A stretch of 64,000 nucleotides of DNA from Pocillopora verrucosa (lineage: Eukaryota > Cnidaria > Anthozoa > Scleractinia > Pocilloporidae), in NCBI RefSeq assembly GCF_036669915.1, contig NC_089322.1, positions 248,001 through 312,000 on the forward strand, given 5' to 3'. The position numbers and the translations under genes are program-made. Positions 1 through 64,000 of the stretch are shown here, piece by piece (position 1 is the first letter of the stretch; every line of letters begins with the position of its first letter). The notes under the pieces were generated by a model. That model did no database searches and was not told where the DNA came from. It saw only the letters and a list, made by a program, of their open reading frames with translations.

Positions 1-3000
1 CTTATTGTGCTACGTATGTTTATCCATTCCCTGATCTTGCTGTTTAAGATCAATTTTATTTCTTTTAATATAGGCCTTTGACTAGTACTTGCGTAAAATC
101 CAATTTGAATACTTATCACTTTTTTGAAAACTGATATGTAACTAAAATTAGATTAATCTTAAGTTGTGTTTATCACTTGTCCCATAACTTTCGGGCAACC
201 GAGTAATTTTGTTGGAGGTAGCTTGGAAGTTACAAGAACAATAAGAAATAATAAGCCACATTTTACATGAGGATGTTCCATTTTGTTATTAAAAAAAAAA
301 GAAGAGGGCCCTGAGACCGGATTCCTTTTTTTCTTTTTCAATGATTCTGATGTTTTTTTAAGTATTTTTATTCAAATCATAACCTACCTAGCTATTCACT
401 ATTCTCAAAATATTTTTTGTGGTTTTTCTATCTTGGTGTACAAAGAGGTACAGGTGTTTTTTCGTGGCTTTTTTTTTTTTTCACTCCTCCTCTCGCGCGT
501 GACTCGCTTTCGCGCTCGCCTCGCACTTGCCTCCGTTTCACCGAAAAACGCTGAAAAATTGCGCCTGTTCTGCAGAACCAGGCCTCCTTAATGAAACTAA
601 GTGTTCATGGTTTCCTCTTTCTTGTCTTTCTTCATATCAAAACGGATGGTAAAAACAAACCTTTTTTTTATAACCACATCAACATTCAGAAAAGGGGTTT
701 TTTTTCTCGGAGTTAGTCGAGAGTAAAAGCTGTGGAAAATATTGCCTGATAATGATCCGAATTAGAACGAATACAGCTTTACTGGCCTTTTCCCTGGAAA
801 TGTAAGTGAATGATCACTAAGCTAAAATTATTAACAACACTTCACTGAACAATTGTTGATTTCTTTCTTTCATGTCAACTGATGCTCAACAGATTGTAAG
901 TATCTTCTTATTGTGCTACGTATGTTTATCCATTCCCTGAAATTGTTTTTTAAGATCAATTTTATTTTTTTTAATTTTTAATTTTTTATTTTATTTTTAC
1001 TTTTAAAATAGGCCTTTGACTAGTATTTGCATAAAATCCAATTTGAATACTTATCATTTATGTTCCATTTTGTTAATAAAAAAAAAAAGAAGAGGGCCCT
1101 GAGACCGGATTCCTTTTTTTCTTTTTCAATGATTCTGATATTTTTTAAAATATTTTAATTCAAATGGTAACCTACCTAGCTACTCGTTATTCCCAAAATG
1201 TTTTTTATGGTTTTTTCTATCTTGGTGTGCATAGGGGTACAGGTGTTTTTTCGTGGCTTTTTTTTTCTCTCCTCCTCTCGCACGTGACTCACTTTCGCGC
1301 TCGCCTCGCACTTGCCTCCGTTTGACCGAAAAACGCTGAAAAATTGCACCTGTTCTGCAGAACAAGGCCTCCTCAATGAAACTAAGGGTTCATGGTTTCC
1401 TCTTTCTTGTCTTTCTTCATATCAAAACGGATGGCAAGAACAAATTTTTTTATCACAAGCACATCAACATTCAGATAAGGAGGTTTTTCTCGGAGTCAGT
1501 CGAGAGTAAAAGCTAAAAAAAGGAATGTAAGTGAATGATTAGTGAGCTAAAATTATTAGCAACACTTCACTGAACAGTTGTTGTTTTCTTTCTTTCATGT
1601 CAACTGATGCTCAACAGACTGTAAGTATCTTCTTATTGTGCTACGTATGTTTATGCATTCCCTGATCTTGTTGTTTAAGATCAATTTTATTTCTTTTAAA
1701 ATAGGCCTTTGACTAGTATTTGCAAAAAATCCAATTTGAATACTTATCACTTTTTTTAAAACTGATATGTAATTAAAACTAGATTAATCTTACGTTGTGT
1801 TTGTCACTTGTCACATAAGATTCTGGCAGCAGAGTAATTTTGTTGGAGGTAGCCTGGAAGTTACAAGAACAATAAGAAATAATAAGCCACATTTTACATG
1901 AGGGTGTTCCATTTTTGTTGTTAAAAAAAAAAAAAGGAGAGGGCCCTGAGACCGGATTCCTTTTTTTCTTTTTCAATGATTCTGATTTTTTTTTCAGTGT
2001 TTTAATTCAAATCATAACCTACCTAACTACTCACTATTCTCAAATTGTTTTTCGTGGTTTTTCTATCTTGGTGTATATAGGGGTACAGGTGTTTTTTCGT
2101 GGCTTTTTTTTTTCACTCCTCCTCTCGCACGTGACTCGCTCTCGCGCTCGCCTCGCACTTGCCTCCGTTTCACCGAAAAACGCTAAAAATTGCGCCTGTT
2201 CTGCAGAACCAGAAGGGTTCATGGCTTCCTCTTTTTTGTCTTTCTGCATATCAAAACGGGTGATAAAAACAAACTTTTTTTTTTTACAAGCACACCAACA
2301 TTCAGATGAGAAGGTTTTTCTCGGAGTTAGTCGAGAGTAAAAGCTGTGGCAAATATTGCCTGATAATAATCCGAATTGGAACGAACACAGCTTTATTTGC
2401 CTTCTCCCTGGGGTTGTAAGTTAATGATTACTAAGATAAAATTATTAACAACACTTCACTGAACAACTGTTGTTTTCTTTCTTTCATGTCAACTGATGCT
2501 CAACAGGGAGTAAGTGTCTACTTATTGTGCTACGTATGTTTATCCATTCCCTGATCTTGTTGTTCAAGATCAATTCTATTTCTTTTAAAATAGGCCTTTG
2601 ACTAGTATTTGCATAAAAGCCAATTTGAATTCTTATCATTTTTTTGAAAACTGGTATGTAACTAAAATTAGTTTAATCTTACGTTGTGTTTGTCACTTGT
2701 CACATAAATTTCCGGCTGCTGAGTAGTTTTGTTCGAGTTAGCTTCGAAGTTACAAGAACAATAAGAAATAATAAACAACATTTTACATGAGGGTGTTCCA
2801 TTTTGTTATTAAAAAAGGAAAAGGGCCCTGAGACCGGATTTCTTTTTTTTTTACTTCCCTAGCTGGTCACTATTCTCAAAATGTTTTTCGTGGTTTTTCT
2901 AACTTGGTGTGCATAGGGGTACAGGTGTTTTTTCGTGGCTTTTTTTTTTTTTTCAGTCCTCTTCTCGCGCGTGACTCGCTCTCGCACTCGCCTCGCGCTT

Positions 3001-4720
3001 GCCTCCGTTCGACCGAAAAACGCTGAAAAATTGCGTTTGTTCTACAGATCCAGGCCTCCTCAATGAAACTAAGGGTTCATGGTTTCCTCTTTCTTGTCTT
3101 TCTTCATATCAAAACGGGTGATAAAAACAAACTTTTTTTTACAAGCACATCAACATTCAGATGAGAAGGTTTTTCTCGGAGTTAGTCGAGAGTAAAAGCT
3201 GTGGAAAATATTGCCTGATAATAATCCGAATTGGAACGAACACAGTTTTAGTGGCCTTCTCCCTGGGGATGTAAGTTAATGATTACTAAGCTAAAATTAT
3301 TAACAACACTTCACTGAACAATTGTTGTTTTCTTTCTTTCATGTCAACTGATGCTCAACAGGGAGTAAGTATCTACTTATTGTGCTACGTATGTTTATCC
3401 ATTCCCTGACCTAGTTGTTTAAGATCAATCCTATTTCTTTTAAAATAGGCCTTTGACTGTATTTGTATAAAATCCAATTTGAATACTTATCATTTTTTTT
3501 AAAACTGATATGTAACTAAGATTAAATTAATCTTACGTTCTGTTTGTCACTTGTTACATAAATTTCTGGTCGCTGAGTAATTTTGTTCGAGCTAGCTTGG
3601 AAGTTACAAGAACAATAAGCAACAATAAGCCACATTTTACTGGAGGGTGTTCCATTTTGTTATTAAAAAAAGGAAAAGGGCCCTGAGACCGGATTCCTTT
3701 TTTTTTTTTTCAATGATTCTGACATATTTTTAAGTATTTAATTGTAATCATAACCTACCTAGCTATTCACTCAGGTGTTTTTTAGTGGTTTTATTTTATT
3801 TTATTTTTTTTGCCTCGCGCTTTCCCCCGTTTGACTGAAAAACGCTGAAAAATCGCGCCTGTTCTGCAGATCCAGGCCTCCTCAATGAAACTAAGGGTTC
3901 ATGGTTTCCTCTTTCTTGGCTTTCTTCACATCGCGACGGATGGTAAAAACTAGACCGTAACGCAGCTTTCCTGGGTCCCTCACGAAAAGTGATATGTTCA
4001 CTCATTTAGATATGGAGATTATTTAGACAACTCATTTGAGGATCAAAATTGTGAAAAAAATTATCCATTCGTCGGTCTTGCTGTTCAGCTCAATTCAAGG
4101 TTTTAATGGGGAAAGTTTGAGGCAAAACCCTTTCCGATATGAAATGCCTTGGACCGCTCTTAAAGAGATCGCCACTTAAATGTTTCCCCTCTCTCCCCCC
4201 TTTCCCCCCCCCCCCCTCCCCCATAGAAAACATACCAATAAACGAACAAACCCATAGGTCCTTTATCACTTTAGAAATAAGAAAATAGCCAGGTTAATTT
4301 AATAATTTTGATCTTTTAAGGAGCAGGTTTATTACATCTTAGTACCAAATGAAGAAGATAATTAATCGAGAGTAAACACTGTAAAATCAAAAACAAAAAC
4401 AAAAAAAACAAAAAAAAACCCAGCCTGAGTGTAATTTAACTAGACCGTAAAAACTAAAACGAAATTAATGAATACATAAACAAATGTCATGAAAGCGATC
4501 CAATTAAACCAGGTTAGCCCAGGACATCCTCAGTGACAATTATGATCAATGATTTCTTCGCTCGTATCGTTGAGTAAGATTGTAGTAAAAAAAGGGAAAA
4601 AATCACCAATCCAATTAGGGCAGATCGTACCACGCTAAAATCATAAAGCAAGGGAGAATTAATTTACTTTTGTATCTTTTATTTCATTTCACCTAATTCT
4701 CAACAGGTTGTAAGTATCTA
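1..4720 (+). repeat. Tandem array of 0.7-0.9 kb intron units
   Basis: A conserved start (CTTATTGTGCTACGTATG) recurs at 1, 907, 1632, 2521 and 3376, with a diverged form near 4720. This gives units of about 906, 725, 889 and 855 bp plus a decayed last unit. Every unit has the same order of landmarks: a poly-A/poly-T interrupted block, CCCTGAGACCGGATT, a GC-rich block rich in TCGC (near 495, 1280, 2130, 2970), and a pyrimidine tract ending CTCAACAG followed by three bases and GTAAGT. Short reading frames of up to 141 codons fall in the GC-rich block but are not conserved between copies, so I treat them as non-coding. The array appears to lie inside a large intron of the kinase receptor gene. 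Confidence 0.9.
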
Positions 4721-5939
4721 TTCATTGTGTTATGTACGTTTATCCACTCGTTGACCTTGCTTTCAGCTCCAATTCAATTTTATCTAAAATAGGCATTTTG
4801 TTAGTATTTGCGTAGAATTCAACTTGGATATATATACATTTTAATTACTTGAATTGAAAAACCTTACGCTACACAAACTTATCAGTGTGAAAGAACCCAT
4901 CTACTACACTACTCAATTTTATTTCATACTTAGTCCTTCTGTAAGTTGAGCTCAATCAAACTAAATTTATTTTCCTCCGAGTCGTATTTTCCGAAATTTG
5001 AAATTATAGATATAAAATTGAATTTCATTGAATTTTTTTTCACTTGTGATATTATATTTAGTGAAGCAAAATAATGTTGCTGAACATGTCAAGGAATTCT
5101 TTGCAATAAAGTCTTTAAATAAAAGTTTTAGTACATCACTATGCAATGTTTGACTGATAAGTCACTGAGCTATGTTATGATTAATAATAGAGTAGTAATA
5201 CTTACAATGGCTCTTATCACTTAAATTTATATCATTAATGAATCATTTTAAAGTTTTCCCAATCAATGAAACTATTGGCACCTTTATTAAAGCAACATGG
5301 CGAATTTCTGAAATGCAGAAAAAAAGGTAACTCGAAGAATAGACCGTGTTGTTCTAAATGGTGCGCATGGAACTTTCATACGTTAAAATTTAGATAAAGC
5401 GGTAGTTAGAAAAATATATTAGTTCATAAGCTTTTGCATTCAATACTAACAATATCTTCTTTTATCATTATTTCTCTCTATTTTCCAAAATGAAATTAAT
5501 CTCCAGGCTGTAAGTAACCACCATTTTATTTATTTACGCGAATCACAGACATTCTAACGTTTGTACATGCCAAAAATGTTTTCAAGTCAGCTGTAATCTT
5601 AAAACACTAATTCTGCTTCTTTATTTACTTTTCTCCCTCAATCTTACCGGATATATCAAGACGGTAAGCGGTTTTTACGTTCATCATCAAAACGAGCTTT
5701 GATCTGTAACACGTTTTACTTAGGTGCTCCGTAATGGGGTCGATTCATTTTCAAATCGCTGTCAAGAATGTAAGGAACAAGTGTGAGTGCAAGTATTTCA
5801 CATCAAGCGTTCAAGAACTATTAGAAAAATATGTGAAGTTACTCTGCTGTGTGGAAGTGATAACTCTTCCACATACCTTCCACACGTTTTTAACTTGCCT
5901 TATGTAATTCATACATGAGCAATAAATAATGCTAATAGG

Positions 5940-6100
5940 ACTGAATGGAGTCCAATTCGGTCTGTAACCATACGAGTGATTATCAAAATCAGAAGACCGC
6001 GCAGCGGGAGTCGGATTTGTTGATTACGAGTATGATTACAGATAGAATTGGACGACTTGAATTCCTGTTTTCAATTAGTCAGAACGATGACAAAATTTGA
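5940..6100. repeat. Interspersed repeat copy A
   Basis: This stretch (GGAGTCCAATTCGGTCTGTAA, then a GCGCAGCGGGAGTC core, then GATTACAGATAGAATTGGAC) has imperfect inverted ends and matches a second, more diverged copy at 11455-11610. I recall this as a frequent non-autonomous element in anthozoan genomes, which is memory rather than a search result. Confidence 0.6.
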
Positions 6101-7845
6101 GAGGGAAAATAGACATCAGTTGCACGTTTTCATTAAAAAAACAACAATTAACTCGGCGAAATGCGCGACAACATCGCTTACTGTCCACTTACACAGGCAT
6201 GACGTGTCCACTGTCCTGTTAGTGCTTAGATCGGGCTGGTGATAATCAATCACGCTCGAGAATTTTGTTATGGTTTTAATTAGAGTGAAAATTGTGTGAA
6301 GATAGTGATCAGAACTCCCCGTTACGAGCACCTGAGTACACGCCCAAATGCGTCTAGTGGAGTAACTCCCTTTTAGCGGTTGAGGGAATGGGACTGATAA
6401 GAACTGTGTCACTTGAATCGGGAAAACACTGGGTGGAGATGGTATTAAGATAACATTTTGGAAATGGGATCAGTATATCCCCCATCCTGACACTAAATTA
6501 ATTGTAAATTACTATCAGCTTTTATTTCTGGTATTCCGCAAATGGTTAACTCGTCGTTCCTAAGACCTCCAAAAACATTATTTAAATTTCCCCCATAATG
6601 ATTATTCTAGATACATTTTCGACCCTCTGGACATCAGGGAAAAATATAATTTCCAATGTGAGCACTTTGATTCCTTAAAAGTTCGTTGGCATACAATAGG
6701 ACGCTACGAGTAGTTAGATTATCATTTAGGTCAGTTTCATCAAACTATTCGCTTAGTGGAGTCCTTCGCTTAGTTTAGAGCCTCTTTCGCATTAATTAGC
6801 CTCCTTGGGAAATACTTCTTCTTACAGCTCGCCTCAATGCTAGTCGTGTTGATAAATACATGTTAGATTCTCTTTAAGGACTAGTCGATAATGATACCTT
6901 TTCCCTTCTTGGTTGTACTCAGCATGTCATAAAAATATTAAAAATTGTTTTAGTTTGCACAATGGCTAATCCAAAAAGTGTCCTTTGGCAGCTGACTATG
7001 TTTTGGTGGGCAAAATACTATCAAATGACCACAGTTTTTTTTTTATTTTAACTTTTTTGTTAACGGTTGAATTATGGATTCGTTTTCTCAAGCGACAGTG
7101 ACAATTGAAGATCTGCTTGTGCACCTCGTTGCGTGTCATTGCTAGTGTCTTTGTTTTTGTTATGGTTCTGAATCAGGCAAAAATATTAAGCAAGCAATAA
7201 TATAAAATGTATTCTTAAGCAAAGAGTAACTTGTCAAAATATTCCTCCTCATCTTTTCCCCCTTTGAAATCTGCGTTGGACTACAGAACGTAAGTAAATA
7301 AAGTATTTCTCTTTTTCCCCTACTTTTGCGTTTCACTGTCTAAGAAGTCCAGGTTAATATTCGACCACAAGCGTTATCTTATAGGCAGCACAATTTGAAT
7401 CCAGGCCTGGTGTGGGAGAAGGACCAGTTTGGATACAGAATTGATTCAATTGATCTTTATGATAATAAAAAATTCCTTCTTCTAGCTGAAGTCAATGATC
7501 AATATCCGTTTGACTGACTCAAATGCATTTCAGCCTTCTCCGCAATAAAATTATGTTGAGCCCTTTGGGATGAATCCAATGAGTTGGATTAAATTGTCAA
7601 GGCATTGTATTTCATTTCTGTGTATGCAAAGTTAGTAAAACTTGATATTCGTCATCTTTTTTCTCGAAGTAGTTGGTACAGTATAAGCATCCAATACGAT
7701 TTCATTCTCGTTTTCCTCGTAATTTGAATATATATTACAAGGAATTATTTCTGCCTTAGTTTGTTTGTTTTTTCGGTTGCTTTGTTTATTTATTCACTGT
7801 TTTTTTTTCTTTCCTGTACTTTCATGTACACGATGGAATGATTAG

Positions 7846-7851
7846 GAAGGC
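7846..7851 (+). other. Candidate 6-nt microexon
   Basis: The sequence GATTAG is followed by GAAGGC and then GTAAGTGCC, after a T-rich tract ending TTTCTTTCCTGTAC. The length is again a multiple of three. This site lies in the first unit of a pair of about 318-bp duplicates; the matching position of the second unit (8164) has no exon bases at all. A 2-nt exon using the later AAG is the alternative reading. Confidence 0.4.
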
Positions 7852-8157
7852 GTAAGTGCCAGTTTTCTTTTATATGTTTTTATCAGTGTTTGTATAATTT
7901 TGAAGTCAAGCTGATGTCCAGTCTTAAGATGCTTTGTACAAAATTAGCTATCTAAACTCGACGGTTCGTCATGTTTCTCCTTTATTTCTCGAGGTGGGTG
8001 GTACAGTCTAATGCGTTCAAGAAGATTTCACTCTCGCTTTTTCTCAGATTTTGAATAAATTGGTAGGAATCCCGTTTTAGTTAGCTTGCTGTTTTTCTAT
8101 TTATCTATTCTTTTTTTTCTCACTCCTGTACAACCATGAATATGATGGACACACCTG

Positions 8158-8169
8158 TCGTAGGTAAGT
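8158..8169 (+). promoter_or_regulatory. Candidate recursive-splice (ratchet) site AG|GTAAGT
   Basis: CGTAG is immediately followed by GTAAGTT, preceded by a long T-rich tract (8110-8125). An acceptor directly abutting a donor is the form of a recursive splicing site, in which an intron is removed in steps and no exon bases remain. It is the counterpart, in a duplicated unit, of the 6-nt site at 7846. Confidence 0.4.
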
Positions 8170-9723
8170 TCAAACTTTCTTTTCTTTGATTTTGACATAG
8201 TGTCACTATAAATTCAAAGTCGAGTTTAGGTTCAGTCTTTAGATCCTTTGTACATCTTACTGCTTTTTTATTGATTTGTATATCTCTTTTCTGTTTCGCG
8301 TGAACGAAGATACCCAAACTCGACGGTTCGTAATGTTTCTCTTTTAATTCTCGAAGAGTGAAGCGTGAAGCTAAATGTTTATCGAAGTTGTGCGACTCAT
8401 CTGATTTAAATTCGAAAATGAAATAGTAAAATATAGACTGTGTTCTTTATGAAGACGATCTTTCAACTTTGAATATATATGGTGGTCCTCCACACTCTAT
8501 TTCTTTCCCCGGTTATCAAGTTTTGGATAAGTAATACACCAAATGCGAAAATGCCTGACTAATCGGTCGAACTGAGTTGAGCTGCATCAAAGCGAGGCTA
8601 ATTAGTCCTAGGGTTTTTAAGAATGTGGTTCTTATGCGTGGTTGTCGATCTCATTCGTCTATTTACGCTATGCCGACGAGTTTTTGTGTCCCTTAGTCCA
8701 ACAATAGGGAGGAAAATCAAAATGCAGGTGGTTCTCGTGAGATAAAAGTTCTTTCCGAGGAACCATTTCATATTTTTCTATCAGAGCAAAATTTGGCAAA
8801 CTGCTGTTGTCATTTTGTAATGAAAAAGCCAGAACTTGATTTGGTTCATATGGATTTCCATCCTACCCCTAATCCTCCATATATTTTCAAGGGAGTGGTA
8901 TCTTAAGACGAAAGAAAGGTCACGGTTTGTCATCGGAGTGAAAACACCGTTTAGATGAACAACTTTTTTTTTTCCTCTCGATGTTGTCACTGCGACTATC
9001 TGTTAGTGAATTGATCTGCTTTAGTGAAGGTATTTAGATCTCTAGGCTCAAGAGGTCCGCGATAGTCGTTGTTTGGTTTTTTTTGCTTTCCATCTTTCTT
9101 TTCTTTTTCCTTTTTATTTGATTGAAGCTACCACTTCCCAATTATTATCGAGCACGTTGTGATAAAAAAAAAATTAAATAAAAAAAAAAATAGTGAGATA
9201 TATCTTCTTCGTGTTGCATTTGATAATTCTATGTTGTAAACTTATTATAGTTTTTGCTTTAGAGTGTTTACTTTCTTGATTGGTTTTTTTATCATTTTCT
9301 TTTTAATCTGCTGCATTGGCCCTCACCTGTCAAATCAGGGTGTAAGTAACGTTTTCGTTGTGTAATAATTTTCTCTTGTCATTAGTAAAGATAATGGTTA
9401 ATGTTTAAGTAAATCGGTGTTCATGGTTTCTATTACATTTAACTTGCTCAAAACAAGTGGAATATCTATATTGACACCGCCCAACAAGTGAAACGAGGCA
9501 GAAGACTTGCCTACCTGTTCGTAACTGATAATTGAGTTTTATTGATTACTTGTAGTTTGTAGTTGATTAAAATCCATCGCATTCTGTTAGTGTGAGAGAG
9601 ACTCGTTAAAAGTGCATTTTTCGAGCTGATTTTAGCCTTTTACCCCAGGGATTTATTGTGGGGGCTTTTATATCCCAGGGATGAGCCTGGAGCCCGAAGC
9701 ACTCTGTATTCTTGAATAACTTA

Positions 9724-9929
9724 TGCCCCATTCACACCAGCAAAACATGTTTTGTTAAACTGGTTTTCATTGAATGAAAATTATAAACAGAGAACTGAAA
9801 AACTTGATTTTCCATTGGATTCAAGTACTTGCTAACTTGCATTTCCAATGTGCTACATTCAAGTCAAAAGTATTCGGTTAAATAGTTTCTATGAAGAAAA
9901 AAAAAATTAAACTGTGTTTAACAAAACAA

Positions 9930-9960
<31 letters not shown>

Positions 9961-9966
9961 GGGGCA
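9724..9966. mobile_element. MITE with TTA target duplication
   Basis: The ends are inverted repeats (TGCCCCATTCACACC at the left, GGTGTGAATGGGGCA at the right), extending less exactly inward (AAACATGTTT on both sides). TTA flanks the element at 9721-9723 and 9967-9969. A 3-bp TTA duplication fits the PIF/Harbinger group; the 243-bp element has no coding capacity. Confidence 0.8.
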
Positions 9967-11454
9967 TTAGTGACCCACAGAAACTGTGAAAGTTTGAAAG
10001 AAATCGGTGAGATGACATGCGTCACGCCTGCCTGGTCTTCTCGCGGACAGACTTAGAGAAGCTCACTCTGAGGAACCATATCATATTTTTCTTTCAGAGC
10101 ACCATGATTCACAAACGATATAGCGCCTTTCACCTTTTTTATGTTGTTTGAATCGAACTCTTCGAGGAAAATCCAAGGAAGTGTCATTTTCATCAACCAC
10201 GGCTTGTGCCAGCCCTGTTACTCCCTAACGATATGGCCGAAAATTTCCCGCGCTTTCTGCTTTTGTGCTTTTTGTCGATCAGATCGTGTTCTTTCAATGT
10301 CATTGCTGCTATAGTGAAAGTATTTAGATTTCCAGGGTAAAGAGATCCGCGATCTGGTCTGGTACTAGTACCTTGAAGTCGGGTGGGCTGAGGTCGTTTT
10401 CCAGTTTCTGTAAAGCTGTTTATACAGCTGCCTCGATCGAAAAGTTTGTCAACAGTTCCATAGACCCCGAAACGCATTATTGTGCTTAGTTTGGAGTCAA
10501 TTTTTTAATTGCGGCAACAGTTACCGCAGGATCATTGCAAAATGGACTCTTGCAAGATCTGTATTTTGAAAGGAAAATGGCAGAGTTCAGTGAGCCCTGG
10601 GAAATAAATAATATTAGTGGACCAAGTACGATTAAATAAGAAAGAATACTCTTCCCATGTGGTACTAATACACCTCGCCTCAAAGGAACGAAATTAAATT
10701 CCCGGTTTTTCATTGATATCTAAGTTTTGTTAATTGAATTTAGTCGTTGCTTCGCTTTTTTACTTTCCATCTTTCGTTCCTTTTTCCTTTTTATTTGATT
10801 GAAGCTACCACTTCCCAATTATTATTGTGCACGTTGTGATAAAAAAAACATATAAATAGTGAGATATATCTTCTTCGTGTTGCATTTGATAATTCTGTGT
10901 AATAAACTAATTGTAGTTTTTGCTTTAAAGTGTTTACTTTCTTGATTGGTTTTTTATGATTTTCTTTTTAATCTGCTGCATTGGTCCTTAATTGTCAAAT
11001 CAGATGGTGAGTAACGTTTTCCTTGTGTAATAATTTTTTTCTTGTCATTAGCAGAGATAATGGTTAATGTTTAAGTAAATCGGTGTTCATGGTTTCTATT
11101 ACATTTAACTTGCTCAAAACAATGATTCGCAAATGATACAACACGCCCTCCCTTTTTTATGTTCTTTTAATCAAAATATTCAAGTAAGATCCAAAGAAGT
11201 TTCATTTCATCGACCACAGCTTGTGCCAGCCCTGTTACTCCCTAACAATATGGCCGAAAATTTCCCGGGCTTTCCGCTTTTGTGTTTCTTGTCGATCAGA
11301 TCGTGTTCTTTCAATGTTATTCAACTCCTGTCTTGATGCATTGGCCCACTATGTCACTGAGATGGTCGGTTTTTCTTTCTAAGTGGCAACGTTCTCAAAA
11401 ATTTGGCAAACTGCTGTTGTCATTTCATAATGAAAAAGCCAGAACTTGATTTGG

Positions 11455-11610
11455 TGGATTCTAATTCGGTCCCTAATCATACGAGTGATTATCAAACTAG
11501 GACGAACGCGCAGCGTGAGTCCCATTTGTCAATTATGACTATGATTTTAGACAGAATCAGGCGAAACGAAGTCCCGTTACCAAATAATCATAACTATTAC
11601 AATTTTTTTC
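11455..11610. repeat. Interspersed repeat copy B
   Basis: A diverged copy of the element at 5940-6100, with the shared blocks AATTCGGTC, CATACGAGTGATTATCAAA, CGCGCAGCG and GAATC/GAATT near the ends. The overlapping 78-codon frame is a by-product of the repeat. Confidence 0.55.
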
Positions 11611-12501
11611 TCTTTAGTTTGTTTTACATCACTTTCTAATTCCCTTACTTTTTTTCTGTTTCTTTTCCCTTTCATTTGGGCAACTTTGAAAAATTAGGCT
11701 GTATGTAACATTTCTGTTACAGTTTGAACCCTTATTAGGGATAAGTTTTATCTACTTTGTAGATCTCAAAATAGCCAATGGGACTTTCCAATGAAATAAA
11801 AAAGAATACTTCCCATATGGTACTAGTACACCTCGCTTGAAAGGACCGAAATTCAATTCCCTATTTTTCATCGATATCTGGGTTTTACTAATTAAATTTA
11901 GTCTTTGTTTCGCTTTTTTACTTTCCATCTTCTGTTTCTTTTTCCTTTTTATTTGATTGAGGGTACCACGCCCCGATTATTAAAGAGCACTTTGCGATAA
12001 AAAACGCATAAATAGTAAGATATATCTTTTTCGTGTTGCATTTGATAACTCTTTTTTATAAACTAATTTTAGTTTTTGCCTTAAAGCGTTTACTTTCTTA
12101 ATTGTTTTTCTTCTTCTTCCTTTTAATCTGGTGCATTGGTCCCCACTTGTCAAATCAGATGGTAAGTAACGTTTTCGTTGTCTAATAGTTTTATCTTGTC
12201 ATTGATAAAGATAATGGTAAACGTCTAAGTAAATTAGTATAAATGGTTTCTCTTACTTTTAAATTGCGCGAGACAAGTGGAATATCTGGATTGACACTGC
12301 TCAACAAGTTAAACGAGGCACGAGATTTGCCTGCCTGTTCGTGATTGATAATCGAGTTTTATTGTCTGTTTGTAGTTTGTGGTTGATACATACTTTAGTG
12401 CTTTTACTTTCTTTAATATTTTTTTCTTCATTTTCGTTTTAATCTGGTGCATTATCCCCCATTTGACAAACCAGAAAGAAAGTAATGTTTTGGTTGCTTA
12501 A

Positions 12502-14994
12502 GTGCCACTTTCGCTAGGAGTGGTCTTCTCGACTTCCCGTCGGGAAAAAGTGTTCTTTTACTTTTTGCCCATGAAAGGGTTTAGGACACATGTTTCAAAA
12601 ATAGTTCAGTAGTTCTCCAATTCTTTTTTTTCGCGTCGCCACAAGCTAAAAATGATTTTTGGCTAGTACACCCGTGTGGACAGCGATCGAAAGTGTAAAT
12701 TTCACAGATTTTGTCCAGCGCGCAGCGACTGTAATAATAAAGCTCACGCAAACCTATCTTGCTATAAGTTACAAGGTGCCTTTAATTAGTTCACAGAGAA
12801 AATATGGAAAACTTTAGCTGAAATATTTTTCACACAAGCGTGATCAGTGGAGATCCTTCTCTTCGACCTTTATGTGCATATCAAATTTACCAAATTGCAC
12901 GAAAGAATTATTAAAATGCAGGCGTTGATCGGGCTAAAAAAGCATATCAGTGTGTAGTCTATACAGCTATGAAGTTACCGATTGCCTCAAACCCACGGGT
13001 ATATCTGTAGCTTTCATCCACCAACATCATAAAAACAACGCAAATCCACGTGTTTGCTAGATTGCGCTCTTGTGAATGATCGTTTGCATAATTCTTAAAC
13101 TTGACCAAGATCTCCTTTTGACCAGTCAAACTTCGTTTGTTTATCGTCTATGTTGAGGATTTCAGGTTTTCATAACAACTGAATGGAGAATAGATGCCGA
13201 GTTGTCCTAAAGCGTTGCGTAAAGGTAATCGGTCGCAACGCTTGCGCGCTTGCGTGACTTACAAGGTCGGTCGGAAGGCGCTTTCGTGATAATTTTCGTT
13301 GAAATATTTGGTCATGAACTACGCACAGTGTGGAGAAGATCAAAATTAGGGAATAAAGTTTGTAAAATGTGAGGCCGTGAAAGAAAGCCAGACTGACTGG
13401 AGATGTTTTCGAAGTTTTCGGAATATATTTTCAATTTCTCGAATGTGAAGGCTATCGTTTAGCTAAAAAATTGATTCGTAAGGGCCTCACTGGGCTATCT
13501 GCACGAGTAGACAAACCAGAATTCTCTGAACAAAATCAAAGGAAAAATTGTCATGACAAATTTTTGTCTCGAGTTTTGCATCCATTTAAAAATTTCAAAG
13601 TTGTCAATTTTTTTCGTCAAGGCTTGATCTGCTCATGAGACCAGCCGGCATATTTTGCCAATGGACTCAAATTCTAGTTGCGAGGATTTATCGTACGTCG
13701 TTTCAAAGTTCTAAAATCCACGAGTTTCGCAACAAAAGAAAGTGAAAGCCTTCCAGATAAATTTTAGTCAGTTCAATAACAAGCTTGTTGTAGTTTTTAC
13801 GACAAAAATTGCGTTGAACACTCAGTCTCCTTACACTACCTCACATTTTCCTTTGTGCTCTGGATGCTCAAAAATACTTTTACTACATTATCAGTGTCTT
13901 CCAGGTGTTCCCATGTTTAAAACATATAAATATCTGTTTTGTTTTCCATTTCGAGGCCAAAATGACCGGACCAAAACAAGCTTGGCTTGTACTCATAGAA
14001 ATCAGGGCTGAAATATCAGCAGCCACAACAATCTTTACTTTCCACGGATCAAGTAAATAATTTAAAAGAAAATGTTCTCTGTAAAAAATGTGAAATTCGT
14101 AAGTCCATTTTAATAGCTTTTAATTCTAATTCGTTACATTATCAAATTTTGGTTCCTCGATTTAGGTCATATGACGAGGGAAAAATTGCACGATCACATC
14201 ACGCAATACATCATGCTGGGTTTGTCCAGTTGATTTTGATGGTTGCAGAGAAATGTCTAGTTTGTCCATAACACCGTAAGATCATCAATGATGGAAAAAA
14301 ATTTGTAGAAAGGAGGGCTAGTTAATCGCGTTCCGTGTGCAAAATCTCGAGAGAAACTGCAAGAATTCTTTCAGAGTGTATGAGTTGTGTTTTGGTAAAA
14401 AACACTGTAACGTATTTCAAATTGTTTGTGGGCCCTTTTGAGCAACGCGATATGTCTGTAATGACTAGAGTGCCAAACTTTATTCTTTAATTTTTATCTT
14501 CTCCACACTTTGTGTAGTTCATGACCAGATATTTCAATGAAAATTATCGCGAAGGCGCCTTCCGACCACCTTTGTCTACTTTGTAAGTCATTCAAGCGCG
14601 CAAGCGTTACGACCGATCACCTTTACGCAACGTCGAAGGATCTCCTCTGATCACGCTTGTATGAAAAATATTTCCACTGAAGTTTCCATATTTTCTCTGT
14701 GAACTGATTGAAGGCACCTTGTAACTTGCAGGAAGATAGAATTGCGTGAGCTATATTATTGCAGTCGCTGCGCGCTGGACAAAATCTGTGAAATTTACAC
14801 TTTCGATCGCTGTCCACACGGGTGTACTGACCAAAAATCATTTTTGGCGTGTGGCGACCCGAAAAAAAAAAGAATTGGAGAATAACTAAAATATTTTTTA
14901 GACATGTGCCCTAAACCCTTTCCATGGGCAAAAAAAATGAAGAAAACTTTTTCCGACGGGAAGTCGAGAGGACCGTTCTTAGCGAGAGCGGTAC
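12502..14994. mobile_element. 2.5-kb foldback transposon flanked by TTAA
   Basis: The two ends are long inverted repeats. The left arm (12502-12868 and 13195-13345) matches the complement of the right arm (14478-14994) through CTTCCCGTCGG, TGTCCACACGGGTGTA, GTCGCTGCGCGC and AACGCTTGCGCGC blocks. Left-arm bases 12869-13194 have no partner in the right arm, so one arm carries an insertion or the other a deletion. TTAA lies at both outer edges (12498-12501 and 14995-14998). The interior has no recognisable transposase; the 89- and 72-codon frames look accidental. A TTAA duplication would suit piggyBac-like mobilisation, but the termini are not ones I can assign. Confidence 0.85.
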
Positions 14995-17900
14995 TTAAAA
15001 GTTATTAGCGTAATAATTGTTACTGACTAAATAAAATTGCTACAAACAAGTCGAGTCGAGTAATTGTATTTCGAAAAGAGTAAATGTTTCAAGGTTTTTA
15101 CCTTTCATTACATCAAGAAGTAATTCAAGTTGTGTTTACTTTGTTGCTCCCAGAATAGCACAGACACAGACAGTGTTAACATTATGCAAAAAAGTATAAG
15201 TTTTGATTGCTATCATGCAATTTACTTCACAAAACATCTAAGATTAAAATTTCTTTTTTTGGGGGTTGTATTTAATGATTATAGGTATTCATCAAATTGC
15301 GTTTGTACTCTAGTGTACTTAATTCCTTTTCTTTCTTTCTGTATTTTCCTTTAAATCTTGCGCATTGACCCAACTTTGGGAAATTAGACAGTAAGTGACG
15401 TTTTCGTTCCTTCTAAATAGCTATCAGTTAAGATAATGTTTTCTATAGGATTGGAATTGCTTGAGGCAAGCTGAATATCTATATTGATATTCAATGTAAT
15501 TAACAAGTTATATGTGGTGCCGAATTTGCTCTCTGCCTGTTCGGAACTCCTAATTGAGTTTCGTTGACTAATTGTAATTTGTGTTCTAGTTTGTTTACTG
15601 TCTCTCTAATTTTCGCGAAAAAAATTTGTGCGACATTTTCTGACCAGTTCAGATCTTCTTTTCAGTGAGTTGAAATTTCGGGTGCTTAAGACGCATAGTT
15701 TCTTCTCGTGATCAGTAAAAGAAAGCGCAGCTCGAACCGTCACTGAATTTTTTTAATTTGAAACACAGTCTGATGATCGCTTAGTATGTGAAAATCCAGT
15801 TACAATTCACCTTATCTAGAATTTTATTTTGCGTAGCATATCTTTGTTTAGAGCACTTTAGGGTGAGTTAAACAACCTACGCACAGCATGTTCAATCTTT
15901 TAGTTAAAAAAGTAGAAAATCACTCACTTAGGAAAGTTTCATTGTGTAGTGGTATTTGTCTTTTTCCTTTTGCGATCATTGGCCTTTCGGTACGTTGGAT
16001 TTCTAAGCAACTCATAGACTAGGTCATAAAATACGGTGAAAGAAAACAGAATTCTATAATTTATATAATTTTGTTTTCTTTCACAATATCAAGTATTTAA
16101 AAGTATCAATTTGTTGCCTTAGTATTATTTTTTGTATGAAACACTTAAATTGAGCTAACAATTTATTTCTGTTGCTCTTTCCTCTGTAAAATCATGGTTT
16201 GTGGACAATTTAGCGGGTAAGAAATGATTTTAGTTCACACATAGATCATGTTATTAAGCAAAACGTAAAAAGAGTGAAAATTAAACAACCCCTATCGAAG
16301 CGCTTTTCTTTTATTCTGTTCAATTAAAAATGCTTTGACTGTCTCACCTTTGCGAGGTATATCAAACATTATTATACGTTCTTTTTCCTTTAAAAGTCAG
16401 TTATCATTTATTGTTATCTTTTGCTTCCCTTTTTGGCAGCGAAAGCAGTGTCACTTTATTATTTTATTAAAGAATATCAATCGTTTTCGCATACCTCAAA
16501 GTGGTTCGTTTATTGCTGTCCGCAAGAGATTGTAAACTAATTTTTATCTCTTGTGTCCAGCTTATAACCTCTTGTGTCTGCAAGATATTATAATCTCTTG
16601 ATGTCCATATGATGGCATAAATTAATTCACATTAATCGATTTTATCATATGGCCCGTCTGGCCCCGCTCGCGCAATTCCACAGAAAAGCTGACATCTGTA
16701 GGGCCGGACGGGTTGATGTGAGCCGGCGCCCGTTTCTCGAAATTCCCAGTAACTTAACAGGCTCGAGGCAATATTTTAAAATCAAAATTTTAGGAAGAGA
16801 GAAGCGGCCTGACAACCTTAGTATTCCATTTTGCTTCTTTAGCTAATAGTTTTATTGTAGAATTTTTAAGCTTTTGAAACCTCTTGAAGGAAAGCAGAAC
16901 AGCTTTACGGGCCCGTTAAGTTACCAGAACCCCGAGAAACGGGCTCCCTAGTACACAACGGCTTTAAACTGATAGTAAATTTCAGTTGATTCATTTTCTC
17001 TTCTTTTCCATCGGGTTCACCAACATCTCATTGACATAACAGGTCGTAAGTAGCTTTTTTTTACTTTTCCTCATTTTTACATTTCTAACAAACCAGGTAC
17101 TATTCGACAGTCATCATGTGTTAGACTCTCTTCAGAGTTATCATCATTTTTGCGAAAGAGTAGATTTGTAAAGGAAAAAGCTTTACTTACAATGAACCGG
17201 TATAGTTTTCGCCCCAATCATCATTTTTGATTGCGTCCAAGAGTTAAATTTAGGCAGAACGTTCTTTTTACTGTTGGTGGCTGAGACTTTTACTTAACGA
17301 TACCAAACTGACGAACAATGTTAAGAATATCAAATGTGCATCACTAACTAACATATCTCTTTTTCTTATTTCCTTCCTCAACGGGCAAAAAGATCGTAAG
17401 TATGTTTTCTTTTTATAGTTACTTGGCGCATTTCACACGTCTTTTCACTACTGCAGTAACAGTCATGTAACATATTGGTGTCACTGTCGCTTACTTTTGT
17501 AATAATGAAAGCTACAATTTTGGTTTTTTAATATTATTATGGATGAGACATTATGATCATCAATAAACATGGCATTCTGATATTCGTTATGGTTGGAAAC
17601 TTATTGAAGTCGTTTTGAATTAGGCTCTTGTGGAAATATTTATTCAGTGTGAACCATAAGTAGATAAGGATCGATTTTGATTCAGTGGCTCAGTTTACGA
17701 AAAGATTTAATGTTGTCTGTGATAGACTGTAAAAATGAGGTGTTAGTTATTGAAACTAATTATGAGAATTAAATTCATAATCATGAATATGGTTTCATGT
17801 CAGAACTATTTGTTGAGCAGAGGTGTAGGACGACTAATTAATGAATATCAACGCTCTTGGTAGCTAAATAATTTATTTTATTTATTTTTCTGTTCTCGAT

Positions 17901-19214
17901 GTATTTTTTTTTATTATTCCTTGGCCTTGGAAATTGTGAAAAACGATTAGGACGTAAGTAAATGTTTCGTTGTGATTTAAATCATATCTATTTGCATGGT
18001 ACCTTTACAGTGCGTTTACGTTAACATATTTAACTAAAGTACAGGTGATAAACGAAAGAAAAAGTGCATTTCTAGATAAACAACTGAATGTTTTGAGCTA
18101 CAGGTGCACGTTTTAATTGTATTTTTTCTATAACTTGTATTTACATGCCGCTTCTGCAATCACTTAGCTGGTAAGTTGAATTTAGTTTATCTCGCGCAAT
18201 TCTTATCCTTAATAATTATGCTCAAGACAAATAAATTTTTCTTTAGCACCTAAGATCCCATTTACAACCGGACCGCGTATGAATTGTTTACTCTTTTCGG
18301 AGTGCATGTCGATTACGTGTTGTTAAAACAAAGCCAGGTTATGATCACAGCGAATCAGAATAACGAAAAATCATTGGAGCCTCAAGAATCTCATATTCAA
18401 AGCAAACATTTGGCATCCAGGACTGGAAAACGCACGAGATTATGTGAAATCAAATTTGCTGAGAAGCTAGTAGTGTAAGACGAGTCGTAACAAAACTCCG
18501 ATGTGACCGAGGATTACTTCTGAAACCCCATTGAAAATCGCTTTCGCTTACAACAGTACAGTTTCAACCAATAAAATTTACACTGACATCCATCAGTGTG
18601 TTTAAGTTTAGTTTTATGCTTTATTTTGAATTTTGAGCTCAGCTCATGCTTACGGTATATTTTCATCGGTAAAGACTTCCATAACTAGCCCCTCATCCTG
18701 TGATCTGCTTGTGACAGCTGACAAGGAACATTCGATTCAGCAATGTTAACTTTCTCTACTTTCTGATAGCGACTGAATCTCTTCGAAGACCGCAAAGAAA
18801 AAAATTCACGATGTCTACCATAGATTCATTATAAGGTCTGACAAACGCAGAACAGAAGTAAATCAAAGTTTAACACAAGTAATTCAAGGGCTGGTCATAC
18901 CACGCATAAAATCAGTCAAACCCTTAACGCGAAACCGTCGTGAACTAGGTTAAACAGAAAGTTAGAAATGGAACCCATCCTTGATAATTTTCTCTTAAGT
19001 TTCTGGAGAATCTTTTTCCAGCATCACATCTTTCTCTGGGAAATGTAAATTTAGGCGCTAATGCTCGCTTTCCATTTGTTGAGAGAGTACTGGAACCTTA
19101 TTCCTTTCCTAAAAAGGAGAGGAGGGGTAGGATTTTACGATGAATTGTTATTTCATAACTTAAGCTATGTTATTTAGATCATTCACTGCTCCTCCTTTCT
19201 TCTTTTCTGTCTAG

Positions 19215-19226
19215 CCAAATTGGAAG
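19215..19226 (+). other. Candidate 12-nt microexon
   Basis: A pyrimidine tract (TCCTTTCTTCTTTTCTGTCTAG) is followed by twelve bases and GTAATT. The length is a multiple of three, matching the neighbouring 3-nt sites. Alternatively the AAG next to GTAATT is itself the acceptor, making this a second zero-length recursive-splice site. Confidence 0.35.
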
Positions 19227-20402
19227 GTAATTATCAATATCATCCGTTCCTATAAATAAAGAACTCTTCTATGGCTGGCTCAATATACACTATTGACTCT
19301 CTGCACAGGCTGATTACTGATCAGCAAATTGCAATCGTAAATAGCAAAGAAATATCTGCGTCAACGACAGTTAGTGATAGCTAACGAAACGATTTTACTG
19401 ATGTGGTAACAATCAGTATAAAATCAATACCCAAGCTCTGTAATAAACGATATTTGTATAATTATCATCAGATATCAGTCATATTTGGCTGATTGTTTGT
19501 TTCATTTAACAAATTTTGCTACATAATTATCGATTTCAATGTAAAATATTGACGTACCAAACAAACTGGTTGGTTCAAATAAACAAATGAATAGATAAAT
19601 GGCTTAACGTCTTTTTTCAATATTGTTTTTCTCCTTCACGGCGTTCTTTCCGGATTCATAAGCGGGTGAGTTCAGTTTGTTTGTTAAGCTTATGATGTGT
19701 TAGTAAAGTATTCCAAGGCTATATTAAGCCACTTACTTACTCACCGAATGTGACTCTTTCCTTTCATGTTCACCTAACATCCTCATCCTAACTGATATGA
19801 CAGATTGTAAGTAGCCATGCTTGAACTATCATTTATCAACGAATGTATCCCAATAGAGGGATTCAGACAGGATACTCTGCTCTGTTGATCAGTGGATGTG
19901 CGGACAAAGATGTTGCATAGAAATTCAAACTTTTATTAGTTACAACAATTGAATTTCAACGCTTCAGGCTTCCGCCATATACTGTTGGAACTTTTACAAC
20001 AACGTGGAAAATTAAAAATTGAAATCGTTAAAAATCCTGGTTTGTTTCTTTTAAAAATTTTGCACAGTCATCCATTTGAGCAATAGAAAACAATGTCACT
20101 CTCCCTTGCTTATAACATGATAAATCTATGACAGATATTGAGAGAACACAAATGATGCTTTTAAATAGGGAACTGTAAGCTGGGTGATTTATAAGCTTCA
20201 AGCCATCAATCTTTTTTTAACTTGGAGATGTTAGCTCGAAGTGTCCTTGGAAATTAGAAACTAGGGATATAAACGATAATAATTATGTATTTTAGTATCC
20301 TTTATGACAAGATACAAATTAATGCAGCAAAGGAAGTAAAGAGCATAGGTAGAGTGATAATATGACATATGACACTTTTCGCACAACTTGTTGTTTTCAA
20401 AG

Positions 20403-20468
20403 GTTGTGTGGCGTGGTCGTCTTGGAATGGTATCTGCAAAGAGTGCGGTCAATACCGGCAAAGAGTCG
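20403..20468 (+). CDS. Probable 66-nt exon, thrombospondin type-1-like fragment
   Basis: The acceptor TTGTTTTCAAAG and donor GTAAGT bound 66 nt. In phase 1, the phase used by the following Ig exon, it reads CVAWSSWNGICKECGQYRQR plus V. WSSW, Cys-x-x-Cys-Gly and spaced Arg residues resemble the first half of a thrombospondin type-1 repeat, which normally has WxxW, C-x-x-x-C-G and RxR. Reading past the donor in this frame meets a stop within three codons, which supports splicing there. The second half of a standard repeat is not seen downstream, so the domain may be partial. Phase 0 is also open (beginning VVWRGRLG), so the phase assignment rests on the neighbour and the motif. Confidence 0.5.
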
Positions 20469-20889
20469 GTAAGTGACAAGGGGGAGTTTTTTGGAATTTG
20501 TGACTCGCAAGTGCAATGGCGGGTTTTTGCCATTGTTTTACAACTTCCAATTCTAGACAGCATTTATAAGCTTATATTCAGTTGGATTCATTCCTATGTA
20601 TAAATTGCGATGATAAAAGTTATTGCCAATGGATGTTTTCTCTACTAGAAATAAGATGACTTAATCTCCAACAGTTTATTACTTTTAAAAGATTATCTGG
20701 ACAAACTTACTTCTAGAATTTAACTGCTCAAGAACTCGGGAATCACGGCCTTTTAAGTGTAAGTGGTTTTATGTATGAGGAGAAAGTTAAGGATTCATTT
20801 TTTGGTAGAAAATGCTGCACAGATATCCCTCAACTGTCCTTTTATTATCTTCCAAACTCTTTGTAAAATACGCTTTGTTTTTACCAACC

Positions 20890-21022
20890 GAGTTAGTAAT
20901 GTAGATTGGCCACCGTAAGTAGTTCTCAAGTTGATGTCTCGAGTGTTAGCTCTGACGAAGGGCTAACGGTCGAAACGTCAGCTGACAAAATCTTTACCGT
21001 GGCCAAGTTATATTAAATTAAC
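20890..21022. repeat. Penelope/retrozyme-like tail with hammerhead-like core
   Basis: The block CTGACGA, GGGCTAACGGTC, GAAAC resembles a hammerhead ribozyme core (CUGANGA, helix II, GAAA), although helix II has a G-G mismatch here. It is flanked by inverted GGCCACCGTAA and TTACCGTGGCC segments. I recall similar sequence at the ends of Penelope-like elements in marine invertebrates. It abuts the truncated 5' end of the decayed Ig exon next to it. Confidence 0.5.
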
Positions 21023-21251
21023 CCTTAGCTCAAAAGTCAGTCGGTTACCTCTAAATCATCGCCTCAGTTTAAATTCTCTTTAAGCGGCTTCGCTACACTT
21101 GATATACTTTGGACTAAGGATGGGTTGAATCTTGGTAATAACAACATTCTCACGATTAATCAAGTGAGCTATGGAAATCCTGGTCAATAACATGCAGTGC
21201 TAAAAAAAGTGAAGGAAAAAATTAATCATCTTTTCATATTACAATCACAGG
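21023..21251 (+). pseudogene. Decayed duplicate of the Ig exon
   Basis: This stretch aligns base for base with much of the intact Ig exon at 21342-21590: TAGCTCAAAAGTCAGTCG against GAGCTCAAGAATCAGTCG, GATATACTTTGGACTAAGGATGG against the exon's tryptophan region, then TAATAACAACA and a TCCTGGTCAATA segment. The Cys codon before the tryptophan is gone, the Tyr-x-Cys motif is broken by a TAA, and the acceptor side is replaced by the repeat just upstream. A donor-like CACAGGTAAAT remains at its end. Confidence 0.8.
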
Positions 21252-21341
21252 TAAATGTTGACTTACTTTTGTTTCCTTCTGTTGCTCCTCTCTTTCTCTA
21301 ATGTTTTTTTTTCCCACTGTACTTGTTAATTCTATGCTCAG

Positions 21342-21590
21342 GTCCTCCTGAAATTAATCCTGAGCTCAAGAATCAGTCGATTGCATATAATTCATCGCTT
21401 CCGTTAATTTGCTTTCTGAGCGGTTGCCCTACACCTAAGATACTCTGGACTAGGGATGGGGTGAATCTCAGCAACAACAACACTTACACCATTCGTCAAG
21501 CAAGATTGGAAGACTCTGGTCAATACACCTGCAGCGCTAAAAACAGCGAAGGGAGCAAAAACTCAACTTTCTGGATCGAAGTGGCGGGAG
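21342..21590 (+). CDS. RTK exon: Ig domain 1
   Basis: Phase 1-1 exon of 249 nt, the classic arrangement for a shuffled Ig domain. It starts (G)PPEINPEL and contains a Cys in LICFLSG, the core Trp in ILWTRDG and the second Cys in DSGQYTCSAKN, as in I-set domains. Asn-x-Ser/Thr sites are present (NQS, NSS, NLS, NNT, NST). Acceptor CTCAG, donor GTACGG. Confidence 0.9.
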
Positions 21591-24500
21591 GTACGGTTCT
21601 CATTTGCATATAGAGAGATCCGGAGTCGATAATCAGTTTAAATCTTCACCTCGATAAGAAAAAAAAAATTCCATTCCCTAGTGCGAAATCAGATTTAAGG
21701 GCTAGAAACCACATAAGTTTAAAATTGATTAAAAATAATGAAAAAAGAGTACTCTAACGATGAGAACATTTAAAGAGTGAGAGCATGACAACTGATATAT
21801 CAAATCATGTAAATTAATTTCGTGTTCAGACACATGTAATTAATTTTTGGGCAGTTTAAACCAATTGTTTTTTGAAGCGTCGATCAATTTTGACTTTATA
21901 GATACCAATACACCATTTTTAGCTCATTCATTCTGGAAGCAATGAATGAGGTATCGTGGTGAAGCAGTTGTTGACGGAAATTGTGGATCGTGAACGGGAG
22001 TAGTTTCGCATGCTACCCCTCCCCACTAAGTGAAAGTCAAAATTAATTTCGATGAAGTTCAGAGACTCACGTGGAAAGAATAATTGTATGGTTTAATAAG
22101 AATATAACTCAAATGACATTTCCGAACTTCTAAAAATGCAACTTGAATCGAGAAGCCGAAATTTCCACACCAAGGGGGACCCGTAGTGGGTTCATTTCAA
22201 CACACTCTGTGACCACGCGAAAGAGCGAAAGAGCGAAAGAGCGAAAGAGCATAATCAAATTTTTTCCGACCTCCAATATTTCGGTCCGGACTTGAGGCTC
22301 GCTCGAACAAAAACAGCGATATCTTTCCGGTCAGCACAAAATGCAGACAGTAGACCGCAGACCGGGCAAAAAATGCAGATTAGGAACAAAATGCAGACTG
22401 CAGACAAAATGCAGACTGAGAATTTATACTGTTTTTTCGTCTGGTACGTGTTAACATGTCATCTTACAACTTAACGAGCGTCATGCTTTTCCGTGATCAT
22501 CTTTCACGATTATTTGCACTATTGTGGAATATTCTTTGCCCGTTTCTTGATCACAGTCATTCTTAGTAAACTTTCAAGCCTACATACAATCTTCTCACTT
22601 TGCGCAAGAGTTGGTTGGTGAGATGTCTGTACAAAATTTAGCAACTAAATAAGAGTAGATGTAGATGTAGATGTAGATGAGATGTCACCACTGAATATTT
22701 AACACGTGCAGTATTCGTGAAACAATGGACAGCTTTGCACGTGGTCCGTACGATTCACCTTTTTAGCCGATGTGTTTTTTTTGTTGACAAAAATGCGGAC
22801 TGAGACCAAAACTGTTCCTTCCACTTAATATATTTTCAACGTTCAGGGGTGTTCCTACACTGATTTTCATATATGTGCCTTACATTGCTATTGGCTTACA
22901 TGAAATGCGAAATGCGTGAATGAGCTGGCTCCCAGGACCCTTTGATTTGTCACGGCATCTATTATAAAAGTTCGTTTAAAATTTTAGACTTTTTTTTTTC
23001 TCCCTTTTAAAAACCCGTGACTAAGGAGTCATGATTTCATGTATATTTTCAAAAGTGGTAAAAGTGTATGCGTCACAGTTTGTCGAAGCGGCTATCAGTG
23101 CCTCATTATCTGAGGGCCTGTTTACATGGAGGCGGGGGACCCCAGGCAGGTGAGGTAACCCGCCTGGCCGTGGTCGAAAAATAAAACGCGTTTACATGCA
23201 ATCTTACAACCCCGGGTGCTGGGGTGAGGTTTCTTGAGGTTGTCGACACTAGCGCTCACAACTGAGGAGTTTGGGCATAGGCGTCCCAGGCTTATGTCTC
23301 GAGAAAGACGAAAGATTAATTCTCGGACACGTATCTATTTGTTCATGAAAGCGTCACGCATTCTGTTACGCGGTGTGAGGTTACGCGAGTAATCTTTGAC
23401 TAAATACGTTATCAGGAATAATTTGTTATATGGTCCACTTAAAAAGATAAATATTCCGAAATGTGGACATTTTACATTCCTTGTGTGTCCGTTGCGGTTT
23501 CTGGTGATTTCTGCCAGGAGACGGCTAGGAAATGTACAAAGTTTTAGAGCATACGTGTTTCGCTTTAGAGCCATGAAAGCGATCCCGGCTAGGCGGGTTA
23601 CTCCACCTTGACACGTTTACATGGCAAACTGTCACCCCGGCTGACAGGGTTACCTTACCTGGCAGACCGGGCAACCCGCCTGGGCGGGTCACCCCACCTA
23701 TCATATGAACGTGATCAAGATAAAATAAGAAATTATATGGACAGGCGGGTTACCCCACCCCCATGCAAACAGGCCCTTAGTATTTATCATTGAAGTTAGA
23801 TAGCGATTTTTGAAGAAACATCCATGTAAACTTTTCATTGCATTGAAATTTGCAAAATCAGCCACCAAAACTTCGAAGAAATATATGAAAATAATCCCGC
23901 TATTACGTCGTTATGAACTTTTGCTACAACGGACAATTTGAGTGTATAAAATGACGGGTTTGACCACAGGCGGCCAAAGCTAACGTCTCGAGAAGAAGTT
24001 AACGATTAATTCATGAAAACGTGACTCTGTGTTTAGTCAAGAGAGGAACCGTTGAAAATTTGAACACGATATAAGGAATAGTATGGGGAACGAAATAAAG
24101 TCGAGTTACAACGATAAATATTTCGAAATATGAACATTTTACACATAAAATCAATAAAACTTACTCACATCATGTGTGTCCGTTGCAGTTTCTGGCGATT
24201 TCTGCCGTGTTAAGCTTGCTTTACCATCATTGTTATTCCTGTTAACAGGAATAACAGTGAATGACCCTGAATGACCCTGAATCGCTTTCTTTGCTGGAGA
24301 TTTTCGACAGCTTCAGCTTACCAGACACTGAAGTATAAGTGTACATGTGTCATGCTATCTCAAGACCTATGACTTAATCGAATTGAAAGGATTTCTAAAT
24401 TCACCGGAAGTAATGCTGTTTTTCCAGCCCGACAACAAATTTAAGTTTTCTTGCTTCCAAATTTTTCTTTTAAGCATTGGTGGATGTTAAACAGAAATTT

Positions 24501-27500
24501 CAATACTTTGCCAGATAAATGCTTTTGTCTGAATAATACCCAGTAATTTCTGCTCCCGCCTTCTCCCGCCCCCGGTCTGCCGGGCTCCCGCCCCCATGTC
24601 CCCCTCCACAAGATATGAAATCGTTTAAGAAAATAAAATAATGTTTTGATGTCACGTTGAGCTGGCTAATACCCTTCAATATCAAAAGAGGAGGAAACCT
24701 ATTGCAAAATAAACTTGGATAAAAACTAGGCTCGGCAATAACGTAGTTTGCTTTTATTTTGATACTAGTTAATTTAGGGTTGGATAAGGGAGGGGGAGAG
24801 GGGGTCAAAATGGACAATGCGACCCTTTGTTTAGCTTGATGATCTTTTTACTTCAAGTCTCTCCCCAGATCATTGAGCCTCCGAAAAGCCAATCTGTTAC
24901 CGAAGGATACCCTGTAAACCTTAGTTGCGTAGCCTCAGGTATTCCAACGCCAACCTTCGTCTGGACTTTTAATAATGGTGACCTGCCATCTGGTATCAAT
25001 CAAACCGATCACGAAGAAGAATCATTCCTAGTTTCGCCAAGTGTCACGAAAGGGATGAATGGGACTTACAAGTGTACAGCAAAAAACAAAGCAAACACAG
25101 CCAGTTCCTCAGCGACTCTGCGTGTTTATGGTAAGTTCAGTTATAATAATATTGATAAGGATGATGATGATGATGACGTTGATAATGACGATGATAATGT
25201 TGAAGATGAAGAACAGAAATAGGGAGAGAAGAAATTAAGACAGAAAATGATATTGATATCCAATGATATTGATAAGGATGACGACGATGATGACGTTGAT
25301 AATGACGATGATAATGTTGAAGATGAAGAACAGAAATAGGGAGAGAAGAAATTAAGACAGAAAAATGAACTCGTAAATCCATGGGCAATGTCGACTGAGA
25401 AAAGGCAGTAGCGTAGAGAGAGTTTAGGCAAACTCTGCCCATTTGTAGAGAAGGCAGATCACGCTATCTAACGTTTAAATATTTATCCGGTCAATGTGTG
25501 ATAGTAAAACGTAAAGCGTTATCCACTAGATAGAGTTTTATTTTGTGGATAGTGTTATCTACCCTTCAAACGACCGGGGTCTGACCTTCAAAAAACGGAT
25601 GATACCAGTGCTTAATGCTAATGTCCTTGGATCTTTATGATTCCAAACGCAAAGAACTGCGTAGATATGGGTAGGAAAGAAACGCCTCTATCCTATCCAG
25701 CTATCCAGATAGCTCTCTATCTGGATGGTTGGTGATATTAATTTTTATTTTTAATGCCGACCAGCAAATTACTTTCCCACTAAGTTTCCTCTATTGTTAT
25801 ATATCAGGAAAAATAGAGGCTCCCTCCAGCCGCTCACCTCCCTCCAGCAGCTCACCTCCCTCCAGCAGCTCACCTCCCTCCAGCAGTTCACCTCCCTCCA
25901 GCAGTTCACCTCCCTCCAGCAGCTCACTGGAGTGGTACTACATTGGAGGACCTTTGGCTGCTATCGTTTTTCTACTGGCGCTAATTTCGTACATTAAAAA
26001 ACGCCGTGAGACAGGTAAAATGTTACCATACGAAAATAAAATGTCTTCATATGGCAGATTGTGGCTTTTAATACGTCAGTGTTTTGGAGCACGAAGGAGC
26101 TATTTTAAGCAGGTCATATTCTGCATTTCAAGCACCGATTTTGAAGGTCCCTCTACAGTCCCGACAAAGCCCATTACTAATCACATAACAAAAAACGTTA
26201 TAAATTATATGAAACTAATCACCATGATAACCCACCTTATTCCTTCTCCTGTTGTTTGACAACAGAGTCAAATATAAGTTACACGTGGTTTCTGAGTCGC
26301 AAGCTTCAACTTAGTGAATGATGTCATTCTTACTCACAACGAAGCGATTTCTTTCATCTCTTTCCACATATCCTTTGATAATAGCCCCACCTGAGGTACC
26401 ACCCAGGCTGCAGTAAGTAAATTCTCTTTTTTTTAATGCTCACTGTTTGAACGTGTGGTTATTTCCGAAGTTTCTAACTCTTGAATAAGTCTCAGGAGAG
26501 TAGTGATTAGCGCCACTGCTGAGCAAATGTCTTTTTATCAGTTTTTCAGTTTGGACTGATTATATTCACCATCAAGACCACATGGGCCAAAATAAAATGT
26601 TTTTTCCTTTCGAAGCAGCGGCAGATTTCGAAGCCGTTCTTATCAAATGGTATCTCTGTATCTTTCTTTTCTTTTGTTACCAGTATGCCGGGTTGTGGGT
26701 GGCATACTTGTAAAGAAGAAGAGAAGCTTTGACCCTTCGTCACTCTTTGTTACAGAAACTACAACTGAAATACACTCGGAGTCTTTTAGACCGATTTAAA
26801 ATACCACTTGATATATCGATTGTAGACAATACTTCGGATGGTTTTAATTAGTATTTCATTTCTCGCGTTGGAGAAAAAAATGCCGAAAAACACAGTCGGC
26901 GCTAGGTTTATTCAATAAAATCTCCTCTCTGAGTCGATGCGTCGAAAAAACGGGTTTAGCAAATTAGCATCAAAATTTCACTTATTTCAATAATTTTTTC
27001 ATTGGCAAGTGATAATTTTCTGAAGCACCCGGAAATGAAACGAAAAGAAAAAAATTAAAGTGAAGATATAGAGGATATCTTTACCACGTTATGTTAAACC
27101 AGATTCAAAGAAGGAAAAGATAGATGGGTAACAGAAATAGTTGAAGTCTTGTTTTCATCTGCAATTATTCAGTGAAGGGGAAGATGAAGTTGAGATGAAT
27201 CAGCTGAACGCAAACACAGATGGATGGGAAATTGCAGTTGAGCGCTTGAACTTTCGCGAGTATATTGGCAAAGGGGCATTTGGTTCAGTATGGCGAGCGC
27301 TACTGGGTCGTTCTCGAGGCAGACCTGGAAATCGCACGGTTGCTGCGAAATGCTACCTACGTAAGTACTTTTTCAGATCTTTCTTTCATACAAAGCTTGA
27401 TTAAACTATCCTTTTTTAATTTATCTTAATAAAGAGTATTTCACTTAGAACATGCTTTATTTACGTACCTGATACATAACATGGATAGCATAAAAACTAT

Positions 27501-30500
27501 GCGTTGTTAAAATGATTTTCCAGCTGGCATGTCAAACAACAGAACACGAATATCATTTGAAGTATTAGAAGTTGTGGAGAAAAATTAAAAATTTATCGGT
27601 TAAATTGCATTCAAACGAATAAAAGCGGAAAATACTACAATACTGAAAATGTCACTCCGTCGTATATTTTGTAAAATTGCTCGCTTATAAACTTTTGATA
27701 GGAAATAATATCATGTGACCTCAAAGAAACCTCGAGAGGGTGAGTCTGGCGAAAAACACTCGGAGCCGTTTGCCAGTCTAGTGGTGGTGGTATGATCTTC
27801 TTCCGCGGGAAAAGCTGAAAATCACAATGCAATAGAACCTGTATGAAGCAGTCACCTTGTAATAAGCTATCGGTTTTCAAAGTCCCGAAACTTTCCTCCG
27901 TTACTTATAGTGCTTTTTATTTCAAGCAGTTGTGGTCACCCTTTACTATGGCCCAACAGCCTATTTGTAATGTTCCCCACCTTTATCGAACGGTCACTAA
28001 AGCGGAAATAATCAAATAAAATTAAGAATAATCTTTCAAGTGAAATTTAATCCATGTTTATCTCCCAAAATCAATGTTAGGAATATTTTTGAGCGAGGTT
28101 GTGTATGTTAAGTGGTCCGTGATGACATAGGGTGGCATTTTTAAACTTTTATCAATAGTAGCCCTACTCCGAGGAACCAATATTAAACGGTCAACCATTT
28201 TCCGTGCGTGACCGCTAAATACAGGTTCGACTGTAACAAGCTTACAGAGTCAAATGAATTTACAATAACTCTGGGAATGCTTACGAATTATTGTAGCTTT
28301 TAGTAAGATAAAAGCAAGGATTATCTAATTTATGAACTAGCATGTATTTGCAGCATGTATTTAAAAAAAAAAACTGTCTCAAATATATGTTCGACCGACT
28401 ATTAGGTATTATAACAGATAGAATTTCTAGGCTTAATTGCGTCTCTGCTTTTGTAAGTTATCTGTAAACAATTGCATGGTTCAATGAGCTTGCCTAGTTA
28501 ACAACAATGCTCGAGATGTGCAGCGTTTTCTTAGCAAATAATTTTTTCAACGAGGATGAATCTATTTTGGAAATTTCATGTTCAATACAATTGAACAATA
28601 CGGTTAACTGACATTTTTGTGGCAAGTATGGATTATATGGAGTTTAGTAAACGAATTTTTTTTTTATGTAGACCAAATGCATTATAATTTGCGCTGGTAA
28701 TATAACACCAGGCAAACAACAATTCCAGATGTGGATGTTTACCACATAATTAGTTGTGTCTCTCTTGACATGCAAAGTTTGTTTGTTTATCTAATTTTTG
28801 TGTGATTTCCTAGCAATCTCCGGAGAGAAAGGAAGGAAGGCCCTGTTGAGAGAGATCGAGTTATTAAAACTCTTTGGAAGGGAGGGCCATGAAAATGTTG
28901 TTAAGTTCATTGGTTGTGTCACAGTTGGAGGTAATCAGCTATTGTTATGATTATAATCAGCTAATTCACAGCAACGATAGAGACATCTCTGAGTTCAACC
29001 ACTGGTACAATAACTTCTATCAGTATTCTTAGTCTTTGCTAAGATGGTGTACTAATTCAATGGTTATTATCAATTTATTGACTGTTTTAAATGAATTTAC
29101 TTCGCACTGTATGAGGGGCATTTTACTTGGAAGATGTTAGCTCTAAAATCTACATGCTAATTGTGATAAAAACTTCAACTTACGATGGCAAGTCTTTATC
29201 TATTTATCTGCCGTCTCTGTTTTTTCTGTCTGTCTGTCTGTAGATTTCTATCGGCCGTATTTGTCCGTCTATTTTCTATCTGTGTGTTTTCTTCTTTCAC
29301 TTTCCCTCTCTGTCTCTACTTTTATTCATTACAGATATAACCTAAGGTATAACTAGATAAAGCATGTACAATTCAAACACGTTTGGGAACTTCTGCACTG
29401 CTTGCCGTAAAATTATTTTCTTGTTTTTCCCTTTTAGCTCAGCCGATACTTATCATGGAGTACCTGTGGCGAGGTGACTTACTGGGTTATCTCAGAAAAT
29501 CCAGGGGGGTTTTCGACCAATATCATCATGGGGTCGGAGGGGTCGACCACTTGACAACATATGACATGGTGTTGTTTGCTAAACAGATCGCACATGGTAT
29601 GACTTTCCTCGCGTCCAGAGGGGTAAGTGCTCAAACTCTTTCTGATCAGCATGTGGTCCTGCATGTGATAAAATAGCATGACTTGCAAATCGTCAAAGTA
29701 ATACTCCATACGGCTAAAAATATCCAGCGCATTAGAGTCACTATTTCACCGAGAAATGGTCTGACATTAGCATGATGTTAAACTTTCTACCTATATTTTA
29801 CTTTTTTATTTCATGTAGTTTATAAAAGCCCCTTTTAGCAGATCATATAATTATTTGTTTTCGATTTCAGATAATTCATGGCGATCTTGCAGCTCGTAAC
29901 ATCCTTCTTGATGAGCATCGTGTCTGCAAGTTGACTGACTTTGGGCTCTCCTATCAGGATTTCAAATACGGCCCAGGAAATGCCAAGAAGGTAATTTTCA
30001 GAATTTTTTCACCATTTAGTCAATTGGTTTTGGGGCTGCTGGTATGGAAGATAAAAATGTGAAGAATTAAAATATTACTTTCCTTACAAACCTTTCTTTT
30101 CAGTTATACAGTCTTACTGCAAAACATATTTCCCTTTAACGGGAAGCCATTCTAAGCGTATCGAAGCTTTCACAGAAAAAAAAATTTGTACCTAGGGAGT
30201 GAACACAGGAAATAATAAAGCCGGAAGAGGCGGAAGAGATATCGTTCTCTGAATAACAAAGATACAAACTCGAAGGGCAAAGTAACACAGGAAATTTAAA
30301 GCAAAAGGAGTGTGTGAATTGTTTTCATAGAATTTGTACAAAGGTGTCTACTGCTGTTGACTTTATCGTGAATCTTCACATCACGGTTTTAATCTTATAT
30401 GCAAATTATTTTAGGAGCTGTATACAAGCCTCCTTAGATTTCAGATGTTTATAATATTTTGGTTACTCATCCAGGGATGTATCCCAATCAAATGGACTGC

Positions 30501-33500
30501 ACCCGAGATTCTCTTTGGACATGTGGCGCAGCTGTCAACCAAAAGCGATGTGTACGTACTGTATTGGTTATTATCTACATATATTCCATAAGTGAATATT
30601 TTTTACGATTCTACCTTAACGTAGCGAGGGAAACTAGAATATTCAGTGCTCTATTGATTAGAGGGTCATCAGGAAACGTCAAGCTGAGGAACAGCTGAGG
30701 TTACAGATGTAGTATGAGACTTTATATGAATATTAAGTTTAACGAGAAATATCCACAATCTGTTAAGGACAAGAAAAGACGGATGAAAGGATGAATGGAT
30801 AATCAAACTAAAAAATATGGCGTTTTCTCTTAGGAAGGTTGCTTATATCTTGATGGCATGTTTCTAAACATCCCAAGTGTCTGAGTAATTATTATCTTTC
30901 TAACCCAGTTGAGATATATCGTCATCGTTCCATTTCTTTGACAGGTGGTCCTACGGCATCGTCTTGTATGAAATCTTCACTGTCGGTACTTAACTTATTT
31001 GGTACTTTATATTCAGGAAATATACCTGCCGAAATTTCACGCATAATTACTAACTGATGAGTGATGCTTACTGATGAGTGATGCCGAGCGGACAAAAGAG
31101 CATTGTACAATAGAGAAGTAGAAGCAACTCTCAATGTCGCTGATAAATAAAATTATGACGATGCATAGTAACTTGAAATAAAGCTTAAGTTTAAGTAGAA
31201 CTGAAAGTATTTAGTACATTATTGAAAAACCTTAAATCCATCGCTACACTTAAATTTGTTTTTTTACAGTGCTCTTTCATCTGATGTAAAACCGAAGTGT
31301 ATTTCAGCAATTAATTGTCGTTTTGACAGAAGAATCATTTCCATCGCGCTGAGAGGAATGAAAGTGATTACAACAAAAAAAGTGTGCTTTTTTGGCCAAT
31401 AGAAAAAAACATTATTTTTCCACAGGAGGCATTCCTTACGAAGGATGGTCTCAATCCACGACAATGAAAAAAATCGAAGAAGGTTATCGTCTACCAAAGC
31501 CTGAACATATCGACGACAGTTTGTAAGTGTTGCTTCCTCTGTGTGGAATGTTGTATAAGTCAAAAGCAACATCGATTGCTGCTGTGGTCAGGTGTTTTTG
31601 ATACATTCGCTCTGAATAAGTAGCCTTCCTAAGAAATTAATTTTATCTTGTCAGAATTCGTTTGAGCTGCAATGTAATGAGATAAACTTATCATTTCAGT
31701 TATTTTTGTAACTATTTGTTGTTTCTCAACTTTGCTACTTGCAATATGTCCCTGCGTTTTTCTATAGATACGCGGTAATGTTAAACTGCTGGAAATACGA
31801 AAGCGCCAGCCGGCCAGACTTTGTGAAGCTCTACCAAACAATGGATACATATATTAAAACAAAGGTTTGCCATACAGCGTCTAATTCAGGATATACTTCA
31901 GAAATTGAAATCGGTATCCTACCAAGTCAATTGCGAATTTCTTTTCACGTCAATGTGATGTCAAAACGCATTAACTACCCAGCCGCTAACAATTTGTGAA
32001 TTCAGTTTCATCATGAACCAATGTTACTTTTAAACATATGCAAGTGTGGTTACGTTATGTCAATCTGGATCATCCTTATTTCCCTCTGTTGTCTACACAC
32101 AAGAAAGAACGGAACAGATCTTAAAATAACACTTTTGGAGAACTTTGACAAAAAGGAAGACGTTACCTGACTTTTATTCTTATCAATTCATGCAAGTACT
32201 AATGGTTCTTGTATTTGTGATTGATATCTGATCCGCTCTTTTTTTCCTTTTTAGTGACTCTTTTTTGGAATTTCTTTGTTGAATTTTTGCAATTCATTCG
32301 TTCAAGATTTTTTTAACTCATACAGTTCTTGATTACCTTCTAATCTTTTTCATAGACATATGTAGATATCTTTGGCGATGACAAGTATGATCCGGATAAG
32401 TACAACTTTGTCGATGACCGTGGAGCTGTTGCAAACCCAGAAGATGCAGGACCGGACGAGCTAGGAGCAGCTACAGCAAATCTCATCAGTGAAGTGGGTG
32501 AACAAGGTGCTACGGCACATCCCTTTCTGGTTGCAGTGGACGATGATGCTACATCTCTCCCTCTTGGAATTAACGTAGAAGACGAAGGAGCACCTGCAAC
32601 AGATCCCGACCGTGAAGTGGGTGAACACGGTGCTACGGCACATCCCTTTGTGATTGCAATAAACGATGGTGCTCAAGCTTTCCCTTTCGCTATTAACGTA
32701 CCAGAGAAAGGGGCAGCTGCAAGAAATCTCGCCCATGAAGTGGGTAAGCACGGTGCTGCTGCACATCCCTTTGTGGTTGCAATTGACGATGGTGCTACAG
32801 CTTTCCCCTTCGCTATTAACTTACAAGTCAAAGGGGCAGCTGCAGGAAATCTCGCCCGTGAAGTGGGTAAGCACGGTGCTACGGCATATCCCTCTATGGT
32901 TGGAATTGACGATGGTGCCACAGCTTTCCCTCTCGGAATCAGAGTAGAAGAAGACGGTTGTACAGCATACCCTTTTGAGAGTGATAAGAAAGATATGGAT
33001 GCCCAAGCGTACCCTTTGGAGAGTGATACTTTACCATACCTTAGCGAGAACGAGGAAGAAGATGTTGATGACTCCGAGTGCCCTCTTGCGATTGAGGAAG
33101 AAGAAATTGATGTTTTACCATCCTCCCTGGAGATGGACGACGACAGTCTCGCTGCTTCAGCATGTCCCCTTGTGACTGACCAAGAAAATTCGGATTCTTT
33201 AGCATACCCCCTTGTGGTTGAGGAAGAAGATTCCAATAACTCAGCATGCTCCCCTGTACCTGGGGAAGAAGATTTGGAAGCCACAGAATGCCTTTCTGTT
33301 ACTGAAAAAGAAGATCCTACCTCTTTCGCACGCTCCGCAAATGAGGTGAACAAACCCGGTGCCTCACCATTCCCTTGTGTGATCGAAGAAGAAGATCTTG
33401 ATTCTTTAGAATACAATCCTCTGATCGAAAAAGAAGGCCTCAGTGATTTCGTCTTCCCTCCAGAAATTCAAACTGATGACGAAGAAGGTGTAACAAGTGG

Positions 33501-33780
33501 AACTGAAAATACCGTTGGTTATGAAGGTGTTGTGGCAGTTCAATCTGAAAAGGAGGCAGTAGAAGAAGAACCTAAGACTTGCCAACTACAGTACACAAAG
33601 GATGAACAAGACGATCTTGGAAACTATATGGACGACCGAAGTGATGCTATGGACCTTTTTGACGGAGACGCTGGCGTACAAGAGTATGATGGTAATCAAC
33701 TTACTGCTGCGGATATAGACGAAACTGGAGGTGACGAAGACGAGGAGTCATCTGAAGCAACTCCTCTTGTGCAGGACTGA
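21342..33780 (+). CDS. Ig-domain receptor tyrosine kinase (5' end missing)
   Basis: Thirteen exons join in consistent phase: 21342-21590, 24858-25130, 25808-26014, 26385-26412, 27173-27360, 28814-28930, 29438-29622, 29871-29990, 30475-30551, 30945-30985, 31426-31522, 31768-31864, 32356-33780. The product should be a type I membrane receptor: two Ig domains, a Pro/Ser stalk, one transmembrane helix, a basic stop-transfer (KKRR), a tyrosine kinase domain and a long acidic tail. Kinase landmarks are GKGAFG (loop), VAAK (lysine), REIELLK (helix C), HGDLAARN (catalytic loop), DFG, TAPE and SDVWSYG. DLAARN is typical of receptor-type tyrosine kinases. HGD replaces the usual HRD. Signal peptide and first extracellular exons lie to the left, probably beyond the window. 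I cannot assign an orthologue; FGFR, PDGFR and Tie-like cnidarian receptors are the nearest classes I can suggest. Confidence 0.9.
22215..22425 (+). repeat. Simple and minisatellite repeats in intron
   Basis: GAAAGAGC is repeated four times near 22218-22250, and a short unit containing AAAATGCAGAC recurs irregularly between 22338 and 22420. A further (GTAGAT)n run lies at 22653-22680. The 60-codon frame over this region is repeat-derived. Confidence 0.7.
23114..23776. mobile_element. 663-bp MITE, GGGCCTGTTTRCATG ends
   Basis: The left end GGGCCTGTTTACATGGAGGC is mirrored at the right by CCATGCAAACAGGCCC. Internal copies of GGCGGGTTACCCCACC-like sequence occur near both ends. The flanking triplets are TGA and TTA, so a 3-bp target duplication is possible but imperfect. 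The termini suit the PIF/Harbinger group; no transposase is present. Confidence 0.75.
24858..25130 (+). CDS. RTK exon: Ig domain 2
   Basis: Phase 1-1 exon of 273 nt beginning VSPQIIEPPKSQSV, with the Cys pair in LSCVASG and GTYKCTAKN and the core Trp in FVWTF. The acceptor is CTTCAAG at 24857; the more pyrimidine-rich CCCCAG thirteen bases later would give 260 nt and break the frame, so I prefer the upstream one. Donor ATG|GTAAGT. Confidence 0.9.
25147..25370 (+). repeat. Tandem duplication of ~118 bp in intron
   Basis: ATATTGATAAGGATGATGATG through AACAGAAATAGGGAGAGAAG appears twice, starting near 25148 and 25266. Long acidic or serine-rich frames on either strand here come from the GAT/GAC repeat and are not evidence for a protein. 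Confidence 0.85.
25445..25590. repeat. Interspersed element, GTTATCCACTAGATAG family
   Basis: Contains GATCACGCTATCTAACG, AGCGTTATCCACTAGATAG and GTGGATAGTGTTATCTACCC in partly inverted arrangement. A shorter relative with GATAACGCTATCCGACGG and GTGGATAGCGCTATCCAGCC lies at 42390-42440. I recall it as a common coral MITE; no search was possible. Confidence 0.6.
25808..26014 (+). CDS. RTK exon: Pro/Ser stalk and transmembrane helix
   Basis: Phase 1-1 exon of 207 nt. After KIEAPSSRS come repeats of PPSSSS encoded by an 18-bp tandem repeat (about 25836-25927), likely an O-glycosylated stalk. The hydrophobic span from YYIGGPLAAI through FLLALISYI is the transmembrane helix and KKRRETG the cytoplasmic anchor. 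The repeat number could vary between alleles. Confidence 0.9.
26385..26412 (+). CDS. RTK 28-nt juxtamembrane microexon
   Basis: Bounded by GATAATAG and GTAAGT, this 28-nt exon reads APPEVPPRL plus two bases. It enters in phase 1 and leaves in phase 2, exactly what is needed to join the transmembrane exon (phase 1) to the next exon (phase 2). Without it the frame would break, which makes it well supported despite its size. Confidence 0.8.
27173..27360 (+). CDS. RTK exon: kinase start, glycine loop and lysine
   Basis: Enters in phase 2 (acceptor ATTATTCAG) and leaves in phase 1 (CTAC|GTAAGT). Encodes an acidic linker (EGEDEVEMNQL) and then REYIGKGAFGSVW, the ATP-binding loop, and TVAAKCYL, holding the catalytic lysine. 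Confidence 0.9.
28814..28930 (+). CDS. RTK exon: kinase helix C
   Basis: 117 nt, phase 1-1, acceptor TTTCCTAG, donor GTAATC. Encodes ISGEKGRKALLREIELLK with the helix C glutamate, then GHENVVKFIGCVTVGG, the HxNVV strand typical of receptor tyrosine kinases. Confidence 0.9.
29438..29622 (+). CDS. RTK exon: hinge, short kinase insert, helix E
   Basis: 185 nt, phase 1 to 0, acceptor CCCTTTTAG, donor GGG|GTAAGT. Encodes QPILIMEYLWRGDLLGYLRK (hinge and helix D), a short glycine- and histidine-rich insert, then FAKQIAHGMTFLASRG leading to the catalytic loop. Confidence 0.9.
29871..29990 (+). CDS. RTK exon: catalytic loop and DFG
   Basis: 120 nt, phase 0-0, acceptor CGATTTCAG, donor GTAATT. Encodes IIHGDLAARNILLDE (catalytic Asp and Asn present, HGD for HRD) and KLTDFGLSYQDFKYG, with two tyrosines in the activation segment. 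Confidence 0.9.
30475..30551 (+). CDS. RTK exon: APE region
   Basis: 77 nt, phase 0 to 2, acceptor CATCCAG, donor GTACGT. Encodes GCIPIKWTAPEILFGH and STKSD plus two bases of a Val codon. The phase-2 end matches the next exon, which supplies the last base. Confidence 0.88.
30945..30985 (+). CDS. RTK 41-nt exon: helix F
   Basis: 41 nt, phase 2 to 1, acceptor TTTGACAG, donor GTACTT. It completes (V)WSYGIVLYEIFTVG, the helix F segment of tyrosine kinases. Too short to show as an open frame of note, but required by sequence and phase. Confidence 0.85.
31426..31522 (+). CDS. RTK exon: kinase C lobe, GIPYEGWS
   Basis: 97 nt, phase 1 to 2, acceptor TTTTCCACAG, donor GTAAGT. Encodes (G)GIPYEGWSQSTTMKKIEEGY and RLPKPEHIDDS, matching the conserved P-Y and GYRLPKP segment of receptor tyrosine kinases. 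Confidence 0.88.
31768..31864 (+). CDS. RTK exon: kinase C lobe end
   Basis: 97 nt, phase 2 to 0, acceptor TTTCTATAG, donor AAG|GTTTGC. Encodes YAVMLNCWKYESASRPDF, the CW...RP motif that closes tyrosine kinase domains, then a helical LYQTMDTYIKTK. Confidence 0.88.
32356..33780 (+). CDS. RTK last exon: repeat-bearing acidic tail
   Basis: Acceptor CTTTTTCATAG; the open frame runs 474 codons to TGA at 33778. It opens TYVDIFGDDKYDPDKY, then four 41-residue repeats (bases 32494, 32617, 32740 and 32863, period 123 bp) with the core AHPFVVAIDDGATAFPF. A long Glu/Asp-rich region follows with degenerate units of about 20 residues of the form AYPLVxEEED. I know no named domain like this. Tyrosines occur but I see no clear YxxM or similar docking cluster. 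Tail length is unusual for this kinase class. Confidence 0.9.
   Translation, partial: TYVDIFGDDKYDPDKYNFVDDRGAVANPEDAGPDELGAATANLISEVGEQGATAHPFLVAVDDDATSLPLGINVEDEGAPATDPDREVGEHGATAHPFVIAINDGAQAFPFAINVPEKGAAARNLAHEVGKHGAAAHPFVVAIDDGATAFPFAINLQVKGAAAGNLAREVGKHGATAYPSMVGIDDGATAFPLGIRVEEDGCTAYPFESDKKDMDAQAYPLESDTLPYLSENEEEDVDDSECPLAIEEEEIDVLPSSLEMDDDSLAASACPLVTDQENSDSLAYPLVVEEEDSNNSACSPVPGEEDLEATECLSVTEKEDPTSFARSANEVNKPGASPFPCVIEEEDLDSLEYNPLIEKEGLSDFVFPPEIQTDDEEGVTSGTENTVGYEGVVAVQSEKEAVEEEPKTCQLQYTKDEQDDLGNYMDDRSDAMDLFDGDAGVQEYDGNQLTAADIDETGGDEDEESSEATPLVQD
32494..32985 (+). repeat. Four in-frame 123-bp coding repeats
   Basis: Each unit begins GTGGGTGAACA or GTGGGTAAGCA (VGEH/VGKH) and encodes 41 residues; copies two, three and four are closest. 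The fourth copy diverges at its end into the acidic repeats. The 123-bp period preserves the frame, so copy number can change without disrupting the protein. Confidence 0.95.
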
Positions 33781-34290
33781 GGCTTAATAGCAGAATTGCT
33801 GAACCTCTAAGGTTGTAGTCTTATAACTCTCTGTGGTAATTTGTAGTTTATATTTCGAGAATTTCAGCCTCAATATTTCATAGTTTTCGATTTTAAGAAG
33901 TAGGTTTTTTCGTACTTTTACTTTAGTAATGCTTTGGTAGTGATAATAACCATTTTCATAGTTTATAAATGGAGGTTAAGTGGAATTTCCTTCAAAGAAA
34001 AACTTGTTTATTTACTTCACTTTTGCATTTCTTAGTTTACCATTTATTCACTTGGTGCACTTGTCAGTGCTTTGTTGATGTTATGGACTGTAGGCTGATA
34101 GAGACAAAAAAAAAGAAAAAAAAAAAGAAATTGCTGTTAAGATAATTTTTATAACTGATCAAGTCAGAAATGCTGCGTAAGTTTGTGAGTGTTGTTCCCA
34201 GTATAAGTAACATGTCCTAATCTAATTAAGAATAATTTACTTGTGGTAAAGCACTCCCTAAATGCTTCAATAAACTTATATAAGCTAAAC
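33781..34290 (+). promoter_or_regulatory. RTK 3' UTR with poly-A signal
   Basis: An AT-rich stretch follows the stop. The AATAAA at 34269-34274 (within CTTCAATAAACTTA) is the best poly-A signal candidate. No other coding signal is seen here. Confidence 0.6.
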
Positions 34291-37130
34291 TCGTTTCGTT
34301 TACTCCATTCATTGAAGTAAAATTGCTGGTCTGGATCTAACTGTAGATTTGAAGGATACCATAAACTAAAATGACATCTTGCCTACTTCAAAGAGTAAGA
34401 TTGACGAAAATCCATACGCTCGCTTAGCAACCAGGAGTAGCATATTTTCAAAACATATCAACCCAATACATTTTATCCTTTTTGTAGACAGCAACTGACT
34501 CACCGGCCTTTTCAATCGAGTTCTCTATTCCAATTTGTTGATTAGATAGGCGGTATTAAGCTGATTAGTCTGAAATGTTGTTATTTCACATCACTGCTTC
34601 TAATCATTGTCTGAGAAAAGTGTTTTAGAAGTTTGAAACTTAAATGACCCCATTGTGATGATTCTTAGTGCAGAAGTTGGCCTAAGGCAGATATTCCAAG
34701 TGCCAAGGAAGCATTATTTTTTACTTTTTATCTCCACAGTTTCAGGCATTTTGGCGTCTCGGGATATTGTGTCTGAATATTGTTTATACTAATCATGCCT
34801 TCCTGGTGCACTATGTCAGCAAATATGTCGAGTTTAATCAAGCAATAGATGGCGTTTTCGAGAAACACAAACGAGCTAATATAATAATGGATTCTCATTC
34901 AGTCATTTTCCAGTTTTTATTTTTTTCACGAGCACTAACATATAACACTGACATTGCCTAACCCATTGCTTCAACTTTCATCGTGAGAAGTACTGTGCTA
35001 TGATTTTTAGAGAAATAGGCAACGGCAATTATTTTCTTAGTGTCCGTCGTTGTGTCTCTCCCAGTTCAAGGCTGGGCTAAGACAGCAATTTTTTCTGAGA
35101 GAGGGAGTGTCCTTTAAATGGAAGTGAAATAAAACCACGATCGTCGATCAGAGGATCGGTGGGGACTATGATGTCGATCTTAAAAATTTTGTTTTTTGCC
35201 TTTTTTTCAGTATTTATCTCTTTGACTGTTCAATATGATTATAAGGAAGTATTTATCGTTTAGATAGGGTTTTGAAATTTCTGCACACGAAATTAAATTC
35301 AAAATTATTTTTTATTGGAATCTCCCGAAAATCTGACATATTTCGATCCATATATAGATATAAGGAACCCAAAAGTAGTCACTAAAACGTTACTCCGCAC
35401 ATCCTTCTCCATTCACCTCCAGGGGATTTGCGCCTAAAAATGTTGTGATTATTACAGGAATAAATTATTCAAAATCATATTTTTGTATTATTTTATCTCA
35501 CAGTATTAAATTATATACAAAAACAAATATTCATCTAAGTGCCGGTGGCTAGGGGTAGATATTGACATATCCCCGCTTGGCAGCTTGGTAAATATCCACC
35601 ACTAGTTAACTCTACCTTGGTGAAGAGTTAAGAAATAATCATTTGATAAACTTTCAATAGGGCGATTGGCATCGCAACTTATCATAATAATGCAAACATT
35701 TCCGAGAAGCCAGTATTGGAAAATGGATCATTTTTCTATCCATATCTTCGCCACCAACACCAGCACCTGTACAACAACAACTGAAGTGTGTCAATAATCA
35801 TGTATTGTTACCCTTGGTGTTATCAAAACAAGCAGGCTGACATATCTGTCAACCAAAAACGGTTTATTTATGCGACTAAGAATAAAGTATTTGAAAGCCT
35901 AATGATCCAATTTGCCAGTCTCTAGCTAAATACTATAACAGGTACCGATAAGTAAGCACGTAATACTTCTTAAAAATCGTCAGGAGGAGACAGATTGTGC
36001 CTTTCTGTGAGAGCGTAGCCGGTTTTAATGACTAAGCTATTGAGTCATTCATCACGCCCTTAAAACCAAGGCTATTCCCAAAATGGCCTACAGTATATTC
36101 TAGAGCTCGTGTGAATGATTTATTCGTATTGCATCATTACACATTTTACGCTTTGTTTTTGGAAGCAGATGTGAACTGTTTGTGGAAAAAAAAATTGTTG
36201 AATATTGATAAGAGAGACGACTGCTGGTGTTTTCATCATAAAGTTAATGTTCAAAAGAACTTTAAGTTTAGCTAAATCTCGTTTTTTATTATTCTCGACT
36301 TTAACAATACCAAAATATAAGCCATTTAATTACCAATCAGCCATTTTTGTGGCGACCTCAATTTGTGAGATGTTTAATGTGGTCTTATTTTATATTCAAG
36401 CATGATGCATTTTAAAATAAAGGTTAGACATACTCATCTTGAGGTTTTTCCTCCTGATTGTGGGGAAAAGTTAGCTGAAAGTGGCCAAAAATGCAAAAGA
36501 AAGCAGTGGTTCACTGTGGCTCTATAAATAGAGAAGTCAGCAATAACTGAGGCGGCGAAAAAGGAAAAGAAAATAACAACCTTCTTTATTTAAAAGCGCC
36601 GCCAGCAAGAGGACTAAAGGGGCCGCTCAAATGTACGGGGTAGACTCTTTTAAGGCTTTATTCGACAAAGTTGCTTCGCACTTCGCTGAAAACGGTTTGT
36701 TCAGTCAAAATGCGAGATATTAGATTTACGTATGAGAGAACAGGGCATATCGAGCAAAGACAAGTCCACAATTAACGTTTATTATTAATTTTGTTTATGC
36801 ATTGGCGATCTTTAAATAAATATTAGAAACCCGTCCAAAATAGATGGAAAAAATCAATTCTCAATCAATATCTCATTGTATTTCATGGCAAAAAAAAGAG
36901 ACTAATTGATGTTATGTCTTCCTCTTCTTCTTATTCTCCTTCCTGTAAAGAGAACATGGAAAAGAAAAAGAAATTTGTATTCCTCCTCATATTGCAAAAG
37001 AGTTTCGACTCTGTAAGTGCAATTACTTGTCAGCATTCAATGATTCATTATTGATTAATATGAAAATTCGCAAAAAGTTATTTCTTTAAGGACACGGAAG
37101 TTTTTCCACATAATTAAAAGCGACCTTGAA
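34291..37130. other. Intergenic region
   Basis: No supported gene seen. It holds an inverted-repeat element with CGGTGGCTAG and GATATTGAC/GTAAATATCCACCAC (about 35538-35625), related to a copy at 48520-48610. AT-rich single-copy sequence makes up the rest. It separates the convergent receptor kinase (+) and GPCR (-) genes. Confidence 0.6.
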
Positions 37131-38168
37131 TCACGAACAACAACAAAACGCCCTAACTGTGTCCTTTACTGCCTTTCTCACTTCTGTGATTTTCCAACAG
37201 TAAAGAAAGGGATTCAGAGATGAGTTCAGATAAACTAAAGTTTTCGTAGAGAGCCACAGAGCATGAACTGCTGATCCACTAAGTGCTGTATGTCTCAATA
37301 TCGACACAATTACAAAAGGGGTGTAGCAAGCCACTAAAGCCAACTGCACCCAAAATATGCTGGAAACTGTTTTCTGATATTGTTTGATGTTTAGTTGAAC
37401 TCTCCCGTTTAATCTTTGTTTTACTGTCCATGCACGTACTCTTCCCCTTCCTGTACCTTTTACTCCTACTCCTTCTTCTGTGGCTGTTCTTGTCCCCGTT
37501 ATTGCGCCTGCTTCATCTTTTCCTACTCCTATATCTTCTCCTGCGTTTGACCGTCCTTTGCCAGGGTTGTCTTCTACTTCAGCCTGGTACCGCTGTAATC
37601 TCAGGTGGATCTTTACGTAGCAAAACACGGAAGTAACCAGAGATACCACAACGGCCACAAAAGCAACAATCTCCGAAACCGTTTGACTCCAGACACGAAC
37701 CAATCCGCATAAAACAGCAATTATCCAGCATAAAAGTATAACAGCTTGATTTCGCTTTAGTGTCACAACTTGTCTGTATCTCAGCCTCAATAACAGAACA
37801 AGAAGTCTGTCAACACTGATGGCTGTTGATATCAGTACAGTCACTCCAAACAAAACATAGTTGGATATACAAACAACCTCTTCGACGTAATACAAAATAT
37901 CTATGTCGGTGTTACCAAGATCAATGTAAAGAAATAAAAAAGTCACAAACAGAGGTTGTGAAAAAAGACCCACACAAATATCGGTAGTGGCTAGACATTC
38001 AAACAAGACCTTTGCAGCGGGATGCAAAGAGGACACTTTATAAAATGTTAATAGAAGCAGAGCATTACCAAGGGATGCAGTGAAGGAGAGGACAATGTTG
38101 AAAGCGCGGAGAAATGCTACTACTCCAACTGGTAATTGTGAAGATAACTGGCTTGTGAGGGTCGCCAT
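37131..38168 (-). CDS. Intronless rhodopsin-class GPCR
   Basis: A single 345-codon frame with seven hydrophobic segments. Class A landmarks: GNALLL in TM1, LATTDICVGL in TM2, Cys in EEVVCISN before TM3, SVDRLLVLLL (DRL in place of DRY), CWIIAVLCG in TM4, FWVQLALVACYTP in TM6 (FW..L rather than CW.P) and NSSLNPFLYCWK in TM7 (NPxxY form), followed by a helix 8 and a CCCS end that could be palmitoylated. The third intracellular loop is long and rich in Gly, Arg, Glu and Thr. It resembles the large intronless cnidarian sets usually named melanocortin- or adenosine-receptor-like; the ligand cannot be told from sequence. The ATG at 38168 opens the frame shortly before TM1. Confidence 0.93.
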   Translation of the reverse strand: MATLTSQLSSQLPVGVVAFLRAFNIVLSFTASLGNALLLLTFYKVSSLHPAAKVLFECLATTDICVGLFSQPLFVTFLFLYIDLGNTDIDILYYVEEVVCISNYVLFGVTVLISTAISVDRLLVLLLRLRYRQVVTLKRNQAVILLCWIIAVLCGLVRVWSQTVSEIVAFVAVVVSLVTSVFCYVKIHLRLQRYQAEVEDNPGKGRSNAGEDIGVGKDEAGAITGTRTATEEGVGVKGTGRGRVRAWTVKQRLNGRVQLNIKQYQKTVSSIFWVQLALVACYTPFVIVSILRHTALSGSAVHALWLSTKTLVYLNSSLNPFLYCWKITEVRKAVKDTVRAFCCCS

Positions 38169-38694
38169 TGGCGCTCACGTTCAGACTTGTGGCTCTCTCT
38201 TTCCCTCTTTTGGCAGCAAATGAACGTTTATTAGGCGTTCCTTCTTCGATATAAGAGTGTTATTGTTCTGTTGAGAATTTTAGCAGTTTCTATTGGATAA
38301 AAAATTCCTCCTGTCGTCTGATTTTCCGATGACAAATGTCACAGCTATAGTTAGACTTGTTTTTAACTCTTTCGTGTTTTATTCAAATTCTTCGAATTTT
38401 CATCGTGTTTAGTGAGCGGGTGCCACATTTATTTAACAAACTAAATGACGTAGAATCTGCGAGTTATTTTTCATCGATACTATGTAGAGCTTCCTCAACA
38501 AGTCAGCTTTTCTTTCCAGTTCTTGACCCATGTGTGTCTTTGTCCTTCTTAGCTATGCTTGTTTTGTTTTTAAGGTAACATATTTGTGGTTCTTTTATGA
38601 TGAGCAAGTGCTTTTTAGATGAAAAAAATTTGCATAATACACTGGTGTTTAAGAACATTGAGGTCAATTCTCATAAAATAAAGGCATCCTTGAG

Positions 38695-38784
38695 CTACAG
38701 ACAACAAAACGCTCTGATTGCCTTCTTTACTGCAATTCTCACTTCTCTGAACTTCCAGCAGTAAAGAAAGAGATTCAAATTTAA
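38695..38784 (-). pseudogene. GPCR C-terminal remnant
   Basis: Reads LNLFLYCWKFREVRIAVKKA then IRAFCCL and a stop, closely matching the end of the neighbouring intact GPCR (TM7 and helix 8). The rest of the gene is not found upstream on this strand, so this is a fragment of a tandem duplicate. Confidence 0.85.
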
Positions 38785-39458
38785 TTTAATGTTATCAACT
38801 GAGTTGATAAAGTAAACTGGCTACAGTATGCCAGTTCCCTATTATTCGTAACAGAAAAATTAATTACTTTGCCGTGAGTGTGTTCCCTAAATTCAGAACT
38901 CATTAGCCAGAGCCAATTTGCCGGCACGTTAAAATATGTTAGTGAGTAGTGGTACTCTTTAACTTGACGAAAAACATAAGTGCAAGGCTGAAAAATATTC
39001 GTGAAAATCCTAGCTCGATATCACTTTTTCCTCTGAATGAATTCGATTAGGAACTGACGAGAAAACACAACTTCAAAATTAATTAAATTTGCTTTGAAAG
39101 GAGTAGACTGTAGTGTGCGGAAAAAACAGTTTTACCACCGCAAATAGCCAGCTGAAAAGAAACAATTACCTCCATGCTTCTTTTGAAGTAAAAATGAAAA
39201 AATAAGCCACTGGAAATATTGGAAAATCACCATAGGAAAAGAAAACAAAATGATATTGACCGAAAACACTTCAACTGTGTTTTTCTTGAATATAGAAAAC
39301 CACCCTTCTGCAGTTGACAGTCTTAAATGGCTAGAGAGACAAAAAATATCACCACCTGCTCATTTCGGAAACTAGATTCGTTCTTTGGATGTTGTGGTCT
39401 TCAAGAGGAGAGTTCTCAACGCCTTTAGCAATGAGAATGGTAACTGGTATGAAATAAC

Positions 39459-40077
39459 ATGGAGAACCTGACGGAAAATACAAACCAAACAAGAATCGAT
39501 CAATTTCGTTGCTTCACGGGCGTATGTGATCGAAGTCTTATTATGTTTGTTTCGTCATTGATCTCATAATTTTCATTGAAGCCATTGTGGGAAATGGTCT
39601 CATTCTTTTCCCTCTCTGCAAGATTCTTCCCTTCATTAATCATCAAAATGTTTGTTCAGTAATCTTGCATGCACTGATATCACCGTTGGACTCAGTTTCC
39701 AGCCGTTTCATCTTACTTACGCAATTTTCCAAGAACACTCTGCAAATTGTTACCATAGCTCGCTCATCAACCGAACTTTGGGGGTCATTTTCTGTGGCGT
39801 GTCTGTCCTCACAGTGACTGCAATAAATATAGGCAGACTTTTAGCTGTTTCACTTGGGCTAATATATCGACAAGTAGTAACTCTGTGGCGAGTAAGAGTA
39901 ACTTTAGTCCTTTGTTGGCTTGTTTACACTACAAGAGGAATAACAAACCATTCCATCCTTTCTATTTATTTGATAATCAGTAACATGGGTGTAACTTTTT
40001 CGATGATGACTTCCACTTTCTGCTACATAGCAATTTACATAAAACTCCGCCGCCAACAAGCTCAACTCAGAGCTTAA
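39459..40077 (+). pseudogene. Frameshifted, truncated GPCR copy
   Basis: Starts MENLTENTNQT with two N-glycosylation sites, then must change frame near 39557 (VGNGLILFPL, TM1) and again near 39650 (NLACTDITVGL, TM2). The last frame continues through TM3 (AINIGRLLAV, with IGR for DRL), RQVVTLWR, TM4 and TM5 to a stop after QAQLRA. TM6 and TM7 are absent. It is related to the intact GPCR at 37131-38168 but in the opposite orientation. Confidence 0.85.
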
Positions 40078-40197
40078 ACTATCATTCCCAAACTGTGTGA
40101 TACAAATACATTTTTCAAAGATAAAAACATAGCAGAATGACGTGCTCATTGTTGAGTTGAATTAACAACTGAAAGATGGAAACTTAAAAGCCGCGCT

Positions 40198-40353
40198 TCA
40201 AAAGATTGCAATATCACTGTCATCATCCGAATCATCATCGCCAGATATCGTGATTTCAATTTCGTCGTCATCATCATCCTCATCGTCATCATCATCATTC
40301 TCATCATCATCGTCATCGACATCGTCATCTTTCTTGCCACCTTCGTCGGATTC
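40198..40353 (-). pseudogene. DCAF1: DCAF1 last exon, acidic tail
   Basis: 156 nt from acceptor TTCTCTTAG to TGA. Reads ESDEGGKKDD, a run of Asp/Glu, then EIEITISGDDDSDDDSDIAI and F. The acidic end with VELILGDTDSSD-like sequence is the normal C terminus of DCAF1. Confidence 0.8.
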
Positions 40354-41286
40354 CTAAGAGAAAAAAGGCATTGAGTCGTTATTTTGCTGACCTACATCAA
40401 ACACGTGTTGCAATAAGTCACGTGATTTAAACTTCATCTCTGCTTTAGTGCCAGGGGGGCGCTATAGTCCACAACCTAACAAAGTGCAGGATTTTGTATG
40501 CAAATAAGCACGAACGCTCGTCCTCGTCATCAGCCCTACGCAGCCGCCCGACTTCGTATACCCGGCAAACGCTTTCGTCGGTGCTCGCCTGATTCTAAAA
40601 AAGAACATTACGGGATTTGTGATATGAAATAATTCATGCGAACTGTTATAACATGATGACGAGATCCTTGTGGTGATATTTTGCAACTTATGCAATCATG
40701 AAATGACAAGTAAAGCCAGTTAGATGGCTCACATTGCCAAAGTTTCTCCTAGTTGTCGTGGCATAAGGTAGCTGGGATTACTGCTAGCTCCTAACCTTGC
40801 AATGCAGGCATTATATTAGGACGAGTAAAGGTTAAGAAGTTCTCGATCTATTATTTGACCGGCCATGTTTGACTTGGAGATTGAGTGGACAGTGGAAGGA
40901 GGGAGCGGTGAAAGGCGAAATAACGCTTGCTCGAAGAGGATGTTAAAAAGCCAAACACCTCCTGACGAATTGTGCGTCACCGCATTTTCGGAATTGAGCA
41001 AGTAACCGTAAGCACAAGAAAAACAAAAAAGAAGAAAAACAAAAAAGCGTAGAGCGGATGAGTGAAACTGTGAGGCAGTTTTTTTTTTCAGCGAGGAGAC
41101 AAATGGCTTCGACTTAACCCCCTCCGAGGACACAGATATGAGTTGATATTCACTGCATTCTATGTTCTTTGAGTGTAGCTTCCGTTAATCCCTTTGACGA
41201 TGTTTCTTCCATTTGATCGTAAACGGTACTTTGAAGCAGACACACTTCTGCACACGAAGGTTTGTTTTATATTTAGTTTTAATGCT

Positions 41287-41328
41287 AACTGTGTTCGCCC
41301 ACAACTCTGTTTGTGGGCGAACACAGTT
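41287..41328. repeat. Perfect 18-bp inverted repeat
   Basis: AACTGTGTTCGCCCACAA and its exact complement are separated by six bases (CTCTGT). The perfect stem suggests a recent or maintained hairpin; no gene or element boundary is obvious beside it. Confidence 0.85.
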
Positions 41329-41988
41329 TCCCAAACCAAGAATGACCTCAGGCGAGCGTAATCTTCATTGCCCCACCCCCCTTTTGACCGTGGCTCAACT
41401 CTGTGTTACAAATTTATTCCTCTACTGGAAATGAAAGGCTAGTCCGTCGCAAGGCTCTCCTCTCGCACCAATTGCTGCTACCCATTTTTATTCCTCAGTG
41501 GAGAGATGTACTGTGAGAATAACGTATCTTCCCAAAGAACACTTCACAAAGACCTAACCAGGGTCCCAACCCAGACTCCTACACTTTAATGATTGGGCTT
41601 CAGCTCCTCAAATAATTTCACAAAGAGGTTTAGAGGAAGGAAAAAAACAAAACAAAACAAAAACAACATTGAGACTTTGAACAGGATTTGAGATTGTGAC
41701 CTCGCGAGATGCCGGGTGCAGTGCCCTGGCCGACTGAGATATGTAATCACTACCCCTTAATGAAAGGTGAATTTGTCGGCTCAGGTCTTACGATCAAGAT
41801 GAACTGAATTTAATGTTTCATCGAAATCATAAGAATCCTCTTACCTCTGAAGGAGTGAGAAGAGGGAGAAAAAAAAGAGAAGAAAGGAAGGTAAGCAGGA
41901 GCGGGAGAGGAAGAGGATGGGAATGAAAGAAAAAGGATGGAAGGGAGGAAAACAAAACAATGCATAGGTTTCCGATTTATAAGCTCAC

Positions 41989-42062
41989 CTCAATAACGGC
42001 TACAAAGCTGTCAGTTATATCGGTACACAAATCAAATATTGTCTTCTTAACGTCGATTGTAG
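41989..42062 (-). pseudogene. DCAF1: DCAF1 exon, TIDVKKTIFDLCTD
   Basis: 74 nt, phase 1 to 0, acceptor CAAACAG, donor GTGAGC. Reads TIDVKKTIFDLCTDITDSFV and AVIE, matching [24 protein letters not shown]. The following conserved MDTVCRLYEVGRQR stretch is not found before the last exon. Confidence 0.88.
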
Positions 42063-42195
42063 CTGTTTGAAAGCAATTAAAAATTTTAACATCATTTACA
42101 AGCTCATTTCGTAAACTTCAAGTTATTTCAAATTAACTGATAACAAGCGCCAAAAAAAATTTCCATTAAGATTTTTAGCAAGCCCTCCTGCTTAC

Positions 42196-42264
42196 CTATT
42201 GGTTGATAATCTGTTGCGTCAAAGGTCCTGAACGAGGTCTCGTACGGTCCAAGGTCCATTTTTA
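42196..42264 (-). pseudogene. DCAF1: DCAF1 exon, SFRTFDATDYQPI
   Basis: 69 nt, phase 1-1, acceptor TTTTATAG, donor GTAAGC. Reads KMDLGPYETSFRTFDATDYQ and PI, matching SSFRTFNATDYKPI. The acceptor is chosen because it alone keeps phase with the previous exon. Confidence 0.85.
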
Positions 42265-42389
42265 CTATAAAATACGGAAGAACAAATACCGCTCCCTTCA
42301 GTCCAGAATTCATATTTTTTTTTTTCATTTTTTGAGATATCAGAGGTTATGAGGGACTTCTCCCTGAGGGCCCAGTTATGTAAAGGGCG

Positions 42390-42445
42390 GATAACGCTAT
42401 CCGACGGAAAGAGTTTTATCTAGTGGATAGCGCTATCCAGCCTTA
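42390..42445. repeat. Short relative of the element at 25445
   Basis: GATAACGCTATCCGACGG and GTGGATAGCGCTATCCAGCC form imperfect inverted halves, as in the copy in the RTK intron. Confidence 0.55.
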
Positions 42446-42766
42446 GAAAGAGTTATGAGTCGAATAAAAGAGCTAGAGCTCTTTCACTTTTTCAAACACG
42501 GCAAAAGTTGCTAAAAAATTGATCAAAAGTTGAAAAATTTTCTTACGCAATTTTGGATTTCTATAAACTGCTGAAAACCTATGGAACCATAATCCCGGGT
42601 GAGTATTCTGTGCTCTCAATTTGAATTTGAATATCGAGATGACAAATAGATCACAACTAAAAACTCACGACTTGGACGCACTAAAACCTAGATGTCGGGT
42701 CTGATTTCTTTCGTGAAAAATTAATTTGAATTTGAGAAGTGTGTAAATAAGTAAACATGAAATTAC

Positions 42767-42860
42767 CCCCATATATGACGTCACCACTGTCATTGAAGAT
42801 CACTTGACGATGATCTGGTGAAGGACACGTGTCCAGTAAATGGAAAGAACGAAGATCCCA
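42767..42860 (-). pseudogene. DCAF1: DCAF1 exon, WDLRSFHLLDT
   Basis: 94 nt, phase 0 to 1, acceptor AAACAG, donor GTAATT. Reads WDLRSFHLLDTCPSPDHRQV then IFNDSGDVIYG, matching [31 protein letters not shown]. Confidence 0.9.
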
Positions 42861-43338
42861 CTGTTTTTAGCGTCAAGAATTATTGGCAAAACAAAAGGCA
42901 AACTGTTGATTTGAAATGAGTTGCTTAAGACAATCCAAGGGATTAGTTTCACAAGAAACAGTAGGCTCCGTCGGTGGGGAGGGCGGGAAATAACCAGATA
43001 GTTTGGTTTTATCGACTAGGTTGATGATGTAAATTGGCCGGCAAATCACCTTGGATATTTAGACATAAGTTTGTACTCAGTGGATCAGTCAGGTGACTGT
43101 GTAGTGGTTCCCGAAAACGCTCAAGGTGAGGAAACAATAAACTTTTCTTATGAAATAGTAGTCCTTGATATCTATTTCTCTCCTAATTCACTGTCAAAGA
43201 AAGAAGAAGGAGGTAAAGTGATTTTTCGAGATCCGTGAAAGGACGACGTTGTGTTCCGTTATTTTCGTGAAACGTGATCTGGACTCACTGCTTTACAGTA
43301 TAGCATTGGCTCGTTCTATTAAAACAAGAAAAGGATAC

Positions 43339-43572
43339 AATCTCTGAATTGATGATAATCTCCAGCCCGGAGGGCTGAAAAACGCCGCTGACAAAGTTGT
43401 TAAACTTGTCAAACTTGTGTATAACCCGTTTGCCTTTGATATCCCATAATACACCGTCATTCAGTACCAGGTCGTCCGTGGGATTGAAGGAGGCGAGGTT
43501 CTTTGAGTAGTTGTTAGTGTTGTTGGAATCGTGCAGAGTTAGTACCCGCTGACCTGTCGCAGTGTCGTAAAT
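43339..43572 (-). pseudogene. DCAF1: DCAF1 exon, [16 protein letters not shown]
   Basis: 234 nt, phase 0-0, acceptor AACCATCAG, donor GTATCC. Reads [42 protein letters not shown] and [16 protein letters not shown], all strongly matching the DCAF1 WD40 domain. Its reading frame is intact. Confidence 0.9.
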
Positions 43573-44203
43573 CTGATGGTTGAATACAATCTAGTGAATA
43601 ATATCATCACACTCTAACTGCACTCTAATGCTCATAGTTATCGAGAAATAAAAAGGGGGTTTTAGCAGAGAAGTACCACAAGCAATAAACGACAAAAAAA
43701 ACAAAAAACAAAAAACTGAACCAAATACAAGAAAACATTGGTCAACCTTTACTAAGGTAATCACAAGGCTTTGCCTCCAATTTATCAACGATCTACCGAT
43801 AGAAATCTCGAATTCGACGCCATAAGGTTTGTTTAATTTTTCAAAAGACGCATTTCAACTGAGTGACGTGAAAGAAAAAACCTTAACAAATAAAAAATTA
43901 TTAAACACAGCCAACAGGCCTCAGAACAAGTAAACTGAGGCGTAGAAAAGTGATCTTTGCCATGAAGTCTGAGCTAAAAATGCTTCTTGAAAGTCCATGT
44001 ATTCGAGACAAAAAATGATCGCGCACAAACTTGGGCGAAATCAGCGATTCTATCGTCCTTGCTGTCCCGTGTTCACGCTGTAGCAATTTCGCTTATCTAT
44101 TTGTCCTTTTGTAAATGTTCTAAATGAACAGCGACAATTTGTCAAACCAAGGCTGATCGCGATGTATTTAGAAGTGAAAATGTATCATATGTCTTGAACT
44201 CAC

Positions 44204-44292
44204 ATGCGCAGTAGCGTCGTGTGTGCCAATAATTCTGTGTTCTGATAAATTACTAGACTTTACCCAGGTGTCTTCGCTAAATGAATAAATGT
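44204..44292 (-). pseudogene. DCAF1: DCAF1 exon with 4-nt insertion (WD40 region)
   Basis: Acceptor GGCTCAG, donor GTGAGT. The tail reads SFSEDTWVKSSNLSEHRIIG then THDATAH, matching [28 protein letters not shown]. Length is 89 nt where 85 is needed: ACATTTATTCA stands where ACATTCA is expected, a second 4-nt frame-breaking insertion. Confidence 0.82.
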
Positions 44293-44794
44293 CTGAGCCA
44301 AAGACAAACAAATGAAATTATAGGTAAGTAACATTTTTTATCAAATAGAGAGATAAATGTAACGACGAAATATTACAGTTCGCCTACTGTCACCGTGTTA
44401 TTAACACCAATCTGATAATAGGATATGAGCCATGATATACACCTAAATTATTTCCCATTTTGCTTGTTTTGATCTTGAGCGTTGATTGTCGCAGGTGAAT
44501 TAAGTTGAAATTGCTCGTCTCCTGTAATCTATGAAATTAGTTTGTCTAAGTGTCTTCTGTAAAAGTTTTAGCTCTGAAAGAACAATGTAAAACTTCTTTT
44601 TGTATCTCAGCGATCCTCAAGTCAATAAAAATTAATGGTAAAACATAGCGAAGTATGTGTTTGTTTTATGTTTCTGCGACAAACATTGTAGTTTGTTAAA
44701 GGTGAGATACAAATATACCAAGCAGAGACACAAACAAGGACGTAACTATCCAATGCACTAGTGGTACGAATCAAACAAGTTTTCAAAGACTTAC

Positions 44795-44877
44795 TTCATT
44801 TCGAAAACGTCTCCAAATGACCAAAGAGCACAAGGAGGCGAAGCAGATGAAGATGACGTCAATAAAAGTTCGTGGTC
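44795..44877 (-). pseudogene. DCAF1: DCAF1 exon, ALWSFGDVFEMK (WD40 region)
   Basis: 83 nt, phase 0 to 2, acceptor ACTTTTAG, donor GTAAGT. Reads DHELLLTSSSSASPPCALWS then FGDVFEM, matching [28 protein letters not shown] of human DCAF1. The preceding WD40 strands are not found upstream. Confidence 0.85.
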
Positions 44878-46009
44878 CTAAAAGTTGAAGAATGGAGTAC
44901 AGAAAGACAATTTCAGTGATAAATGAATTCGTGAACACAACCTGAAATGGTCACATGAGCCTTAGATAGGTTCATAACGTTGCGAAACGCGCTGCAAAAC
45001 TCATGAATAAAAAGGGTTGATTGGTTTGAACGAAAGATATGGAAACTAAACAGTTAACACGAAGACTGAATTTGACTGAACGTTAAGTTATTTAAAAGCA
45101 ATAGCGGAGCTGCCTTGTTTGTGTGGATGTGGACCGAAATCCAACATCGAACCTAACTGGTTACCATTTGACTGTTGTTGGGTTTGGGGAGGGAGTGTCG
45201 ATTGAGTTTTGTACCTGTCCAGTTTTTAAGAGCGCTTGTCTGTAAAAATCAGACAGATTCTAAATTTCGCGGCAAGGGTGAAAAATTCGATTTCTTCCTT
45301 ATTTTAATATTAGATAGGCTAGACTATAACTAAAATCACTGGATACTTTTTTTGGCAAAATATCTTTTTATTTCAGAGAAAAATACAAATAACAAAATTC
45401 CGTTAAAATCGTCATTTTTAGCAGCAAATTATTGCACACGTTTGAGGACTTCGCGTTCAAAAACGAATCACTATCTCATCTTTTTAACACTCAAATCTTC
45501 TTTTTTAACCTCATAAGACCTCACAAAACGATTTTTGTAAACACTGCGTTCCTCCTTGCGTGTGAAATAATTTAAATTCGAAAGTATACATTTCTCTTCA
45601 GTTAAAGTACTTTGTGAGTAAAGTTAATTTCCAGCATGTGCTAAACCTTCAAACGGATTAAGCTTTTGGCGGTAGAATTGCGAAAAGATCTTCTCAATAT
45701 TACTTTAAAAATTTCTTTGGGCAAATGATAGAGAGCGATACAAAAGCTTTTCAAAGTCCGTTAAAATGCAGTTATATTTGCCTATTTGTGTTCCAAGTAA
45801 AACAGACTTGCCATCGGGCTGAGGAGAAAAAGTAAAAACTTAGGTACTACGTTTACATGACCTCATAAAAGCCATCATTTTTTTTAAACAATAGTAAGGA
45901 TAATTATTACGAGTAGAAAAAAAAAAAAGAAGAAACACAAGATCATAATTTCTATTTCACTAAGAATCAGCCAAATGCAAACGACACAAACAAGAGGTTC
46001 AAACCGTTT

Positions 46010-46225
46010 GACTTCTAAGAGTGACCAGCGTCTAATTTCTCTTTACAATATCACTCCTTGAAGCAAACATTAGGATCACGAGAATAAAGAAAATGATCAC
46101 CAAATAAGAAGCTCTTGATTTTTAACTAAATTTTCTTTGTCAGCACCTAAGGAATTACATAGAGAACAGTATGGAGAATATGCATACTGATGTTGGCATG
46201 TAAAGGGTCAAGCCCTGAAGATAAG
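46010..46225. repeat. Diverged copy of the TTTAACTCCCA element family
   Basis: AAGAGTGACCAGCGTCTAATTTCTC, then TACAATATCACTCC and AGAAAATGATCACCA match the family also seen at 49825-50035, 52315-52520, 53655-53925 and 60095-60305. The copy is decayed. Confidence 0.5.
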
Positions 46226-46439
46226 TTTTTGAGGAGTAAATTTGAGGTCTGAAGAAGTGTCACAGTTCGTTCATCGTAAAAAAAATTTTAAAAAAATCGG
46301 TGTTCAGTTTCAATTGGTTTTAATCTTCTTCACTCTTGGGAACCAGTCTTTATTTATCACGGGGGGGGAGGGGGGTAGGTGAATTCCTGGGGATCCCATG
46401 GTTTTCGGGGGAGGGAGCGGAGGAGGATCAGTCGTCTCT

Positions 46440-47150
46440 AACAGAGCTTAGAGGAGCAACTATAGAATTGACTGCCAATGAGGTGGGATCATTACAACAC
46501 TACAGACCCTTTCTCCGTAACTGCCAAAAACCAGTTACAAATAGTAACGCTCTTGATGAAAGGGAACCAGTGACTGGTTTTGCTGTTATTCCTTACATAC
46601 AGGGTGTTACGGAACTCATCAAGAGAATTTTGAATAGCCACAACGTTAAAGTTGCTCAAAAATCTTTTCAGACTTTGGGACATATTTTCGCCAAACCTAA
46701 GGATCCTGTCACGAAAGAACAATGAACCGACGCCATTTATACTATTCCTTGCAATGACTGTGACAACGAATACATCGGACAGACCAAACGTCAGTTTGGT
46801 ACACGGTTAAAAGAGCACCAAAAAGCGGGTTTTTTTTGCAAAAAGGAAAATTCAGCTTTATCGGAGAATACATGCCTAACCAACCATACAATTGGGTGGG
46901 ACAATTCTAAAATTATCACAACTAATCGGCGTTACCATCAGCGCCTTTGTTTGGAGGCTTGGCATATCAACTCCGCCTACGCTCCTTTAAATCGTGACGA
47001 TGGCGGTTTGCTTCCTGACGCCTATTTACACCTCGTCAGAAAAAAAAGGCCGCTAATTAGTGATCATATAAAAGGACCTCTTGTTGCAGCGTTTAGATCA
47101 CCCCTGATGAGGGCACTAGACAGGAGTGTCGAAACGTTGGGTCTATGAAT
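46440..47150 (+). mobile_element. 5'-truncated Penelope-like element, GIY-YIG end
   Basis: One frame, broken by a single TGA at 46723, reads VIPYIQGVTELIKRIL, then YTIPCNDCDNEYIGQTKRQF and GTRLKEHQK (a GIY-YIG endonuclease signature), LCLEAWHI and ends LMRALDRSVETLGL. This is the C-terminal part of a Penelope-type retroelement; the reverse transcriptase domain is absent. The end of the frame overlaps a hammerhead-like motif. It lies in the gap where DCAF1 middle exons should be, in the opposite orientation. Confidence 0.88.
47100..47150 (+). ncRNA. Hammerhead-ribozyme-like motif
   Basis: CTGATGA is followed by GGCAC, a loop, GTGTC (able to pair with GGCAC, one G-U) and GAAAC, then GTTGGGTC. 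This matches the conserved core CUGAUGA, helix II, GAAA of hammerhead ribozymes, which are known from Penelope-like elements. Helix I is not convincing here, so activity is doubtful. Confidence 0.5.
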
Positions 47151-48072
47151 CGTAACTTCTTCGGTTACATTCATTAAATCTGCAAACCAGAGTAGCGTCA
47201 AACTATGTCTGATTGTCCACCTGGTTGCCGTGTGAACTTTAATATAACAACAGTTAATTTTTATTCATTATGGAAGGATTAACCATCGATCATTTAAACA
47301 TAGAGCAGTGGACAGGCCTCGAAAAATGACATTTAAAATACAGAGAGAAAAATTAAGAAAAATCTTAAGTCAATAATACTAAAAGGCTACCTGTATCCTT
47401 TAGAAGGCAGTAGAAAATCACTACAACTAATGTTCTGATACGATTTTGATTTTTGAATTATCAAAAACATCAATTCCTTGAGTTGAAACGATTTCCGAGA
47501 ATTTCCAATTCCGGTAGCACAGTCCGACAGTCCTGGGGCCAATACTGGTAACAGAACTTCCTTTATTCGTGGTTAGTGCAATCAACATGGTGGACTACAA
47601 AAACGTGTCTCCTACGCATGATCGTGCGAGTAGCCGCTGACCAACACTAAAGGCAGACCTTTCCAATGACGTACCTATTACTTGTCACTCCCCAGTCTGA
47701 CGATAGGGAGATCAACTGAAACAGCAGGGTGAAGCCTTGAAGTCTGTTCATCACCTTTGGGATGGAAGGAAAAAATGTTAAATAATAGCGAACTTGAGCA
47801 GTCAGGAATGAAACGCCGAGGAAGACGTCGACTAAAATAATGAATTTTTATTTCTGGTTCGGATTTTGCGAATGGCTGAGTGTGTTTACCGTCTCTTACT
47901 GTGCCAGACCACAATCTTAGCATAACATATGTGAGCCTGGTTGAGTTCCAAATGGAAATTTTACTCTTATGCCATCAGGGTTTCCGTAAATAAATAACAT
48001 AACATATTGAATTTGCTCATCTGACAATATACAATTTTCTCCTAAAATTAAGGAGTAGGCTTGAAAATTCAC

Positions 48073-48283
48073 CTTATACGCTGGAACTGGAACAGGTGGT
48101 GTTCCACCCTCGTTCCTTGCCATAGATCTCCTCAGCGCATCTGCCCTGATGTGAAGATGGGCATTAAAGTATCTCCGTAGAGCCATGCAAGTGCATGTGA
48201 TTTGCTGTCTGCCGGCTGCCAAACACCTCATCATTATTCAGTAGTTCTGCCTCGTCGGGACGAAGGATTGAAAGTGTACTTAG
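48073..48283 (-). pseudogene. DCAF1: DCAF1 exon with 4-nt insertion
   Basis: The exon (acceptor GTGGCAG, donor AAG|GTGAAT) begins [29 protein letters not shown] and then must jump frame to [13 protein letters not shown] and [10 protein letters not shown]. The expected CAC-ACT junction contains four extra bases (ATGC), giving 211 nt instead of 207. This is a clear disabling frameshift unless it is an assembly error. Confidence 0.88.
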
Positions 48284-48509
48284 CTGCCACAACATGGTTA
48301 AACAAAAAAAGATTATTTTAGAATGGTTTGCAGCCAGTAATATTCGTTGTTTTCAAGATGCAAACGCGAGTGGAATAGGACCGTAAAATGGCTTGAAAAA
48401 ATTCAAACGAGTCTGCGCAGTCTGGAAAATGCAAACACGGCGTGTACTAAATACTTGTTAATTCATAGCGGTCGGCATGTCTCTAAACTACTTTTCAAAA
48501 GTAACTAAC

Positions 48510-48790
48510 CGTGATTTACTGAAGTGGAGGTTGCTGGCTAGTAGCGGATATTCACCGAGTCTCGAAGCCGCGAGGTGAATATCCACCGCCAGCCATCGAC
48601 ACTGAGGTGAATAGTTATAGTATATACTTAAACAGAAAGATGATATAGCAAAAAGGATGATTCTAACTCATTTATTCCCGCGATGATTGCAATATTTCCG
48701 CGCGCAAATCACGCGCGAGTTACTCGGAGGTGAACAGCAACGGATATTCGGAGTTTGAGTAGCCAATCAGAATGGGCTTTCAACGTTATC
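48510..48790. repeat. Inverted-repeat element, GGATATTCACC family
   Basis: TGGCTAGTAGCGGATATTCACC and GGTGAATATCCACCGCCAGCCA form inverted halves around CGAGTCTCGAAGCCGCGA, followed by a tail with GCGCGCAAATCACGCGCG. A diverged relative lies at 35538-35625. Confidence 0.65.
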
Positions 48791-49031
48791 CACTATTTTA
48801 TTAATTAAATAATCACATTTTACGTTAGTTATTCTTTTATTTCTTTACGTATTGCAAAATATTTCGAATGAGTGTTATTAAGAGAAATTGCTACTCCTAC
48901 GAGAACGGAAAGGTCACAGAACAAATAGACCTCGTGGTATGATCCTACTCCAAGCGATTGAACTACACGATCCACGTTTCTCTGGGGTCCAAACTGTGTT
49001 GTGTAATTAATAAATAAAACTGACTAATTAC

Positions 49032-49211
49032 CTGGTTCACAAGCTTCCGCAGACCATCATTACTGTCGAACAATTCCAGCACTGCTCGAAATGAACACGT
49101 GAGCGAGAAAAAGAGAGGTGCGTGACATCTGCCAGAGTCGTGAGAACATTCTAGAAGCCACAATGCACACTTGACCAGGTCATTCAGCACAGGGTTTGGT
49201 AGGAGGGACAC
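49032..49211 (-). pseudogene. DCAF1: DCAF1 exon, [16 protein letters not shown]
   Basis: 180 nt, phase 0-0, acceptor TTGTTTCAG, donor GTAATT. Reads [20 protein letters not shown], then [20 protein letters not shown] and [15 protein letters not shown], one of the most conserved DCAF1 segments, with no break inside this exon. Confidence 0.9.
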
Positions 49212-49640
49212 CTGAAACAAGTTACTTGAAACAGTTAAGGAGGTTCTGTCGACATATTCTGTTGGTTAATTTCATGATTCTCTGGCCTATGTAGAAAAAA
49301 GAGCACCAAGAATTTAATTATTCGAAGTTTTTTTCTGGAATTAATGGTAGTTTTGTAAGATAACATTTTTTGAGTGTTTATCTTTATGTTTCTTATCTTT
49401 ATCTTTTTCTATCTCCTTGCTTGCGATTCTGTTTATCCATTTAACCAGTTTTTCTTTTATTTCTTCCTTATCTCTCTTCATGCAGCAATAAGTGCTGTGA
49501 AGTTTTTTCTACCTGAAGGTTATACGTTATACATAAATAAGCTTTTTCTTGGGGGGGGAAGGGAGAGGGAGATTGATGAAAAATAAGCAGAGATGTGTTA
49601 TTCATTGTTATTTCATGTTTAACGGAATGATACTTGTTAC

Positions 49641-49746
49641 CTCTTTCTTTTAGAAAAAAACTGGTCTGCTCTAGTAACCGCTGGACACCGTTATGAGTCA
49701 CAAATTCTGTGGCAAACTTTTTATGACAAAGAAGGGATGCCAAATA
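49641..49746 (-). pseudogene. DCAF1: DCAF1 exon, LASLLCHKKFATEF
   Basis: Reads YLASLLCHKKFATEFVTHNG then VQRLLEQ, matching [25 protein letters not shown]. The donor GTAACA at 49640 leaves phase 1 whereas the next exon needs phase 0, and the following conserved GVSMCLYYLSYNQDAMERV segment is missing. Confidence 0.8.
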
Positions 49747-49824
49747 CTAAAAAGACAATAAAAGGAAATAGCTTTTAAATTCTTAAATTGTCAGATCTCA
49801 GTCGGTACAATGCATTATTGTCTT

Positions 49825-50035
49825 AACCTTTAACTCCCACGAGTGACCAAGACAGAATTTCTCCTTACAATATCAATGACAATATCAACCAGATAAGTAA
49901 CGAGAATAGTAAAAATGATCAATTCGGGCAGGATTAGCTGATCCAATACTAAATTATCCGAACTAACATTATAAGAATTCTATGGTTGACAGTAAGGAGA
50001 ATTACAAATTTGATCTGGGAGTTGAAGAGTTAAAG
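49825..50035. repeat. TTTAACTCCCA element copy
   Basis: Begins TTTAACTCCCACGAGTGACC and ends GATCTGGGAGTTGAAGAGTTAAAG, so the termini are imperfect inverted repeats. Non-coding, MITE-like. Confidence 0.7.
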
Positions 50036-50299
50036 TAGTGTTTTTCAAGAGGGATGAATGTGGTAGAGTGTCTAAAGGTTCATTTACACAAAAGACAGAG
50101 TTGGAGTTGAATTCTTCATTAGTCGTAGGAATGCCGGCGAACCGGAGAAAATCGAGAGTCGGAGTCGCAAGTGGAGCTGTTACGGGAAAATTCATTGATT
50201 TTCCCGTGTGTGTTATTCGGAACATATTTATTCGTAAACTTTCACATTTAACCATTTCAAGTACTTTCATTTCAATAAATCAAAAAATGCATAAAAACC

Positions 50300-51840
50300 A
50301 CAGTAGCTTTTGAATAGATTTTTGTTGTTCCTCGCTTTCATCATATGTACCTGCTTGTCGGCACTTTTGTTATTTATTACATGGTTTTTTTTTAGGTAAA
50401 TATAAGTGTTAATGGTCTTTATGGAAACATTGGTTTTCATGGTAGATAGCAGCTGAGTTTAAACGCGCAAATCTAATTTCTTTTCATGCAATGGTTTCCA
50501 AACCAATCTTGTATAAATAAGCAGAAACTTTTAATTGCTTTTTCGTTTTTTATTTCCTGAGCTGCGCTACTGCAATTAAGATAGGTATTGTTTTCTATAC
50601 CAGAGCTGTAAATTCGCACCTAGGTTTCCTACTTTAATGGCCTAAAGTTTATTGCATCCGTCTTTTTAATTTTGAGCTTCTTTCCGTCGTAGAAACAGAT
50701 GGAATATTTAAGTAGTTTTGTTTAACTTCAAAGAGACTTTTTTCCGCTCCTTTGTGTCCTTATCCAAATATTGCGATTTGTGTAACAATAGCACTTCGCA
50801 CCAGTTACTTCTTAAGCAAGTACCTTGTACAGCTTTGATGATTACAAACTAGAGTATGCTAGAGGTCATGTCGCTTGTTGGCCTGACCTAGAATAAAAGT
50901 ACTGTGGAACCAAAGATTGTCTTATCCTTGACGTCCGTATAAGCTCGCTCGAAGTAGATCTCCGTGTACCAGGAAATCGTGACGAGTTTCCGTTCTCGCT
51001 GCCAAGTCGTCTCTACAGAGTTAGTTCCCCCAGTTGTTGTTGTTCCGTCCGCGAAGAGCCAGTTTTCCAGTCTTGGGGCGAAAACGTATCGTCACAGAGC
51101 CCAAAGCTTGACGAAATCGGAGTCGGAATATTCCGAACAATATATTTTCTTCTGTTTCCGCTAATAACTCCAACGCTTATGATCTAGTGAAAACTAGATT
51201 GTCGGAATCACAGGCAATGCCAGTTCTTAGCTGAGCTAACCGACGGCTCACAACTCCAGCAATTCATTTTTCACATATCATTAGCGAAGGAGTCATAAGT
51301 GGCATCAGTATTTTGCTTCTGACTCTTTGGTTTGATTTCACAAGGTCATATCGCTCTGCTCTTTTTTTTTCTTTAGAAGTCGATCCAAGTTGATAATGAA
51401 GGAGAGACAAATTTCTTTGTTTGTGAAGTCTCTTCGAAAATTCCACATCCGTTTTCAACGCTAAGTTGATTGTTCTGCACTGCAAAAAAATATTTGAGGG
51501 ATAAAAAGCAAAAGAATACGTCCTCAATTTGGCTCTAATATATACACGTATATTTTGTCTTTAAACATCATCAGATCCTAGAAGCGCACAGTTTTCCTTA
51601 AGCTTTACTCTCCGGAAATTCTTGGCCTCTCTAGTCAAAATAAATGTCCACCAAAAAAAGGACGAGCATATTTTTACACTAAACAGAGGCTACTGTTTAA
51701 TAGTTGGTCCTCACTCAAATTTGTTAAGTTTCTAAATTATCCTTTCAGATTGAGTACACGTTTCTCACAAGCTTCCCACAAACTTCAGTGGAGAGAGTCT
51801 TACTGTTCTTCACATTACATCAAATGCTCAAGTGCCTAAT
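50300..51840. other. Non-coding stretch in DCAF1 pseudogene intron
   Basis: No exon, known repeat or RNA recognised. Short frames on both strands lack splice support. Confidence 0.5.
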
Positions 51841-51852
51841 TACAGCACATAC

Positions 51853-52049
51853 CTCCTGATATTCTCCCAAGGGAGTCAGATACTGCAGAATTAGTCTCTG
51901 CTGCATGCCAAGAGTCAGGGGGGAGAGGGAAAAGGGCATAGGGACTATGTGGTCCCCTCCCTTAGGTGCACAAGTTACATTTCCAGTGGAACGGAAACCC
52001 CTGCTTGTTTTAATTAACAATGGATGTTTTGCTTGTAGACAACTTTTAC
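51853..52049 (-). pseudogene. DCAF1: DCAF1 exon, [15 protein letters not shown]
   Basis: 197 nt between TTTGTTTCAG and GTATGT. The end is almost identical to the conserved [15 protein letters not shown]; the first part is not alignable to DCAF1. The next conserved stretch (RELMMFYIDLKQT) is not found downstream. Confidence 0.85.
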
Positions 52050-52314
52050 CTGAAACAAAAAGGAAATATTTATTAATATTAAGGAAACTGAGCTGGCTTG
52101 TGCAGGGCAAACCTACTTGGAGTACTTCCTTGCTGGCACTCCCCCCCCCCTCCCTCACTCCACCCCCCCCCTCCCTTGACACAAAAGAAGAAAAACAAAT
52201 GATAATAAGCACAAATACTGAAGTGCTTGAGGAAGGACACTTCTCAATCCATGTTATTGTGACCACCTAGATGTACTATCAAATCCCTCTAGTTCAAAAT
52301 TGAAAGCTAACCTT

Positions 52315-52520
52315 GTTTCCCTTAAACTCCCAGAAGTGATCAACATGTACCTTCTCTCTATAATGTACATATGTAATTCACTTAACAGCTATTAAGAATA
52401 CACAAACTTATCAAGCAGAGGTTGTTATCTTGATCTAAATACCAAATTCTCATAACTAATTTACATGGAAAGATGTAGCAAATATATGGGAGAATTAACA
52501 ATCTGATTTTGGGAGTCAAA
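52315..52520. repeat. TTTAACTCCCA element copy
   Basis: Begins CCCTTAAACTCCCAGAAGTG and ends with GGGAGTCAAATAGG after AGAATTAACAATCTGA. It lies in a DCAF1 pseudogene intron. Confidence 0.65.
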
Positions 52521-53168
52521 TAGGATTTGAAGAAGGTGGCTTCCTTGGTAAGGCACCTGCCAGAGAATTTCCCTCTTGTAATCCCATTCCTCCCATTTGG
52601 AATAAACTGGCTTAAAACAGAGTTTTTGGTGCCAAACTTTCACAGATGATCATTAAATATTTTTGTTCTTGATAACAATTGTTTAACTGATCGTTTTATT
52701 CCTGATCAAAATTTTCCATTCCCTGACATGCAGGCCTGCTCCCTGAGTTTCACACAAAAAGTCCTCTGAAAGGATATAAGGTAAATGTCTACCAAAATTT
52801 GAGTCAGTCCACTGTTGGAAACTCATTTTATCAAAACTCATTTATAAAGGTAAAAGTTGACTGAAAGAACTCTAGAAGATCAAGGTGTTTTAGGTCTCAC
52901 ATCGTGAGTTTGCATGAAAGTTCCCAGAGTATAACTGCCTATTCACTACAGAATACCCACTGGAGCTCCTACTGGTGCTGGGTCTTACTGAAAGCACTGC
53001 CTTGGCTGTCAAAGTGAAAACCCAAAGGAGAATAATTGAGCCTTCAAGTTGCAAACCAGTAATACCACTCAGTTTGAAAAGACACTTAAATCAACTTAAA
53101 GTTGTTAGAAAATTCAACTCACTGGCAGAGGGGCAATCTGAGTTACAATACTCAAAAAGTGAACTAAC

Positions 53169-53390
53169 CCTTTCCATTGCCTATTTGCTTCTTCCACTTC
53201 TCCATTACACAAACCAGATGTTTTACCATTCTGTGGCACTGTGCATGATGGTCCTGGCTCAGCAAGATTCACTTTCTTTACTTTGTTACTCACAATGTTA
53301 CTTTTTTTGCTCTTGTTCCTATTTGTCTTTGCTTTCAGGATAATCCTGTTTAACAGGTCTGTCACAAGGGACTGTGTAAGGTCTGACAAG
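53169..53390 (-). pseudogene. DCAF1: DCAF1 linker exon (probable)
   Basis: An open frame reading LLNRIILKAKTNRNKSKKSN and continuing to NRQWKG before GTTAGT. Composition and position fit the poorly conserved linker of DCAF1, but there is no diagnostic motif; the start is uncertain. Confidence 0.4.
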
Positions 53391-53654
53391 TCCTTTCAAA
53401 TTTGCAGCTGCCAATGCAGGGAACTTAAACATGTGAAATTCAACATTTAATCCTCAGCGTATAGTTTAAAAAAGGTGTTCCAAAAAATAAAATGCCATGA
53501 GTGACAAAAGACAATTCCTGAGAAATTGTGCAAGTTAATATCAAGTATTTATTTTTTTCTAAAAAGGAAGGGAGTGCCATGCCACAGAAACTGGACACAA
53601 TTTCTGGACTTTAACATGAAACTCAAGCTGACAAAAAAATGTCACATCTTAAGA

Positions 53655-53925
53655 TTATTAACACTTTAACTCCCAGAAGTGATTAACATGTAACTTCTCC
53701 CTATAATATTCATACATTATCCAGCACAAAGGTAATGAGAATAGTCAGACTTATCAGGAAGAAGTTGTCATCTTGATCTAATATCTTGTAAATATGTACG
53801 AAAATAAAAAAATAAAAGTGTGAAAAGTGTGAAACACCAAATTCTCGTAACGAATTTACAAGGAAATGTGTAGCAGCTAGAGGAGAGAATTTAAATCAGA
53901 TCTTGAGAGTTGAAGGATTTAGAAT
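53655..53925. repeat. TTTAACTCCCA element copy
   Basis: Begins ACTTTAACTCCCAGAAGTGA and ends AGATCTTGAGAGTTGAAGG, close to the copies at 52315 and 60095. It lies beside a DCAF1 exon. Confidence 0.7.
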
Positions 53926-53941
53926 ACCTTACTAAATTTAC

Positions 53942-54100
53942 CATATCTTGAAAAACTGCAGCACTTTCCAGCCCAGGCATGGCATTTAACAACACTCTGG
54001 CTGCAGTGCAGTTCAGATCAAACTGTTCCACAGCGCTCATGATGTAGGAGTTCATTAGTTTGTCCATAAATTCATCATTTCTGAACAGTGCCTTTCCATG
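53942..54100 (-). pseudogene. DCAF1: DCAF1 exon, FRNDEFMDKL segment
   Basis: 159 nt between ACATAG and GTAAAT, reading FRNDEFMDKLMNSYIMSA and then AARVLLNAMPGLESAAVFQD. It matches the conserved FKNDDFMNALVNAYVM...LLLDIMPGLETAVVFQ stretch. The DPDPFDDRHPGR segment expected just before it is absent from the 260 bp separating it from the first exon. Confidence 0.85.
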
Positions 54101-54359
54101 CTATGTTTCATTCGTTCTGAGAGGGGAAAAGGATTTTTTTTTTGGTGTGTAATTACAGCCACATGCCAATCCAACAACAGTTTTATCACAAGCAGGGTAA
54201 AATTTCCGCATCGCCCCATCCTACATTATGCATTCAGTTCTTGGATAGAGAAAACAATGACAAAAACAACACATAGCCATTGGGGAAACAGATTTGTTTT
54301 ACGATAGTAGGGGGCTGTGCGGAAATTTTACCAAAAATACTACTACTATTACACTTCAC

Positions 54360-54535
54360 CAACCTTTGCAGTGTTTTAACGGGTGATACATTATCCTGAT
54401 CTTCCTTTCGCCAAGTATCCAAAGGATTACTGAGTTCAGAGGTGCTATCCAATGCAGCCGTGGCCAAAACAAATAGACAGTTTACCACAACGAATCCACA
54501 ACGTGTAGAGTTTCGAAGATTGAAAAGCCCGCCAT
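54360..54535 (-). pseudogene. DCAF1: DCAF1 first exon, with possible 41-nt intron
   Basis: ATG at 54535-54533 in the context AAAATGGCG reads MAGFSIFETLHVVDSL and then hits TAA. Removing 54485-54445 (GTAAAC...GATAG, 41 nt) restores a frame that continues TSELSNPLDTWRKEDQDN, which aligns with the human start (VHVDS, ELTTLLEQWEKE). Without that step the open frame upstream has no ATG. The 41 nt is either a very small intron or an insertion. Confidence 0.6.
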
Positions 54536-55051
54536 TTTTGATCCGAAAGATATAATGATACAGGATTACATGGTCTTCCTCTTCGAAAGTGATCTCGCTT
54601 TTCTCGGCATCATTACTCTGATATTACTGCAAGTGATTTTGTTGACTGTATCAAGGTCAGATGTAATTCCCGTGTGTAAACTATATTTACGTCAATTAGT
54701 CACATGGCGAGTTCCAACACAAGACGCGCTAGTTCCCAGGCTATTATCAAATTTCGCGAGGAATGCCTAGTTGTTATTGACCTCTAACCAGTCTTTTTTA
54801 TCTTGCAACTCGGTCGGCTGTGATCTTCTTTGGAATGGTTCACATTTAACGACCAAAAATAATCATGACAAATGAATGACATCCGTTTTATTTTGCCCTC
54901 CTTAATTTTTGATTCTAGTTTGATAAATTTTTTGAAGTGCTTAAGAGGAAATTAGAGTACCACAACTGAAGTTCAGAAAGGTACACGCAAGTTACTTAAA
55001 CAGTTACAAGTTCCTTTATGATTTTACATTTTCTTCTTTGAAGGCTCATCA

Positions 55052-55279
55052 TCAGATGATAAACCCGGACAAGTTTTCTGTGTAAGGTATGGAGTAGCAT
55101 GGAGATCTGGTTTTCATACAATGTTTACCCCAATTGTCGTTTCTGAATTTTACAGGAAATGTGTTACTTTTTGGTCCATCATTTTCTGTCATTTGTCCTG
55201 ACTTTCTCTGATACTTGTCTTCTGAATTTTTCAAATTGTTCATTAACAGAATAAACTTGCAAAAAATGTTCCCCGGCAT
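55052..55279 (-). CDS. Unrecognised 75-codon frame
   Basis: A complete ATG-to-stop frame, MPGNIFCKFILLMNNLKNSE ... CYSIPYTENLSGFII, polar and rich in Lys, Asn and Ser with four cysteines. Amino-acid use looks more protein-like than neighbouring frames and the ATG lies after AACATTTTTTGC-type coding sequence rather than in a repeat. I do not recognise a family. It could be an exon, a small gene, or chance. Confidence 0.25.
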   Translation of the reverse strand: MPGNIFCKFILLMNNLKNSEDKYQRKSGQMTENDGPKSNTFPVKFRNDNWGKHCMKTRSPCYSIPYTENLSGFII

Positions 55280-55669
55280 CTGAAAATATTGACCGATCGG
55301 CTTGACAAGTATATAACCATCTTTTGGATTCTGCCATATTTACTCCCCTGGTCTGGGAACTAAATGATCTTTACGTAGGATATTAAAACGGTCTTCAAAT
55401 GAGGTCCTCCAAAACAAAGAAAAATACTCATTACCAGCCACAAAATCTACAAGTAGTTAATCATACAAGTAAACAGACAATCATGCAATCGAGCAATCAG
55501 AATTATGGACAATTCCATGCCGTTAAATGTGGAAGTCGTTATTGGTATTTTACTTGGTTCTCAGGGCAAGTTTTGTTTACCGATCGCACTGCAAATCAAT
55601 GCAAAACCAAATCTATAATTCCAACCAAATTTTTGCTTTCTCCTCTGTTTTCCTTTCTGCTGGCAATAG

Positions 55670-56313
55670 GTTGGATCAACAGCTAAAGAACCTTGAGGAC
55701 AGCCAACCCGATGGTCTCCTGACAGCAGCATGTATATTGCATACCTCCGCTATTTGCAAGACAAGCGTCGAGAAGACTTGCTATTATCCATGCATGTCAA
55801 GTGCTCAGAAAGGTGGTTTCTCTCACAGCTAATGAAGAAATATGCAGGTATTGCATTGATATGTTCCAGTGCTAAAAGTCGTCGATAAGACGTCCGATTA
55901 TAGCTAACCAACATATCGTAATGAAATGATTGTAGTGTAGGCTTTCTAAGGTATCATTTTGACTCATGCTGTGTTAATTCTTTAGATGGACAAGCCATTG
56001 CAAAACAGCTTTGTGCCCAAATTACGAAGGCAACGGGAGCCATTAAACGGCTGGTCAAGGAGTACACAGGACAAAACTTTGACACGGTGGGTTGTAAATA
56101 CCCCTTACAATTGCGGTTGAAGACGCGTTAAGCATCGACAGTCCACTGTGGAATGTACTAAACGATGATATCCAACAGCAGTCTGCTGTTCCCTATTGTT
56201 CAAAGAGACAACTCATTGATTTGGTTCACACACTAAAAAGATGCTTAGAGGAAATATCCAGCACCAAGGAGGAAATGGCTCGGATGTTCAGTCATTTCGT
56301 GGGAAAGTTGAAG
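55670..56313 (+). pseudogene. Frameshifted fragment of an expanded cnidarian gene family
   Basis: Exon one (55670-55847) reads LDQQLKNLEDSQPDGLLTAA and then, after a frame change near 55726, YIAYLRYLQDKRREDLLLSM and SERWFLSQLMKKYA. Exon two (55986-56086, phase 1 in) reads DGQAIAKQLCAQITKATGAI KRLVKEY. After the donor position the next part needs another frame change at a C run near 56100 and reads TIAVEDALSID and then VPYCSKRQLIDLVHTLKRC. I recall this KRREDLL/ATGxxKRLVKEY pattern from many uncharacterised coral proteins, function unknown. Two frameshifts make this copy a pseudogene. Confidence 0.65.
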
Positions 56314-56859
56314 GTATTGGACACTTAGATGTACTTCCTTCTCGCGTTGCTCTATGCTAAATATTCGCCTTTTTACTTACGTCTTTTCTTGTTCTCCTTC
56401 ACGTTCCTTTCACCGCATTCTGCATATTTTGGTGTCCTCTCTAACTTTCTTACGTGTTTTTCTCGACTTACTTTACGTAATTACTTCTTGTTTTTTTTTT
56501 TGGTCGCTCAGTCTCTTTCTTTTCGTCCTATTTTCACTCAAAACCCTCTCTCCACAAACTTGAATCATAACAATTTCTTCTCGTTGACAAAGCTTTAGCT
56601 CTGCCGGTATTGTTGCTTTGCGAGTTGATCAGAAAATGCAAAATACTGAGAATTACTGTTCAACTTCAACCTCACCAGTTTGATTTCGCGCTCAAAACGC
56701 GGGTTGCAAATTATTTGCTTACGCGGCTTCACATCTATCAGCCTACGTGAAGCCCTCGTGCAATGCCTAGTCGTGTGCTCGCGGTACGCTACACTGAAGC
56801 TCGACACTCGAGTATGCGCACTTCATTGTCATCTGCCGGTGTTTCCTGGCGTACACCTC

Positions 56860-58290
56860 GATGAGCGAGGTCTATTACGAAGCACTTACGACCCATTTCC
56901 CTCACACCAATTATTTCCAAATTAGCCGAAGACTTCGTGGTATCTGCGTTCATCGGTCCGGCTGTGTTGAAAATTATCAATCCCGACCAGTTTGGAGCCT
57001 TACCGAAATCCTCCACGGCCCTAGCTCTGACGTCCATGCTCCATCACTGGACGCGCGCAACTGATGGCACGGGATCTGCAGTCAGGGTGGTCCTGTTTGA
57101 CTACCGCAAAGCTTTTGACTACATTGACCATCAACTGCAAACACACAAAATTTACAGTCTTGATATCCCTCGGGGAGTAGCACGTTGGGTAGTTGACTTC
57201 TTAGTGCATCGCTACCAACGCGTAAAATTATCTGCTGATTGTTTCTCTGAGTGGGGCCCCGTACCAGCTGGTGTACCTAAGGGGACAAAATTGGGGCCAT
57301 GGCTCTTCTTGCTAATGATGAACGATCTAAGACTTCCCCAGGTTCAAACTTGGAAATACGTTGATGACACGACGGTGGCAGAGATCGTCCCGCGTAACGC
57401 ATTAGGTGACGCCCAAACCGCTGTCAAAGTGATGGAGGATTGGTCCAAAGCACAGAAGATGCAGCTTAACGCTGACAAATGCAAAGTTATGGTCATCGAC
57501 TACAAGAGGCAGAAACACCATTTCACTCCCCTCTTGGTCGATGGCAAAGTATTAGAGACGGTAGAGTCGGGTAGGATCCTAGGCGTGACTGTTTCGTGTA
57601 ACCTTAAGTGGAATAACCACGTCAATGATGTTATAAAAAGAGCAAACAAACGATTATACTTTTAGTCCTTCTAAAGAGAGCCTGCGTTCCAGCGGATGAC
57701 ATAATTAATTTTTATTGTACAACTATACGTCCTGTTCTGGAATACTGCGCACAAATATTCCATCATGCGTTACCTGCGTATCTTAGTGATGACATTGAAA
57801 GGGTCCAAAGACGCGCATTATCCATCATTTCACCAGAACTGTCATATCATGACTCTTTAGACAGGCACGGTTTAGCTTCGCTCTGTGACAGACACATGAA
57901 ATTATGTACGGATCTGTTTTAGTCTATCTCAAATACATCTCACAAATTAAACAATTTGCTGCCAGATAGGCATTTTTCAGCTTACAATACTAGACACCGG
58001 CGCGTTTTTAACATGCGCGCTTTCGCACTGACCGTTTTAAATTTTCATTTATCCTGGTTATGTGCGTGTGTGCTAACCTAGATTTTTAGCTATTCCGCTG
58101 CTGTATATTAGCTATATTAGTTATATTAGTAATTTTATTTAGGTTTTAGCATTTTTGTAATAGGTAGTCTTATATAGTCTTATATAATCAATGATTGAGA
58201 AAAAGCACGCAATTCAGCCTATGGCTGCAATGTATTTTATTTGATAATAAACTATGTATCTATCTCCATCTATCTCAGTTCTATCCACAA
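56860..58290 (+). mobile_element. Broken non-LTR retrotransposon (LINE) reverse transcriptase
   Basis: From 56889 the frame reads RPISLTPIISKLAEDF, then GALPKSSTALAL, LFDYRKAFDYIDH (catalytic Asp, motif A), GVPKGTKLGPWLF (motif B), KYVDDTT (the catalytic YxDD, motif C) and LNADKCKVMVI. After KRLYF a one-base loss at about 57660 shifts the frame; the other frame continues LLKRACVPADDIINFYCTTI RPVLEYCAQIFHHALP and then meets further stops. The 3' end finishes in TTTGATAATAAACTATGTATCTATC, with a short ATCT microsatellite, as expected for a LINE tail. The endonuclease part is missing, so it is 5' truncated and dead. Confidence 0.9.
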
Positions 58291-58373
58291 ACATTACCCT
58301 ATCGACATTGCTAATCCTCACAGTATGCAGGACGCGTATCATATGAACTTCGTAAGAGACTTCACTCACCATG

Positions 58374-58449
58374 GAGTCTCTGTGGCTCAGTCGTAGAGCA
58401 TCGGAGAGCAGAATCCGAAGGTCTGAGGTTCGATTCCTCATGAGGACTC
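58374..58449 (+). tRNA. tRNA-like element (tRNA-derived repeat or tRNA pseudogene)
   Basis: GAGTCTC at the start can pair with GGACTC at the end; TGGCTCAGTCGTAGAGC gives a D arm and A box, TCGGA/TCCGA an anticodon stem, and TGAGG-TTCGATT-CCTCA a perfect T arm and B box. The anticodon loop has eight bases and the acceptor stem a mismatch, so a working tRNA is unlikely. The complementary strand yields the MRNRTSDLRI peptide often mis-annotated in cnidarians. Probably a SINE-like repeat. Confidence 0.65.
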
Positions 58450-58683
58450 AGAAGTTTTCTTTGTCCCACGCTCGTCACAAGACTAAAATCATCTTCATAT
58501 CTTAACCGAGCTCAAAACTTACCATCTCTCTTATTTCTCCCTAACTGCTTGTTTATGAAATTGCAACTCTTCGCAAGCGCTTATATGAATGCATTATGAA
58601 TTCACTCGAAAAATTGTTGTAAATAAATTACACATAAATATGCATGCATAGGGAGCCCTCAACGAAACAAATCTACATATATA

Positions 58684-58800
58684 TGTTATTCGCCCGTCGG
58701 GAGGTCCGTATTGGAAAAAACTGTGCCCTCCGCCTTGAGTACTCAAGAAAGAGGGCACAGTTTTTCCCAATACGGACCGACCCTAGGCTGGTGAATAACA
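58684..58800. mobile_element. 117-bp foldback element
   Basis: TGTTATTCGCC...GGTCCGTATTGG...AACTGTGCCCTC on the left is mirrored by GAGGGCACAGTT...CCAATACGGACC...GGTGAATAACA on the right. The loop contains the perfect palindrome CTTGAGTACTCAAG (58733-58746). Confidence 0.85.
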
Positions 58801-58809
58801 TTTTACATT

Positions 58810-58970
58810 TTACTACATAAATGACTCCTTATATACATTCACAAAGTGTTCTGAAACATACCAAAAGCTAACAAGAGAATTATTTTAGTAGTATTACGTA
58901 ATAACTGCGTCACTTGATGTCAGCATGAATAAGCAGTCTGGGGATTTCTAGAAGCTTCTATTTGCAACAA
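58810..58970. other. Short AT-rich gap
   Basis: Nothing recognised between the foldback element and the large palindrome. Confidence 0.4.
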
Positions 58971-58971
58971 C

Positions 58972-61702
58972 AATTACTCATAACAATAGATTCTTGCCGA
59001 ACGAAGTGGAAAGTCGCTAAATATAAATATTCCTTTCGCGAGGACAAAAACCGAAAAAAGGAAGCAGGTGCCGTTAACTTTGCATAAAGTTGCATTTCTG
59101 AATCCAAAAATCATTCTCTTTAAATGTTGACGACCTCACCTCGAATCGAGCCAGTAAGAGGGCAAGAAAATTAGGAGCTTGCAACCATCTGGAGAATTCA
59201 ATTGACTTCTGAATAAACGGGTTCCTATAATTAGAAATTTATTATCACTTGGTTCCGTAATGATACTCAATTCAACACGTTCGAAAATTCAGATCGAGAG
59301 TAATTGAGGCATCTTAGGTTTATTATGAAATTTTTTTATAAGACTGCTAGGCGTGAAACGTTCAAGGCGTTTCAAATGAGCAAACACCTTTGACGGTGAA
59401 TAATTCTGAGGAGAAACTCTCCGTAAAAACATAGATAGTTATCAGATAGGTAAACACTGTTCTGTTGGGATAGAAATGGCGAGAATGACAATAACAATTG
59501 CAGTAATGACGATGATGATACATGTAAATAATAAAAATACTTATAACCATACTAATAAAATGATTAATGATCATCTATAGATGGGTAAATTTCGTGTACC
59601 TTTAATGTTTTCGAATACCGTTGCTGATCGGCAAATTAGCATAATATTCTTCCTGTTGATCAAAGATTAGAATCATGACATTATCATTCTTTTGAGTCAG
59701 CCAATCATGTGAGAGATCCGGAGACAGATTGCATGTTTAGGAGCCTTTCCTTCTTCGAAAGACCCCGGGAGAAGGGGGAGAACGAAAAATTAAAAACAGA
59801 CTTCGGTGAAGTTTCTTTCTTTAATTTGCATTACTTCATCGATGTCATTTGACTTGCGTTATTTTTTCCCTAAAGTTATCTTTTACATTATTCCATATGT
59901 TCGAGCCTTTCTACTAATCCATTGTTTCTTCAACTGAGTGTTTTATATCTTTGCAAGATGTTCCGTAAACCACAAAAAAATCGACATGCGTCACTCGGTG
60001 GGCGTTTAGATTAAATCTATTGCCAAGAGATATTGTTTTTCTTATCTTTTCATTATTATTATTCCTTTGTTTGTTCTCAGAGGAAGTGTGATTGGTTAGC
60101 CTTTCACTCCCAGTGGTGATCACTATGAATCTTCTTTCTATGATATCCATACATTATTCAGCAAACAGGTAATGAGAATATTCAAACTTATCAGGTAGAG
60201 ATTGTTATCTTGATCTAACATCAAATTCTTGTATCCAATTAAAAAGGAAATGTGTAGCACATAGAGGGGAGAATTGACAATCAGATCTTGAAAGTTAAAG
60301 GTTTAACCTCCCCCGAGCCCACCCCTGTTTGCCTATTATCTTTCCTAAGAGTAAGCAGCCAACATATTACATCCGCACGCTAACGCGATTCTCTTCTTGA
60401 AAAAAAAATAGAAACGAAGGAAGCATTTTTGTTTTAAAACAAAGTACATCAAAAGAAAACATAAAAAACGAAAAAATAAAGTGAGAATTAAATAACAAAA
60501 ATTTTGAAATTCTGTGGTGCCCCTTTTTGTCGCCAAGAGATGGAAACAAACAGTGCCTTAGTATGCATATTTGTAGGAGACTATATATGTTGTACATTGT
60601 TCTTCTCGGCGCCTGTCGGTGAAGTGAACGTTTTATCTATTTTGGTTTATTTGCATTGTGGGCGTTAAAATTTCATTTTTTTGTTGGCCGCTTGATCGCA
60701 AATAAACGCTTGCCAATTACTGATAACTGTCTAAAAAATGAACAGAAACGGTTATAGAAAAAGAAAGACGAATCAATATACACTTGAAAAACAAAACGAG
60801 ACCAAACTAAAACGGCAAACAAAAACAAAAAACAAACGAAGAAAGACAAAGAGAAAGGAAATTAGAAACTGTTGGAAATGGGAAAATTGCTTGACAGCTG
60901 ACGGTTGAAACAGTCTATTGACGCCACTAAACTTTATTTGTCACCAAATGGCTTCAAGCTTCAAGGATCTCTCACTTGATTGGCTGATTCAAAACAATTA
61001 TGATGTCATGATTCTAATCTTTGATCAACAAGAAGAATATTATGCTAATTTGCCGATCAGCAACGGTATTCGAAAACATTAAAGCTACATGAGAATTTAC
61101 CCATCTATAGATTATCATTAATCATTTTATTAGAATGGTTATTAGTATTTTTATTATTAACATGTATCATCATCGTCATTATTGCGATTGTTATTGTTAT
61201 TCTCGTCTTTTCTATCCCAACAGAGCAGTGTTTACCTGTCTGATAACTATCTATTTTTTATGGAGGGTTTCTCCTCAGAATTATTCGCGTCAAAGGTGTT
61301 TGCTCATTTAAAACGCCTTGAAAGTTTTATTCTTAACAGTGTAAAAAAAAATATCATAATAAACATAAGATGCCTCAGTTGCTCTCGATCTGAATTTTCC
61401 AACGTGTTGGATTGACTATCATTACGGAACCAAGTGATAATAAAATTATATTTATAGAAACCCGTTTATTCAGAAGTTAATTGCATTCTCCAGATGGTTG
61501 CAAGCTTATAATTTTCTTGCCCTCTTATTTGCTCTATTCGAGGTGAGGTCATCGACATTTAAAGAGAATTGGATTCTGAAATACATCTTTATGCAAAGTT
61601 AACGTCACCGTCTTCCTTTTTTTGGTTTTGGCTATCACGGAAGGAATATTTATATTCAGCGACTTTCGACTTTGATCGGCAGGAATCTATTCATTCTCAG
61701 AG
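58972..61702. repeat. Large palindrome with ~740-bp arms
   Basis: The left arm (about 58972-59725) matches the complement of the right arm (about 60962-61702) throughout: GAGAGATCC/GGATCTCTC at the inner ends, TGCTGATCGGCAAATTAGCAT and its complement, AAACACCTTTGACG/CAAAGGTGTTTG, and GATTCTTGCC/GGCAGGAATC at the outer ends. The roughly 1.2-kb spacer holds a TTTAACTCCCA element and AT-rich DNA. No coding frame is conserved between the arms, although each carries a short frame on one strand. Confidence 0.9.
60095..60305. repeat. TTTAACTCCCA element copy
   Basis: Begins CCTTTCACTCCCAGTGGTGA and ends CAGATCTTGAAAGTTAAAGG. It lies in the spacer of the large palindrome at 58972-61702. Confidence 0.7.
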
Positions 61703-62284
61703 AGACACCTTAGAAAAAGGTAATTTTTTCTCGGCTATTTTTGTACCGTGTGGAACATTGAAAACATGGTTATTCTAAATATTATGTAATTCAGTTGTTA
61801 CCTGCTGATGATGTGCCGTGTATAATTGATCATCGCCGATGATCATCATCTCTATTATTTCGACTCGGTTATTAAATAATTATTTTAAAGCTGATGGTTT
61901 TTAGTACCATACAAGTACTGATTCTAATTCTGATCGGGGCGACTTCGACGGACATAAGAGTGTTGTTGTGTTAATACCATTATCTCGGTATATTTAGCAT
62001 TTTGGGCCAATTTTTTTACTTTGCTTCTGTATGCTTTATCTCTGATAATGTGCTTGTTAAATAAGCGTTGCTTTTATAGTTTTAGATCTAAGTGGTCGTT
62101 ATAGCTGAATTATATTCGCACATTTACCTGTTTTCCTCTTGACAAAAAAAGGAAAAACTGCTGAAATATTTTGTCTTAAAATAGTACACTAAATAGGAAG
62201 AAAACAAGACAACATTGGAGGGAAAAAAAATCCGTGGGAGAGATCATGCAATTTTGAGGTAATCCACTTATTGTTATCAACGGA
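61703..62284. other. AT-rich upstream region of the right-hand gene
   Basis: No gene or repeat recognised apart from the inverted GATCATCGCCGATGATC near 61830. It could contain promoter sequence for the gene starting downstream; no clear core promoter is visible. Confidence 0.35.
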
Positions 62285-62530
62285 CGGGAAACGAGTAACT
62301 ATCTATTTTCTCGGGGGGTTTCTCTCTAAGACGCCTTGCATCGAAGGTAATTGCTTATTTGAAACGCGTTGAACTTTTGATGCTTAACAATGCTCTATCA
62401 AATTTCATATCAAGAAGTCTCAGTTTATGTCGAATTCAGTTTCTTTTACCTTGTTGGAACCAGTATCTGTAAGGAGCAGATTGGTGATAAAATTCTCGTT
62501 AAGCTTGCCTATTCAGAGGTCACTTCAAGT
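62285..62530 (+). repeat. Third partial copy of the palindrome arm
   Basis: AACTATCTATTTTCTCGGGGGG, AGGTAATTGCTTATTTGAAACGC, AAGAAGTCTCAGTT and GCCTATTCAGAGGTCACTTC follow the right arm (61240-61480) in order and orientation but are clearly more diverged. Confidence 0.75.
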
Positions 62531-62666
62531 GGCTTCAGGAATGCTGTGACGAACAAGTAACAGAGGTAACCAAAATGTATTTATGAATAATGAAATTTCT
62601 ATTCTTTAGTTTTCTCAGTTTGATACGCACTCCAATTTCTTAATTGATTATGTTTTACTTTTTCAG

Positions 62667-62711
62667 ATTGTACAAGTGTTTTGAGGCAGATCACTGCCAA
62701 GTGCAAGAAAG
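62667..62711 (+). other. Probable 5' UTR exon of the right-hand gene
   Basis: The acceptor ACTTTTTCAG and donor AAAG|GTAAAG bound 45 nt with no ATG. Position upstream of the signal-peptide exon suggests a non-coding leader exon. Confidence 0.4.
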
Positions 62712-63333
62712 GTAAAGTGTTCCTTTTTTGGCTCCCTTACAAGTTTATTAGAAATGCCACAATATTATTATACAGGTGTAAGTGATCAGAAATTACAAGA
62801 CAACAAAATAAAATACCAAAAAATAAATAAATAAAAAGAACAGTCATATTTTTATTATAAGACAGACATATTCAACACGATAACTCTCATGGACGTTTCA
62901 TAATTACTTTGCCCATTTCATGCTAGCAGCCGGCGCTTTTACAGTACCAGCTCTTTTTTTCTATAACTCAATGCCACTCAAAGCACAGTAGAGCAATTAA
63001 TAACAAAAGCCCATACGAGAAGGAAATATGCGTATTTATGCGAGTATGTCGACGTATGTCGCTTGATACGTGCGCATGGTACTTCTATACAATGTCCCCT
63101 TATCTTTGAGCTGCACTGTGTATATCAGAACATTTCATTGTTGCTAATGTCAACATAAAATCTTCAATTCAAGTTCTAATGGTGAAATATCAAATTGCAC
63201 AACAAGTTTCCAAACGCAATTTCGATCGTTTCCCAATAGCTTGTGACCATATTATCATCATTATCATCATTATAATTACTACTTTATTTTATTTAATTTT
63301 TTTTGGTATTTATTTTTTCCTCCATTTCAACAG

Positions 63334-63358
63334 ATTAGAGTCTAATGAATAATTACAA
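63334..63358 (+). other. Possible 25-nt 5' UTR exon
   Basis: TCCATTTCAACAG and GTAAGA bound 25 nt that contain an ATG followed by an in-frame TAA. If used, it would form a tiny upstream reading frame. Weak evidence. Confidence 0.25.
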
Positions 63359-63831
63359 GTAAGATAGGAGGATGGAGAAGGGCATAATATAGCAAGCTAG
63401 TTAGATGCCCTTTACCTTAAATTACATTTTTTCATACAGTAAAAAGAAGCGATACAATAATATCAGATATAAGATACAAATATAAGATACAAATGTAATT
63501 ACTACAACAACAACAACAAGTTTTTATTTCTCACAAAAATGGAATTACAATGAAATAAGAAAAATGATTATAATGAACAGGCAAAATAAACATAGTTGTA
63601 TCATTTTAGAGCCTAGAGGCTGGAGGAACCGTTAGGTTTTCGAGCTAGCCCTCTATGAATTATTATTAGTATTGCTATCATTGTTATTATTTATATGATT
63701 ATTTCTTACCTTTGAATTATTGGTTGAAAGTCAATTGATCACTGTGCTATATTAGTAGCCACATGCAGTCTCAGACTTGACTCATTACATTCGATTTTGA
63801 TTATTTTTTACCTTTTTTTGTTTCCACAAAG

Positions 63832-63895
63832 ATTGTCATGAATCCCCAGGTTGTTCTACTGCTCATGCTGGTAGCCGTCCCCTGCACATCTGCGA
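63832..63895 (+). CDS. Signal-peptide exon of a new gene (partial)
   Basis: After TTTCCACAAAG, ATG at 63838 opens MNPQVVLLLMLVAVPCTSA, a typical signal peptide with a hydrophobic core and an Ala-x-Ala-like cleavage end (TSA). The donor A|GTATGT leaves phase 1, the phase of Ig and other shuffled extracellular exons. The rest lies beyond the window. It may be a paralogue of the receptor kinase at the left, but nothing here proves it. Confidence 0.7.
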
Positions 63896-64000
63896 GTATG
63901 TTGCTACTGCCATTTTGTAATGTTTATCTTCTAGTCAACCGAGTGACTCCCTATGAAACCTTATAACCAAAAGAAGTTTAGCATGATAGACACATTACAA

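Follow-up and report, generated by a model that had tools for sequence, protein, structure and literature searches.

A receptor tyrosine kinase gene of the coral Pocillopora carries, between two of its extracellular domains, an array of three-base sites bounded by splice acceptor and donor motifs; the array recurs in eight loci, keeps an open frame in phase 1 and combines conserved framework codons with hypervariable triplets. Judged from sequence comparison, it is in all likelihood composed of 26 phase-1 three-base exons and one six-base exon that would be joined in order to encode a cysteine-framed domain, PQRTSC-HV1-C-x-E-HV2-TGH(R/Q)PADCC. The predicted microexons are very probably spliced in this order and translated into two hypervariable loops resembling antibody CDRs.

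Results

Spacing of acceptor and donor motifs

The initial annotation of the window (the whole 64-kb stretch of DNA analysed here) had listed fifteen exact-GTAAGT sites over 19 kb, and a spacing count of the whole window returned exactly 15 AG-N3-GTAAGT triplets at 893-19804 on the + strand. The two further + strand sites (triplets 20466 and 31520) are ordinary exon ends, and the minus strand contains two sites in total. Within bases 1-20400, a spacing of k = 3 occurred 15 times, whereas the 60 other spacings from k = 0 to 60 averaged 0.47 occurrences and never exceeded 3 (Poisson, 5e-18); in 1000 first-order Markov shuffles, k = 3 sites averaged 0.27 and numbered 3 at most. Collapsing two tandem families to one each left 9 sites (P = 2e-9), and the harshest collapse, which also merges four singles (19804, 17043, 17393 and 17951) showing weak family likeness (nhmmer E 0.025-0.11), left 5 (P = 1.3e-4). 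The k = 3 excess, whose loss upon collapsing tandem copies had been proposed as refuting the array, thus survives both collapses.

Two GTGAGT sites (11004 and 19663) and three sites with weaker donors and a pyrimidine tract (5661 gtaagc, 11698 gtatgt and 16214 gtaaga) bring the window total to 20 three-base sites. By count alone, the k = 3 excess of weaker donors is not significant (GTRAG-A/C/G, 3 versus a mean of 1.1; GTATGT, 1 versus 0.28); we count these sites as array members because of their pyrimidine tracts and their conservation among paralogs. No GTRAG(A/C/G) site at other values of k within 0-12 carries such a tract, and the single GTATGT reading at k = 7 uses the 17393 acceptor. Pyrimidine content is raised at -15 to -45 (0.71-0.75 versus 0.52-0.53 across all AGs, with 0 of 5000 samples reaching the value) but not at -15 to -3. 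Exon base 1 is a purine in 15 of 17 sites, and intron base 7 is A in 13 of 17. On motif evidence, therefore, acceptor and donor bound a short stretch, as in a microexon.

Extent and composition of the array

The interval 893..19806 first assigned to the array has correct coordinates but is incomplete, as the array starts approximately 4 kb to the left of the window, where six more three-base sites occur. The whole array at this locus comprises 26 three-base sites and one six-base site, 84 bases in all, distributed over about 24 kb between the exon of the second LDL-receptor-A domain (LDLa-2) and a thrombospondin-1-like (TSP1-like) exon. The exon list is provisional in detail, because the frame stays intact with or without S5, which has a weak upstream tract, S10b and a 12-nt candidate, X12, present in 7/7 loci.

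All array sites in the window lie on the + strand, and two microexon families have long duplicated flanks in common. Family 1 (S6) has sites in all eight loci and would feed hypervariable loop 1; its copies here are ATT (893..895), with AG/GTAAGT and a pyrimidine tract, and, from site motif and S6 paralogs, ACT (1618..1620) and GGA twice (2507..2509 and 3362..3364). Next come S7 (GTT, 4707..4709; 6/7 homologous sites intact) and three microexons intact in 8/8 loci, namely S8 (GCT, 5507..5509), S8b (ACG, 5661..5663), with bases 1-2 variable and the G fixed, and S9 (AAC, 7287..7289). The last T of S7 and the GC of S8 form a conserved Cys codon, and paralog comparison shows that the last G of S8b and the AA of S9 form a conserved Glu codon. 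Family 2 (S10), assigned to hypervariable loop 2, is represented, by site motif and S10 paralogs, by GGT (9339..9341), ATG (11004..11006, donor gtgagt) and ATG (12159..12161). Between the last two lies the less certain candidate S10b (GCT, 11698..11700), invariant and intact in 5/6 homologous sites, and a dead S10 copy that has lost its donor (AG-AAA-GAAAGT, 12475..12477) recurs in 8/8 loci. The remaining microexons are S11 (ACA, 15388..15390; 7/7 homologous sites intact), S11b (CGG, 16214..16216; invariant in 7/7), S12 (GTC, 17043..17045; 7/7), S13 (ATC, 17393..17395; 7/7), S14 (17951..17953; GAC here, GAC or AAC in 7/7), S15 (CTG, 18168..18170; 6/6, plus a seventh in the tail of locus H), S16 (CGG, donor gtgagt, 19663..19665) and S17 (ATT, 19804..19806), the last two with 5/5 homologous sites plus two in the tails of loci G and H. 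The last T of S17 and the GT of the next exon form a Cys codon.

Conservation among paralogous clusters

The comparison took in eight of about 14 paralogous clusters, with locus E covering S6-S10 only. The array is present in all eight, as far as covered, with differing copy numbers. Over their combined 205,727 bp they contain 157 GTRAGT sites at k = 3, although, because the paralogs are related, site counts and shuffles overstate significance. The runner-up spacings for k = 0-30 were k = 6 (29 sites, 13 of them conserved six-base exons), k = 25 (23, mostly copies of one duplicated unit) and k = 1 (19). At homologous places identified by blastn, AG and GT are kept in 188/200 cases, and in 160/171 at the loci other than that of the window; of the 12 broken places, 8 correspond to one old dead copy common to all eight loci, and 4 are others. 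Site sets vary, since S5 was not found in H, S7 in G, nor S10b in A and G, and H has lost the S7 donor (ATAAGC). In both H and G, however, the preceding exon ends in T and the Cys codon is kept. This comparison strongly supports the original proposal of an array of 3-nt exons from which a peptide lying between extracellular domains would be assembled.

Reading frame

The signal peptide, LDLa-1, LDLa-2, TSP1-like, Ig and transmembrane exons at the window locus all end in phase 1, and 3-nt exons flanked by phase-1 exons keep the frame. Each would contribute the last two bases of one codon and the first base of the next, contrary to the earlier suggestion of a peptide built one codon per exon. 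Joined in phase 1, the triplets contain 0 stops in 208 codons, with G and H counted without their final exons. When the columns of the variable triplets were shuffled independently (5000 runs), the mean was 7.1 stops and 0.02% of runs were stop-free, whereas whole-triplet shuffles were stop-free in 35% of runs, and 41% of random orderings of the 20 triplets in the window are open. In phase 0 the eight loci show a single stop, the TGA at S5 of locus A, so stop counts alone cannot discard it; phase 1 is assigned from the flanking exons and the codon pattern.

Conserved framework and hypervariable triplets

Joined in phase 1, the triplets encode PQRTSC-[4-8]-C-x-E-[2-5]-TGH(R/Q)PADCC. Codons that span exon borders do not vary: TGC at S3|S4 (7/7), TGC before S8 (8/8) and GAA at S8b|S9 (8/8). 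Variable bases also occur within framework exons (S4 GCN, S8 GCN, S7 NTT and S8b NNG). Triplet diversity reaches 0.64/0.55/0.66 in the 35 S6 copies, against a flank mean of 0.045, with 0 of 110 flank columns as variable, and 0.66/0.54/0.69 in the 20 S10 copies, against 0.114, with 1, 4 and 0 of 110 flank columns at least as variable. The triplets of S6 and S10 thus differ at about 60% of bases and their flanks at 4.5% and 11%; variation in S6 triplets is approximately 14 times that of their flanks, and the triplet differs in 13 of 17 S6 pairs with less than 1% flank divergence. Conversely, the triplets CGT, CAT, GTC, ATC, CTG, CGG and ATT are invariant, with mean flank diversities of 0.045-0.187. 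The predicted loop residues are rich in Tyr, Arg, Gly, Trp and Asp.

The host gene

From sequence, the window gene is a member of a tandemly expanded Pocillopora receptor tyrosine kinase family. Downstream of the array, all on the + strand, are two TSP1-like exons (phase 1-1), CVAWSSWNGICKECGQYRQRV at 20403..20468, homologous to the first residues of proteins P0126 and P0127 (tblastn) and P0004 (by eye), and EFNCSRTRESRPFK at 20717..20758. They are followed by two Ig domain exons, also phase 1-1, at 21342..21590 and 24858..25130 (Pfam Ig_3 9.6e-14 and 3.6e-17, respectively, for the surrounding open frames), a transmembrane exon at 25808..26014 (homology to P0127 and P0124), and tyrosine kinase and C-terminal exons spanning, introns included, 27173..33780 (Pfam PF07714; tblastn of P0008 and P0127). 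All five kinase pieces match PF07714, two of them above cut-off; with the Ig domains above cut-off and homology to FGFR/VEGFR/Cad96Ca-like coral proteins, these features are those of a receptor tyrosine kinase, in agreement with the receptor kinase host and extracellular placement first proposed from the sequence. Both LDLa domains exceed the Pfam cut-off, and a signal-peptide-like exon was recognized by eye at contig position 239991, its exact string being found in the window's locus only. Pfam TSP1 models had zero matches to the TSP1-like exon pair, which is so named because of its similarity to the Oculina protein P0019, whose N-terminus passes TSP_1 and TSP1_CCN. The predicted receptor would be ordered signal peptide, LDLa, LDLa, microexon domain, TSP1-like, Ig, transmembrane and kinase.

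Neither the predicted peptide nor the searched LDLa motif was present in any of 130 retrieved proteins, and a search for spliced retrocopies across 358,753 bases found none. Eight of the nine retrieved proteins containing AWSSW start exactly at MAWSSW, the array end, and therefore lack the variable domain.

Discussion

Alternative explanations

The microexons could be real but used alternatively, in subsets or one at a time, to produce many loop variants per gene. Every 3-nt exon keeps the frame, 80% of random subsets drawn at half inclusion from the 20 sites in the window remain open, and S6 and S10 resemble arrays of similar alternatives. However, the conserved Cys and Glu codons each need two neighbouring exons, the fixed G of S8b is sensible only with S9 following, and the exons that end in T ahead of S8 at loci without an intact S7 imply fixed neighbours. 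We consider this explanation unlikely, although some skipping would satisfy both it and ordered inclusion, and the two are not exclusive. In sequence at least, codons span neighbouring framework exons, which opposes the Dscam-type use of one exon per transcript for the framework and has little bearing on skipping within S6 or S10. Overall, conserved codons across neighbouring exons favour ordered inclusion, although combinatorial insertion may occur.

Non-coding roles appear far less probable. The spread of sites over some 24 kb, a window part (1-19892) with no Pfam domain in three forward frames and the adjoining of acceptors to strong donor signals would suit recursive-splicing way stations in a long intron, and fly recursive sites likewise juxtapose both motifs along a very long intron. 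In the known fly sites, however, AG directly abuts GT with zero bases between (PMC6110457), whereas the coral sites have three bases between the motifs, and k = 0 shows no excess (2 versus 17 for k = 3 among + strand GTAAGT sites in the window; 7 versus 157 among GTRAGT sites in the eight arrays). Stepwise splicing would also leave the triplet in the mRNA, and phase-1 openness and codon-wise conservation would be unexpected, making way stations scarcely credible. It is also very improbable that the array is a relic or the product of chance, with duplicated intron pieces bearing splice-like motifs that are skipped. The long duplicated flanks of two families, the dead copy in all eight loci and the four other broken sites are compatible with decay, but the intact homologous sites outside the window's locus argue against it, and neither hypervariable S6 triplets nor invariant triplets with diverged flanks fit neutral decay.

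Proposed mechanism

Exon definition cannot operate on an exon of only 3 nt. Under ordered inclusion, splicing would therefore most likely proceed by intron definition in sequential steps, relying on strong GTRAGT donors and on pyrimidine tracts located 15-45 bases upstream. Loops HV1 and HV2 would be the products of the duplicated classes S6 and S10, respectively; a loop would gain one residue whenever a unit of intron and microexon is duplicated (the copies lie 0.2 to 1.7 kb apart), and base changes in a triplet would alter one or two neighbouring residues.

Comparison with known systems

Loops of the antibody or VLR type sit on a fixed framework of Cys residues and differ in both length and sequence. 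The predicted coral domain likewise has two such loops on a Cys framework but, unlike those systems, its diversity is seen between germline paralogs and arises through triplet exons. The SRRM4/eMIC neural microexon programme is characterized by a UGC motif beside the acceptor and dependence on the eMIC factor. NCAM is an Ig-superfamily surface protein. Single 3-nt microexons are described in mouse NCAM and Drosophila troponin T (PMC8042270), and those of Drosophila homothorax are bounded by CAG and GTGAGT or GTAAGT (PMC7392893). These exons are likewise three-base and frame-keeping, but they stand singly in their genes, whereas the coral has 26 in series with two hypervariable classes.

Microexons of Schistosoma MEGs are mostly longer than 3 nt. 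In these genes numerous tiny symmetric exons, in most cases together with a signal peptide, yield variable secreted or surface proteins; microexons can make up to 75% of the coding sequence, and variants arise by exon skipping (PMC4015677). The coral gene shares with these the serial symmetric microexons (26 plus one of six bases) and the signal peptide identified by eye; in contrast, its microexons are nearly all exactly 3 nt, its differences are between paralogs, and its 84 microexon bases account for little of a large receptor kinase with large LDLa, TSP1-like, Ig and kinase exons. In plants, APC11 and VPS55 each have one tiny exon, of one nucleotide, that of VPS55 being held by a conserved GTRAGT donor, and hypervariability is unreported in the sections of that work consulted (PMC8831610), whereas the coral has arrays. 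Our searches of the open PMC literature found no comparable array of 3-nt exons.

Implications

As far as those searches show, this would be the first three-base-exon array, and the first splicing unit of about one residue acting as a protein-diversification module. For splicing biochemistry, more than 20 3-nt exons in succession would be a natural series in need of explanation, and the array points to an annotation blind spot, the variable domain being absent from nearly all the retrieved public proteins with a TSP1-like start. A new route to receptor diversity would be implied, with a variable patch made from more than 20 three-letter exons. More tentatively, this coral may possess a germline repertoire of recognition receptors whose loops, encoded in single-triplet exons, could bind diverse ligands, with length changing via unit duplication, sequence via rapid triplet change, and optional skipping. 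If so, this candidate family of coral recognition receptors would act as a CDR-like system, tied directly to tyrosine kinase signalling, that could serve allorecognition or the sensing of symbionts or pathogens.

Spacing and conservation of the three-base sites

The initial annotation claimed fifteen AG-N3-GTAAGT sites, and that count is exact, with triplets between 893 and 19804. In bases 1-20400, the 60 other spacings (k, the number of bases between AG and donor, from 0 to 60) average 0.47 sites with a maximum of 3, and first-order Markov shuffles yield a mean of 0.27 AG-N3-GTAAGT sites. The excess at k = 3 survives the collapse of the two tandem families to one site each (9 sites, P = 2e-9), and five sites remain when four singles with weak profile similarity are also merged (P = 1.3e-4). 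Together with two GTGAGT sites and three with weaker donors (5661, 11698 and 16214), the window holds 20 sites, in agreement with the proposed figure of about twenty. For weaker donors the excess at k = 3 is not significant by count alone; the three sites carry pyrimidine tracts and were retained because they are conserved in paralogs. Site 5767 (AAT gtaagg) was dropped, as its pyrimidine tract is below threshold and it would place a stop in the window's frame, and so was the 7-nt candidate X7, whose length is no multiple of three and whose donor is not GTRAGT in paralogous loci A, B and G. The GTAAGT copies 94 bases 5' of the four window copies of S6, one of two duplicated classes among the site classes numbered up to S17, belong to the duplicated unit.

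A pattern with the exact flanks of S6 (family 1) and a free NNN matched 38 times in 353 Mb, always on the window's contig and in about 14 clusters, and its reversed control 0 times. We compared eight of these clusters, the window's own locus (W) and paralogous loci A, B, D, E, F, G and H, with E covering only S6-S10; the others are located at 321 kb and at 6.57, 7.28, 7.38, 7.52 and 7.82 Mb of the contig. Site order is identical in all eight, apart from copy number (2-7 per locus for S6 and 1-4 for S10, the family-2 class) and a few gaps: S5 was not found in H, S7 in G, or S10b in A and G. AG and GT are retained at 188 of 200 homologous places identified by blastn, a count that would miss strongly diverged copies, and at 160 of 171 outside W; eight of the 12 broken places represent a single old dead copy common to all loci. 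Across the eight arrays (205,727 bp) there are 157 GTRAGT sites at k = 3, and the runner-up spacings within k = 0-30 are k = 6 (29), k = 25 (23) and k = 1 (19), with paralogy inflating chance sites in all spacing classes. Conserved six-base exons account for 13 of the 29 sites at k = 6, and the k = 25 sites are mostly copies of one duplicated unit. Searches of viral_contigs and genome_contigs turned up no relatives, one pattern match in a viral contig being taken as chance.

Between S11 and S11b, the sequence ATCTTCTTTTCA (X12, 15653-15664) lies between AG and GTRAGT and is identical in seven of seven loci; it is a possible 12-nt exon that would also keep the frame. The status of S5, S10b and X12 as exons is uncertain.

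The window's left edge falls inside a repeat unit. Further three-base sites occur 5' of it at contig positions 244026, 245161, 246391, 246535, 246759 and 247987; two candidates of six bases lie farther 5', at 243242 and 241988. The three-base sites are preceded by two LDLa exons ending at contig 241117 and 242867, both above the Pfam cut-off, and by a signal-peptide-like exon at contig 239991, judged by eye; all three exons have phase-1 ends. The six-base candidate between the LDLa exons (M0a, contig 241988-241993) is intact in the six of six loci where it was found. By exact string, the end of LDLa-2 occurs in 6/8 loci, that of LDLa-1 in 4/8 and the signal peptide start in W only, several of the stretches being too short to reach these points.

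Splice-site-like signals

The signals around the triplets look like splice sites. The upstream pyrimidine tracts that had been reported are present, with a pyrimidine content of 0.71-0.75 at -15 to -45 versus 0.52-0.53; exon base 1 is a purine in 15 of 17 sites and intron base 7 is A in 13 of 17. The tract lies farther upstream than in the gene's ordinary exons, whose pyrimidine content at -14 to -3 is 0.73 (n = 14) versus 0.50 in array sites (n = 17). Array acceptors score only moderately with a generic splice-site matrix, not fitted to corals, that covers the final 20 bases of the intron; with the same matrix k = 3 still stands out, with 12 sites at a threshold of 10 and likewise at 12.

Probable reading frame of the array

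It had been proposed that each 3-nt exon, if spliced, could add one codon. The triplets very probably do encode a peptide, but not as whole codons, since the ordinary flanking exons fix the array in phase 1. Phase 0, in which each triplet is a codon, was suggested by S4 and S8, whose variation is confined to the third base (GCN), and stops by themselves would not rule it out, with a single one over eight loci (TGA at S5 in A). It was ruled out because the signal peptide, LDLa, TSP1-like and Ig exons are all phase 1, and because phase 1 accounts jointly for S4, S7, S8 and S8b. Phase 2 produces stops in four of the eight loci (W, B, F and G). In phase 1 none of 208 codons is a stop, a count without the final exons of G and H, and no stop arises when S5, S10b or both are omitted. 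Independent column shuffles of the variable triplets (S5, S6, S8b and S10) averaged 7.1 stops, with 0.02% of 5000 runs free of them; whole-triplet shuffles gave no stop in 35% of runs, which makes the order test weak when taken by itself.

Triplet variation matches phase-1 codons. In S4 and S8, GC finishes a Cys codon opened by the preceding T and N opens a variable codon; S7 is NTT, and S8b is NNG, its G opening the Glu codon GAA that S9 completes. These border codons are constant at S3/S4 in 7/7 loci, before S8 in 8/8 and at S8b/S9 in 8/8. In both H, whose S7 has lost its donor, and G, in which no S7 was found, T is the last base of the exon before, and the Cys codon is kept. This constancy, together with the retained Cys in G and H, is the best evidence for ordered joining and translation, and suggests that neighbouring microexons are very probably joined in order and translated.

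The predicted phase-1 peptides are PQRTSC-PYYYWRS-C-YE-RYGYD-TGHRPADCC in W, PQRTSC-LNWF-C-RE-RWN-TGHQPADCC in A, PQRTSC-VSGWRTA-C-DE-HRGYY-TGHQPADCC in B, PQRTSC-LHWGV-C-YE-RN-TGHQPADCC in D, PQRTSC-PYYYWRS-C-YE-RDGYN-TGHRPADCC in F, PQKTSC-LRDYLDGE-C-WE-LDY-TGHRP in G and PQRTSC-HLGVG-C-WE-HGYY-AGHR in H, that of E being partial. In the framework, G has Lys for Arg and H has Ala for Thr; the final exons of both G and H contain CGG, ATT and a CMAWSSW exon, like those of other loci. With S5 and S10b included, the predicted W peptide is PQRTSCPYYYWRSCYERYGYDTGHRPADCC.

The surrounding receptor gene

The array is followed by a TSP1-like exon pair (20403-20468 and 20717-20758) and then by Ig, transmembrane and tyrosine kinase exons. 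Pfam made no TSP1 call on the window's own pair; an Oculina protein with a similar N-terminus (P0019) passes Pfam TSP1. The nearest proteins are coral FGFR/VEGFR/Cad96Ca-like receptors. AWSSW is present in nine of 130 fetched proteins: MAWSSW forms the very start of eight, and the ninth starts 8 residues before it. In the window's gene, Val stands at the position of that Met. A text search of the 130 proteins found neither the LDLa string nor parts of the predicted domain, and the upstream region is therefore missing from these gene models. Pfam at E up to 0.05 detected no domain in the three forward frames of 1-19892, no Pfam match falls on the predicted microexon-encoded domain, and comparison of this domain with solved structures gave no relative (best match E 0.31).

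Several other features were observed. The kinase catalytic loop (29826-30059) reads IIHGDLAARN, not IIHRDLAARN; HGD also occurs in P. verrucosa protein P0008, and HRD in the other full-kinase proteins compared. TSP1-like exon b and the first intact Ig exon are separated by a decayed Ig-like exon (21017-21240) interrupted by in-frame stops, and a 117-base tandem repeat (25145-25364; nearly two copies, 97% alike) lies directly 3' of the second Ig exon. A 123-base tandem repeat (32463-32939) codes for a 41-residue repeat in the receptor C-terminal tail, with one unit more than in P0008. Judged by eye, two open reading frames, 37131-38174 (-) and 39640-40077 (+), resemble pieces of 7-transmembrane receptors, and a further open frame at 56865-57665 resembles the reverse transcriptase of a LINE-type element.

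Proposed splicing mechanism and putative hypervariable loops

We found no comparable array of 3-nt exons in the open PMC literature, a scope that excluded bioRxiv and most subscription papers. A 3-nt exon would be too short for exon definition; for microexons, the alternative put forward is intron definition (PMC8378409). Joining an upstream exon to NNN would regenerate a donor at once, so that we infer stepwise 5'-to-3' splicing as the likely route. This route would resemble recursive splicing with three bases left over, but it differs from the fly type, whose sites are AG/GT without intervening bases (PMC6110457).

The duplicated classes S6 and S10, whose copies may be included either constitutively or alternatively, would feed two hypervariable loops, HV1 and HV2. 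Diversity at the three positions of S6 (35 copies) is 0.64, 0.55 and 0.66 versus 0.045 in the flanks, where 0 of 110 columns are as variable; in S10 (20 copies) it is 0.66, 0.54 and 0.69 versus 0.114, the three values being reached by 1, 4 and 0 of 110 flank columns. Among S6 pairs with less than 1% flank divergence, the triplet differs in 13 of 17. Of the 18 three-base classes present as single copies, nine (S2, S3, S10b, S11b, S12, S13, S15, S16 and S17) have invariant triplets within variable flanks. A C/T-rich element (CTCCTCTCGCGCGTGACTCGC...) is common to the family-1 units (283-4000) and may be a transposable element carried along by the duplications.

The 77 variable residues from seven loci include 18 Tyr, 10 Arg, 9 Gly, 8 Trp and 6 Asp. 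Part of this bias arises because the purine preferred at exon base 1 falls on the second base of a codon, making the loops polar almost by construction. Loop composition, the framework of Cys residues, the size of the family and the rapid change prompt our guess that the loops may serve as binding sites.
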